A DNA stretch of 64,000 bases from Sympetrum striolatum (taxonomy: Eukaryota; Arthropoda; Insecta; Odonata; Libellulidae). Made by a program: the position numbers and the translations under genes. The notes below the pieces were generated by a model, which was not told the DNA's origin, searched no databases, and saw nothing but the letters and a program-made list of their open reading frames with translations. The stretch covers positions 36,822,216 through 36,886,215 of the forward strand of contig OX388352.1 of the NCBI GenBank assembly GCA_947579665.1, written 5' to 3'. Of the stretch, positions 1 through 64,000 are shown piece by piece (the stretch's first letter is position 1; each line of letters begins with the position of its first letter).

Positions 1-785
1 GGCACTGACGCAATATGTATACATCGGCGTTTCGAAGGACCTGCTGCTGACCGACACTCTCCTGTTACCTAACCCATACGATTGTGACCACTCCTAACAA
101 TTCCTAAACATTCATCAACGCTCGTAACAATTCGTATTTTGCTATCGATTTACTGCGAAACGCGAGAGTAAGGTCTAGTATGGCCTTTCACCAATCGCTT
201 GCACATAGCCTGGTAGTATCGGCGCGAATATTTAAGCGTCTTGCGTCAACGGATTTTATTTTTGACAAAAGATAGTTAAATAGACATACGTTGAATCATA
301 GGATAATTTATATTTTTACTTGTCTAGAATATCTCATTTTTGTTTCTATTATTTCGGTGTATTTTTCTTTCCGCAATATTTTGGTGCTTACATTTATCCC
401 TTTATCAAAGCTTTTTATTATTTACGTGTCGGATCTAAATCTAAAAATTACTCCATTTTTGCTTAATTGATCTGCGACATTCCTATTTGCAATCGATTTA
501 ATGTGAGATACGATAGTAAGGTCTATTATGCTACATATCACCATTTGTTTACTCATCCCCAAATAATAGTGCGAATATTTAGGTTTTTCACATTAAAGGA
601 TATTATTTATGCAAAAACGATATTTTAAATAGACCTATACTTGTCTATAATCTCCAATATTTATTTGTATTATCTCGGCGCAATTATTACTTTTTTAATT
701 TTTGGTAATTACATTCATCCGTTTATTGAAGCTCTTTTATAATTACGCATCGAAACTTAACCTAATTTCCGCTTAACTAATCGGT
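1..785 (+). repeat. Long terminal-repeat family, copy A, with internal tandem duplication
   Basis: The sequence from position 1 reappears reverse-complemented at 7,275-7,525 and 10,245-10,845, and in the same orientation at 14,824-15,215. Shared landmarks are cgtttcgaaggacctg, ctctcctgntacctaaccca and gctatcgatttactg. The outer end of this copy lies left of the window, because the other copies continue past the ggcactgacg that opens it. Inside the copy, about 131-475 is repeated at about 481-785; both halves share atcgattta, a (gt)aaggtct(a) motif, gcgaatattta and a matching 3' tail. Subterminal tandem repeats of this kind are common in long-TIR DNA transposons. No coding sequence is seen. 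Confidence 0.75.
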
Positions 786-954
786 TTAAAACGAAAAATC
801 TTGATTATATATTTTATTTGCACATTTACGTTTACATGCATTACGTTTGTAATCGCGTAATTTATTTACTTTATAGAATAACTAGTTTATTCAGTACTGT
901 TTCTCAAGTCAACTAACGAAAAGGAGTAAATTGATTTAACGATTCAGTGAATTC

Positions 955-1236
955 AAAATATGGTATGGACATGCTTTCAAAATTGATGACAACAAGAAAG
1001 TAAAACAAGTGCTGGAAGTTAAAGTTCAGGGAAAATGTGGAAGGGGTGGACCGAGAATATCCTGGGAAGATGGAATTGAGAGGATGGGAAACCAGAGGGG
1101 CAAAAAACCGAATGAGAAGAGGAGAATGATGAGATATTGAACAGAATCGAGGGAATGGGTGGAGAAGAAGAGATGATGGGCTGAGGCAGCCTCTCCGACG
1201 CTGAAAGGCAGAAAGGGGAAGAAGAAGAATTCAAAA
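955..1236 (+). pseudogene. LINE reverse-transcriptase ORF, C-terminal tail remnant
   Basis: One plus-strand frame from 961 reads W-Y-G-H-A-F-K and continues through KQVLEVKVQGKCGRGGPRIS and WEDGIERMG to a stop near 1,138. The pattern 'W-x-GH ... G-R-GRPR ... W' is the usual extreme C-terminus of ORF2 proteins of several insect LINE families, after the reverse transcriptase. A purine-rich tail (ggggaagaagaagaattc) ends the fragment, as expected for a retrotransposon 3' end. The frame is short, has lost the polymerase domain and carries a premature stop, so it is a 5'-truncated, non-functional copy. It sits just inside terminal-repeat copy A. Confidence 0.6.
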
Positions 1237-2699
1237 TATATTGTCAAAAAATTACATTTTTGATTTTCATAGGAAAGGATTTTTTAAATATTGTCTCATT
1301 TGGTCTATAAATTAATTTAATTTTAATTTTTAATTGGTAATTAAGTTTAACAATTTATTACCGATGATTTAACACTTGATTATTACATTTTATTTATTAA
1401 TATGCATTATTGATATAATTCCATTGAAGATAAATTTCCTGCTGTATAGCCAGATCCAATTCTTTAAGAAATATTAGAGAAATACATGACATATCTATAT
1501 ATGTAAAATAAAGTGTAGGTGTGTATGTTTGCTAAAAACTCGAGAACCGAGAGTTACAAAAGTTTGTAATTTTCTACATTATTAAACGTCGACCCTGTGC
1601 AGAGTATAGGCCACTTTTTATGAAGTGCTGCAAAAATACTTGCTTTAAGTCTCTTTCATGACTGCTGTTCGTGTTTAACTATGCTTTACCATAATGCATA
1701 TAAGAAATTCTTTAAATCAATGCATGAAGAGTGTATCTCAGTAGGTAGTTTGTAACGTATATTCTATCATTTAAATAAATTTCACTTAAAAAATCGAAAC
1801 AATATTTTCATTGGTGATTGCTCATGCTAAGGATACTTCCTCATTTCAGATTTCAGCCAGAACTTCAAACTTTTTAGTATGAATGTAAAACTAAGTTCAT
1901 TGCTTCTATATATAATTTTTTACTTCTGCAGAAATAGAGCAATATTAGTCCATGAAACATTCTCATGAAATACCCTATACTCACGTAAGCTCATACGGTT
2001 CATTTATTTTTCTACAGTGAATTGACTATCAGCAACTTTCTAAAGAAATGCAGGTTTTATCACTGAAAGTCAAATCTCACTTGCTCAAAATTTTGTAATT
2101 AAATCTGACTGCAGCATACATCCTACCTATCTTCAGTTAATGACAACAAAGCATTAAGCCAAGCATCTCGCGGATTTTACCAATACTTGCATGAAGGGAA
2201 CTCCCAGGGGGCTTTCTTGCCTACCTGATGCAGTCAAAATTACCAGTGCTCTTTCTAATTTTAGCAGTTACTACTTCCTGCCTTGAGTAACAAGTGATTT
2301 GAATCCTTAAAGAAATTAAAATTAACATCCTGTATAACTATGGCAATGCACTTCAGTGAGTTGTCTCAGGATAATAAGCATACACCAAATGCTGTAATCT
2401 TCCTCCTTCGATGTTCAGCCCATACATCGCTGTCAATAGAGTGACGTCATGCAATAGCCTAGCTAACAGCTGAGACTACCTCCTCTCTTTACTCACCTTG
2501 CCCCTCAGTTAACAACAATACTAACCAAAGATTCATTTTCTAGATATACTGATTGGAGAGTACATCTATCATCCGCATTCCATATCACTCTATAATTGTT
2601 ATGGAGTGAATTCACACTTTGAAACATTTTCTATCATTAAGTACATATCTGTAAATGTACCTATATATGTGCTGCACACATTTTTGACTTTGAGCCAGA
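1237..2699. other. AT-rich stretch with no recognised gene
   Basis: All six frames are broken by frequent stops. I found no family motif, no obvious inverted repeat and no long tandem repeat. It lies between copies A and B of the terminal-repeat family and may be interior of that element. Confidence 0.4.
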
Positions 2700-3060
2700 T
2701 TTGAGGGCCATCTATATGTGGTACTGTGTACTATTGCACTAATTCTTTAATTCCATCTTAAGTATGGATTGCAGTGATATTCTGGCAATTTCTCTGATAG
2801 TAGGAGTAATCATTCCTTTTGATCATTACTACAATTCCACTAAGTTTTAAATGGGCGAAGAAGCAATTGAATGAGATTTATTGATATTCATACTGGACCT
2901 CATGACTGACATACAACAATGGAAGAGGAAACGATTTGAACTTTGAATCAACTTCATTGATTTAAATCATACCAGAGGCATTCTATTTCTTAATTGTGGA
3001 AGGAAATTCTCTAAGATTGCACAAAATGCAAATCTCTCTATGATAACGGAGATGATGGGA
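2700..3060 (+). repeat. Diverged direct repeat, first copy (partner at 8,560-8,880)
   Basis: This stretch aligns by eye with 8,560-8,880 in the same orientation, at roughly 65-75% identity with small indels. Matching islands are ctgatagtaggagtaatc with ctgaaagtagccgtaatc, gggcgaagaagcaattga with ggacgaagaagcgatcga, and aatgcaaatctctct with aatgcgaatctctct. One copy lies between terminal repeats A and B and the other between B and C, so both may be interiors of related elements. Short peptide-like runs appear in both copies, but in different frames and with stops. No protein family is recognised. Confidence 0.5.
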
Positions 3061-4828
3061 AACACCCAATAAGAAGTAATCTAATTCATCCAGTCCTTGT
3101 AAAGGTTTGAAATTTTTACCATTTCCTCACAAATATTGGAAGAGTAAGTATCCTCTATACTCAGAATTCCCAATTGATTTCATTCCTCCAGCAATACTAT
3201 ATAGAACATATCATCTGACTTAAAAAAAATATTTTCAGACATTGGAGGCTGACATCATTCACAGGGACAATACCAATTGTTGTTCCTCTTGATTGTATAT
3301 TTTTTAACAGATTGTTCTTAAATAAATTGTTCATTAATTCAAGGTATACTTCTTGAATAAAGTAAATAGATTTCATTAGTTTATCATCAGCATTTTCAAC
3401 ATCAAACCTTTTCCATAGAAGATGGAAATAAAGTCTTTTGTATGTATGTATGTATGTATTTAATAATCAATTAGAAAATTCACTATTATATTATCTTTAA
3501 AATAAAATTTCTGTGATGAATATATTTCATTATTTGCAAAATAGAAAACTCTAAGTTTATAAAATAGTTACATGCCATTATTTCCCTCCATGTAGTATAT
3601 TGCTCTCTATCTCTAGCATGATAATAAGCTATGATTGAAATTTTACCTTTGAATAAGTTGAATACTAATATATTTGAGAATTATTTGGAATAAATGTCAA
3701 AGAGGACAGAACATCTTATGTTAAGGTATGTGATTTGTTATAAATGAATATACATTTTTGCATGTATTTTAAGGATAGGACAAATATTTTTACTTTCTTC
3801 AATAGTGAATTTTCAAATATCCAACAAGTAATTCATCTCTGATTTCGGCAGTTTTATCACAACTATATTTTTAATCTGGTTTACTAAAGAACTGTGATCA
3901 ATTTTATAAGTTATTTTATAATCGTATCAACAGCACAGATAAAACTAAAGCTATAGCTCAGTATGATTTTAGAATTCACTCCTTACACTTTTTTATCATT
4001 GTATAATGCAATCATTAATCCTTTTCATCTCTCCTTTGGTATTGCAAATTTAAGCAACTAAATCAGCTCTATTAACAATGAAAACACCAGGTGTGTAAAG
4101 TAGGCATTTCCATGAAACTTAGTTGAAAACTGGAAATGCTTTCTTCCAGACACACAATTTGACCTATTAAAATTTTGAATCAGTTAAAATGTGTGCTAAG
4201 AGCTGACCATCATTTCCTAATCCAACATGTTGTGGCATTTAAGTAATTACTCATACTTAATTTTAGCTCTTAAGCAGTGTGTGGCAAGATAGAGAATGAT
4301 CAATTCAAACATACAGCTATTAACACAACAAATAATTACTGCATTAATGCAAAAGACAAATAACTGTAGTAATTGAGCCATGTAGCCAATGACACACAGA
4401 GATTAGAGGAGATTCATATTGCTGCTTTGCATGTTGACTCTCTCAGTTGTGTCAATAGGACAGAACATGATCAGGGTAAACAAGAGAGTATGCTAACAAT
4501 CATAGAGGTTATTAAAAATTGGATGTTCTTACTTCCCTCTGGATTAATAATAATGGTTTACATCTTTGTTACAAGGAATGTGATGGGTGCTCTGAGCTAA
4601 TTTGATGATGCTGAATCTGAAAATGAAATCAGTAATTTCCCCTAAGAGCTCAGATTTTTGTAATATGCTAAAGCCTTTTTCCCAAATTCCTTCAAAAAGC
4701 TGATGCCTACTTACTCTTTCATAGCTAATTATTTGTTATAGACAAATAATTAAATTTGTTTAAATTAAAATAAATTAAATACTTAAAAGGGGTCATATTA
4801 CATGCACAGAAACTTATGCATGTATGTA
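3061..4828. other. AT-rich stretch, no recognised gene; short TATG microsatellite
   Basis: The only simple feature is a tetranucleotide run (tatg) at about 3,440-3,459. A 75-codon open stretch at 4,373-4,600 has no initiator context and no recognisable motif, and I do not regard it as a gene. Confidence 0.4.
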
Positions 4829-4905
4829 CACTCCTGGCCAAAATTAATGCAGCACCTCCCTAGCGATCCTTACGGCCGGTGCTGCGTTAATTTTGGCCAG
4901 GACTG
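4829..4905. mobile_element. Tiny Tc1/mariner-type MITE (77 bp) with TA duplication
   Basis: The two ends, cactcctggccaaaattaat and its inverse at 4,879-4,905, form terminal inverted repeats of 27 bp with two mismatches around a core of about 23 bp. A TA dinucleotide lies directly outside each end (4,827-4,828 and 4,906-4,907), the target duplication typical of Tc1/mariner transposition. The terminus resembles the CAGTCCTGGCCAAAATTAA type of Tc1-like ends, which I know from memory and could not check. It has no coding capacity and can only have moved with a transposase supplied from elsewhere. Confidence 0.75.
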
Positions 4906-4911
4906 TACATA

Positions 4912-7270
4912 GGTATATTCCATTTTTTCAGGCTGTAAATCATACAATTTTAACATAAAAAAACATAGCTTAGATCAACAAGATGAAATATTTTGTTGAC
5001 CACAATTTTAATTTTCTTTAAAATTAAGCACACTCAGCTACACACTGTCTCCTGTCCACTCAGCTTTGCTTACCATTAGAATAATACCAATCATGGAGCC
5101 CTCAACACAGGATTTGGGTAATGAATGGATTTAAAGGGGTGGAGGGCCCTAGCTGGATGACCCTCACTGGAGGGATCAAGGAAAAATCATATGGCTTGCC
5201 AAACATGAATCTTTCTCAATCGTTGCATGGTAAGTGATTTCTCAAAGGAATGGGCATAGAAGGGTTCAAGTGGTGCTTTAAACCCTGATGATAAGGATCT
5301 AATGAGAGTGTCAGACATATGTCAGGAGGGCAAACTAAGCAGGAGGGCGTGGGTGTAGTAGAAGAGGGAGTAAGACTTTAGGTGTTGCATGAGTTTGGAA
5401 GTTGTTTGCTATAAGGAAAATTATACAATGAATAATTGAAACAGTGAACACCTTAAGTTTTTGTTTTTTCCTTGAACCTTCGAGCCAAAATCTCACATAT
5501 GGCTTAGAAGTGCAATTACTGTGTTCTTTTCCAACAAATATAATCGTGTTGTGACTTGCATTGCAGAATTGGGTTAATTATCATGGCTCCAAAAACAATG
5601 TATATACTAATTAAATTCATACGAAAAACATGCCTTACGTGTGTGTAAATAGCGCTGTTCTTTTTTGTTAAATTTGTGGAAAGTTAACTCTTAAATACCA
5701 AAGACGGTGACTAGCTCCGCTTGTGGAGAGGTGCTTTTACTTAACACATTTAAGTAAAAGTTATGTAAAGTAACGCAGAAAGTCGGGGGGGGGGTGTTGG
5801 AGTGGGTGGAGGAAGGTGTTTCTTAGTTTGAAATTACTTTTATATCATTCATTCCTTTTATTCTTTTCCGTAGTGACACTTTCTCAACCTTTCATAATCG
5901 TAATGAACGCCTTCTCTTGCACAGAAGTCGAGAAAGAAATAAATGAATATAATAGAAAGATCACCATATTATTCCAGGTAGGAATTTTTCTGGGGAAGTT
6001 ATGTTATATATGCGAGTTTTTAATATGAAATCGTATTTTAAAACTGCGTATTTTTTGTGGTATAAAGACACAAACTCGAAATTTATGAAAAATATTTTTT
6101 TTTTAACTCTTGGGCCCCGGGCCCTCCGGCACTGAACCTGCATAGAGAGAAACAATGCATTGGCTATTGCATTTTTACCTTGATTTTTGATTCATTTTCA
6201 TGCCATAATTAGAATAGGAGCAGCGCGTGTTCTCTACTAACTACTGCTAAATATTGGAAAATACGGTATTTTTTGGTTTTTTCGGATCTGAGGTTGTTGG
6301 ACAATAATACTTCACATAATTGGAATCCCAAAAAGTCCTATAACGATCAAGTACTTTACTTCGTGTTGCAGAAAAATATTCAATTTGTAAAATGAACATT
6401 TTTCCTGTAATTAATAAAATTACTTAGATATTCTTCATGAAGACCAGGTCCAACTTAGAAAAGAGTAATATCAATCTTATCCTATTTTCATACCGTTGTG
6501 CTCCGAAGACATAGACACAAACCCCGATGTGTCCGACCCGATCGGCTGAATCTCACTTGTTTGGGGGTAGGCACCAAAGAGCTCACGCGATATTAGGTTC
6601 TGTAATGGTTTTGTATTCACGTGAATATATACACAACCCTCAACGGAGCAGCACAGTCTCCGGCTGCTTCTCAGAATCGTCTGATCCTGCCTACATTTGC
6701 ATAGGGTTTATATACAACATCCTCATCTCAAGCATACTCACTCACACACCCCAAAAATGGTTTTCATCCTTGGTCGCGTTTCCGGTAGTTGGCTTGCCGC
6801 CCCCTGCGACCCTTATTCATCCAAAGTGTCCTATCGTTTTGACACACCCAAAAATCTTTAGATGCCATAACCTTCTCCTTCTTTTCTACAATCCAAGTTC
6901 CATAAAAACTTCCCAACCCAGCATTCGTGCGTCTCCGCACATGTGGACTAAAATTGTAATGCATGGCACATACACAGCAATACTTTCGAATCAGCAATTC
7001 ATACCTTAATTCCATACTCATACATCAATTACTCATTAAATAAAATTTACGGGTCCGGTTTAATTTTCATTCATATATTTAAAGAAATTATAATTTAAAA
7101 TTCAAAATATAAATTAGTTATAGTGATTTTATTCTTCGTAATTAATTTAAAAGAGGCACGAATTGAAATAAAAATATTAATATACATTTTATTCTTGGTA
7201 AACTTAGATTTAGAGCCATGTTGTTGACTTGGAATGTCATTTATGATGAGTAATCTCAATAATTTAGATA
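4912..7270. other. No recognised gene; poly-G run
   Basis: Contains a run of about 10 G near 5,786-5,795 and a small GGGCCC-rich patch near 6,112-6,123. The longest open stretch (6,527-7,009, 160 codons) begins in a low-complexity context and shows no domain or family signature. Its composition is like that of the surrounding non-coding DNA, so I leave it uncalled. Confidence 0.35.
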
Positions 7271-7274
7271 AATA

Positions 7275-7525
7275 CGAATTGATACGAACGTTGACGAATG
7301 ACTAGGAATTGTGACGAGTAGTCACAATCCTATGGGTTAGATATCAGGAGAGTGTCGATCAGGTCCTTCGAAACGCCAATATTTACATTCGTATTGCGTC
7401 AGTGCCTCGTTCGCGCGCTCACTTGAACCACTGGAATAATTAATGATTCCCACGTCTCTCTACTCCTCGCGAGCTATTCTTGTCGCGCAGTATTGAGAAA
7501 TTTACACACTTTCACTGATATTTCA
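7275..7525 (-). repeat. Terminal-repeat family, copy B
   Basis: Reverse complement of the start of the window (copy A) and colinear with copy C. It includes tcacaatcctatgggtta, ccttcgaaacgcc, gcgtcagtgcctcgttcgcg and cacttgaaccactgga. Copies B and C stay similar rightwards to cactttcac(t/c)gata and then diverge. This puts the outer end of the family near 7,525. Copy B lacks most of the inner part seen in A and C. A and B face each other as inverted ends about 7.5 kb apart. Confidence 0.75.
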
Positions 7526-9533
7526 AAGCGAAGTGTTATGGAATTATATCCAAAGTTTCCTGTTTGTGGTTGGACAGGATTATTAAAAAATTGAAAAAAA
7601 TGCTCTTGTTTCTCACAAACCAATTTTATTTTTCTCTTAGATTTTTTTAATTGTATAGAAATATTTAGGACATTTGAGCTTAGGGGAAACAGTTAACCAT
7701 TCAGAATTAGAATTCTTAAGCAAATGGTCTTCCATATTAAAAAGTCAATGCCTATATTTTAATTTATATTATAATAAAATTCAAAGGGATATCATAGGAA
7801 GAGCAAATGGGGACGTCTAACCCTCTTAAACATATATTTATAATAGACCAAGGACCATTGTTTTCGATGACTGTCCCACAATTTTTTGACACTTGTGTGC
7901 AGCACAGTCAATATGATAAGCAATTCTTATATGTTCTTTATTCAAAGGCGATGCAGTTCAAGATGGAATATCACTAACGTGTTCTTAACAAAACTTCACT
8001 GGCGAGGCTAGGAAACGAAAGGGACTTAAAGTAGGAATATTATTAACATGAAGAAAATAATTTTCACTCGTACTATTTTCCAACGCATATTCTTGAAAGT
8101 GTTTTGAAGGTCGCTTTGAAGGCTTGAAAAGCCCGCATGTGGCCCAAAAGTCGGATATTCAAAAAGTCTGCTCTAATACGGCTTTAGGAGGAGGATTAAA
8201 GGATGACGAAAAGCACTAAATGAATGGTTGTTGATAAACTGGTATTCTCCTAAGACGACGGCGTCGTTACTACGTAGTGGTCTACTACTACAAATTTGGG
8301 TCCATTTCCTAGCGGCGTAATAAGTCACATATTGTCAGATACCCTGTTCATCATTGTTCAGTTGACAGAGTCACTTGAGTACCTCAGTATTAGCGCGGAG
8401 CGAATCCACGCTTCCAAAAATTATGTACCACTTTGGGTACTAAAATAAAATCTCGTAGATATGGCTGGGATAGGATTCTTGATGGATACCCTGAGAACCT
8501 GCATACTAATTACGATCTCTACTTCAAGACAGATTCTACAACGACTCATATTTTTTTGCGAGGAACATTGCAATAATTCATCAACTACATCGTTAGTATT
8601 AATTTCAGATTATTTGAAAATTTATCTGAAAGTAGCCGTAATCGATTTTAAATACCATTACAACAACTCCGCTATGTTTTGATGGACGAAGAAGCGATCG
8701 ATCAAAACTCATTAGTATTGTAGAACAATCTCAAACCTGACATCTAACGCTGGGAGGAAAGACTTTCTGAGCTTTTGAACAACGCTCTCTATTCAAATCG
8801 AACCAGATGCATTCTTTTTCAATTGCGGAAGAGAAATTCTCATGCGGCTCGAAAAATGCGAATCTCTCTCAGAAAACCAAAACTAAACAAAATATGAATC
8901 GTTTGATACTAGTATAAGCGTTTTTAATTCGGGTAACCCTGCTTCTAAATAACTGTGCTACAAATTTCAGCATATCGTTCACATCCAATATATTCAATAA
9001 AATATAGTCTATTTTAATCTCAAAATGGATACGAAAGCTCTTTAAATTTAAATGTGCGGAAAACCTTCGGTTTCTTAATCTGAATGGATATATTTGGATT
9101 GGAGAGGCCATTTCTGGTGAAAGAAAAACAGAATTTGCTATATGAAGATTATGTGGGTCTTCCACTGTGATTTAGTTACATGCATAAAATAGAAGATTAG
9201 AAGAATTTTCGTATATTCCTTCAAGATATCCTCTCACAGTCAATGTCTAATAATGTATTGATAAAAAAATCAAAACAGTTAAAACATGGGAAGACTCCCT
9301 AATCACCTGTTATGTTCGAAAAAAGGCCAAAAATATTTAAAAATGTAAATTTTAAGTGCGATGCGGCATGTCTTTCCATTTTCCAATTTAAATAATATTT
9401 TAAACAATTTATTTTCTGAGCATATGGAACAACTTTAGGGGGCGTCCCGAAAGAATTTCAAACTTTTCGAAAATAAGGACCACCCTAATGTGGCAGTATG
9501 AAAAAAGATGCAGTATAAATCTAAGTCAATCAC
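7526..9533. other. AT-rich interval holding the second copy of the 2,700-3,060 repeat
   Basis: The part at 8,560-8,880 is the diverged direct copy of 2,700-3,060. The rest shows no gene. A 98-codon minus-strand open stretch (8,869-9,165) has no recognised domain and lies in AT-rich sequence. Confidence 0.4.
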
Positions 9534-9968
9534 ATCGACTCAGCACAATAAAATGTACATTAGAAACACATTACAAGATACATTAAAATTATAGTAAAGC
9601 GTAGATTTCATCTCAACAAAAAAAGAAGGCAACATGAGAGTAAATTTTTATTTTAGTTTTCTCCCTTCATATTACAATCTGTCTACAATAAAGAGGGAAA
9701 TGTTGAGTATTTTTTTTCACACATCAGAAGGTGAAAATAGGAAATTACTCCTATGTTATTACTTCTATGTAATTAGTCCTTTGGTATTACTCTGTAGCGA
9801 AGCAAAAATTTGGAATACGCCTTAAGGATATGACATTTAATAATAATAATTTTATTCATCCGAAGACATGCATATGCATGTATAGTCAATCACATCGACT
9901 CAACACAATAAAATGTACATTAGAAACACATTACAGTATACATTAGAATTATAGTGAAGCATAGATTT
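9534..9968. repeat. 75-bp direct repeats flanking a 285-bp spacer
   Basis: The blocks at 9,534-9,608 and 9,894-9,968 both start agtcaatcacatcgactc and end near tagattt, with only a few differences. Just before the second block is taataataataattttattc, which in reverse complement looks like the A-rich 3' end of a LINE or SINE. The pair may mark two copies of a short retroelement or a local duplication. Confidence 0.7.
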
Positions 9969-10244
9969 TATTCCTAATGACACATTTCATCTCTTTAACA
10001 TATATAGTAACTCCGAGTAAAAAAAATAGAATCAATGTTTCTAAATCGAATATTATTTGAAAGATTGAGGTAAAATTAGTGCTTTAATTTTCTCTGTAGC
10101 ATCAGAAATAAAGGCTTAGGATAAAACATCACTTCTCCGCAAAAAAGTAAAAGGCATTTATGGAAATTGCGTAAGAATCGGCGATAGTCCCTAAATCGAC
10201 GAGAGAGGAATATGAACATCATAAATTTTTGTTATACAATGATG

Positions 10245-10845
10245 AATTAAGGAAAAATGAGCACTTTTCAGATTTACATCCGACATGTAAATATAAAAAT
10301 ACTATGATAAACCGATAAATGTATGGACCAAAATATTGCGGAAAGAAAAATACACCGAAATTATAGAAACGGAAATCAGATGTTCTAGACAAGTAAAACT
10401 TGAAATATTATTCTATAATTCAGCTTATGTGTATTTAACTATTTATTTTTGCAAAAACAACATCCGTTAACGTAAGAAACTTAAATTTTCGCGCCGCTAC
10501 TATCAGGCGATGTGTAAGCAATTGGTGAAAGGCGGCATAGTCAGGCATAGTAGACCTTATTCTCCCATCTCACAGTAAATCGATAGCAAGATACGAATTG
10601 TTACGAGCGTTGACGAATGTTTAGGAATTGTGAGGAGTAGTCACAATCCTATGGGTTAGGTATCAGGAGAGTGTCGGTCAGCAGCAGGTCCTTCGAAACG
10701 CCGATGTATACATACTGCGTCAGTGCCTCGTTCGCGCGCTCACTTGAACCACTGGAAAATGTAACGATTCCCACGCTTCTAAACTCCTCACGAGCTATGC
10801 TGGCCGCGCAGTATTAAGAAATTTAGACACTTTCACCGATAACGA
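10245..10845 (-). repeat. Terminal-repeat family, copy C
   Basis: Reverse complement of about 1-470 of copy A. It shares tttcttgcgtcaacgg-like and atttcggtgtatttttcttt landmarks in the inner part and the full outer part found in B. The outer limit is near cactttcaccgata (about 10,845). It is the longest complete copy in the window. B and C are direct repeats about 3.3 kb apart, so two right-hand ends follow a single left-hand end (A). Confidence 0.75.
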
Positions 10846-13800
10846 TGGAAGTGAATTTGGGTGCCAATGCACCAGGCGTTCAAATCCATGCTGGTAAATT
10901 AATATATCGGTTTCACTGAGGAAATGAGTATTAAAATTTTGGCTCCCATTGGGTTTTTTTAATTTCGTGTGATCAATCGATGGAAAATACATGAAGGTGG
11001 AGCAACTGTAGACCCACATCATAAGCATGGATTGGATTATAAATAACATGATAGTTCTACCACTTGCATGCGGTTTTATGATACAGTTTGATTATGTGAA
11101 TCACATATGAAAAGACAAAGGTCCAAATTTCACAAGTATAGGAACTTATGAAACAAAATTCTTATCTGGTAAACATGTGATTATTTTCAATCTTTACTGT
11201 TCAATCACCTTATACAATTATCACTTCCGGTTTATTTCCATGTTAAAAGAACGAAATCCGTGTATTTCCGTTGAAAAACATTCTTAAGAGATTTTAATGC
11301 CTTTTAGGTCTATTTGATTGTCCACTTAGGTCAGGATTCTTACTTGGGACAACTGATCACTAAGAATAAGGATTAGCATCTTTGGGTTTTTCTTTGTAAT
11401 TCCCTCTTTCTTTCTATTTCCCTCTCTCCTTGTATGTAAAGCTGAGGGCATAAAAACTTACTGTAGATTAACATGAGATCAAGCATAAAATTGGTTAATA
11501 CTGACTCTTCTAGTACAATAAACAGTACATTATTCATACCAAGTATATTTGAATTGGTGAGAATTATTGTTACACTGGCTTCAAGAGAACAACTCAAAAG
11601 AGCTTAAATTCTTGATATTGATCTGTGTATCTTACTAACAGTAAATGTCAGTAAAAATTGTTCAGTCGTCGGTTATTGTCGACGAAATGAAAACCTCTGG
11701 TGGTAAGAAGGCAATGTGTATGCTATCGCTAGTTAACGTCGACAAATGCGTATTTAGCGATGGAAACAAATACCACATCTTTAATACATCGCTCTACTTC
11801 TGTGATAAGGACATTCAATTATTGCGGTATTTAGACTGAGTTTAGCTTAACTTTATTAGACAGAAAAAGTCCTCGCTGAGTGCCACAAGTATCATGAGAG
11901 CAGGGCCACGCAGGATGCAAACGAATCACTACACTTCACGCTCATATACTGATAAATCAGTCACATGTGTTTACCTGAAAAAGTGCGAGAGCACGCTCGA
12001 TTTGGACACTGCCTAGCAAGTATATTCTCCGCGGAAAATTCTAAGCCTTACGCGGTAAACTAAATTCTAAGGGAGAGGAATAATGCAATTTCAGGGCAAA
12101 TACATAGCAGTGTACGTTTTTGAAGGAAGATAGTTGTAGAGCTAGAAGATAGCCTGGTATCATGAATTATTCGAGTCAAGTTATTTCTCTAATTTGTGCC
12201 GTTCATCTAACATCGTAAAAAGGAAGCTATAATTAATATTTTCAACTTTCATTGTACTACATTTATTAAAAAAATCGGTCTTCTTACTTCAGTGTGTATT
12301 TCGGAAAATTCAGCTCATGTGTATTTAATTTTAAAATTAAAATATAAAAAGGAAACAAATATTCATTTATTTATTAATTTCTTAGCAAAAATATTAAATA
12401 AAAATAGCATAATGTATTATATTATTCCGTTATTTTTAACGTTAATATTCTTTCAATATTTTATTTCCTTGTATTTAGTTTATAAATATTTCTCTTTTAC
12501 TGAAACTAATATCCCTGGAACCAATCATGTGTTTTTTCTCACATACATGGAAATTAGGATGGGACTGATTTTTCAATACACTTAACGAGATTTGATTTTC
12601 ATACTATGTGATAAATCGTATTTTATGTATAATATGTTATCGTAAGCGTGTATTATTCTTCTTATTCACGTTTCAATTGGTCAAGCTTGAGGATGGAGAA
12701 GGCGTTAGAGGTTAGGTGACCGAGGTAAAGAAAAAGGGGTGCGGCGGAAGGGAGGAAAAGTGGGTGGAAGAAAATGGGGTTCGAAGGATTGAGGGATAAC
12801 TTGGACAACCGAGAAAGTACCGCGAAAGAGCAAAAGAAACGATGTTACGAGAAATAGGCTCCGAGTTATGACCTGAGCTATTGTCCAGAAGGGAAAGGGA
12901 CGGAGTTTGGGTTAGCGAGAAGGGTCGAAGAACGGATGTTGGGAGAGATGGGAGCAACGTTATAGCCGTTATAGCTCTCTGGAACATTCAAAGAAGGTGG
13001 GACCGGATGCACATCCTGGCGTCGAGGATAGGATCGGCAGAAGAAGACGTGAGGATGGGTTGGACAAGGGGTTCCGCGGATGAGCGGATGGGAAACACTC
13101 TTTTTAGATGGCTTCAACATCCGCAAAACCTCTTTTCTTGCTAAGTTTTATCCTTTCTCTCATATTAACCTTCAAGTCACGTGGAGAGTATTATACCCAC
13201 AGCAGTACTATTTAGCGGAATGCACTTATAAAACCAGAGGAGAAAATTGAGGATCATTCAATGTCTTCTTGACATTTAGCTATTATCTCCAGTAAAATTT
13301 CTCAAATGAGTAAACAACGGTGTAAGGGTATATCAGTTTGCAATCATAAACTTTTAACTGCAAAGAATTTCCACGATTCTCACTCTTACGTCATCACCGC
13401 TTTTAATGTCTGTATTCTAGAAACCCTTGTGTTTTTCTTTCCATTGGAATCGTAAGAAATTTGACTGTTTATTCCTAAAAGAAGAATACCAAAAGAAAAA
13501 GAAATAACACATTGGAAATAGTATCGAAAAATCAGAAGAGGGTAAAAGTCGGATCAAAAATGACTCAACCGTTGTTCTCCACCGTTTGAACGTAATTGCA
13601 AATCGAAAAATATCGCTAAAAATCTCCACAAATTAACTAGGGGACAATAACAATATACTTAATATGCTTATCACCTTGCTATTACCTCAGTTGGGATATT
13701 AATTTCCAAGGAGAATAGATGGAAGACTATAACCTCCTCTATCATCTCTTCCCTTACAAATTCTCACACATCTTTTCTGTTAAACCTGTCCTTTTTCATC

Positions 13801-14823
13801 AAATGGTTCTTATAATCTCGTATACTTCTCTCATGTTTGTCAATACTTTAAAAACTTGACTTGAAAATGAAATTCAGGAGATTTAAATAAATTTGTTTTT
13901 AAAAGATATCCAGTATCAAACTTATTGCGGTTTTTTCCAAACTTTTATCCCGGATAGATTGATATTTGGGAGTGAAAAATATTTCCTTATGTTCATTTGT
14001 TATGTAGGAGAGTCTGTCAGTTCCATTATCCCAGCAGAATTTTAATTGTTATTTCATTCTAATAGAGGAAGAATGCTCGTCTTACTTAAAATTTCAAAGT
14101 AAAATAAGGTTATAGCTTCATCTTCTCACACGTCTGCACTATTTTTATTTATCGTGCCATCTATCATTTAGCATAACAGTTACTACGTAAAGAAGAAAGA
14201 ATAGATACAACTATAAAATCAATTTACTTTTAAAATTAAAGGTACGGTTTTAGGTTGAAGATTTAAAAACTTTCAAAAAAGCCCTTAGTACGAAAAAGCA
14301 CGAAACGTTTCAAAACTTTGGAAATTTTTGGGATGAAAAGAAAAATAATGCTTTGGTTGTATCGTGACATTGTATTGTAATGAAATACTGAGCATTGGTT
14401 TTATCTATAATGACTTCTATTTACATGTTAGCAGATAATAAAGGTGAAACGATTGAAAGTGGAATGATCCCAGGGTTTTCGCAGCGGACAGCTCTCTTTT
14501 ATACTTTCCGGCGCACAAGAAATGTTTACCATTACCTTCTCACCAATAAATCACCTAATTAAATTGTATCACAGAGCAGAAAACAAAAGGCAGAAATTCC
14601 ATGTTATATAGAATGCTATCCATACTTATTATAGAGTCATCAGTCGTTCAACTGCATATGATTTCCACCTATTTATCTAATGAAATCAGACAAACGCTTC
14701 GACCTGCCAACCTTATAGAGAAACGTCATCATCGATGAAATTACGTATTTCACCACCATCTTGGGTTTGATCAGACATTGCATTTCCTGAAAGAGGTTAC
14801 ATGGAAACCCCTCTTTGAAAATT
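10846..14823. other. No recognised gene between opposite-facing terminal repeats
   Basis: The outer ends of copies C and D face this 4-kb interval, so it may be older host DNA between two insertions. It contains a 64-codon frame (11,645-11,839) with no known motif and a purine-rich, more G+C-rich patch at about 12,680-13,130. The overlapping open frames in that patch (82-91 codons on both strands) look compositional rather than coding. Confidence 0.35.
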
Positions 14824-15215
14824 ATCAGAGAAAGTGGCCCAAATTCATAATGTTGAGCGGCAAGTATAGAACGTAAGGGGTATATCGGTAGGGGAATTGT
14901 TACATTCTCCAGTGGTTCAAGTGAGCACGTGGCTAAGTCGCGGTAGAAATATATGTCAAATGGTGATTCAAGTGGTATTCACCTGCTGCACACCGACGCT
15001 CTCCTGATACCTAACCCATAGGTTCGTGACTATTCGACACAATTCCCAACTATTCGTCAATGTTCGCAACTCTTCGTAACTTGCTATCGATTTACTGTGA
15101 GACGCGATAGTTGTTTTGTGCCACCTTTCAACAATTGTGTGCACCTCGTCTCTCATTGCAGCGCAAACATTTCAATTTCTCTCGAAAACGGATTTCATTT
15201 TAAGAAAAAGGAAAA
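14824..15215 (+). repeat. Terminal-repeat family, copy D (diverged)
   Basis: Colinear with the reverse complement of copy C: gaaagtgg at the outer end, then ccagtggttcaagtgagc, ctctcctgatacctaaccca, tgctatcgatttactgtgag, and a weakening match to about 15,215. Part of the centre is replaced or diverged (about 14,935-14,975). It is oriented as the left end of an element extending to the right. I found no matching right end before the window stops. Confidence 0.65.
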
Positions 15216-17335
15216 ATATAAGGAATTCCGGGCGAAATGCACCACCGGGAGATATGCCTCAGTCGTAGTATTTTGGAGGAAAATTACAAAATTGCTCTAC
15301 TGATGGTGTTCATCAGTTTGTTGGAAGGCACCTGTCTATCTGCAAGAGTTTCACGGCGATTAATTATTTTACGCAGTTTTATAACATAATTTCAAATTGG
15401 TACTGTTTTTTTCCGTCCTGTTATAAGATAGGGTATAATGTTTCTGGTTGGCACAATTTAAAAAGTTTGTATATTTTTAATCAAAGGGCGAAAACTTGTA
15501 GCTATAGGTTTATCTAATATCCACATGCAGAGACTGACCCTCTTGATTAAAGTGTAGCCCCATTGGCTGTAAGGGCATCTCTCCCGTACCGAAAGGAGAA
15601 ACGCCCCACCTCTTCTCGGGATAGATGCCACAGTGCTATCTTTAAGTATATGTGCCTTATTAGTATAAATTTAACTTTAAGATGATACTGATTAATGCTT
15701 TTTTCAAGAAAACGTTTGTAATCTACATTTTAATTTCAATTCAAATTTAATTCCACGGTCGAATGCATTTTATGCACGATCAAAAAATGAGGTATTGCTT
15801 AGTAAGCACTAGGGTGGAGCGTTTTGCCATTCTTTCTGATCGAAATGTATTACCCGGCAAAAGTAGCCCTCCCACATGGGCATTGCAAATATAATTATTT
15901 TTTCGAAATCAAAAGATATCTTCTGTGAGAATTTTCTCCTCAAAGTTTCGAAATTTCGAAAAACATCAAAATCGTCATATTATTTTTTCGGTTAAAACGA
16001 CAATATTTTGTGTATAATCTAGCTCCCATTCATACCAATTGAAAATTTCATTATAATTTGAAATGGATATTGTTCTCTAAATGTACTACAATTTTTGGCT
16101 GAATGTTTGCAAAGGGAACATCTAAATAGGTTTTAAATTTAACTAAAATCTTAAGTTATATCCTAATTTCAGGTTAAATTTAACAATTTTGTTATATAAC
16201 AAGTGCTTCACAGATTAAATTCAGTTTAAGCTAATGGAATATCCCTCCCACAGAGGTGGGGAGTCTCACCGGAACAATTGGGAGTGTCCGGGTGAGATGG
16301 CCATATGCATGGATGCAGAAAAAGTTTAATATTTTGGGTGAAAATGTTTTTAAAGAAAAGTTGTTAATTTTCTGATAATAAACAATAAATGTTGTATTTA
16401 ATCGCGCAGATTCACAATATTTGTATCACATAAGTCATTGTTATGAAGTATTTTCCTTAGGTGGGGCATCTCTACCGGAATTACCATACCTACAAAAAGC
16501 TGCTTATCGGAGCTTTCTGATAAGTATATAATATATTAAATATGCATCAAAGTTAAATGCTTTCTAACTGTTTAGCTATAGGATTAGAGCAAAAATTTAA
16601 ATTTAAATTTCCTTTTTACGCCCTGTTTAGGTCTGACGTCTTTATTTACGCAATTTTCATATACATGTTCCACTAATGTATATGGAGAAGATGTTTTAAC
16701 TGAACCCTGTGTTTGTAATGTAACTGACAGGAGTATAATGCAAAAGATACCTCAGTCCATCACATCAGATCCATTTTCTTCTTGGAGTTACTTTACTTCT
16801 TGTCACAGATGCTTATTATAAAAACGATTGTTTTGCTATGTAATGGAAATGAGGGTTCAGGATTACTAGCCGAGATTAACAGATGAATAATTTTCTTATT
16901 AGATGTTCTGCTCTATGCACTGACCTTTACTCAATTTTTCTCTTATATTTTAGTAAAAAATGTAAAACTATCACGTTCAATAGTGATTTAAGTGTGGTTA
17001 TCTCCGGAGGATCGCAAGACTAATGTTACTATGATTGATGAACCAGAAATTACTGAATTTCTATAATTTTCATTGACGTTAAATCAGTGATCAAGGGAAA
17101 TTCGTATGGAAGTTAATGCTAACACGGTTTCAAGTAGGTAACGTTCTCCAAATTTGTGGTTGGAATAAGATATTATACTAACCCGCATAATGGTTAATAC
17201 AGAGCCGATACCCACCAGGGTATTTATAGTATGGAGACGATCCAGGTACCATTACTTTAAATTTATTGCATCTTGGTTTATTCCTTCTTAATTTATATAA
17301 TTTACATATCTTTCCTTTCAATTTGGAACTAGAAT
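15216..17335. other. No recognised gene; three short GC-richer motifs
   Basis: AT-rich. Three islands near 15,570-15,625, 16,245-16,305 and 16,460-16,485 contain related words around 'ggtggggcatctc-accg' in either orientation, which could be relics of one short dispersed repeat. No open frame of note. Confidence 0.3.
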
Positions 17336-17395
17336 AATTTTCAAACTAAAGTAGCCTCAGGGCATCGAAATGAGGTAATTTTAGTTTGAAAATTG
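17336..17395. other. 60-nt hairpin, pre-miRNA-like or MITE relic
   Basis: aattttcaaactaaagtagc on the left pairs with the inverse of taattttagtttgaaaatt on the right through a stem of about 24 bp with few mismatches, around a loop of about 11 nt (gggcatcgaaa). Size and shape suit a small-RNA precursor or a collapsed inverted-repeat element. The sequence alone cannot decide between them. Confidence 0.45.
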
Positions 17396-20171
17396 GGTAA
17401 GATGAATTGTAACAGTTTGCATCCTCAATTTAAAGTAACCAAGTTATTGTGTTTCTAGTTTTTCTGATGGTATAAGACTGAATTGTATGTAATAATGCTT
17501 AATTAAGAATATTTACTGTAATAAGTTATTGACTAGGAAAAGATACCTTTTAGGGAAAAATATATTCTTGTAACTAAAATTGGTACATACATGAATATCT
17601 TCAATGTTTAAGGCAACTTAGAAACAAGTTGAAGTTCAACATTTACATGACACCTTTATGATAGAATTTAGATCTCTGCTGCACACTTTTCAATCAGGTC
17701 TAAAGTAATAATAGTAGGTATTGATTTGGGAAGTTCTTCAATAAATTTATTTCCTCTCATAAAACACGATTTGGAGTAGTAAGGGGACTTTTTGAAACTA
17801 GAAAAATATCCCAGCTATTCGGTTATGATCTGAATTCATTAGATCTAGGAGAGTAGTGACATGTGCATGAAAGATCATTTTCATGATCATAGGTTTATCT
17901 ATCAGAATCAAACCATTATTTTATTTCAGATTATATGTTCATGTTAATGCAAGCTTTCTAAATACATATTAGTCACCTCATGCCATTTTTAAAGAACATA
18001 TTCAAAATATGGAACATCTTTCTTTGAGATAATACACAAAAACTTGAAGAGGATAAAGCAAATATTAAAAACTACAAGCCAATTAGCTTAACATTCAATG
18101 TTTGTAAATTATGGTGATAATTACAGCATGATATTTTAGAAATTAATGAGAAGAGAGCAATTGGCTTAGCGAGCACCAGCACAGTTTTAGTAAATATCAC
18201 TTATATAAAATTCAATTTCTTGGACTATATCAGGATGTAGTTGATGTGGTAGGTGATAGGATATGATAGATGTTTTCAGGGAGTTCAGGAAAATATACAG
18301 TTATATTTTTATTAGGAAAACGATATGAATGCCTATGATGTGATTTTTTAAGCTTCTGATTTTCAACTTCAAAATAAAAGCCTTTTAATAATCTTTTCCT
18401 TTTCCTTTTAAAATAATTATGTTTTAAATTAAACTGCCTGAAAAGTTTCTCCTTGCTCTATTCCTAATTGGAAATGTGTTTTCTCTTCTATTCAATTTGT
18501 TGTAAAAGGTAACATTTCGCAGTTGAAAAGTAGGGTAGATGGATCTTAAAATGTGATTATGTTTATTAATGAGGAAGTTTTTACTGATATTGACCAATAG
18601 TCTAGATCATTGTCATTCAGGAAAACAATTATTTTTTACTAATTTTTAAGATATTTTCCTCTGATTCATCTTCAACGATCATCAAGATTAATAAACATAT
18701 ATGAAAATCAAGTTGATGTGTGAGGCTCAAGAGTTGACTTAGAAAGGTTGTCCCTTGAGTACTAAATAACTTTAAAATACTGGCAATTTTTATTTACTAA
18801 CCCATATTTGCTTCAGTTAACATGTAATTAATTTCAGATGGTGATGTGTTTCACAAAAAATAATTTAATGAAGGTCCATTGAAAGAAATTTCAAAAATTT
18901 AGCATGAGAAAAATCAGTCTCAATGTTACTCCATTTACACCTGCTGATGGCGAATCAGTAGTCTCCGAAGCAGTTTCACACCATCTCCATGAATCTCACA
19001 TTCTAGCATTAAAAAAATAATGTCATGATCTATCTATTTTCTGATTTGTGACTGCTGATTCTGTTTTTTCTTCAACTATGCACATTCTCCTTGAAAAAAA
19101 AACTTTGTTGATGCTGATAACTAATTGGGAAGCAGTAGATAGTATAATTAATATCAGTCAACTTCTTTAATTTACAAAATGTTTGGGACTGCTAAGAAAA
19201 TATCCAAGTTATGACTGTGAGGTATTAAGAAGGTATTCCTTCTGGCACTTTTTTTGGAAGTTTTATCACTGAATAATTCTTTGGCAATCAAAAATTAGTC
19301 AGTATCTTGTAACAGTATAATTATGATGAGTAAACATATAAATTTCACATGGAATAGATTTCTTATATTGGTAAGTATTATCTCCTGAAAGTGGGTTGTT
19401 ATGCTCTAATAAATGTATTATTATACTGATCTAAATATTTTACTTATTTTCAGCAAAAAACAGAACTGTGCACTGACATGATATGTATGAGATGGAGCTA
19501 ATCAGCTTCAAGGTCACTTACACCCTTTAAGTATATTTTGCTCAAATAATTAAGACATGGTCCATTAACTTTTGTCATCCAATTTTACATAAAATGCATG
19601 CAGACTTTAAGAAAATACTTTAATATAGTAAACCAACAATATGTGTAAAATTAGAATATGCTTTGATTGTAATAAAAGTAGTAGACGGGGTACGGTTGTC
19701 TCTGAATTGGAATAGGCTTTGATTTTACTCCCAGCCATATTGCAACCAGAAATATAGGAACTGGTTCAAACCAATTAAGTAAGAATGGGTTAAAGTCTCA
19801 TGATTGAAAGGCAGATTGCCCCATGAATTATTATAAAGTGTAAAAGTGAGTTCTACTCAAAGGACGGCATCCAAGTTTGTAGAATATTTGAATGTGACAG
19901 TATAGAAACACAGGCACAGATTACATCGAAAGAGTACCCTATCAAACCTTAAATAAGTATGTAGTCAGTGTACATGATATAAAACAATAACAAAATTTAG
20001 TCTGCTCATGGTGGCATTGTGTACAACATAGTAAAACTTGAAATAAGTAAGGCAGCTTTCATCCAATTCTGGTTCAAATTATCTACCTCTTGCGGCAGAA
20101 GGCTGAAACTTTTTAAAGTCCATCTGGAAGTAAATTCACAAACCTGTAGGTGAGGCTACAAGAAGGGGGAT
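17396..20171. other. AT-rich stretch with no recognised gene
   Basis: Stops are frequent in all frames. No family motifs, tandem repeats or long inverted repeats were noticed. Confidence 0.35.
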
Positions 20172-20605
20172 TTACTCCAATGAGGAAGGCTTAGAGGGAG
20201 TTGCAGGGGTAGGGGGAGAGTGCAGGATTAATATTCCAGGACACAAGGATTTTTGTTTTTTAGTGAAGAGTTTGTCAAGTAATTGGGGGTTACAAATATT
20301 ATTAGTTGCTATCTGAATCATTATCGAGATCTCTTTGTTGAAGTTGGTGGTCTTGGAGGTATGAATGGCTCTATGGATTATAAAAATGATCACAACTAAC
20401 TTGTGGGAAAAGGAGTGGGAGGAGTGAGAAGGGATTGTGAGGTTGGTGTTGGTGGGTTTTCTGTAGATGGAAATTAATGGTTTGCCATCTATTAGGGTAA
20501 TCATGGGATCAAGGAAATAGAGAGTGGCTTGAGAATCGGGTTCCACAGTGAAGGAAAGGGGAAGATAGAGGGTGTTAAGATGGGAGAGGAATTGATGTAT
20601 CTCTG
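20172..20605 (-). pseudogene. Penelope-like element (PLE) reverse transcriptase, C-terminal part
   Basis: The minus strand carries a 124-codon open frame preceded by a few more in-frame codons. It reads FLDPMITLIDGKPLISIYRK, then PTNTNLT, SHSSHSFSHKL and KEISIMIQIA. This follows the conserved PLE sequence after the catalytic palm: an FLDL-type strand, a xYRKPTxTD motif, an N/S-H-P-H-type segment followed by K, and an I-x-x-I-A-x-N-N-G-type helix. The G of that helix is lost here (NNICNP). PLEs encode a reverse transcriptase joined to a GIY-YIG endonuclease; only the part downstream of the palm is left, without endonuclease. It is a 5'-truncated, 3'-damaged relic. Confidence 0.75.
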
Positions 20606-22110
20606 GAAGTTACTAATTGATTGATTTTTCATTTAGTATAGCTCCCTCACAAAAAGTCGAGTTTGAAAATATTAAGATGCCTTTAGATATTCAACTATGG
20701 ACCCTTTTAATATATAAAAGTAGGAATCAACCAAAGCAGTGTCAAGCCAGCTTATTACTCATCATAAGACTTACATATAAGTAGCTAAAAATCTTGCTCT
20801 ACGCCCTATGATTATTTGATATGTAAGTTTTACATTACATGAAACTGGTTTGTAACTGGATACTAACTTAAAATGGGATGATTGATACAGGCTAATATAC
20901 ATTCATTGCTATTCTAAATGCTTGGAGATTTAAAAAATTACTGTTCTTTGCTTGGCTTTCCATTGAGAGAAATGGCACAGCCAGGCCACATTCATTATGG
21001 GTGATTTGTGGTTTGTGTAGTAACTTTAACACAGCCACATTTTTCTTCTTCTGACTACTCTGACCACAAGATTAATACAGGTAGCTTTCCAATTTCTTCA
21101 AAATGCTAAGTCAATATTATGACCCCCATTTGGCATTGCATTTAAGACCAGTTTTGCTGTCTGAGGTCAACTAGAAAGTTTTAAGAAACTTTAAATTCTA
21201 AATTACCAAAACAGAAGGAAATTGATTGAAGATGTTAAATTTAAATTGGCTTATGATAATGAAGACAATTAATATAAGACAATTTAAAACTGCTTGAAAT
21301 AACTTCTTTAACAAGAAGCATTTCATAAAAATAGGCTTAGCAGTGATAATGAATCATATCCTTTTGAGTATAACTACATTATAAGTATAATGTAACATCA
21401 ATGAATAGGCCCCAAATTTTTTTAACTGAAAAGTTTCAAGAGCATGATGGAAAGTGTTTTTGGGAAATCTTCTTGAGAAATATTGCTATTTTATAAAAAT
21501 GTGACATGATCAAAACAAACTCATCCAGTTCACAGTAGGGATTTTCTAGAAATATTTTTATATTAATTTTCAAGATGTATTCTATTTCCTTATATCAAGA
21601 TGAAATGATTATTCGAAAAATCAGAAAGTTACATTAGAAGGAAGACTGTAATTGACAGTATCTTAAGAAATGCTCTTCTTTTACATTATATTACAATTTT
21701 TCCAAATTTTATGTCTGAGATTAATTTTTTGATATAAAGCAATTTATTTTGCATCTATTTAAAAAATGCTTTACATCAGTAGAGCATTGGTATTACGGTG
21801 TGAGATCTCCTTTGAAGGCTGTCTCATTGGGGGGCAGCTCATAAAAGAAGTACAGCGTTTCATAAAAAAATAACAGCTAAAATAAATTCTTTATATTATG
21901 AATTAAAAGTCCGTTATAACGACAGCTAACAAAAATCGGAAAAGTACTCGTTATAACGCGTATTCGTTATAGCCAATTTCTAACACTAAATCTAACTAAG
22001 TCCGTCCTCTTGAATCCAAGAGCAGCGACCATGGCAGAATGGAACTGTAGGGTTTTTAATCCTTACGCGAATGCTTCATAATGCGTAAAAAAAGTACGAT
22101 CGCGTAAATA
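20606..22110. other. AT-rich stretch, no recognised gene
   Basis: Nothing coding was recognised. Near 21,910-21,975 the word cgttataacg recurs in several forms (gtccgttataacgacag, actcgttataacgcgtattc, gttatagcc), which could be part of a DNA-transposon end. Confidence 0.3.
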
Positions 22111-22184
22111 ATACCGTACTTACTCGAAAATAACGCGCACCCTTTTGGGTCTTTTTTTCCTAAAAAATCGGGGTGCGCGTTATT
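22111..22184. mobile_element. DNA-transposon terminus with GCGCACCC inverted repeat
   Basis: aataacgcgcaccc (22,129-22,142) and its exact inverse gggtgcgcgttatt (22,171-22,184) flank a 28-bp loop. The leader ataccgtacttactcgaaaa resembles the 'ataccgtatttactcgaa-ata-acgcaccc' ends that I know from pogo/Tigger-like fragments in many animal genomes. The family call is from memory. No transposase lies nearby, so this is a non-autonomous scrap. Confidence 0.5.
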
Positions 22185-22819
22185 AGAAATTATAAACAAT
22201 TCCAATGAGCAACAATTTATTATTTTCGTCGTCTTAATCTTCCAAAGAGATCTACAAGCGTCATTTAATCGAAATTCTACGATGAAAATTAAGATTTTTC
22301 ATTATTTCCTTTGAATGAGCTGGTGACACTTGGCAACGCAGCACATTCTCAGTTAGATTGGGGGGGGGGGGGTTAAATACCTGAGGGAAGATTCGGTTTG
22401 CTGTCTTATTATCAATTATTAACTCTTATTTTATTTTCAGGTGTAATCCAGTATTATACGCAGTAGGTCGTTATATATTTTCAAATAGTAAAAATGAGAG
22501 GAATAAAGTGCCGTCTCAAATTCAAGAAAGAGTTTTTTTTTGCGGACGTAGCGGAGAGCCAGCTTGCTTCATTCTGTGTGCGCGCTCTTAAGGTTAGTTG
22601 ATGAAAAATGAATTGAATGTTATCAAGTTACCAAGTACTTTAATCTTTTACGGTTAATTTTCATCCAGATACCAAAAAAAACATTGAGTTACATTAGCCA
22701 GACTATAGAGCATCTAAATAAACTCGAATTCAGAACATTAGCTGTCCTTAAAGGACATAATTACTTAAAAAACAAACTTGAGTACACGAATTTCTCAGTT
22801 AACTTACCGGCGAGATTTC
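22185..22819. other. No gene; G13 homopolymer
   Basis: A run of about 13 G lies at 22,360-22,372. Nothing else is supported. Confidence 0.4.
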
Positions 22820-23586
22820 CGAAAGCGGACCAAAGTAACGTGGTCTCCTACGTTCAATCCTGTAACGCTGCGCAGAACCCAAAACACTCTCTACCCCATC
22901 CTTTCTCTATTCTTCCCCCACTGGCCAGTCCTTTTCCGGCGGCAATTCTGGCACCGCGGACGGTTTACCCTCTCCTTAACGAGGAAGGAGACGATTAGCG
23001 CGCGGAGGCGCCGAGGGACGAACGATAAGACGCCCCCGGCCCCAGTTGTTGCTGCCTGAATGAGGTTACGTTCACCTCCGAATCCCTAGCCGATCCCAAA
23101 CCCGATTCACAGGATCAGAAGGGAACAGCACGGGGTCTCAAATAGGGTGTCCTCAAACCCCGAATCACAGCAGATGATTAAATATTACTAGAGGACCAAT
23201 GACCGCTCCAGTGACGGAGATTGGGGCCATGAGGCACCGAAAGGGTCACATTTCGGAGATCTACACGTAATTCTAATCTCCTTCACATACCTCCTTACCT
23301 CCTTTCCGACTTTCCATCTCACAAAGGTCTATTCTCTGAAAATACCCAAACTATTGAATTCCCTTCTGTCTGTCAACCCGTCTCCTGAACTGTTTTCTCC
23401 CATAAATTCACTTCTTTCCTCAACTAATTAATTTTCTGAGTTTTTCTACTTGCCCCTCCTTGTCGTTGTTTGTTATTTTTTGTTGCTTATTATATTATTG
23501 TTTCTTTATAAATATAATTGTTTCTTACGATTCAATGTAATGGGTCAAATTGACTCTTTTTGAATCTAATGAAATAAATAAATAAA
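22820..23586 (+). mobile_element. Possible retroelement 3' end with AAAT-type tail
   Basis: A distinctly G+C-richer block (about 22,820-23,260) gives way to a pyrimidine-rich stretch and ends in gaaataaataaataaatg, a short (AAAT)n tail of the kind that closes many LINE and SINE 3' untranslated regions. Two overlapping frames in the GC-rich part (22,684-22,998 and 22,778-23,059) show no domain. I infer a non-coding retroelement 3' part; the family is unknown. Confidence 0.4.
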
Positions 23587-23589
23587 TGC

Positions 23590-25250
23590 TCGCATCTCCA
23601 TCTGCCGAGGACGGGAGGGAGCCGCGCGGGAACGATCGTGCTATAAATTGGCAAACAGTGCCAAGGAGTAAACGTAAGCAGGTTCATCGTCCCCAATATC
23701 ACCTGCGGCAACAATGATAACTTACTCACGTCAGAAATTATGAAAATAGGGCAATTTAATTACATGTCCACATATGCAAACACTGATGCATAAGTAGCAT
23801 GGAAAAAATTACGGCAATTTTAGAATTCCTTCGAAAAAAAATTTATGTCAATGTACTCTTCTGTATTAATAATTATAGAAATGCCGCCAAATTTGCGTGA
23901 GTTCGACGCCAGGTGGGTGCAAAACTTCCGTTTTAAATATATAGCGGTAACTTTTAATTAATTATTTTATTTAAATTTTATATAATTCAAACGAATCAAA
24001 ATGACTGTGCCGCCATGAAGAAACCTGATCAGTATGGAAAAATCCCAAGGAAATGTTAAAAATTGCGTTATCGCTTTTTAAATACGGCTTAGCAAAGCTA
24101 AACCTCATTTTTCTATCTTTCGTATATTTCAAATTAGTCGAAAATTAATGTATAGAAAATAAAATTATATAAGTACCTTAACAAAAATGAAATGTAATGC
24201 AAGTTCCATATATCTTATACCTCTATGGCTATCAAGTCTCACTTTTAATAGCGTTCTTTTGATTCAATAATAACGTGGGAAAATCGAAATTGGCAATTAA
24301 TTGTATAAAAATATAAATATAACTCTGAAAGTTGTCATTATGTGTTTTTTCAATTGCTACTAACATTACATTTGAAATTTCGTAAGGCAAACAACACACC
24401 ATAGTGATGTATTTGTACACGCTTGCAGCTGACGTAATAGAACAAACTTCAAAAACATTATAAGCAATGATCATGGGTGTATATTCTTTGACAAAAGAAA
24501 CTCAATAGCGCTCAAGCATAAAACATGAATGAACTATGGTCGGATTTCGACCACTGGGCGATCACTAGTTATTATTATTCCAAGTGGAACTTAACGGCGC
24601 CTCACTCACTCACTCCCACTCCTTTTCCCTCGCACTCTTTCTGCGACGGACCGCCGCGGTCTAAAGTAACGGAAGCTCAGGATTAGGAGGGGAAAGATAA
24701 TTACCATAGTCTTGTGCTTTGCTGTATAGAAGTAGAGGAAGCAAGAGAGCTTCTTCCAAATACATACATGTCCGATATATTTGCGGATTCAAAATAAGGA
24801 TTGAAAACTTCAAACCTCCAAGGGACCCGCCACAGTGTCATTGTTGTCAGCAATTAGGATACGTAGTCAAGGCATAGCATATGGCGACTAAATGTGTAAA
24901 ATGCGGTTTTGGACACCTATTAATAGATCGTACGAAACATGCAGACCAGCCGGCCATATGCGCCAACTTTCAAATGAAACCATCCGGCGAGCTAGCTTTA
25001 ATGATAAAATCAAGAAGGAAAAAGCTAGATTAAAATTAAAAGTCGGTAAGCCACCCCAAACTGTTGCTAATTTTCAAAGGAACGACGAAAATTTTCCTAA
25101 AACTTGCGTGGGGCCCAGCACCCCCTCTTACATCCAATCCGCGCCTGCAAAACCGAATACCGACCCAAATTCAGCGAAAAAAGAAAGCATGAGAGAAAGC
25201 CTCGCCAAAAAAGCAATTCACGAGCCGTAATTCACGATTACTTAGCTCCA
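23590..25250 (+). pseudogene. Jockey-like retrotransposon, 5' region and ORF1 (zinc-knuckle) remnant, copy J1
   Basis: About 23,620-23,740 resembles the GC-rich 5' parts of the elements at 35,850 and 38,880 (ggcaaac-gtgcc, then gacgtcagaaatt). From about 24,750 one frame reads CGFKIRIEN, then PPQCHCCQQLGYV, KCVKCGFGH and PAICANF. This is the CCHC zinc-knuckle array near the C-terminus of Jockey-clade ORF1 proteins, which bind RNA and coat the retrotransposition particle. The second knuckle is damaged, an in-frame stop follows the first, and the frame shifts before a Lys/Pro-rich tail (about 25,010-25,230). It is dead. An endonuclease remnant continues at 25,420 and 28,681. Confidence 0.75.
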
Positions 25251-25419
25251 AGAATACTGAAACCTATGGCCGCAATTCTGTAAACAATTGGAAAAACGAA
25301 ATGAACAATTGGATAATTCAATTTTACAATGTTATAACTGAGGAGTCGTTAAACGAAACACGGTTTTTAACCATGCAATCGAATCTAATAATACATTTAT
25401 CAATTCCAAAAATGGATAT

Positions 25420-25560
25420 AATTTTGAAAGTTTTAGAATGGAATGCCAACTGAATCTCAGGGGAAAAAGCCGAATTCGCAAATTTTCTCATTAAAACGGA
25501 GTCCATGTCGCCCTCCTTTGCTAAAACGACTACTGGCAAGGCAAATCAACTAAAATTCGC
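25420..25560 (+). pseudogene. Jockey-like ORF2, start of the endonuclease domain
   Basis: The frame near 25,424 reads ILKVLEWNAN, a stop, then ISGEKAEFANFLIKT. This matches the beginning of AP-endonuclease-type domains of Jockey-like ORF2 proteins (I-x-QWNANG-xxxKK-x-EL-x-x-FL). The conserved catalytic Asn of the WNAN motif is still present, but the following Gly codon is a stop. Homology fades by about 25,560. The rest of the endonuclease reappears at 28,681, beyond the Harbinger-like insertion, with the middle of the domain missing. Confidence 0.65.
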
Positions 25561-26368
25561 AGTACTGCTGTTTAATTAATAAACGCCTCAATTAGTCCTT
25601 CCTAAATGCAGGTCGTTACGATTGTCTGCGTAAAATTTATTTCTAAAGATTTATTTATTTACTTCGTAAAATTTATTTTTTAAGACATTATTATATTATA
25701 TTTTTCTAAAGAAATAATTATATTTTAGAAATGAATTTATCGCAGTTTAAAACTCCGGTGGAACAAACTTTTAGGGCCGTATTTATAGTCGACTTCCAGG
25801 AGATCCGCAGCGCCTAGCAGTCCCCCAAGGCCAAAAACGGTATTTATAGTCCTCTTTCTCCCCCTTACAACCCCCTTAGAGACTCGCAAGCTGTGAAAAG
25901 CTGGGTAACCGAGATAGGTGATCCAGCGAACCCCTAAGGCGTGATATCGGTGGTGGCAGAACTGCGTACTAATTTTGTAAACATCAAACATGGTGGACAA
26001 TCAGTTCGAATCGTTCGATTAGATTCAACAATTGATGAAAAAAATTAAATAGTGGACTGTCAAATCCTCAACGTTTCTTTGAATTAGTGTACAAATCAGC
26101 AGAATATTTTCGGTAGATATTTATTTTATCCTAATGCATTTAAAACTATCTAACGGATGTTTTAAAACCTCAGCTTGTGCAGTCGTTAAGAAATGTGAAG
26201 TTATTAGTTTTATTAGGTAAAATATTGATTTCCTTTAGGTTGAGTTTATTGGCAATTACAATACTTATTAGTAGAGATATATTTATGCTGTGCAAGGGTG
26301 ATTCCTACTCGTGATTGCTGATTCTTTGTGGTCTTTCGTTGTCGTAGTCGTGATATGTAACCTTTGAC

Positions 26369-27597
26369 GCAGATGTCTACCATGGAGAAAGAGTAAATAT
26401 TTACAGTGGAAAGCTACAAGGGTCAGTATTAGGCCTATTGCTATTTTTAATATATATCAATGATATATTTTCTGTTATAAAGTGCTGTAAATTATACTTG
26501 TTTACTGACGACGCTGTATTAATATATATTCACAAACACTTCAATGAGGCTAAAAGAGCTCTGCAAACTGACTTGAATAACATTAATAAGTGGTGCCATG
26601 ATAACAAATTAAAACTAAATGTTCACAAGACAAAAGTGATGAAAATTAGATTTAGAGAAGAAATAAATCATAAAGTGAAACCTCTACAATACCTACACAC
26701 TTACATCCAGCTTGCAGAAAATTACTTCTCCAGTAAGCACAAGGAAAAGTTTGCTACAAAACATGGCATGATAGGGAGAGATAGAATAACGTTTAATTCT
26801 ACCAAGTTATTATAATATATGTACGGCAGGAAGTGACTTGATGTCAAAATACCTATGTTATTTAATGACTTACCTAATAACATACACTTAAGAAATGCTA
26901 TGTCTAACGTAAAGAAAGAAATCAAAAAATATTTGCTTAAACATTTTGTACTGAATTTCGAAGAACATATAACAGATCCCTTAGTAGATACTATGATATA
27001 TGTCAAAATTGTATTGAGTTGGCTTTGTATATTTATTGCTCTAACTATGGGATGCTAATGATTGTATCTAAGTTTATATCTGCTGTTGTACTTTGTGTTT
27101 TTATATAAATATATATAATGCTTTCTATAGTCTTGTGTGTTACATACTTGGTATATGTTTATTGTGAATCATTATATAATTGCTGAATTTGATATTGATT
27201 TTCATATTATAATAAGTGCAATAGATAAGTATATGCAGTATTTACAATTTTTGGAATCATAGGTAGTATTTTGTGATAGTTTTTGTAATCTTCATGCTTT
27301 ATTTTGCTAGAAACGTATGAAATTGTTTTTAATATTCATCATTAATTTATGAAATATTCCAAATTTTAAATAATTTGTAATCTTAGGCTTTGATGAGCCT
27401 ATATCTGGCTCAAGAGTACCAAAAAGATGAATATTTACAATCCTGTTTCTTGAAATTAAATGTCATGCAAATTAATTTGTAAGCCGTTCACAGGCAGGCG
27501 ATATTATTTACATTGCATTATTGTATTGTTTGAACAAAACAATACAACAAAAGAATAATAACAAACAATTTTTCTGAATAAAATATTCTATTCTAAT
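26369..27597 (+). pseudogene. LINE reverse transcriptase (fingers/palm to C-terminus) and 3' UTR, nested in the Harbinger-like element
   Basis: One frame from about 26,369 reads GERVNIYSGKLQGSVLG, then LLLFLIYINDIF, LFTDDAVLI and WCHDNKLKLNVHKTKVM. These are the PQGSVLGPLLF, YINDI, F-A-D-D and N-x-x-K-T motifs of LINE reverse transcriptases. The catalytic box is FTDD rather than FADD, and PQG is LQG. After a break the C-terminus (LFNDLPNNIHLRNAMS ... KKYLLKHF) continues at about 26,855-26,950. The tail ends in ctgaataaaatattctattc near 27,597, a polyadenylation-like 3' end. It is truncated upstream of the palm and has frameshifts, so it is inactive. Confidence 0.8.
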
Positions 27598-27771
27598 CTT
27601 AAATCTCATGGATAGAATCAGTTGAATTTAATGGTGCGTGAGAAAATGTATTCATAGGATTTATCTGTGAATGTGAAGAAAGTTGGTGAAAAGTCTCCTA
27701 TAGATTGTTTTATGACGTCGAAATTTCTATTGTTTGTGTAACAAGTTTCGGTATCTAGATACCGATAATAA

Positions 27772-27811
27772 GCATTAAATGGATGAAGCAGCTGCTTCAT
27801 TCATCTAATGC
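27772..27811. other. 40-bp near-perfect palindrome
   Basis: gcattaaatggatgaagcag (27,772-27,791) is followed without a loop by its inverse (27,792-27,811), with 18 of 20 positions paired. A smaller palindrome, cggtatctagataccg, lies 23 bp upstream. It could form a cruciform and lies inside the Harbinger-like element. Confidence 0.7.
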
Positions 27812-28680
27812 TACCAAGGCAATATTTATTCTTGATTTTTTTATTTAATCGACTTAGTTGACATTACCGGCGTTTATACGTTGCGTTACGCTAACTGATA
27901 CATCGGTTGTCGGGAATTTTTAAAGTCAAAGCTATAACACGAGAACTCGGTTCGTGGGAGGTTTAAAATTTCACAAAATGTCCTTCTTCAAAAGCCTTCT
28001 AAAGTATAATCACCTCTTCCCTCACAATTTAAAAAAAATACCAAAAGGACGCAAATTAAACATTCATGAACAGTTGGAAATATCATACCAGATACAATAA
28101 AGTAACTACAACCTCACAAACGTTAACCTGCCATTTATATCTTGATTATAGTAATGCAGTTTCAACAACGGCTGCCTTAGTAAATTGTTGGTAAATTATT
28201 ATCAATTTAATAGTTTTGTTGTAAATTGAAGTTATTTTTTATTCATATACATTTCCTTTCTTGGGCTGTTGTAAATGTCAATGACAGGAACATTGAGCTC
28301 AACAGAACCATGGTTTAAACATGAAAATAAATACAGGTAGAGCTGAAAATGGATGAGGACAGACATGAAACTGATTTTTACTGTCATGCAGAGCTTAAAT
28401 GTTATTAGAATTTACAATATCTATTCAAAATTTGCCATCAATACAAGATTTCATGTGAACCAAAACAAATTAGCAGAAAGGAATATTTAAAAAAACTGAA
28501 CAGCGAAACAGGTTTTTGGGAACGCTGTTGCCAAATTTATCACGAATCCGTCTCCTCGTCAGAGGACTGCGGGGAGTCGTTTATAAATACCAATAGGTAC
28601 CGCTCGCCTGGCAGCTTACTCATGAGGGGTTAGTTAGCGATAGGTGTAGGAACCGACTATAAATACGGCCCTTAATCTCC

Positions 28681-29340
28681 AGCCTAAGGAAATTAAAAAA
28701 TAAATTCTGCAACGATTTCACTCTAGGTGGTGGAGATTTAAATATAGCCTGGGGCTGTCACGCGTCAATCCTTTCGGGTAATATTTTGTGTAAATTTCTT
28801 AATTTAACTAATGTTACGCTGCGTGCCCCAAACGAACCTGTGCATTATTTTTCAGGCCTTAGAATCTCAGCCGATATACTAGATAATTTTATCACAATTT
28901 TTTAAACTTATGATGTAAATACAATAAAAGTTCAATAAATGATTTGGTACCCAACCATTTTCTAATCATTTAAACCTAAATACCGACACAATGGATAAGG
29001 AGAACATGAAAATTTTAGAATTCTATACATTGACAATTTCAATAGGATTTCAACTAATTTATTTACAAATCTTAACAGCAATGACTTAAATGCTATCAAA
29101 GGCATTGATTCGACCATCGAAAAAATCACGCAATCTATTGGGATAGCGTGCATGCGGGGTTCTAGTGTAGGAAAAACTATCTCCTGATCACGTTCGACTT
29201 CCTGGAGAGATTATTAGTATGATAAAGCAAAGGAACAAAGCTCGTAAAGCACACCAGAAATACAACATCTCGAAAGAGTGGATTTGCTTAGTTGGCTTAA
29301 ATTTTACTGTAGAATAAGTCACAGTTTTCAGGATGTTGCT
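28681..29340 (+). pseudogene. Jockey-like ORF2, C-terminal half of endonuclease and linker to reverse transcriptase
   Basis: The frame from 28,681 reads NDFTLGGGDLNIAWGCHAS, then LNLTNVTLRAPNEPVHYF and RISADILD. It matches the GDFNAKHxAWGC ... L..LAP.EPTHF ... PDVLDI core of Jockey-type endonucleases. The catalytic GDxN is kept as GDLN; the residues after it are shortened. After a stop near 28,903, more linker-like sequence follows in other frames (about 29,050-29,280), including LPGEIISMIKQRNKARKAHQ, the linker before the reverse transcriptase. The polymerase is missing. It directly abuts the right end of the Harbinger-like element and belongs with the ORF1 and WNAN pieces to its left. Confidence 0.75.
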
Positions 29341-29400
29341 CCACCAACGATTAAGAACCAAATGAAAGATGTAGGTTCTATTAGTGAGAGGCTCTAATTA

Positions 29401-29480
29401 TCTTTTAGAGGATCTCTTTCCCCCTGCCATACGCCTCTGGCGGCTCGCGAGGTATACATAAAAAAAATCTAAATCTAAAG
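29401..29480 (+). mobile_element. LINE 3' tail (CR1/L2-like), first copy
   Basis: Contains ccccctgccatacgcctctg, ggcggctcgcg and a gaggtata signal followed by an A-rich tail (aaaaaaatctaaatctaaag). The same 3' end closes the LINE at 29,483-29,965, so two 3' ends lie in tandem. Confidence 0.7.
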
Positions 29481-29482
29481 AA

Positions 29483-29965
29483 ATGGCTTACTTTTCTCTT
29501 ATTCGTCCGAGTCTAGGATACTGCTGTGCGTTTTGGGACCCACACGAAGTAGGTTTAGACTCAGATTTAGAGATGGTCCAGCGTAGAGCAGCCCGATTCG
29601 TTTGCGGGGATTTCAGGTTTGATAGCAGCATTACGGCAATGATAGGGTCCCTCGGTTGGAATTCACTGCAGATGAGAAGATCTGAATATCGTCGGAAACT
29701 TTTCGAAAAGTTCATTTGTTCGGAATTTATAGACGAAGTAAGTGAAATGTTAGTGCCAGTAAGGAGCGAACGCGATCTCCGAGTGGCATCGACGAAGCGT
29801 TATAGAGAAGTAATTTCAAGGACGGATAATTATTTTTGGTCGTTTTTTCCCCAGGCTATTAGAGATGCTAATAGGGAGGAATGAATAATGGGGGTGTAGT
29901 TCACCCCCTGCCATACGCCTCTGGCGGCTCGCGGGGTATAAATCTAAATCTAAAATCTAAAAATC
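29483..29965 (+). pseudogene. CR1/L2-like LINE, C-terminal end of reverse-transcriptase ORF plus 3' UTR
   Basis: An uninterrupted frame of 133 codons (29,483-29,884) reads LIRPSLGYCCAFWDPHEV, MVQRRAARFVCGDFRFDS and LGWNSLQMRR. This is the post-polymerase region of CR1/L2/Jockey-type proteins (LVRP.LEYA..VWDPH ... VQRRAARFV ... LGW.SL..RR). The stop is followed by a short 3' UTR with ccccctgccatacgcctctg and ggctcgcggggtata, and the tail aatctaaatctaaaatctaa. The body upstream of the thumb is missing, so this is a 5'-truncated copy. It is the least damaged LINE end here, hence probably young. Confidence 0.8.
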
Positions 29966-30239
29966 CAAATCTTTAAATAATATCATACGCTTGCGCTTCC
30001 GTTTGGGAAAGTAAAAACCAACTTTCACCGTGTAGATATGGTCACTACTTGTGATGACAAATTTGAACATGATTATATGAGTGACAAAATTAAACATAAT
30101 TTACCTCTCCGTAGGCGATCGATCCGTATTATTATTATTTGCTCTGCTCTCGCGTGTTGTGGTCTCATTGAATATGTGACAGGTCTTCACCAAGTAACAT
30201 GCACGCAAATTATTTTTATAATGGATAGCATTTAATATA

Positions 30240-30785
30240 TCACAGTCAGATAGCACAGTCTTCCCCAACCCCTCTCCCCTCAATAATTGACCCAATTTTT
30301 CTCTCAAAGCTTAATTACTTCCATTAAAGCTCTTTCCACCACAACCATATCCAGCACCTTCATGTTTGTTTTTCTCTCAACCCATCTTAATTTTTCCAAT
30401 CCAGGCCATACCCACATTTTGAAGGCTTCCAAACGCTTGACTTCCTCCTATCTTATAATTAACGTTTTGCACCCATAAAGCAACAAACTACAAACGAAGG
30501 ATGTCACTAATCTTTTTCTGATTCCTTTGTCAAGATCTTAAGTCCTCAATTCCCTTCGCTTCATAGAGGCTTCCTTGGCCAAGGCTATCGCTTCTCGAAT
30601 CTCATCTTTGAATCTTCCATCCCACGAATGAGTACTTCGCAAGTAATAAAACTTATCCACCTGCTCTAGTGGTGAGAACATAATGAGGATTATTTTTGCA
30701 AAATCTTGATGCCCCATGTACGTTTTTCCTTCCTCCATAAGGAGGTGTTTCTGGATATTTTGCGTACGCTTTTTTTGCATGTTTG
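30240..30785 (-). pseudogene. LINE reverse-transcriptase ORF, C-terminal part
   Basis: The minus strand reads LEQVDKFYYLRSTHSWDG, then IREAIALAKEASMKRREL, a stop, LVTSFVCSLLLYGCKTL and VKRLEAFKMWVW. This matches the region after the palm in a LINE type common in insects (V.KF.YLGS.IS.DG...EI..RI..AK.AF...R.L ... S..LYG.ETW.L ... R.EAFEMW.WR). Stops and substitutions break it, and the catalytic palm and endonuclease are absent. It ends near 30,240. Confidence 0.7.
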
Positions 30786-31299
30786 TGGAATTTAGTATTA
30801 ATGTTTCTATTAAATATGAAATGTGTACTTATAGTATGGTGTTTGTGGTTGGATAACCTTACGTTTTAATACTAGTTGCCAATGTAATTATACATATATT
30901 TTATATCGTTACATAGCTAACAGTATTCCTTAGATGCAAGTAATTTACAGATGTTAATAATGCGTATAGCGGCTCATTTCATTTAGGGAGACAAGTTCGA
31001 TTGCAGTGAGCTGGAAATGGTTGGAGCTCTAAGCCCTCTATTATTACCTCTAACCTACTTATCCATCTCTACAGGATTGGAGAACTGAGTATAGGCAAAC
31101 ATTATTCGAGGAATTAGTAAACAGTGATTTACATAACAAAATACGTGACGTCGTGATTGTAACTCTCAGCAAACAGGATTTACACAGCCAGACAGCAAAA
31201 GATTTTGCGGGATTATATTGAGAATAGATGGCCCATATTGGCCTCTTTTTCCAGATAGCGAAAAGTACGCATACATGAAAATTATTTAGGTTGTTAGTT

Positions 31300-31350
31300 A
31301 TTTTACACCCCCTACAATACGCCTTATGGTGGATCGTGAGGTATTAATTC
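31300..31350 (+). mobile_element. LINE 3' tail, diverged third copy
   Basis: acaccccctacaatacgcct ... ggatcgtgaggtatt is a decayed version of the 3' ends at 29,401 and 29,890. Confidence 0.5.
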
Positions 31351-32373
31351 AAAAATAATTGCGTCAACCGTTTTTAATTCCTCCTTACATTGTCAACATT
31401 TGTCAATTTATAGTTTTGGTTCTTTGACTATATAATTTTTGGTAGTTTAGAGCGTTGATAGTCTAATATTTTTAGATTATTATTATTATTAATACATAAA
31501 TAGATAATAAACGAGTCAATGCTTAGCACAATACAGAGATCATGCTAATTCATTACAATGAAATATAAGAAAATGAATTACAAATTTATAACTAAATGAA
31601 TATGAAAAATATAACCAGTACAAATTCATGTGGACATATATTCATGTATGATTGTTGCTAATTTTTTGTATTGCCTAATATAAATTATTCAACTTTTCCC
31701 AGCACCTACTACTCCAATCCGAAAACATATTGAAAATATCCTGAAATTCACCCTCTTTCAATGGCCAAACCGTCGCCAATTCGTCGCTTGGAATTCATGC
31801 TCGTTGTCTAATGTTCCATAAGAAAAGTTCCTCGAACTCAAAGTTATCTAACCTTGGGCACCCTTTCCTAAACGTGTTCATTTTGGGCCTGCATATAGCA
31901 TAACGAGTGAGGCTTTCTTACTCATGCTGACACAACCATTATCCTTACCTAGAGGCTATTTACGAGAGAGTATACCGTTATGCAGCCTTTCTTTGGCCTG
32001 GCAATTTTTCAAAATGTCTCCTAAGAGGGTATGTCCTAATCACTAGATTACAACATTGCGTGGAGTGACGAAGATAATGAGTCTGAGGAAGAGCTCCTAT
32101 ATTGAGTAAGGTAGGGTGAGCGACTGTGTTTCTATTGGCTGAACTAACTAAGCGGAAACCAATGGATGCGTCCTGCGAAGTTTTATCTTAGGTTCGAAAT
32201 TACCTTAGAGAATTCAAAAAGCATACACCGATATTCCTCGAGACAGTGTTCTTCGTATATTTACAGGCGTATATTTCGGTGTGACCTCCTCATTTTCTGC
32301 TGCTCGCTACATTTTTCGCGTATTGGTGCTTTTTGTATATTTGTGCATTGTCTATTCACCTATCATACATTTC
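31351..32373. other. Interval upstream of the spliced gene; possible minus-strand coding fossil
   Basis: On the minus strand, about 31,950 down to 31,660 can be read with only two stops. It includes RPKMNTFRKGCPRLDNFE and WPLKEGEFQDIFNMFSDW. It could be the end of another retroelement protein, but I do not recognise a family. On the plus strand, ATTGG at 32,134-32,138 and CCAAT at 32,159-32,163 could be promoter elements for the gene starting at 32,542. A short open frame (32,166-32,402) would be an upstream ORF if transcription begins there. Confidence 0.3.
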
Positions 32374-32475
32374 GTACCGTTGTGAATTTAGTGCCGTTGT
32401 GAATTTAGTGCCGTTGTGAATTTGGTGCCGTTGTGAATTTGGTGCCGTAGTGCATTTGGCGCCGTTGTGAATTTT
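32374..32475. repeat. 17-bp minisatellite, six copies
   Basis: The unit gtgccgttgtgaattt(a/g) is repeated six times head to tail with one to three changes per copy. It ends 66 bp before the start codon of the spliced gene and so probably lies in its promoter or 5' UTR. Confidence 0.9.
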
Positions 32476-32541
32476 GTTGTGCTGTGCTTTATGTGCATCG
32501 CCTGTATTTATTCTTCGGTATCTCTGTGAGGTACATCCGTT

Positions 32542-33101
32542 ATGAGTGCAGCATCTGGGTTTAAGCTGGTGGTCGAAATTCTCGACCACCTGACAAAAAA
32601 CGAAGAACCAGTGTTTGAGATTACACGCCGGTTCAACAAGTACATGAAAATGGTAATCCGGGTCTCCAGGAAGTGTAGAGAAGATAGGCAGAATAGGAAA
32701 AGGCGTCTGAAGGAGGAAGAAGAGGTTGAAAAGAAAAGAAGGTTTGAAAAAGAAATCGCAGACACGGTTAACTTTCTTGAAAACCTCAGTGATTGGGGTG
32801 ATGGTAAGCTATGTGATTGCTTAATATGATAATCGTATTACTGCTTAAATCGAATTTCCACCAAAATATTGAAAAGCGATTCTTTTTAATTGCATTGTAA
32901 ATAGATGAGGAATTGGATTTGGATGCGGGGCCAGCGTCCGGTGAAGATGGACGTACGGCGGCTTCAATGCAAGGTAAGATAAATATTTTGACTATGAATT
33001 TCAACGTATTGCTGTGTCGTATGTATGGTTAGGTGTTTTACTCTTACGGTATTTTTTTAGACGCAGAACCATCTGCAGCAGTGGCGTCAACCTCAAGTTA
33101 A
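32542..33101 (+). CDS. Intact three-exon gene, 123 aa, basic coiled-coil protein with acidic tail; function unknown
   Basis: Exons are 32,542-32,803, 32,905-32,973 and 33,061-33,101. Both introns (101 and 87 bp) are GT-AG, with donors gtaagc and gtaaga and acceptors tgtaaatag and atttttttag; both split a codon after its first base. Splicing keeps one frame through to TAA. If intron 1 is read through, the frame stops after 95 codons. The first 60 residues look helical (ILDHLTK, then FNKYMKMVIRVSRKCRE). Residues 47-70 are strongly charged (RQNRKRRLKEEEEVEKKRR), a likely coiled coil with a bipartite nuclear-localisation-like basic run. The exon 1/2 junction begins an acidic stretch (DDEELDLD), and the end is rich in Ala and Ser. 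There is no signal peptide, membrane segment or zinc site. I do not recognise the family. It may be a host gene or an accessory protein of a DNA transposon. Every splice element is intact, unlike all other coding relics in this window. Confidence 0.6.
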
Positions 33102-33199
33102 GATGGGCCTGCTACAGTTGGTCCCATATAAATCTGTACAGTGAAGGAGAGAGGGTAATTTACTAAATATCCGACAGCATATTAAAAAAACGACGCAAA

Positions 33200-33205
33200 T
33201 AAACG
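33200..33205 (+). promoter_or_regulatory. Polyadenylation signal AATAAA
   Basis: AATAAA lies 99 bp after the stop of the spliced gene, within a short untranslated region. It fits a 3' end just downstream but is also a common word in AT-rich DNA. Confidence 0.4.
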
Positions 33206-33556
33206 GATAATGGTCACCACTGTTAGAGAATTTCCTTGGTGGGATCAACGATGATTTAATTTGTTATGATGAGGGCTAAAGAGGGCTCCTCTGCTATTAC
33301 GAAGCTCATGTAAGGAGGACTTATAAATATGCATACAAGTTTGCTTTTAGAGGTTTCTAAAGTGTTTATGAAAAGTGCTTGGGAAGTGGAAGGAATTAAG
33401 ATTAGCAGTGGAAAGAGTGATGTTATTTTGAAAATTAAAAAGATAGGGTCGTAAGTGACAGGCACTTTTAATGTAAATTTGCAGATCAGAAATCCAATTT
33501 GTTGTACTTTCGACCACATATTTGTTACAAAGACTGAACAAAGTAAAGACTTTTCT

Positions 33557-33616
33557 TTACCTAAAATAGCCAGTAAATTTGATGTTTTACCTAAAATAGC
33601 CAGTAAATTTGATGTG
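33557..33616. repeat. Two exact 30-bp tandem copies
   Basis: ttacctaaaatagccagtaa plus ten further bases is repeated once, exactly or nearly so. This implies a very recent slippage or duplication event. Confidence 0.85.
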
Positions 33617-33817
33617 TATGTCATTATTATTATTTATTGATTCGGGTAGTTATTTATTGTATTGATTTATTTTAAAGTCACTATTATTTGCTATATTTAC
33701 TTTATACTCATTTTATTTTAAACCAAGCAGATACAATCGATGTGTTTTAGCCTTACTTGATGGAAAGCCGTAGAGAAAGAAATAAAAATAGTATGTAGTT
33801 TCCTGAAAATATTTTTT

Positions 33818-33855
33818 GCGCCAACTGGTTTCGACTGGTTCCAGTCATCTTTAGG
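33818..33855 (-). ncRNA. Hammerhead-ribozyme-like core (PLE/retrozyme type), degenerate
   Basis: On the minus strand a CCTAAAGATGA segment is followed by the hairpin CTGGAACCAG, then TCGAAAC and CAGT. This has the order of a minimal hammerhead: conserved CUGAUGA, stem II, GAAA, then the GUC-type cleavage side. Here CUGAUGA is imperfect (AAGATGA) and GTC reads AGT. Hammerheads of this minimal form occur in terminal repeats of Penelope-like elements and retrozymes. I infer a decayed copy, probably inactive. Confidence 0.4.
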
Positions 33856-33859
33856 AATT

Positions 33860-35849
33860 TCATTAATTTATGTCTAATTTTCTTTTTTATTTCTTCCTCG
33901 TTTATAAGAAACAGTTTATAAATATTTTCCCTGTTTTTATTGTACAATTTATTGTTAATATCGTGTTTGCCTTATATTTATCAATGTTTCCTAGCCTCCG
34001 ATGGAACGAGGAGAGGGAAGAGAAGAAATCTATTTGAATGCATCATTTCATTGAATTTGTAAAATGTTGTCATTTGTTATCGGTTTATGTAATATTATCT
34101 TGTTCATTTTTTCCCTACGATGTTTATGTAAATAATTATTGGTTTTAAGAATATACTTACATTATTTCAATTTTGAATTTTTATCTGTATCTTGTCATTC
34201 TCGTTGATCGCTTCTTTCACAATGAGTGGTAAGATAATTGTTGATGAAAACCTTATAAACTCGTTGAATACAGTAGTTGACCTTAAATACAAGAGCTTAA
34301 TCGATGTTACTTAGAATTCCATTCGATCCAGTCGAAATTAAGGGTGATCGTAAAGTGAAATTTCATCATGAGTATCCCAATTTTTGAGAATTTTCAAACT
34401 ATCCCATAAATCATCAGTTGGCCTTATCTCGACGATTTAATGATGACAACTGAATCCTCAAAAATGATATTGTTTACAAATGGGGACATAATAGAAATTT
34501 AAAATTTATAGCGCAAAAATTTGTTCATCAGGGTAAGGGGTGCAGGGATATTTCTTTGAACTTTCACTGCATTGTATATTTCAAAAACACTTTTTTTAAA
34601 GACTTATTCTATCTAGCATTGCAGATCTCTCTTGGAAATGCCTTATTCATTCGAGAAGTGAATTCGAAACCACACGGAATTAATCGAATTGAATTAAATT
34701 TCATTGAATTAAAACAGGATTTCTTTTAATTATACACACTAATTCGATACTTGAATTATTGGTGTTGCTTGTGATTGTTAACACGCTGTGAGTAATAGCT
34801 ACGCAAGAAATATGTTATAACATATGTCACGAAATCTCTATTTAACAATGAAAATAAATCTAATACTAGAATATTATAAATTGATGGACAATAAGTTTTA
34901 CATTAATAACTACTAATTTCATTTTTTATATTTATTGGCTTTAAAATTGACAAATTAGGGAATCATCAGGTGTGGCTTAGAAAGAAGAATATTAAAGAGA
35001 GCTGGAGGGAAGTTATTATAAGTGAGGCGGGAGATAACTTGAGGCATTAATATAAATTATGACTATCAAGAAATTAATATAATCCAATAGCTTCGTCCCA
35101 ATTTAGCAGTAGCTTTCCATTGTACAGACTAATAGACACTTCCACCATTACCACGGAATATAATTAAACGACCATGGTGAAGGTAGTAGTGTTTTTCCAT
35201 TAGACTTCAGAAGCTACTAATAATGATAGCAGTTATTTGCATTCATGGCAATTCATCATTAGCAACGGGAAACAATTATTTTGAAGGCTTACTCTGCCAC
35301 AATATGTGTCGTGTGCATAAAAATGGTGGAGTGTTAGAGAAAGGAGTTATGGCAAACTGTTAACTAGATAGTTGATAATATGCTCTGAAGAATCTCTCAT
35401 AGCTCTCCTCTTAAAAGACTAGATATATGAATATATTTATTTGGGATGAAAGAGTTAATTTCTTTATATATCACATTCAGATGGGATTCAATATCAGGGC
35501 GATTAATGAGAAAGAATTGAATTCCGGTGGCCAGAGTTCTTCGTTGGATGCAGTGTGCGGTATCGGCACTATCTTGCCCCATTATGCAATTGAAAGAAAA
35601 GGCGCGCCTTAGAGACGATGTAAATAAATCCCATCTGAATGGGGATATTGAAAAAACTTGAGTTTGGTTACCGTTTAAATGACTTGGGACTGGACGCACT
35701 GGGAACATTATTTTTTGGTTAAATTTTGACAAGAACTGTTCTCGCCTTTTTTCCGCGCTTTTCTGTCGTGGCGGGAACTACCGGGTCTTTTCTAAACAGT
35801 TGTTTGGAAACTATCGTTTGTTCAAAATAATCTCTACCCCGAGTCTTAG
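33860..35849. other. AT-rich interval; 15-bp inverted repeat
   Basis: cattcagatgggatt (35,474-35,488) and its exact inverse (35,627-35,641) flank 138 bp. Open frames across this area (111 codons minus, 61 codons plus) overlap on opposite strands and show no known domain. Nothing else is supported. Confidence 0.4.
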
Positions 35850-36795
35850 CCAACAAATCGACATAAATGTAAAGTAATATAAGTGCCCCGGTACGATCGA
35901 TTGGACGTGCGGTGGAGCCGTACGGTGGCGCCGGACGGGGACATGAGCTTTGACCGCGAAGAGCCGCCCGCGCCACCTTTGCCGTAGACGGGAGGGTGCG
36001 GTGGGAATAGGAGAGTGATTCAAACTGGCAAACTGTGCCTATGGACAAGATAGCGGGAAAGAGAGGATCTCCCTCACCGACATGGCCTGCGGCCATACGA
36101 TATTCGACTTCTCCATAATTGCCCCCTAGCCCATCTCCCTGTAGAATTTACCAATCAACATCAGAAATTCATGACGTCAAAAAAATCAAGAGTCAGAAAA
36201 TCTCACCAATTTATTTGGAGAAATCTGATAAATGAGTGCAGCTTTTCCGCCAAAAATTTCAACGCTTGTACTTTATATCCCTTTGCGAAGATGTCAGGGA
36301 GGAGAATCTCAATTAAATGTAATTCAGCCAAAGATTTCTTAGCATTTAAAAACAGTTGAACTGATGACAAAATTAATTAAAAATATGTCTTGACTACTTT
36401 GCAAGATAAAGCAGAATTTTATAATTATAGAACTTTCAATTAACATTTCAAGGGATGGTAATCACGAATCCTTACGAAACAGACATGAGATGTAATAAGA
36501 TTTCCCAATTAAGGGCGACGAGTGCAACAAAAAATGATTTTTCAAAGTATATTAATGTATTAATTAATTAAATTTAGTGCTCTTAAAACCATCAGCCATC
36601 TTTTAAGTCAAGTAAAACAATAACTTTATGGTAGAAAAATTCTTAAATATCAGATATACATGTGGCTTCTTAGTTAAAATAGAGAAATACAAACCCCGCA
36701 AAGGCCCTCGGCAGTGTCATCGCTGTAAAAAATACGGACACGATGACAAAGCATGCAATATGCACTCTAACGGCGAGATGCATAGTCGCTAATTA
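35850..36795 (+). pseudogene. Jockey-like retrotransposon, 5' UTR and ORF1 zinc knuckle, copy J2
   Basis: The GC-rich start (acgatcgattgg, ggtggcgccggacggggaca, tttgaccgcgaag) matches the element at 38,880 almost throughout, with landmarks caaactg-caaactgtgcc, cccatctccctgt and aatgacgtca. At 36,671-36,785 a frame reads CGFLVKIEKYKPRKGPRQ followed by CHRCKKYGHDDKAC, an intact CCHC knuckle (C-x2-C-x4-H-x4-C) of Jockey-type ORF1. The frame stops soon after. The next part of ORF1 is found at 38,218, so an insertion splits this copy. No intact start-to-stop ORF1 remains. Confidence 0.75.
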
Positions 36796-37329
36796 TTTGT
36801 CAGATAATCACTGCTTAGTGAATCTGTTATTTTTCTCGAATTTCTGATTGATTCGAACAAGTTTTCATAGTCAACAAACAATCCCTGACTCAGGAAACAG
36901 AGATTCATGAATCATTCATTATTTGCTACAATCTGTGGTTGGTGAATGACAATTTGAATTTATGATTATTTTAAGTTAGCATGAGAAATTCAGGTGACGT
37001 AGCATTTTAAGTAAATATGTTAAAAGATATTAAGTTATAAATGTTATTTCTTATTTTTTTGGTTCTAAAATTTTATAACAATATTCAGTTAATGCTATTT
37101 GGAGTAAATAGATGCAGGGTTATTTAAAAAAGTTGACAATTATTTTCGATGAATTGATACATTGGAGCACATAATATGTTTAACAAATGACAATCGAAGC
37201 TCCCATCACGTTCGTTCTTTTCAGTGGCTTGGTTTAGTTAAATGGTAAGAGTTATCGAATTCATATTTTTAGTAAGTATTTATTTGTAGTAATGGAATCC
37301 AATAAGAGAAACGGAGGAATGTAAGGAAA
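36796..37329. other. AT-rich part of the insertion that splits copy J2
   Basis: No gene or repeat recognised. It leads into the LINE fragment at 37,330. Confidence 0.35.
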
Positions 37330-38135
37330 GTATTTCTCTTTAAGAGATAAAGAGATTCTCAAGTTTATCTTGAGAGAATATGCTGAGATGCTGGAGAACA
37401 AGAAGACGGATGCAACAACATATGATTTGCAGACGACATGATATTGATGGCAGAAAGTACTGAAGTACTAAAGGAAATGATTAAGCAATTAGAGAGTATG
37501 GAAGAAAGATATGGCATGAAATTGAACCAGAATAAGCCATAAGTGATGAGAATAGGACAGGATGGAGTAATGAAAGTATTTCTTAAAGGAGCGAGACAAG
37601 AACTGGTGGAAAGTTACAAATATCTAGGCAGAATGTTTACTAGTGACTGTAGAGGCGAGAATGAAGTGAAAGTAGGATTAGGGATAGAAAATGAAGCTTT
37701 CAGGTGAAAGCGAAAAATACTAACAAGCAAAATTGATTTAGACTTGAGGAAAAGGATGGGAAGGTGCCTTAACGAGCATGTTTCTGTATAGGAGAGAAAC
37801 GTGGACCCTCCCCAAGAATGACTATAGAAGTATAGAAGCTTTCGAAATGTGGGTTTGGAGAAAAATGCTGAACATAAGATGGACAGACAAAGTAAGGAAT
37901 GAGAAGGTGCTGAGATGAATCATAAAGGATATTCTTTTAAGTAATCGATAAAAGAAAAAGAGACTGGATTGGACACATATTAAGAAGAAAATACTTGCTA
38001 AAGGAAATAATTGAAGGAACAGTGTAGGGAAGGATAAAAAGAGGAAGGAGAAGAAATAAAATTATCGATAATACGAAGAATGGTAAAGGATATGCAAGAA
38101 TGAAGAGAAGAGCAGCGGATAGAGAAAAATGTAAG
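37330..38135 (+). pseudogene. LINE reverse transcriptase, palm to C-terminus, inserted in Jockey-like ORF1
   Basis: The frame from 37,426 reads FADDMILMAESTEVLKEM, then LESMEERYGMKLNQNKP, VESYKYLGRMFTSD and KIDLDLRKRMGRCL. After frameshifts come remnants of the ETW/EAFEMWVW region and of R-D-W-I-G-H and KRRAADREK near 38,110. The catalytic FADD box of the palm is intact, but a stop follows within 36 codons and at least three frameshifts occur later. The order of motifs fits the same LINE group as the remnants at 955, 30,240 and 60,395. The N-terminal endonuclease is missing. Confidence 0.8.
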
Positions 38136-38217
38136 AATGATACCTAAGACCTGCGCAAGCAGATTACCAGATGATGAACGTACGAGGATATCGGCGCTTA
38201 ACTGTTGCATCGAAATG

Positions 38218-38740
38218 AAAAGGTACATACCAAACCCACCGCCGAACCTGCCATATGCGCAAATTATAAGGGCCCCCATCCTGCCAGCTACCAAGGCTGT
38301 CTGTATCTCTGTATCAGTAACTCAAGAATGAAATTATAATACTAAATGAAGCAGTTAGGCTTAGATTGCCGTCAAAAAAGCAGCCAACACCTCTAACGAA
38401 TTTAACATAGACAGGAAGTAACTTCCCTACTATTAATAATAGCAGCACAACAATTTCCTTTTATGCAGAGCCGTTGCTATGCCCAACGTTACGAACGACA
38501 TAGTTGCTGCAGAAATTAATAATATGTGAGACTGTTTAACTTAGGCAACGTCTTTTCGCAATCGCAAAAAATTCAAAAATCAAAAAGAAACTCTCGCCGG
38601 GACACGCGAATTTGCCGCTGAAAATATTAGATGAATCTGGATGAGAAATATGAGAATATTATTTTAGCTAACAGGTTGCAGAACGTATACCAAATTAAAT
38701 CAGTTTCTCAGAAAAAGTATCCACGATGAAATTATAATGA
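38218..38740 (+). pseudogene. Jockey-like ORF1, C-terminal part of copy J2
   Basis: The frame at about 38,226 reads KPTAEPAICANYKGPHPASY then QGC, the last knuckle of Jockey-type ORF1 (PAICANCKGPHPASYRGC), with one Cys changed to Tyr. Further peptide-like pieces with Lys/Gln-rich composition follow to about 38,740. It directly continues the zinc-knuckle array interrupted at 36,790, so the 1.4 kb between them is a later insertion. Confidence 0.7.
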
Positions 38741-38879
38741 CCGGTCGATCGCACCCACAGACCCCAGGGGTGTCCAGCGTATCAAACGAGGTTGCGGTCG
38801 CCTTATTTTCCCCACCGCTCCCGACCCCACTTGCAACTGGTGGAAGGGCATCACGGGGGCCCCAGAATGGGATCATCTC

Positions 38880-39920
38880 GACCCCATGTACTAGTCAACA
38901 AATTGATAATAAGGCAATCAAACCGCCTCTAAACGATCGATTGACCGCCCGGTGGCGCCGGACGGGGACATGAGTTTTGACTGCGAAGCGACGCTCGCGC
39001 CACCGGCTGCCAAAGGCGTGAGGGAGCGGCGGGAAGAGGAGACGAATTCAAACCGGCAAACTGTGCCCATGGACAAAAGGAAGCGAAATTCAGGACCTCC
39101 TTCGCTGTCATAGCCCGTGGATACACAGAATGCGTTTTCCCCACTATCGCCCCCTAACCCATCTCCCTGTTGAATTGAACAATAAGCACCAGAAATTAAT
39201 GACGTCAATAACAAAGAGGGTCAGTAAATTTAAGGGTTCAGGAGTCACCAATTTATTCGGAGTTTTTAAACTGGGCGTAGCTTTTCAATATATTATTAAA
39301 TTCTTGTACTTAATGTATCTTTGCGCAGATGGTAGAGAGAAGACTCGATTAAATGTGGTTTAACCAAAGATTTATTAGCTGTTAAAAATATTGTAAGCTG
39401 TGACAAAATTGATTTTTATACGTATCGAATAGATTTCGAGAAAAAAATAGAATTTCATAATGAAGGAATTTAAATCAAATTTCAACAGATAAAATTAAAA
39501 AATCCTTACCAAACAGACATCTACGTAACATGTAATAAGATCTCCCAATTAAGAGGGACGCGTCCAACAAACAGTGATTTTTCTAAGGGTCTAAAGTTAG
39601 TTCCCTCTATTCCTATTCCCTCGATTCCTATTCCCTCTATTCCTATTCCCTCGATTCCTATTCCCTCCATTCCTATTCCCTCTAGTTCCATCAGCCCTTT
39701 TTCAAGTCGAGTGAAACAATAACCCGCTGGTATAAAAGAATTTCTAATCATCAGATATATATATATCTGAATGTATGCATATATGTGGCTTCAAAGTTAA
39801 AATAGAAAAATCCAAACCCCCCTTAGGACCTCCGCCTCCGCAGTGTCACCGCATACGAACATGTCGACAAAGCACGTAACATACCCACTAAGTGTGTGAA
39901 GGGTAACTTTGTGCACTTCT
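38880..39920 (+). pseudogene. Jockey-like retrotransposon, 5' UTR and ORF1 remnant, copy J3
   Basis: Colinear with J2 over about 0.9 kb: gtcaacaaattgataa, cgatcgattgaccg, ggtggcgccggacggggaca, aaaccggcaaactgtgcc, cctaacccatctccctgt, aatgacgtca, gtaataagatctcccaatta. Near 39,780 one frame reads CGFKVKIEKSKPPLGPPPPQ then CHR before the knuckle breaks down. An embedded 15-bp minisatellite (39,600-39,686) distinguishes it from J2. No full ORF1 or ORF2 follows; PLE sequence begins within about 100 bp. Confidence 0.75.
39600..39686. repeat. 15-bp minisatellite inside copy J3
   Basis: attcctattccctc(g/t) is repeated about six times. The equivalent place in J2 lacks the array, so it arose after the two copies separated. 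A minus-strand frame across it would encode a GIGIE repeat, which I regard as accidental. Confidence 0.9.
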
Positions 39921-40018
39921 CTAAGGTGTACAGAAACTCCAAAAGTAAGCCGAGAAAGAGAGCCAATAGCAAGATAAATCACCAGACGAGTTACCGCGGC
40001 TGACCAACATACCGAAAT

Positions 40019-40388
40019 CTGAAAAATAAAATTGTATATAAGTTAAGTTGTAATGATTGTGAAGCGGTATATATCGGTCAAACGGCCCGCAGTTTTTCTG
40101 TTCGTGTTAATGAGAATAAGAGATCATTTGCAATGAAGTTATTCAAATCTCACTTTGTAGTAAACATACCTCCTCTTTACAGTCAATTATTCTTTGCTAT
40201 ATAGATGTAGGGAAAAATGTGTCTTTTCATGAAATGAAACAGATAACAATTCATCAAGTTTCTGGGAAATTAGTCGCAAATGAGTACTTTCCAACAAATG
40301 ACTATCTTCTTCCCTTTTGCACCCTCCCCCACCCTTCTACTGCTACACCATCAGGATTTACCCCTCCTTCTTTTCCTCTTTTAACTCA
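40019..40388 (+). pseudogene. Penelope-like element, GIY-YIG endonuclease and C-terminus
   Basis: From 40,019 the frame reads IVYKLSCNDCEAVYIGQTAR followed by SFSVRVNE. This is the PLE form of the GIY-YIG nuclease domain: a G/I-x-Y-K-L-x-C strand, a C-x-x-C pair, YIGQTxRxFxxR with the catalytic Arg, and a degenerate N-E-H. In PLEs this nuclease nicks the target DNA. The metal-binding Glu of the core and the expected following His are not clear. A stop near 40,204 and a frameshift lead into a Pro-rich tail that ends near 40,388. The reverse transcriptase is absent here; a separate minus-strand fragment of one lies at 20,172. Confidence 0.75.
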
Positions 40389-40674
40389 TTAATATAGCCG
40401 CGGGTTTTTTGATTCCTCAACCGACAATTACCAAAATCGGTCGTCGTTTTAGAATTCTTAGTGGTTTTTAACTTGTGGTAGTGTACTGGTTGTATAATTT
40501 TTATTTCACTTAGTGTAAATAAATATAATTTGATCGTTAGACCCAACGTATACCATGGGTAGTTTTTCATTTTTCCTTCCTTTTCACGGAGAGATAGCAG
40601 CATTAGCTACATTGCTAAAGACCCCCCGGTACCTGATTGCCGGACCGAGAGCCGTCGGTCTGCTACCGCTTTTG

Positions 40675-41030
40675 CTTTGACGGGCGTGTAACTGGCGGAA
40701 CGCGTATAGCTGAAGACGCCACCGACCTTGAATCATCCCGGTTTAACTCGCTTTTATGTGCATCATCTTTACGAAGAGCGAAGGCATCTAAAATATTTTT
40801 GTCAGACTTGCGTTTAAAATTTGTTGTAGATAAGACATATTCTTGGCTAAAATTGTCTCTAACACTTTGTTAATTAAATCGCTAGGAACATCGTAATTAT
40901 TAAAATCATTATCTAAAATACTAGAGAGTGTACTCTTATTATCGCTAACTAGCACTATCTTGTTATTTTTATCATTATTATAAATGATCTTTGCAAAATA
41001 ATTTCACTCCTGGGCGCGCGTACACACTCG
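40675..41030 (-). pseudogene. Unassigned minus-strand coding fossil, possibly retroelement ORF1
   Basis: Reading the minus strand from about 41,030, one frame gives NKIVLVSDNKSTLSSILD then YDVPSDLINKVLETI. A one- or two-base shift gives a second open run, DNFSQEYVLSTTNFKRKS, which continues to a stop near 40,673. The composition (Ser/Asp/Lys-rich, low aromatic content) suits a nucleic-acid-binding gag-like N-terminus, but no motif confirms it. Confidence 0.3.
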
Positions 41031-41159
41031 ATATCCATTTTAGGGGGGGAATTCGACGTATCAGCAACTGAAGTGACCTAAGATTGTTATTCAAAAAGCC
41101 CCTTCTATGGTGAGGTGAGTTTTGGCAATTAACTATTATAGAACCGAGTATTAATGACC

Positions 41160-41750
41160 CTTGCAAGCCGCTTTTCGGCGTTTGTCTGGGGTTGCAAGCA
41201 CCTTGACTCTATTTTCCATATGGATTGCATTCACGTATTGGTTACGGAAAAAATGAAATCTTAAAACGATTCTTTCTAGCATCTATTACCTTGATCTTCA
41301 TGCGGTATGAGAGCGGCCGGTATATAACAGGGAGGTTGCATTATATCGGTTACATCTTCTAAGAACGTAATTTCTACGGACGTATTTAGTAAGTTTATCC
41401 TTTGAATAAGTCTTTATCTTCTAATTATTCCCAATCTCCGTCCTCTATCGTCAAAACTCGCTGATTTATCGTAGAAAATATTTATCTATACAAATCACAT
41501 TGCCTTTCGTTTTGCCTTTTTTAAATCCCGAATATGATATTTGTTGGCCTAGTCCATAAACTGCTTGCATACTGAAGGTGAGGCCTAACTAACGCTAAGT
41601 AACATCGCTCGCGAACTTTTTCTTCGCTCCTACCGAGTAGCCTAATCGGTACCAGTGGGTGGAGCATCGACAATCTAACCCACCTACGAATACCTCCACC
41701 TTTGGTATACTTTCTCCCATTCTTATGCAGTGAGTCTCTTCTATGCACAG
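41160..41750 (-). pseudogene. CR1/L2-like LINE, C-terminal end
   Basis: The minus-strand frame at 41,748-41,521 contains KVRERCYLALVRPHLQYA and SSLWTRPTN, the Y-x-ALVRPHLEYAS-x-VWDPHT region that follows the thumb of CR1/L2/Jockey-type reverse transcriptases. Further pieces to about 41,160 include a HFFRNQYVNAIH-like run, resembling the FFPRTVxxWN end motif. It is broken by frameshifts. About 41,165-41,320 also aligns with 43,791-43,930 (gcaccttgactctattttcc with gccccttgagcctattttcc), so the tandem unit at 43 kb carries a scrap of the same LINE. Confidence 0.65.
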
Positions 41751-43083
41751 CGGTGTTTACGAGTTCTCTACATTCATGAATTCCTTAGGCGTACGCATGA
41801 CATATTTTTAAGGAGAGCAAGAGAAAGATTAGCGATAGCTGGCAACCACGATTCGCGTAATCCCTCCCTGGGAGGGAATTACAGATTCTATTTCCGACAG
41901 TAAGAAGGGGAAATTTAAATTTCATGGTAAATTTCCATTTTCCAAGGGTTCAATCTGTATCACAGTAAACACTCTGTAATGGGAATGGCTCCCTTGCACA
42001 TCTTCTTCAACTATTCGTTACTAGTATCTTTTGGGTTTCGAGGGATCAGAATGAAATTTGAGTATATTCGTACTATTCCTCTCTCTAGTCGAGTCTATTA
42101 CACTTGAATATGAATGTTGATATCAACGAAACATATTGCATTAGCAAATTCTGTGGGAGAGTACAAGTGATACTTTTCCATTGCTATGGCCTTCCAAAAA
42201 GTAATGCCTTTGCATATTGAGTTTATCAAGGGCAAAAAAGTTTAGGAAAACATAATGCAAGTTTTATTTTCACTCGCTTCGAAGACAATCGTCTAAATCC
42301 CAAAAATTGTTTTGAACATGACACTGAAATGACGGGTTATAAATCTTGATTCTCAAAATATTGAATTGAATTTAATTTTGTTCAACAAAATTGAATAATA
42401 ATCATAAATATTGTATGCATGTATAGGGTGAAGAAACTTATGTTATTTTACTTTCGTAAAGTAACTTTCATTACTTTATTTCATATTGAATATATTTATA
42501 AACTCGAATATGAAGTTGTAAAGTTATTTGTAATTTTGCAACATAGTTTCCTATATTGAGTTGAATTTGTTAAAAAAATGAGGAGTCAGTTACCCTAAGC
42601 AGGATATTTTGCTAAGAGGAACCTATATCCCTTGTTTCAATTTTTGTAATATTTACATATGTTTGAGCTGAAATTGATATTCACTACGAAAGTAAGATTA
42701 GATATTACGCATATTCCACACGAAATCCATTTCGATGAGGCCATGGAAATTGTGCACCAGCAGTTCCACATTCCTCTAATTTCACGTAAGGTACGCAACT
42801 CACTGACCTTTCCATTCCAACAGAAACTCAATTAGTCCCGTATTCAATTTCGCAGAAAATAACTCCAATTTGCCGATGTTTTACCACCTGATCAGATTTT
42901 CCACGCAGTAGGGTTCAGGGGAGATGGAATGGAAGAGAGAATTTTGCAGGCAATTCTCAATTTCCTGTTTTCTCCCCCTCGGGAAGTACGGTCTCATCCT
43001 TCAGCCTGCATCGCAAATAAGCTCCTGTGACCTTCTCGAATACTGCGTAACAATGAGTACGTTGAATCTAATTTTATTGTCCT
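41751..43083. other. No recognised gene upstream of the tandem array
   Basis: AT-rich, broken in all frames. A palindromic gtaatccctccctgggaggg-aattac word lies near 41,857. Part of 42,920-42,960 weakly resembles 44,170-44,210 of the array unit. Confidence 0.3.
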
Positions 43084-46000
43084 TATCATAATACGGCTCC
43101 TTTAAGACAAACCAAACAGAATTAAATTCATCGCTTATTCTGTTGGAGAGATGATGTTTACATTCTCCTTCAAGTTTAAATTGTTTAATAATAATATATC
43201 ATAGTAAAAATAAATTTCAGCTGGTAAAATCCCTCGGCATTGCAGAGAGAGATTTTTTAGAATAATGAAAATAAAAAATTCTGCCTGCAAATTTATGTAA
43301 ATTTTTAAAATACACATTTAGGCTGAAAAAGTATATAATATCGAAGAAAATCTCATATAGCTATATTCTGACCATGTTTGTGTTACTCACTGGATAATGT
43401 CGATTGACATCCTATAAAAATGAATGATTTCTATGCAAATAATACAAAAGGCTACAAACGCAGGAACATAAACTTGGGAGTTTTTAAAATTTTAAGTGGC
43501 GCCATCTTGCGAAGATTGACTGAAAACTGTTTCCATCGCTAATAATCGTCAATTACGTCTTTGTTTTAAGAAGCATCGCCTAAAATGAATCCTTTCGCGA
43601 CATTTCGTCTTCAAACTGTGCATCTTGCTCAGTTTATTATCATCAGACACTCGAAAAATTCAGCATTACCTAGATAAGTAATATGCAAGTTGAAAGTTGT
43701 ATTCTGGATGTGGAAATAGCAAAAATACTCTTTCCGCAGTATAGATCCAATCATATTGACGTCTTTGTTAGAACCCTGTAAAACAACTTTCGACATGTGG
43801 CAGGGAGTGCAGGCCCCTTGAGCCTATTTTCCTAATTGACTGCCTTTGCCTTTAAATGAATGAATTCTTAAAACTATTCGTTCTAGCATGTATTACTCGG
43901 ATCTTACTCCCGGTTTAGTGAAAATAAAAATTAAATGATTTCGAAAAATAAGGAGTAAGCGAAAACTTTAGGGTATTTTAGGATTAAAGGTGGTATGAGA
44001 AACAGATTCGTAGGTTATGTATCACTCCGTTGATCAATGTATGATGAATTCCGTGAGAACCTGAGACGCATTTAGTTTGGAAATTTTATTCAGGGTTATT
44101 GGAAGCTTAGGATTCTACACTCGTTTGGTTATCTTCCTTCATTTGTTGCTGATTCATTGCTATAACCAGAGAGATGGAATAGAAAGAAAGATCTTGCCCG
44201 TCATTTTAGATACAGTATAATGAGTGGATTCAAGTATAACAGTAACACACCTGTTTTTTCATTTTATTGTTTTTCCTCTTGTCTTTGGTCTTGTTGTATT
44301 AAGGGTCGCGATTACTGGTGTAAACTTTAAATTTTTTGAGTAATTTTGAATGTAGTTACTTAGATAAATTAAATCAGTACCAAGGAGGACGTTCAAGGCG
44401 TCCAACATTTCTCACTTCGAGCTTTACTCTAACCCTGCTAAATAATATATGTTAACGCATGGGTGAGTCTTCACTACACTCAATAGGTATGCTCGAAGAT
44501 CTAACGTTCTGCAAATACTTGTATTGTAAAATTTAATTTGGTCACCGACCATTCGTCACGTATCGATCTTTACAGCATGGATAGATTTGTCTGCATTTCT
44601 TAAGCAGCTTTAAAATGAGATATTTTAATTAGTTTCTAGAAAAAAAGACGTTTTCACTAAGGATCATTGCTGTGAATTCTGAAGAGCTGTTTACCTCTTT
44701 CTGTTACGATATCTTACATTGCCTTCCTATTAGTTTACTTGCCTTACTTGTTAAGTAAGATATATAAATCTTTCATTGCCTCACAGCAAAACTTATAGCG
44801 TACATGAATTTTTAGTTTTGAATTCAGTGATAAGCGAAAGGGTTGTAATAATTAGGTATGAAGCAGTGAGATATGAGTCAAGTGGTAAGAACGTTGACAT
44901 CTGTTCGTTGGTGGAGAAGAATTAAGTATTCATATTCATTTAATTTCCTGCACTTATGTTTGATATGAAGCATGTTGCGGGTAAAATCATACGAATATTT
45001 GGCAAAGATGAGGTGTTTTGAGGTGTGTGATTTAAAGGAGTCCGAAGTAAATAATTACGTATCTTCCTTTATACGGATCTCAAAATGATTTCCCGTTTGT
45101 CTTATATAGATACTGAGAAATCAGAACAACGTAATTCATTAACAAATGATTTTTTACTGGGAAACTTATTATCTACTTAATTACTGAGAAAACGCTTGGG
45201 GTGAAATTTGAAAAAGGCATCCTTTATATTATTTTAAAGCAACGATCTTGATATTTGTCCAGAGATGATAGGATCAGGACAAGAACTAGCGGGGAAGACA
45301 GCATGCATCGCAAGCTTCCTTTGTTTATTCCCAAACATTTTGTCTATAATGTACGCGGGGCAGCTGTTCTTTTCGGTGATGAAATAATTAATTTATAATT
45401 CCTTGCGGAAATTTTCTGGAAAAATGGGATATTTACGAGTCTGTTAAACAGAGAGAGGAAGAGAAGGCGTTTTGAGATTAGTGATTATTGTTTTTTCATG
45501 CTAAGCTATCGGTCTATAACACTGCAGAGAAAATAACGAAAAATTAGCGTATACAAGTATTTCGATCCTTGAAATTTATTTTACGTCCGAAAATTTACTT
45601 TCATATTTTACCTGGAATACGTATAAATACAATAAAGGTTTTATCGAGAAACTAAACCTGTAATTAGCTTTTTACCTAGACCAGAACGCTCTCAATACTG
45701 AGATCCATTTATGTACCCGATTCATTCATTAAGATTCCGTATTTTAACAACAGGGTTGAGTGCGATATAATTTCATTAAACAAATTGCTATCAAACTGTT
45801 TTTTTAGAAACGCATTCTCTACAAACACACGATAATGGAAATGATAACAATTTCCAATGGAATAAATCACTGTGTCAGACGTACTTACCTGTAAAAAGAC
45901 AAAATGTTCTTGAAATTAGTACGTATTTAAGGCGTAATTGGTGGTTCATTGTATGCAAATGTTTCTAATTTACGATTCATGCTAGCAATAACCTTAAAAA

Positions 46001-46747
46001 TGGGAGGCGCAGTCAAGATGTAAAGCTGTTTATTATCACGTGAATGTAATTGATTTTAATTTTTCTAGTTTGGAATAATTTTGTTTTGTCATATACATTA
46101 GCACATACATTGCATTTGTTGAAAACTCAACACGGTTTGTATCCTTGCTAACTCTCAGCCAACTTTTCCTGTAACGTTAGTCTGGAGCCCGTTGCCATGG
46201 AGATTTTGAAAATCTATACCACTCCTTCCGCTCCGCTTCTGTTCCAAGGCAGACAAATGTGATCATAATCCGAAATTAATTTACTGCGCAGAAACATTTC
46301 AGAAACCGAGAGAAAGGAGTGTCTCAATGGTCTTATATTTTGCCAACGTTCCGTAGAAGAATTTGTGCCATCAAATGTGATTCGAGAGAAATATACTGTA
46401 GCTACCATATGCTCGCCCGATATCTCATGTATTGGTTCGCGAAAGTTCGTAATTCTTCGTGTATTGGTACTGATGTTCTATTAAATGATCAGCATGATAG
46501 TTTGGGTCACTTACTCTTTGATGGATTACATAATCTGTAAATCTAAGCTGAGGAGTTAGAGCAACTGATAGAGAATCATAACTTAATGATAATAAATCTG
46601 TTGTTTTGTAGATTGTGATCTTGAATCCTTATTAATTAAGGATCAGAATATTCCGTGTTTAGAGATATGTAAGTTTGATAAGAGGGCATTGTTACACAAA
46701 TAGAAGCATTTCATTTGTAAGGGTTTGAATGATCTGTTTATATTAAC
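43084..46747 (+). repeat. Tandem macro-repeat, unit U1 (about 3.66 kb)
   Basis: The anchor ttattctgttggagagatga occurs at 43,135, again at 46,791, and as ttattctgttggagggatgc at 63,620. Landmarks follow in the same order in U1 and U2: gaattctgcctg-aaattta, aagaaaatga/ctca, tcgcctaaaa-gaatcc, gaggagtaag-gaa, gtgataagcgaaa, ttccttgg/cggaaattttc, cttttcctgtaacgttagtc, attggttcgcgaaagttcgt. By eye the units are about 70-75% identical. No ORF is conserved between units, so this appears to be non-coding tandem DNA or a tandem duplication of a large element. It includes a LINE-derived piece (about 43,610-43,905) that U2 lacks. Confidence 0.75.
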
Positions 46748-47595
46748 ACTGCTTCTTTTACGACAAGTATAATATAAATACTTTCATCGGTTATTCTGTT
46801 GGAGAGATGATTTGCACATTTTTCTTCTAGTTACTCTTATTGTAATAATAATATAACATAGTAAAAATAAAGTTCAAATGCATAGTTAAAAGTAGTCATC
46901 AGTAAAACCTCTAAAAAAATTTTAGAATTTTTAAATCTAGGAATTCTGCCTGTAAATTTATGTATTTTTTAAACTTCACATTTTTGCTGAAGCGGTAGAT
47001 AATATCGAAGAAAATGACATCTATCTATTTACCATGTATGGTTTACGTACTATAAAATTTCGTTATTACTCCAATGATAATAAATGATTTCTATCATGTA
47101 TATTAAACAAAGGCTACAAATGCAAGGAAACCAATTTAAAGTTTTAAAAAGTTTCAATAGCACCATGCAGCGCAGATTGACTTAAAACGACTTCCATCTC
47201 TAAGAATGGTGGGTTATCGCCTAAAACGAATCCTCTATTACGAATATGTCTATAGAATTACCCTGCAATCCGCATCTATCATATATCTCCGATTTTCCTC
47301 GCAGTATGACTAACATAAAAAGCAAATGATTTTAAATGATGAGGAGTAAGTGAATGGTTTTGGATATTTCTGGTTTAAAGGTCATCAGAGTAACCTATAA
47401 GGGGATTCGATATCCTTTCATTGATCAATTTATGTTGTATACCGTGAGAAAACGAGACGCGTTAAATTTGGGAAGTTTTATCTAGGGTAACTTGAGGTTA
47501 TAGGAGTTTTTTTACCCTTTTTATTAGGCAGCTCCTAGATTCTTCTTTAATTCATTCTCATCACATTTCAGTATGTTTTCAATTATTTTATTTTT

Positions 47596-47737
47596 ACTTT
47601 CTCCATATACGAAGTATAGAGAAAGTATTGTTTTCATGAAAAAATTCGGCTTCGAGATTTCAACGGAAATACATGTTTTGGGGTCCCTAGAACACGTTTT
47701 GACTATTTTCGGAATGATGTCTGTGTGTATGTGTGTG

Positions 47738-47770
<33 letters not shown>

Positions 47771-48628
47771 CTGTATGTGTGTGTGTGTTTGTGGGCGCTC
47801 TAACGTAAAAACTATTTGTCGTATCAATACCATACTTAGTATATAGTACTGTGATGTGTGCTGTCAGAGTTGATCAGTTTTTGGAGTAAATCGGTTGACC
47901 GGAAGTCGAGCTTCATTCATCAAAGCTCATTTCCGGTTTTCAAAATATCTCCATAAATGTGTTATATACGTGTATTGTATTACTAATAAAAGTTTTAGAT
48001 AATGAAATTTACTATAACTTTTGTATTTAACATATTTTTATATCACCGGTTGATTAGGAGTTATTCGTGAAATACCGATAAACCGGAAGTAGCTGTTATG
48101 TACTTTGTGGGCGCTCTAACATGAAAACCGTTCATTGTATCAACACTAAATTTCATATATAGTATTTTTAGTGGTTAGTTTTTTTAGAGTTGATTAGTTT
48201 TTGGAGTAAATCGGTTAACCGGAAGTTGAGCTTCATTCATCAAAGCTCATTTCCGGTTTTCAAAATATCTCCAAAAATATGATATTTAGGTAAATACTAT
48301 TATTTGTAAAAGTTTTAAAAAATGTAATTTACTATAACTTTTAGTTGAATCATATTTTTGTATCACTGATTGTGTAGGAGTTATTCATGAAATACTGATA
48401 AACCGGAAGATGCTGATTATGTACTTTGTGGGCGCTCTGGGCTCTATGGGCGAAACGCCAATTTCATCGTTTTTCATCGATCATGTCCCGTAAAACATTA
48501 TTTATCATGTTTTTGGGGTCAAAGATAATATATAATATTAATCACTCATATTCCAAGTTTAGATGGAATATAGAGTTCGAAATTACTGAGGTGGATAAAT
48601 ATTTACATCTTATATATATGGAGAAAGT
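47596..48628 (+). mobile_element. ACTTTCTCC element, copy 1
   Basis: Starts with a 31-bp hairpin (actttctccatatacgaag ... agagaaagt) and ends with tatatatggagaaagt, giving terminal inverted repeats actttctccatata/tatatggagaaagt. Similarity between copies extends about 20 bp further into catgtgctggccacatcaga. Inside are a (GT)n tract (about 47,719-47,790) and a direct repeat of about 317 bp that starts at each gtgggcgctct (47,791, 48,108, 48,427) and contains ccggaagt and its inverse acttccgg-type words. There is no transposase. The first 70 codons form an incidental frame broken up by the GT tract. Superfamily unknown. Confidence 0.7.
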
Positions 48629-49034
48629 CATGTGCTGGCCACATCAGATTTTTTACTTTGTAAATTACGTATTATTAGTGCTAATCTGGAAAAAATGTTT
48701 TGTTGACGGTGATACGGGGAATCTAAGCCCAACCATTTAAGTGTTAGCTTGAAAGTAAATTAAGTGCATTATATCAGGAGATATCTTCAAATTGTGAGGA
48801 GAACAGTAAATCATATTATGTTTATGTTGAAAGACGCAGTAATTTTAAAACCCCGGTCGATCCCCAGTTATTTCCGACACTAAGAATTCACGGTAATTCT
48901 CCGTTTTCATTGAAGTTTAAAAGACATTATGCAAGAACAGCAGTTTTGAAAGTGATGGTAGAAGATTTTTCGCACCATTTCGCACGAAATTTTGCATCCT
49001 GGAACGTTTAAAATGTATATTTTATATTTTTATT

Positions 49035-49713
49035 ACTTTCTCCCTATACGTAGTATAGAGAAAGTATTGTATTCGCAAAAAAATTCGACCTCCAGATTTC
49101 GACGGAAATGGATATTTTGGGGCCCATTGAGCTTGTTTTCGCTATTTTCCTGAACATGTCTGTCTGTGTGTGTCTGTCTGTGATAAAAAGGTTTGTGGGC
49201 GCTCTATCCTAAAAAGCAATTATCCGATTATCTCCAAAATCCACATTTAGTATATTCCTAATAATGCCAAGAGTTGGTTTATTTTTGATAAATATAGCTT
49301 AACCGGAAGTTCCGGTTTAACCGGAACCAAATTTTGTTTCTTATATATCTCTGTCAGAATACAATTTAGGTATATACAATTATTTACCTATATTATTATA
49401 CCTTATTACTAAAACCTATAGATAATGTACTTAGCTACAACTTTTATATGAAACATTTTTTCGTAGCATTGATTGTTTAGAAGTTATTCTTGAATAATGG
49501 TTAACCGGAAGTTGATGTTTATCCAGAAATGGAAGTTTTTCATACATATCTCTGTCAGAATGCAATGTAGGTATATACAATTGTGTACCAAAGTTATAGT
49601 TAATGTATTTTACTATATTTTTGTATGAAACATTTTCCTGTAACACTTATTGTTTTGGAGTTATTTATATATTACTGACATAGGCTTCTGTTTTCAATAA
49701 ATATGGAGAAAGT
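49035..49713 (+). mobile_element. ACTTTCTCC element, copy 2 (short form)
   Basis: Same terminal hairpin (actttctccctatacgtag ... agagaaagt), the same following segment with aaaaaattcgacctccagat, a gtgggcgctct motif, four ccggaagt-type words and the same end (atatggagaaagtcatgtg, tggccacatcag). The interior differs in sequence and is only 679 bp long, so it represents a different subfamily from copies 1 and 3. Confidence 0.7.
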
Positions 49714-50079
49714 CATGTGTTGGCCACATCAGATGTTTTGCTATTTTACATGCTGCAAGTAAAATGTTTTCACGTGGCAGCCCCAACCATTGTCTATGCA
49801 CAACGTAAATGAAACAAATATTGCAATAATAAAATATACATACACATTGACAGTATTCAAATTGAAATTTCCCCGGTACCCTTACCAACATGCATCGTCT
49901 AAATACAAAAACCACATTTTACACTTTGCAATGCTACTTTTTAGGCCAAAATATCACTATATCGTTTTCACATCGTCTCGTTTAAAATTATCCAAAAAAT
50001 ACTAAACTCGACAATATTCAATCCACTTTATTATATAAACTAAAGAATCAACTTTTAATTTCATGTATATTTTTTGGTA

Positions 50080-50460
50080 GGGTTTTGAAGGTCGAAGTCA
50101 CTAACTTCAGGCAAATTCTTCCATTCTTTGACCCCCCTGTTTACGAAAGAGTACTTGGCAATGTCGGTTCTTTGTTTTCTTAGCTCTAGTTTCTGCTTGT
50201 GATCCCCTCGTGAAATATAATCCGGTTCTTCTATTCTGCTTTATAACTCTATCCATGCCTCTCCTCCGTTTATAACCTGAAAGATCTCCAGAAGTCGATT
50301 TACTCTCCGCCTTTTTTCTAACGTTTCCCAACCAAGAATTTCTAACATTTTCGCAACGCTATCTTCTTTCCTATGTCTTCCTAACACATACCTAGCTTCT
50401 TTCCGTTGAACTTTCTCTATCTTTTTAATAATTATTTCGTAAAGCGGATCTCATTCGTTT
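50080..50460 (-). pseudogene. LINE reverse-transcriptase ORF, C-terminal end
   Basis: Across two minus-strand frames one reads KVQRKEARYVLGRHRKED, MLEILGWETLEKRRRVNR, then DYISRGDHKQKLELRKQR and KYSFVNRGVKEWKNLPE. This matches the C-terminal (V)QRKAARFV ... ML..LGWETL..RR ... F..R....WN.LP pattern of CR1/L2/RTE-type LINEs. It has at least one frameshift and no polymerase domain. It lies inside the U2 unit of the array. Confidence 0.75.
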
Positions 50461-52000
50461 GTTGAATTATCTAAAAGAGTTCACTGTTGATACTGTTTTC
50501 ACTATTGTCTTACACTTTAACTCTTTTGCTTCCCTAATACTTCCTTTTAATTTTATCATTACGTAATGTATTTTTTTAAAAGCTTAAGACACGATTTTGT
50601 GGGTTCCCCAATCCAATTATAAGTTAGATCTTCATAGTTAGGTAACATCAAAGTACCTGCATACTTTTACCCTAGGAATCATCTCTCCATTAAGTTCTTA
50701 ACTATCTTCTCTCTCTTTTCTCAAATGTCTAGCATCATAATCTCCATTATCGTGCGCAATAAATGCTGCTTCTATTAAACTCGATGGGTTTAGAAACTCG
50801 GTATATCTATATTGCCCTACAGTGCAATTTCAGTAGAGTGAAATTTAGTAAATACCCTTAGAATTCAATAAAAAAATTTAGGAGGATCATGACCTAATAA
50901 CAGTACTTCATAGTCTAATTGGTGGCCTGATAAAGAAGTTAGGATAACGAATTCATGGGAAAGTCAAGGAAATGTCCGCTAGAACAAGAGGAAGGTATGT
51001 GTAATGACCATGCTCGATTACATATCAATGGACGATCGGATAAGAGCAAAATTATCAATATCAATACCTCCGTCATCCATTCATAAAATTTACTCGTACA
51101 CTTCAAATGGCTAACCAAAGTATAGAAATATAAGGAAAAACAAATTACGACGGGAGATTGGATTTAGGGAAGTCTACCATATAAATACTGCAAAAATAAA
51201 TGTTTGCCGAAGGTTAGTATTGTGTGAGTATATGCGTTGGAGTCCCCTTATCTGAGCCTCAGTACATCATTAAATACAGTTTCCTAATGTGCATCCTTAA
51301 CACGATTATAAGACTTTTACGTCAAAATAGGTTTATGATGTATTGATGATTTATTTACGCTTCAGTACAAGTGTTTTTGTACTTCGAAATGATTGTATTT
51401 AGTGAGAATAAAACAATTGTAAAGCAAAGGAGTATTCATCTTGCTTTTCTTCAAAAACATAGCAAAAGACTGGCCATAGTCGCCTCAGTGCAAGACTCCT
51501 CAGTGAAATCCTCCTAACATGATGGGTGTTCTAAAATGTCACTGAGAAACGTAGCTGGATGGTTGACGACGTATGGAGTTCTTGCAAAAGGCTCCGCATC
51601 GATATGCATTTCGGTCAATTTAGAAAACTAAAGAAGTATTGCTTTGTTTTTGACCAGTCATTTTAGCAATAAATTTCCATAATCTTTCATTTGAGAAAAA
51701 TTTGAAATCCAAGTCGTCGAGCCCCTTTAAGTCTTCAAGTTTGCTTAAGTAATATTACTTTATAATATGATCAAGTTAAAAAGGCTTGGCAACTTATGAG
51801 GATTTTTCATAACTACTAATAAGCGACATGGAATGTATTTTACGTAAGCAATTTGAAAGCTCTCCACTAACCATGCTTATCCAAATATTGTAAGTAGTAC
51901 CTCAAATCCTCGTAGTCTGATACTCATCTTAACTATTAGTATCCAACATAAAGCCAAAGAAAAAGGAAGGAGTGGGCTTTTATAGGTGAATAAAGAAAGG
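50461..52000. other. No recognised gene
   Basis: Probably part of the insertion that separates landmarks of unit U2. No motif seen. The overlapping frames near 51,877-52,184 are on opposite strands and unsupported. Confidence 0.3.
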
Positions 52001-53017
52001 AATGGAGTGGTGGGTGGAGGGAGAGGAAAAGATGCCAGTGATAAGCGAAAAGGTTGCAACAAACGGGTATGAAGAGGAAAGAGACGACTCATATGGTAGG
52101 AACGTTGCTTTGGGTGGTGAGGAAGACAGAATGGGATTGAAAAATGAGTTTGATAGCCGAGAAGAATTTAATTGTTCAAATTAATTTAATTTTTTGCTTT
52201 TACGTTCGATGTGAACTATTTTGGGATAAAGTCGGACGATGGATTGGCAACGATGAAGTGTTTTGCGATGTGTGAATTGAAGGAGTACGAAGTAAATGAT
52301 GATTTTTGTTCTTTAAAATGGATCTCGAAATTTATCTGTTTTTTCTATATTGATAATGGGCAATAAAACAACGTAATTTATTAATAACTGATATTTAAGG
52401 GAGAATAATGATCGTTTTTTTCACAGTGAAAAGGTTTGAGAGTAGAATTTATAGAAGACATCCTTAATATTATTTCAAAGCATCAGTCTCGTTATTTGGT
52501 TGTTTAAATTGTCAATAAAAGGAAAACTCGTCTAGAAAATGGGATCAGAAGAAGAACTAGTGGAGAAGACTGACTGAATCGTGAACTTTCTTTGTTTGTT
52601 TCCAAGCATTTTGTCTATAACGTATAAGAGATACCTGCTCTTGTTGTCTAGATATGATTAATGTGTAATTCCTTGGGGTAATTTTCAGGAAATAATTGGG
52701 TCTCTAATAGCATTTAAGAAAAGAGTGGAAAGAGGTAAACTATTGAGAAGGGTGATGATTTGAGGAAGCAGCAATTACATAATTTGTATATGTGGGCTTT
52801 ATGAAGATCATTTTTTTAGTACATATATAGATTTTTATTTCATTATAACAAAATCACCAGCTACAATCTTTATTATACCCTGATATGGACAAGTTAACGT
52901 TACTTCTGTGTTATTTTCAAAACTAAGTTTTATTTAAGAATTTTAAGTTATGTTGGTAATCCACTAAAAACAAGTTACGACCTCCTCCTTGTATCTCCTT
53001 CAGATATTTTTGATATA

Positions 53018-53064
53018 ATTGATCCTTGAAAATGGCAGCAGTGGTTGCTGTCGAAACGTCGGAG
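53018..53064 (+). ncRNA. Hammerhead-ribozyme-like core of a Penelope-like terminal repeat
   Basis: The string ggcagcagtggttgctgtc forms a stem-loop (ggcagc / gctgtc) followed directly by gaaacgtcgg. This is stem II, GAAA and the GUC side of a minimal hammerhead, preceded by ccttgaaaat where CUGAUGA is expected. I recall the words around cagcagtggttgctgtcgaa from PLE ends in insects. The catalytic CUGAUGA box is mutated, so this copy should not cleave. It sits in about 1.1 kb that unit U1 lacks. Confidence 0.5.
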
Positions 53065-55134
53065 CTATCCAACACATTGACCCGGTTGAGAACCCAAGAA
53101 AAGTTCCTGAGCATTTTTGATATCCTTAGAGAATATTTTACACTACGATTAAAAATTTAAAGAATACTCCCAATTTTAAAATTCTTAAATTGCTGCTCCA
53201 TAGATATAAAGGAGAGGATCGTGATCAACCTTAGCACAGAATCCTATTTCCTATAGCAAAAGCGAGAAATCAGCTTAGATATCCCATGACATCTGGGGTT
53301 TCCGACTTTCACATTGTTTTATAACCTGATAGTGGAACCAATAGCATACCAACATTTATAAATGAATTCTTCCCATGATTTTCCGCCTTCATTAGGGCCA
53401 TAATCGCTTGATATAATTCTCTGGACAAGAGAGCGTTTTGAAGAGGAGAATCTGAATCTGAGGACGGATTTCCATAAATTCGGTAAGAAATCTTATGTTC
53501 AAACATATTAAACTACTTCTTTTCAATATATAAATATAACACATTTATCGCGACTGCCCGTGTAACAGAAGATTTTTTGAAAGCTCGTTTGAGAGATATA
53601 CGCCACCGCTACTACAGTTATGTTTGAGAAAATAAAAAAAACTACTGGTTTTAAGTAAACAAGCAGTATTAGGTTGAAAAAATTGTTATTTTTAGTGTTG
53701 CTCATGGATTAAAATATGTTTTCATTGTTAACAATGATTAGGTAGATAAGTTCAAATTTGAACAAAACAAGGAGGCAATAAAAATACAATGAAATACGAT
53801 CCCTGATAATATTACAATAATGTAAATAATAAATATAAGTATTATAAAAATACAATACTTAAAAGAAGGCTAAATTTACTTGATGAATTCCATGGAAGTG
53901 AAGTATTTATTCTCAGATGGTATTCCCCTCCGATTGATTACTTTTAACGAACTACTATACAAATAGATTCTTTAGAATTAAATCTCTTCACAAATATGAT
54001 CAGTAGAAAGGAGAAATATTTCCAACGGAAAAATCACGATTTTATGCAGACTCACCTGTTTTTAACAGAATGTGAAATGACAAACAGTTCTTGCACTTAA
54101 TACCGATGTAAAGCGTAAACGGTGGTTCTTCTATAACACATGTTTCTAATTTACGAGTTAAATTCCGATAACCTTAAAAATTTAACTTTTCTTCATTATT
54201 TAATACTGCTCATTATTTCCGTGAATGTAATTGATTTTCAATCATCAGCTTGGAATAATGTTGTTTTGTGATATAAATACATTAGGACATACATTGCATT
54301 TGTTGAAAACTCAACCCTGTTGGTATCCTTGCAAACTATCAGACAACTTTTCCTGTAACGTTAGTCTGGAGCCCGTTTCCATGGAGATTTATAAAATCCA
54401 TACTGCTGCGTTCCGTGAATGAATGCTCGACATACGCGCATTTTCATCGGAATGATTATTTGGCGCGAAAAGTTATGTTTAGGGTATCTCTTCCGAGATG
54501 GACAAATGTGAGTGAAATCCCAATTTATTTTACTGCGTCCAACGATTTCAGAAACAAAGAGAAAGGAGTGTCACAAGGCATTATTAAAGAAATTTAATAT
54601 GTTCAATCTTCACATCGTGGAAAGGTTTCCAAAACTTTGTGGAAGCTACAAATTTTATTTATTTTAAGATGGCGTTCAAATGTATTTAGCTAACATTCAG
54701 TAAATGCTCGCAGATTCATTACCACAAATGGGCTGGTGCTGTAACATTTGATTCGAGGGAGATATACTGCAACAACCGTATGCGCTCCCGAATTACCTCG
54801 TATTGGTTCGCGAAAGTTCGTAATTCTTCGTTGTTTGGTATTGATTTTCTATGAAGTGCGTCGACAAGTTTGTTTGGGCCTCTCACTCTCGGAATGATTG
54901 CATATTTTTTAAATCAACACGAGTATTCTGATGCCATTTGGTAGATATCCAGTCGGTTCTTACATTGTGTTAACAGATGATCGGTTCAATCTCTTGACCC
55001 AAGCATTAAAACAGAAAATGCTGGAGATGAAATCAATCATATTACATATGGTGACGAGCAATTTACTAACTGTTTTCATACTCACCCAGCCTTAGCTCTC
55101 CTCATCAACCAAAGGGGAAGCATTTATTTTCTGT

Positions 55135-57887
55135 AAAAAAGTCTAGTTCATCGAGTATAGCTTCCCGTAGAGTCCACCGATACTAGTGAAATAAATATCA
55201 GTTGATAGAACATTTCTTTATACATTTATTTATATGCGTTTAGATTATTTACTTGCTATAGATCTACATTTACTGCACTTTGTTTGAAAAAAGTACCCGT
55301 TTTTTGCGCTTGGAGACCGATGGCCCTTTTCTCTTTCTTTCTTTCTCTTTCTCCTTTCTTTCTCTTTCTCGACTTTCTCCGACTGTCACTCAGTTAATTT
55401 TTTCAATAATAATTTACAATTTGAATATGTGTTATTCTAGAATTCTTTCAAAACTTTTGTATAAAATACTGTCGACATATTTCCATTTGTCCTAGCAATG
55501 GACAATGTTGTAAACCTCTGCTAACTTCGAAACTATACATTCGACTGGAATATAAGTTACACCATTGTGATTGCAAGAATAACAGAAATAAGATTTTGTA
55601 AAGAAATATTACTTAAATATGCCAATATCTGCATTATCAATTTTAAATTTATCTACGTCTTACGCTCGCAAAACAGCGTGTTAACACTGCAGGCGGCTAA
55701 GGAGTGTGTGCTCGCCGTTGACAAACGCTATCCTGAATTGATGTTTACTTTCTATCCAATTGGATTTTAAATATCACTAAAAAGCCAAAGCATGCAAAAT
55801 GTACTGTTGAAAAGAAAACGATGGAAAGTTATATTTACCGTGATAAACGTATTTAAACCAAGATACTAAGAAAAGGCCATTCCGCAAGTTTCGGCTTTTT
55901 CGTGATGTATAAAATCCAATAAAAACCTTTTGATTAAATACGTGAACAAGTCCACATTTCTGTGGGTTTGTACACGATTTGCATTCAAAAGTTTTCGTTA
56001 AACATGAAATTCCACCAAATCTCTTTGGACAATTTTCAGTATATAAAATCCAATTGCAACACTCTCCAACAACACGACCATGACGTCGTTCCTGAACCCC
56101 CGAAAATTTCGGTGAATAAATTGCGTAGAAATATGCGTCGAATCTTCTATTGATTCGAAAATTGCGACATCTTATTGAAACCTTTCATTATTAATCTACT
56201 AGTGTGGCATTAGTTTCGTTTTCTGTATTGTTAAATATGGAAAGCCTATTGCAGTAAAAGAAACGTGAGGATCTGGTGGACTTGTAGGAATGAAGATTTG
56301 AGCGTGATAATCAAGACATTGAAAATGTATTAAATACATGGATGCAAGAAGAATAGTTTAGTAATTTGATTAAGGTTTTGTGTTGGTTTGGATTAGATAC
56401 TCGCTTTTTATTTTGTGCATGCTTTCACTCAATCAGATATGGTAATGTATACATAAAAAAATCGAATCAATCAAAGAAACCATAGGCTGAAATCTTAAAA
56501 ACTCCATGAAAGACATATAAGGTAATGTAAAGAAAGGGTACAACAATCCAGGATAGCGTCACCGATAGAGGAGTTACAGAGGTGGAAAAGAGAGGCCAGA
56601 GGAGAGGCCCAGAAAGACGAGGAAGGGGCCAGTGAACAACAAGAGTCCAATAGATGATGTGGAAAATCCAATTGCGACACTCACAAGGCCCTAATCCAAA
56701 CCAACCCAACACATTACTCCAATTACTAAACTACTCTTCTCGCATCCATATATTTAATACATTTTCAATGTCCTGATTAGCACGCTCAAAACTTCATTCC
56801 TACAAGTCCACCAGGTCATCATGTTTCATAGCACTACGCTATCCATAATTAACTATCCCAAAGACGAATGTAATGCCGCAATTACAGATTAATAATGAAA
56901 TGTTTTATCAATTCGACGCTAATTTCAAATCGATTAAAGATTGGACGCAAATTTCGACGCAACTAATTCAACCATCCTTTTTGGGTTCAGGAATGACGAC
57001 ATGTTCGTGTTATTGGAGAGTGTTGCAATTGGATTTTACATAATTAATATTGTCCAAAGAGAACTAATGGAACTTCATGTTAAATAAAAGCTTTTTAATA
57101 AAATACGTGTACAAGTCCTAAAAAATGTGGACTTGTACACGTATTTAATTTAAAAGTGTTTGTTGGATTTTATATATCGCAAAAAAGGCGAAACTACCAA
57201 AAAGAGCCTTTTTTCTTACCTTGGTTAAAGTAATTTTATAACGGTAAACTTAAATTTTGATCGTTTTCTTTCCAACATTTAATTTTATGAGTTTCGGCTC
57301 TTTAGTGATGTTTAAAATCCAATTGCAAAGAAAGAGCACAAAAATCCAGCATTTGGCAACCGCGCGCACACTCTCTTTGCACTTCAGATCCGCTTAATGC
57401 GCTGTTTTGCGATCGTAAAACGTAGATAAATAAAAATTGATAATGTAGATATTGGCATGTTTAAGTAATACTTCTTTTCAAATTCTTATTTTAGTTATTC
57501 TTGCAATTACAACGGTGTAACTCATATTACAATCGAATTTTTTGTTTCGAAGTTAACAGAGGTTTACTAAATTGTCCATTGCTAGTACAAATGGAAATAT
57601 TTCGATATTTACAAAAAATTTGCAAAAATCTTGGCTAACACATACAAATTACAAATTATTACTGTAAATATTAACTGAGTGACAATCGGAGAAAGTTGGT
57701 CCAACGGTTTCCATGCGCAAAAAACGGGTAGGTTTTCAAACAAAATACACCATGACAAGTAAAAGATTTAAACGCATATTAGTAAATGTAGAAATGAATG
57801 TTACATCAGCTGATGTTTATTTCATTAATATCGGTGGACTCTATGGGAAGCTATACCTTCTCAAACTCGTTGGACTAGACCTTTTTT
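55135..57887. repeat. Giant inverted repeat IR1 (arms about 1.2 kb, spacer about 294 bp)
   Basis: The left arm 55,135-56,396 is the inverse of the right arm 56,691-57,887, about 75-80% identical by eye. Outer landmarks are aaaaaagtctagttc and gaactc-gttggactagacctttttt; inner ones are gttggtttggattag and ctaatccaaaccaac. A word around taaaatccaattgcaa recurs inside the arms and in the spacer (near 55,755, 55,908, 56,043, 56,664, 57,022, 57,168 and 57,314). A pyrimidine tract, (ctttt/ctttc)n, lies at about 55,325-55,372. No ORF is conserved between arms. It resembles a foldback-type element or the ends of a long-TIR transposon. The arms are old enough to have diverged. Confidence 0.75.
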
Positions 57888-58104
57888 AGACACAATAGTA
57901 AGGAGTGACAACGAATGGTTTAAATTGGCCAATTGTGGAGAACGACGGTCATCATCATTATATTAACATAACCTTGATTGAGCACAATAAATTGCGTCAG
58001 TGATAGATTATGGATTATTACGTTTTAGAAAATGTTGATAAATTCATGTGACGGTTGGTCCAATGCAGGTAGTAATAATAAAAATCTGATGTGGCCAGCA
58101 CATG

Positions 58105-58958
58105 ACTTTCTCCATATATATAAGATGTAAATATTTATCTACGAAAGTAATTTCGAACTCTATATTCCATCTAAACTTTGAAGATGAGTGATTAATTTAT
58201 ATCATATTATCTTTTACGTCACAAACATTATAAATAATGTTTTTCGGGACACGCTCGATGAAAAACGATGAAATGGCTATTCGCCCACAGCGCCCAGAGC
58301 GCTCATGAAGTACAAAATCGGCAACTTCCGGTTTATCAGTATTTCATGAATATCTCCTAAAAAATCAGTTTTACAAAAATATATTTCAAACAAAAGTTAT
58401 AGCAAAATTTATTTTCTAAAACTATTATAATTAATAGTATATACCTAAATATCATATTTATTGAGATATTTTGAAAACCGGAAATGAGCTTTGAAGAATG
58501 AAGCTCGACTTCCGTTGTACTGATTTGCTCCAAAAACTAATCAACTCTAAACACACCAACCAAAATACTATATATGAAATTTGGTGTTGATCCGACAATT
58601 AATTTTCATGTTAGATCGCCCACAAAGTACATAATAGCTACTTCCGGTTTATCAGTAATTCACGAATAACTTCTAATCAACCGATGATAAAAAAATATGT
58701 TAAATACAAAAGTTATAGTATATCACATTATCTAAAACTTTTATAAGGTACACAATATACCTATCCATCATATTTATGGAGATATTTTGAAAACCGGAAA
58801 TGAGCTTTGATGAAGAAAGCTCGACTTCCGGTCAACCGATTTACTCCAAAAACTAATGAACTCTGACAGCACACAAAACAGTACTATATATGAAGTTTGG
58901 TTTTGATACGACTTATAGTTTTCACGTTAGAGCGCCCATTAGCACACACACACATACA

Positions 58959-59007
<49 letters not shown>

Positions 59008-59136
59008 ACAGACATCATTCCGAAAATGGTCAAAACGTGTTCTAGGGACCCCAAAACGTGTATTTCCGTTGAAATCTCAAAGTCGAATTTTTTCATGAAA
59101 ACAATACTTTCTCTATACTTCGTATATGGAGAAAGT
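58105..59136 (-). mobile_element. ACTTTCTCC element, copy 3 (inverted)
   Basis: Reverse complement of copy 1 across its length: actttctccatatatataag at the left, the ccggaagt-bearing direct repeat in the middle, a (CA)n tract at about 58,942-59,012, and cgtatatggagaaagt at the right. Length (1,032 bp) and internal repeat count match copy 1 (1,033 bp). As in copies 1 and 2, the shared sequence extends beyond the terminal repeat into tctgatgtggccagcacatg (from about 58,083). Confidence 0.75.
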
Positions 59137-59459
59137 AAAAAGGATTTTTACTATTTACAATCCTTGGTTTTCGTTTTTTAGTGAAAATCAAATTTAATAA
59201 GCAAAGAATTTGAACTTGGCTAGCAAAATTATTACTAATGAATGTTAAGATGTGAGAAGAAAACATTTTAAGAGGTGAAATATAATAAACCTTACAAAAA
59301 TAATGTTAAATCTAAGATATTTTAAAGGAGATTGGATAAAATTTTCGTCCGTTCTCAGAAAAACTCGTATGATGTATTTTTCAATTATTAACGCATCATT
59401 ATGAGATGATGGTTTGACGGCGATATCAACCATCATCCTAATGATTCTGGGTCAACTAC

Positions 59460-62400
59460 GTCCAAATAGCGTGGCAGCGATGTATTTTGAGTCACAAAAT
59501 TAGTCATCGCGGCGAAATGGGGCAACATCCATCGAGTATAAATAGGAGATCTTCAGCAGTGTAATACTGGGTTGGTCTAAAGTCTCAAGCACAAAACATC
59601 ATTCTCCTCTGTACACAGCACGGGCAAACAACATCAACATCGCACATAAAAGGACGCAAGGGGCAATGGTCTAGCAAGTGGCTATGTGCTCTGAGACGAC
59701 TTTGACCAACCTTTTGCAATTTCTTTCAATCATGGAAGTATGTCAAAAATATTGCTACGGAGCAGTAATTTTCTTCATTTGCTCTTAAGTGAAGAGCTTT
59801 TAAATAGTTTTTTAATCATCGAAAAGTATAGGGACAGATAAGGGAATTGATCATTCAAATTTCTCTATCCATTGAAACGATGCACGTTAGCATACTTTTA
59901 TGATTCAAGGCCTTAAATCTTGTTGCATCGTTAATTTTGTGTTAATTTTACACCCACAAGAAAAGTAGATACAGCGGGCTCTTAGGGTAAGAGGGCAATA
60001 AGGAATCCAGCTCCGGTCACTAACCGCTTAAGGGTTACTAACTAGTATAACCGTTCGAAGAAAATCCCGATATTCAATGTGGTGGAATATTCTCTTTACA
60101 AAAAAGATATTCTTATGAGGTCAGTCAACACTCTTTGGAGACAAGGCAAAGAAATTCCTGTCGCTTGTATGTACTCATAATGTCTTGGTATTTTTTACCG
60201 GCACTTCATTCCAGATTTTGGCAGATATCCCTGTAGAAATTGATTCAGACAGATTTTGATGTATAAGAGAGTTGCCAGGTTAATATATACTCGCTAATTA
60301 CCTTTCAAATATATTTAAAAAAAGATAAATAACCTGGATTGGCAAGAGTAACCATCATACTTAATAAAAAGTTGCGAATGAGAGCAAGAGGATAGTGCAA
60401 TCCTACGAAAGAGATATATCAGTTACAGTAGATACCAAAGCCAGGGATGCAGTTTTACTCTTAGTATACATGCCAAAAAAAGGGCATGAAGAAGAAGAAA
60501 TTGGCATGATCTACGAGGCATTGGAAGAAATTTTAAGAGCACAAAAGGTGATGAGAATCTTATTATTTTGGATGATATGAATTCAGTCGTAGGAGAGGGA
60601 AAAGAGGAAGATGTTGTTGGGGAATTTTGACTGGGATTTTGAAATAAAAGGGTGATAAACTTGTTGAATTCTGCCAAAGAAATATACTCTGTATTACAAA
60701 CTCATGGTTCGATTATCATCCGATAAGAAGATATGCTTTGAGGATGCCTGGAGATAAAAACAGATTCCAAATGGAGTACATAATGGTGAGGAAGATATTT
60801 TGGAATCAAGTTAAGGACAATAGGAGTTATCCAGGCCTTGATATAGACAGCGACCGATATATGGTCATGATGAAGAGCCTCTTGAAGTTAAAAAACTAAG
60901 CAAGAGGACGGAGAAGAAATGGAGCCTAGCAAAACTAAAGGATGAGATCATTTAGAACAATACGAAAAAGCAACAGATGTAAAGAAAAATTTAAGCGATT
61001 GCAATGAATTTGAAGAAATTTGGTCCGCAATAAAAGATGAACTCCTTATAGCAACAAAGGAAATAATTGGAAAGGAAGGGAAAGTGGAAAAAAATAATGG
61101 ATTACATATGAAATATTGAAAATCATAGAAGATAATAGAAAACCAAGAAAATCTAAAACAGAGGAAAGTTATACTGAAGATAAGAAGCTTAAGAAATAAA
61201 ATAAACAGAGATGAAAAAAGCAAGAGAAAAATATTATGAAGACTTATGCAGGGAAATAGAGGAAAATCTGAATGAAGTAAAAATAGAAAATTGCTACAAA
61301 TTAATAAAGCCACTCCTTGGGAACTATCGAAACAGAATTAAGGCAATAAATGGAAAACATAGCATTTTATTAGATAATGTTAACGAAAATACTAAAAAAT
61401 GAGGAGCAGAATGGAGATGAAGAATTTCCAGAGAACTCTACTGAAAGAGAAGAAACAATACATAAAGATGACATGGGAGAGTCAATATTGAGGGAAGAGT
61501 AGTCAGATAGTGAAAGAAATCGGATGTAAAAGTTATGCAGAAACGAAAAGGAAAGAAGATAACAGAGGTAGATGACAGGATGCTGCAAATCAACTGGAGG
61601 ATTGAACACTGAAGAAGAGATAAAAGAAAACCCCTGGATTTATAATCCACCCTCGAGTGTATAATTAACAACATTCACAGGTTGCATAGTAAAAACCCAA
61701 ATAAAGATAAAGGTGTGTTATATAGGAGAAAGGACCCTGATTATATATAGTATGTATATTGAATTTAAGATTCAGTAAATCTTAGAATGATAATTTTGAA
61801 AATGCTACTTTCATATGCATTTACAGCAATACTTATGCTAAAATATGGTTATCGTTCTTCCTGGACTTAGTCCGTTCCGCAAACACGTATGTATATTCCG
61901 ATTTAACCTAATATATATTTTCCGTTTTACTTGCTTATTGAGCTAGTTATTATTTACCTCATAGCAATATTATTTGACGGAAATCCCAGGGGTTATCAAT
62001 TTTGATACTTCACCAATGAAATACGAGGTCTCTTATTTGTGTTGTCCACTCGAAGAAATTGTTGATGTGAAGGTATCATTGAAAGTAATTAATTTCATTA
62101 CTTAATCCAGATGAATATATCTTTAAGAAATTAATCCCTTAGAATCAATTTCTACAGGGATATCAGCCAAAATCTGGAATGAAGTGCCAGTAGCAAATAC
62201 CGAGACATTATGAGTACATACAAGCGACAGGCATTTCTTTGCCTTGTTTCCAAAGAGTGTTGACTGACCTCATAAGAATCTCTTTTTAGTATGGAGAATA
62301 TTCCACCACATTGAATATCGGGATCTTCTTCGAACGGTTATACTAGTTAGTAACCCTTAAGCGGTTAGTGACCGGAGCTGGATTCCTTATTGCCCTCTTA

Positions 62401-62930
62401 CCCTAAGAGCCCGCTGTATCTACTTTTCTTGTGGGTGTAAAATTAACACAAAATTAACGATGCAACAAGATTTAAGGCCTTGAATCATGAAAAGTATGAT
62501 AACGTGCATCGTTATCAGTGGATAGAGAAATTTGAATGATCAATTCCCTTATCTGTCCCTATACTTTTCGATGATTAAAAAACTATTTAAAAGCTCTTCA
62601 CTTAAGAGCAAATGAAGAAAATTACTTCTCCGTAGCAATATTTTTGACATACTTCCATGATTGAAAGAAATTGCAAAAGGTTGGTCAAAGTCGTCTCAGA
62701 GCACTTAGCCACTTGCTAGACCATTGCCCCTTGCGTCCTCTTATGTGCGATGTTGATGTTGTTTGCCCGTGCTGTGTACAGAGGAGAATGATTATTTGTG
62801 CTTGAGACTTTGGACCAACCCAATATTGCACCGCTGAAGATCTCCTATTTATAATCGATGGATGTTGCCCTATTTCGCCGCGATGACTAATTTTGTGACT
62901 CAAAATACATCGCTACCACGCTATTTGGAC
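59460..62930. repeat. Giant inverted repeat IR2 (arms about 788 bp, spacer 1.9 kb)
   Basis: The left arm 59,460-60,246 and the right arm 62,142-62,930 are inverse copies at roughly 95% identity by eye. Long exact runs include the part with cggtcactaaccgcttaagg and tatactagttagtaaccctt. The outer edge is gtccaaatagcgtgg/ccacgctatttggac and the inner edge is gaaattgattc/gaatcaatttc. Each arm holds a TATAAATAGG-like box (about 59,561 in the left arm) followed by agatcttcagcagtg, and at the inner end an outward-facing frame with AKIWNEVPV, reminiscent of a LINE C-terminus. The spacer carries a LINE endonuclease. The high arm identity suggests recent formation or gene conversion. Confidence 0.8.
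60395..61640 (+). pseudogene. LINE endonuclease domain and linker, in the IR2 spacer
   Basis: Frames joined by eye read ISVTVDTKARDAVLLLVYMP, DENLIILDDMNSVVGEG, FCQRNILCITNSWFDYHP, MPGDKNRFQMEYIMVRK and DIDSDRYMVMM. This is the C-terminal two-thirds of an AP-type endonuclease from the insect LINE group often annotated as 'craniofacial development protein 2-like' (VYMPTTG ... GDFNAVVGEG ... FKHHPRRxYTWxxPG..N.IDYI ... DIDSDHN.V). The GDFN motif is DDMN and the catalytic His of SDH is Arg, so it would be inactive even apart from several frameshifts. A Lys/Glu-rich linker (61,211-61,402; YKLIKPLLGNYRNRIKAING) follows. No polymerase remains. Confidence 0.75.
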
Positions 62931-63373
62931 TTTAACACGCTATAATATTAATATTTACGTATTAACAAATCCTAGGATAGGGATTTTCATTGCATTGAAA
63001 TGCTTGATTGAACTTATATATGTTTTATCTCACCATTACTCGGTACCTTCCAACGTTAATGCCACGAAATTTATTAAGCTCGCTCAGTTTGGTATCCCTT
63101 ACAGATACCGGTGACACCTATTGATGCAAACATTTTTTGAAAGAATTATTCTCCTATATATTTGCTACTTTACCCCGTTAAGTTGAATGTAATTTTGAAG
63201 AAAAATGTTTGCTCAATAAATGGTGGAAATAGTTGGAATTCAGAGCGTACCAATATAATTTATGGGTAACTTCAACATTTTTGTTTCATTTACTCAGAGT
63301 TATAGGTCATAATTTAATTAATAGAATAGCCCTCTTTTATCTGGCATATTACCGTAAATGTAGGACGAAGGAA
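62931..63373. other. AT-rich end of the composite insertion
   Basis: No gene or repeat was recognised between the right arm of IR2 and the place where the tandem unit resumes. Confidence 0.35.
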
Positions 63374-63572
63374 AAATCATACGAGCTGAGTAGTGAGAGC
63401 AACTGTTGATAAATTATAACGTAATAATAATAAATCTGTAACTTTATTGAAGAAGATCTTGTATCCGTTTTACTAAACGATCGCAAAATCCCGAGATCAC
63501 AGATATGTAAGATTAACTAGAGGGCAAGATTAACAAATGCTAGAGCAATTTATTGAGTGTGAAGAATTAAAT

Positions 63573-64000
63573 GATCACGGCTCCTTTTGCATCAAACCTA
63601 GTAAATTTACATTCATCGATTATTCTGTTGGAGGGATGCTTTTCTCCTTCTCCTTCAAGTTTATCTTGTTGTAATAATAATATTCCACAGTAAAAATAAA
63701 TCTCAGCTGGTAAAATCCCTAGGCATTGCAGTGAGAGATTTATAGAATTATGAAAACAAAGAATTCTGCCTGTATATTTATGTAATTTTTTAAAATACAC
63801 ATGTAGGCTGAAAAAGTAGATAATATCTATGAAAATCACGTATAGCTAAATTTTTACCATTCTTGGTTTTCTCACCTGAAACTGTTGATATTTATCCTAT
63901 GAAAATGAATTATTTCTAGGCAAATATCAAACAAAGGCTACGTGTGTAAGGACACCAACTTGGAGATTTTAAAATTTTCAGTGGCGACATCTAGCGGAGA
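63573..64000 (+). repeat. Tandem macro-repeat, unit U3 (start, cut by window end)
   Basis: The stretch from cacggctccttttgcatc to the end matches 43,091-43,520 (U1), for example agctggtaaaatccct-ggc, gaattctgcctg, aatacaca-tt/gtaggctgaa, aaaggctac and agtggcg-catc. It is closer to U1 than to U2 by eye. The array therefore continues to the right of the window. Confidence 0.75.

What the first reader, a model, noticed from the sequence alone, without database searches (positions are those of the whole stretch)
32542..33101. Apparently intact three-exon gene of unknown function among dead transposons
Seen: the only reading frame in 64 kb that has an ATG, two GT-AG introns of typical arthropod size in the same phase, and a stop, all compatible, with a downstream AATAAA. 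Every other coding trace here is broken. The predicted 123-aa product has a basic, coiled-coil-like core and an acidic, then Ala/Ser-rich tail, and matches no family I know. It could be an orphan host gene, a domesticated transposon protein, or an accessory protein of an unrecognised DNA transposon.
Basis: partly seen in the sequence, partly recalled or inferred. Interest (0 to 1): 0.75.

Follow-up and report, generated by a model that had tools for sequence, protein, structure and literature searches.

The report
Leader exons of a dead Polinton
The "mystery gene" is most likely the surviving front end of the DNA-polymerase gene of a dead, gutted virus-like transposon (a Maverick/Polinton), and relatives in the same genome suggest that these elements splice a small helical leader onto their polymerase.

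Summary
The reading frame is real, but it is not an intact orphan gene. A protein search of the window's own genome found diverged relatives (19 rows at 18 places, E<=1e-3). Several of the copies I read lie in Maverick/Polinton elements, beside a protein-primed polymerase (PF03175, E 3e-45), a retroviral-type integrase with chromodomain, an adenovirus-type protease or an A32-like ATPase. In the window a dead copy of that ATPase (34,177-34,717, E 1e-20) and a scrap of the polymerase palm (about 33,062-33,276, E 4e-4) lie just downstream. Exon 1, donor 32,803, the 69-nt exon 2 and donor 32,973 recur in diverged relatives. Exon 3 and its stop do not: there the homologous reading is polymerase, in another frame. 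So these are the 5' leader exons of a Polinton polymerase gene, stranded by an internal deletion. In three relatives (L026, L029, L039) the leader's phase-1 donor fits a phase-1 acceptor opening the polymerase frame, which implies a spliced N-terminal leader; similar acceptors precede other frames too, so this is not proof. A vertebrate Maverick survey saw no introns in intact elements, so this variant is worth testing. No transcript evidence was available.

The parts
32060..32190 (+). Promoter-like block with an inverted CCAAT box (32,134-32,138) and a CCAAT box (32,159-32,163), shared with relatives
   Evidence: DNA match of 70 bp at 74-76% to L026-L029; alignment A2 of 6 sequences; GGAAA(N)CCAAT lies 388 nt before the ATG here and in L026/L027, 386 in L029, 239-293 in L030-L034
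32369..32474 (+). 17-bp tandem array, 6.2 copies, upstream of the ATG; role unknown
   Evidence: Tandem Repeats Finder
32542..32803 (+). Exon 1: 87-residue helical leader module, basic with an acidic end; ends at a phase-1 donor
   Evidence: relatives at 34-54% identity; alignment A1; donor at the matching place in L026, L027, L033B, L034, L038, L039, L040 (GTAAG) and L029-L032 (GTTAG), absent in L033A
32804..32904 (+). Intron 1, 101 nt
   Evidence: Intron of 95-97 nt in L029-L031 and 102 nt in L033B at the same place
32905..32973 (+). Exon 2: 69 nt, phase 1-1, acidic linker (DEELDLDAGPASGEDGRTAASMQ)
   Evidence: A 69-nt phase-1/1 exon at the same offset in L029, L030, L031 and L033B; chance 2-10 of 2,000 simulations in the five copies that have it; absent in 7 of 12 copies examined
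33061..33101 (+).
   Evidence: Overlaps the polymerase remnant, whose frame differs
33062..33276 (+). Remnant of the pPolB palm around motif C, in two frames and with a stop
   Evidence: tblastn E 4.4e-4; 1.6e-6 in the local region, 0 of 300 shuffled queries as good
34177..34717 (+). Dead copy of the A32-like ATPase gene of the relatives, spread over three frames with in-frame stops
   Evidence: tblastn E 1.2e-20 to 1.6e-20

Best explanation
[quoted passage not shown] In better-preserved relatives the order is: CCAAT-type promoter block, leader exon(s) with phase-1 introns, polymerase frame, then ATPase. The leader would be spliced onto the polymerase as an N-terminal tail: a long charged helix, then acidic linkers, in some copies with a SUMO-interacting-like motif. 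Inferred role: it brings the polymerase and its primer-protein domain into the nucleus or to nuclear replication sites, and is not needed for catalysis. In the window a deletion brought the leader next to the C-terminal palm and removed most of the polymerase; the third exon and stop are by-products. Shown: homology, gene order, shared splice signals, broken downstream genes. Inferred: splicing itself, the leader's function, the exact deletion point.
For: Own-genome protein search: 21 rows at E<=1e-3, 2 of them this gene itself, leaving 19 rows at 18 places; 12 of the 19 have no internal stop. Neighbours: PF03175 E 3.4e-45 in L035, whose frame continues that of L026; integrase core E 1.3e-11 and chromodomain E 3.3e-8 in L036, next to L027; adenovirus endoprotease PF00770, 28.2 bits against a cut-off of 21.3, in L040; ATPase frames in L027, L034 and L036. 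The window carries the same ATPase, dead, 1.1 kb downstream, a palm scrap between, and the promoter block at the same distance as L026 and L027. Exon 1 donor and 69-nt exon 2 shared. In L026, L029 and L039 the leader's phase-1 donor fits a phase-1 acceptor (CAG|AA) opening the polymerase N-terminal frame; in L029 that frame is tied to L026 by 80% DNA identity, in L039 by eye only.
Against: No RNA. The acceptor scan also listed in-phase acceptors before other frames: ATPase in L034, protease in L040, polymerase C-terminus in L027, an acidic frame in L030, so the L026/L029/L039 fit is not specific by itself. In L034 polymerase pieces lie upstream of the leader. The polymerase scrap in the window is short; the further C-terminal match (about 33,296-33,547) is no better than shuffled queries (E 0.007 only under sensitive settings). 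The ATPase frames hit Pfam A32 only below cut-off (E 0.038-0.047). The 69-nt exon 2 was found in 5 of 12 leader copies examined, this one included (L028, L033A and L037 not included). Unspliced, the leader frame closes within 9 codons past the donor, so a separate small protein is possible.
Confidence: 0.75

Rival explanations
1. The leader is a separate small Polinton gene (accessory protein) upstream of the polymerase, not part of it.
For: Unspliced frames close soon after the donor in all 11 copies located, this one included; the modules are duplicated in tandem (L029-L032 within one frame, L033A/B) as stand-alone units might be; in-phase acceptors are not limited to the polymerase.
Against: The donor after the acidic end of exon 1 is kept in most lineages read, and phase-1 acceptors in frame with the polymerase occur in L026, L029 and L039.
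Confidence: 0.2
2. A host-domesticated leader: the window copy is kept and expressed as a small nuclear protein.
For: Exons 1-2 are open while the ATPase and polymerase beside them are broken; the only DNA match in the genome is itself; divergence is largely synonymous, ratio 0.15-0.27 in the 6 of 9 comparisons where measurable.
Against: Those ratios are near saturation and mostly reflect selection in live Polintons (L026-L034 gives 0.06); 331 coding bases without a lesion can be luck; no natural third exon.
Confidence: 0.08
3. An orphan host gene unrelated to transposons.
For: No relative in the protein collection; best three-exon locus of the window.
Against: Paralogues beside Polinton genes and Polinton remnants next door.
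Confidence: 0.02
4. A relic of ribosomal protein eS24 (C-terminal half).
For: Best PDB match, E 0.018-0.04; pair score 73 against 25.7 +/- 4.5 for shuffles, 0 of 5,000 as high.
Against: Pfam Ribosomal_S24e not hit at E<=10; the profile of ten family members finds no eS24 at E<=1.
Confidence: 0.01

Closest known systems
Maverick/Polinton self-synthesising DNA transposons
   Same: Relatives carry pPolB, RVE integrase with chromodomain, a C5-type protease and an A32-like ATPase (in different copies); in L027/L036 a polymerase C-terminus is followed by ATPase and integrase on one strand
   Different: Predicted leader exons with phase-1 introns before the polymerase; a vertebrate survey states that no introns were observed in intact elements (PMC8097293, passages seen)
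Polinton pPolB with terminal-protein (D1) and vOTU-like (D2) domains (PMC11071308; abstract, passages and section 6 seen)
   Same: The relatives' polymerase has a long N-terminal region before the exonuclease, in the expected place; the two domains themselves were not tested here
   Different: The helical leader lies N-terminal to that region in a separate exon; the passages seen describe D1 and D2 only
Internally deleted, probably non-autonomous Maverick copies
   Same: L027 and L028 also lack most of the polymerase between leader and C-terminus and keep the ATPase
   Different: The window copy has another break point, is decayed, and has no second copy at DNA level

Membership tests
Maverick/Polinton | Protein-primed family B DNA polymerase | tested here: met
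   In relatives: L035 PF03175 E 3.4e-45. In the window only a scrap, E 4.4e-4
Maverick/Polinton | Retroviral-type integrase | tested here: met
   In relative L036: rve E 1.3e-11, Chromo E 3.3e-8. In the window no match below E 4
Maverick/Polinton | A32/FtsK-like packaging ATPase | tested here: inconclusive
   Frame with a Walker-A-like stretch (recalled motif) in L027/L034; Pfam A32 below cut-off, E 0.038-0.047. Window copy of that gene E 1e-20
Maverick/Polinton | Adenovirus/Ulp1-type cysteine protease | tested here: met
   In relative L040: PF00770 28.2 bits, cut-off 21.3. Not searched for in the window
Maverick/Polinton | Capsid proteins | tested here: inconclusive
   L036:2540-3199 and 616-1494 had no Pfam match; the rest of the elements was not fetched
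[quoted passage not shown]
   One weak candidate only around the window remnant; element ends not determined in relatives
Maverick/Polinton | Intronless genes (reported for vertebrate elements; a trait, not a definition) | tested here: inconclusive
   Phase-1 introns predicted in the leader of L026, L029, L030, L031, L033B, L039, L040 and the window; no RNA
Ribosomal protein eS24 | Pfam Ribosomal_S24e profile | tested here: not met
   No match at E<=10; family profile finds no eS24 at E<=1

The most novel reading that the evidence does not exclude
Polintons of this lineage make a spliced polymerase whose N-terminal leader is a new domain (long helix plus acidic exons with SUMO-interacting motifs) that steers primer protein and polymerase to nuclear SUMO bodies; and the window copy, which lost the polymerase but kept the leader, is retained by the host as a decoy that jams this step.
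Probability: 0.06. Interest if true: 0.75.

Novelty: new variant of a known kind. Interest (0 to 1): 0.42.

Why it matters
The window object is a fossil, but it led to a family of leader modules that the protein collection and Pfam searches used here did not recognise. If the splicing is confirmed, Polinton polymerases can carry an exon-encoded N-terminal tail beyond the reported terminal-protein and vOTU-like domains; annotations that start at the long open frame would miss it, and intron-free gene models would need revision. It also shows how a stranded 5' end of a mobile element can pass for an intact orphan gene.

Tried and rejected
Orphan host gene: rejected. eS24 relic: looked strong pairwise but vanished with a family profile. 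Enclosing small DNA transposon: nothing worth following. Third exon at 33,351-33,454 (best score): no protein relative. RNA families: none at the gathering score in the window; 10 chance-level hits near the gene at E<=10. Viral and prokaryotic contig scans with the exon-1 peptide, and a viral scan with the family alignment: pattern matches (2, 80 and 33 stretches) but no confirmed relative; viral scan for the tandem array: 0. Foldseek on the 94-aa model: 0 matches. A coding score without composition correction put a GC-richer stretch near 38-39 kb first and was replaced. The protein collection seems poor in eukaryotes (control with a probable LINE fragment: 20 hits, 19 without a name), so its silence says little. 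GC segmentation: BIC preferred a single segment; the exon-intron GC contrast alone ranks 325 of 126,800 slid positions. Papers seen in passages but not used: PMC10821953, PMC12721341.

Full report
1. The observation. The frame, splice signals and stop are at the stated coordinates. Both donors are among the strongest of the + strand (22nd and 4th of 3,218 GT sites), and exon 1 has a marked codon-position bias (top 0.19% of 2,125 stretches). In 220 kb of the same genome (22 stretches) 14 loci scored 35 or more; most of the 12 printed look like transposon proteins by eye. Acceptor 33,067 scores higher than 33,061.

2. First searches. In the protein collection 21 and 19 candidates shared words but none scored (E<=1, E<=10). 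Pfam, PHROGs and NCBIfam gave nothing below E 0.05. Viral and prokaryotic contigs gave no relative. A weak eS24 match was lost with a family profile. For the gene and its upstream region the only DNA match in the 1.35-Gb genome is itself; the tool warns that this does not prove rarity.

3. The turning point. A protein search of the window's own genome gave 50 rows at E<=10. Of 21 rows at E<=1e-3, 2 are the gene itself (exons 1 and 2) and 19 are other rows at 18 places (one row is a second module in the L032 frame), 34-54% identical; 12 of the 19 have no stop. An alignment of ten modules has five invariant columns (K8, E21, T28, Y34, M37 of the window copy).

4. Where the relatives lie. Around L027, L032, L034 and L026 are ATPase frames and polymerase-like frames. 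Two neighbouring 3-kb pieces gave PF03175 (L035, E 3.4e-45) and an integrase core (E 1.3e-11) with chromodomain (E 3.3e-8) (L036); L040 has an adenovirus-type endoprotease 0.7 kb beyond the leader (E 1.8e-6). These are Maverick/Polintons. For L030, L031, L033, L037 and L038 the fetched pieces show no recognised Polinton gene; L030 and L031 share DNA with L029 and L032. Capsid genes and element ends were not established.

5. The window again. Downstream lies a dead copy of the ATPase gene (34,177-34,717; E 1.2e-20; three frames, in-frame stops). Between, 33,062-33,276 matches the polymerase palm around motif C (E 4.4e-4 against window plus 20 kb, E 1.6e-6 locally, 0 of 300 shuffled queries as good, 51 other stretches no better than 0.053). 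The match uses a frame other than that of exon 3, so exon 3 and its stop are not original. A further C-terminal match was not significant. The other Polinton frames tried (three from L036) gave nothing below E 0.7 in the window. A CCAAT-containing block lies 388 nt before the ATG, as in L026 and L027. The remnant thus spans about 32,060-34,717 and has lost most of the polymerase. L027 and L028 show a similar deletion with another break point.

6. Exons 1 and 2 are shared. A GTAAG donor follows the acidic end of exon 1 in the window, L026, L027, L033B, L034, L038, L039 and L040; L029-L032 have GTTAG; in L033A the site reads ATAAG, without GT (dropped because its peptide was not found). A 69-nt phase-1/1 exon 95-102 nt further on is found in the window, L029, L030, L031 and L033B, 5 of 12 copies examined, with a chance of 2-10 in 2,000 each; L029-L031 are one close clade, so this is three diverged lineages. 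L039 has a 66-nt and a 78-nt exon instead, L040 a 99-nt one, L026 a 162-nt one.

7. What the leader does. In L026, L029 and L039 the leader's phase-1 donor fits a phase-1 acceptor that opens the polymerase frame; the L026 frame continues into that of L035 on the same contig. The same scan also lists in-phase acceptors before ATPase (L034), protease (L040) and other frames, so the fit alone is not specific. The likeliest product is still a polymerase with an N-terminal leader. The leader is predicted as helical: two helices, 4-19 and 24-86, for the 94-aa frame (pLDDT 83, pTM 0.46), one helix 3-86 with ten sequences (pLDDT 85, pTM 0.44). Middle exons in L026, L030 and L039 hold a short hydrophobic run followed by acids (IIPVIDIASDSDDDD, IIEVITLSDEEEE, VPLLIDITNDDD); L029 and L040 have a hydrophobic run with fewer acids. 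These resemble SUMO-interacting motifs as I recall them; no tool tested that. Nuclear steering is inference. The window copy has no such exon left.

8. Against known work. The 2024 preprint PMC11071308 (abstract, passages and section 6 seen) describes a terminal-protein domain and a vOTU-like domain N-terminal to the polymerase in polintons. The vertebrate survey PMC8097293 (passages seen) states that no introns were observed in intact elements. Four searches (listed 9 of 9, 15 of 35, 10 of 29 and 4 of 4 papers) showed no title or abstract beginning on a spliced Polinton polymerase leader; most subscription papers are not held, so this is not proof of absence.

9. Verdict. The window object is ordinary; the leader family is a modest, testable novelty.

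Noticed in passing
L027 (C49:87.03 Mb) and L028 (C11:13.73 Mb): Two copies 99.2% identical over 3.3 kb lack most of the polymerase but keep leader and ATPase: perhaps a non-autonomous Maverick that spread recently.
   Followed up: partly
L037/L038 (C26:51.958 and 51.966 Mb); also rows C1:78.630 and 78.639 Mb: The leader module lies in inverted arms 99.9% identical over at least 1.8 kb, 7.7 kb apart; a second pair of opposite-strand matches lies 8.7 kb apart. Possibly long terminal inverted repeats or inverted copies.
   Followed up: partly
L029-L032, L033: The module is duplicated in tandem within one 191-192-aa frame (L029-L032) or as neighbouring copies (L033A, L033B).
   Followed up: partly
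window 32568-32590: A 9-bp perfect inverted repeat with a 5-nt loop inside the coding exon (seen in the alignment and the sequence).
   Followed up: no
window 33556-33615: Perfect 30-bp tandem duplication, so probably recent.
   Followed up: no
window 26354-26812: Reverse transcriptase fragment, RVT_1 E 4.9e-11.
   Followed up: no
window 29462-29881: Frame with relatives of up to 70% identity, 19 of 20 unnamed, probably a LINE end; 45-bp near-repeats at 29420 and 29904 flank it.
   Followed up: no
window 43083-49742, 52036-54915, 55125-60246, 62142-64000: Several repeats shared within the window at about 66-96% identity, some inverted; the finding's own stretch is in none of those listed.
   Followed up: no
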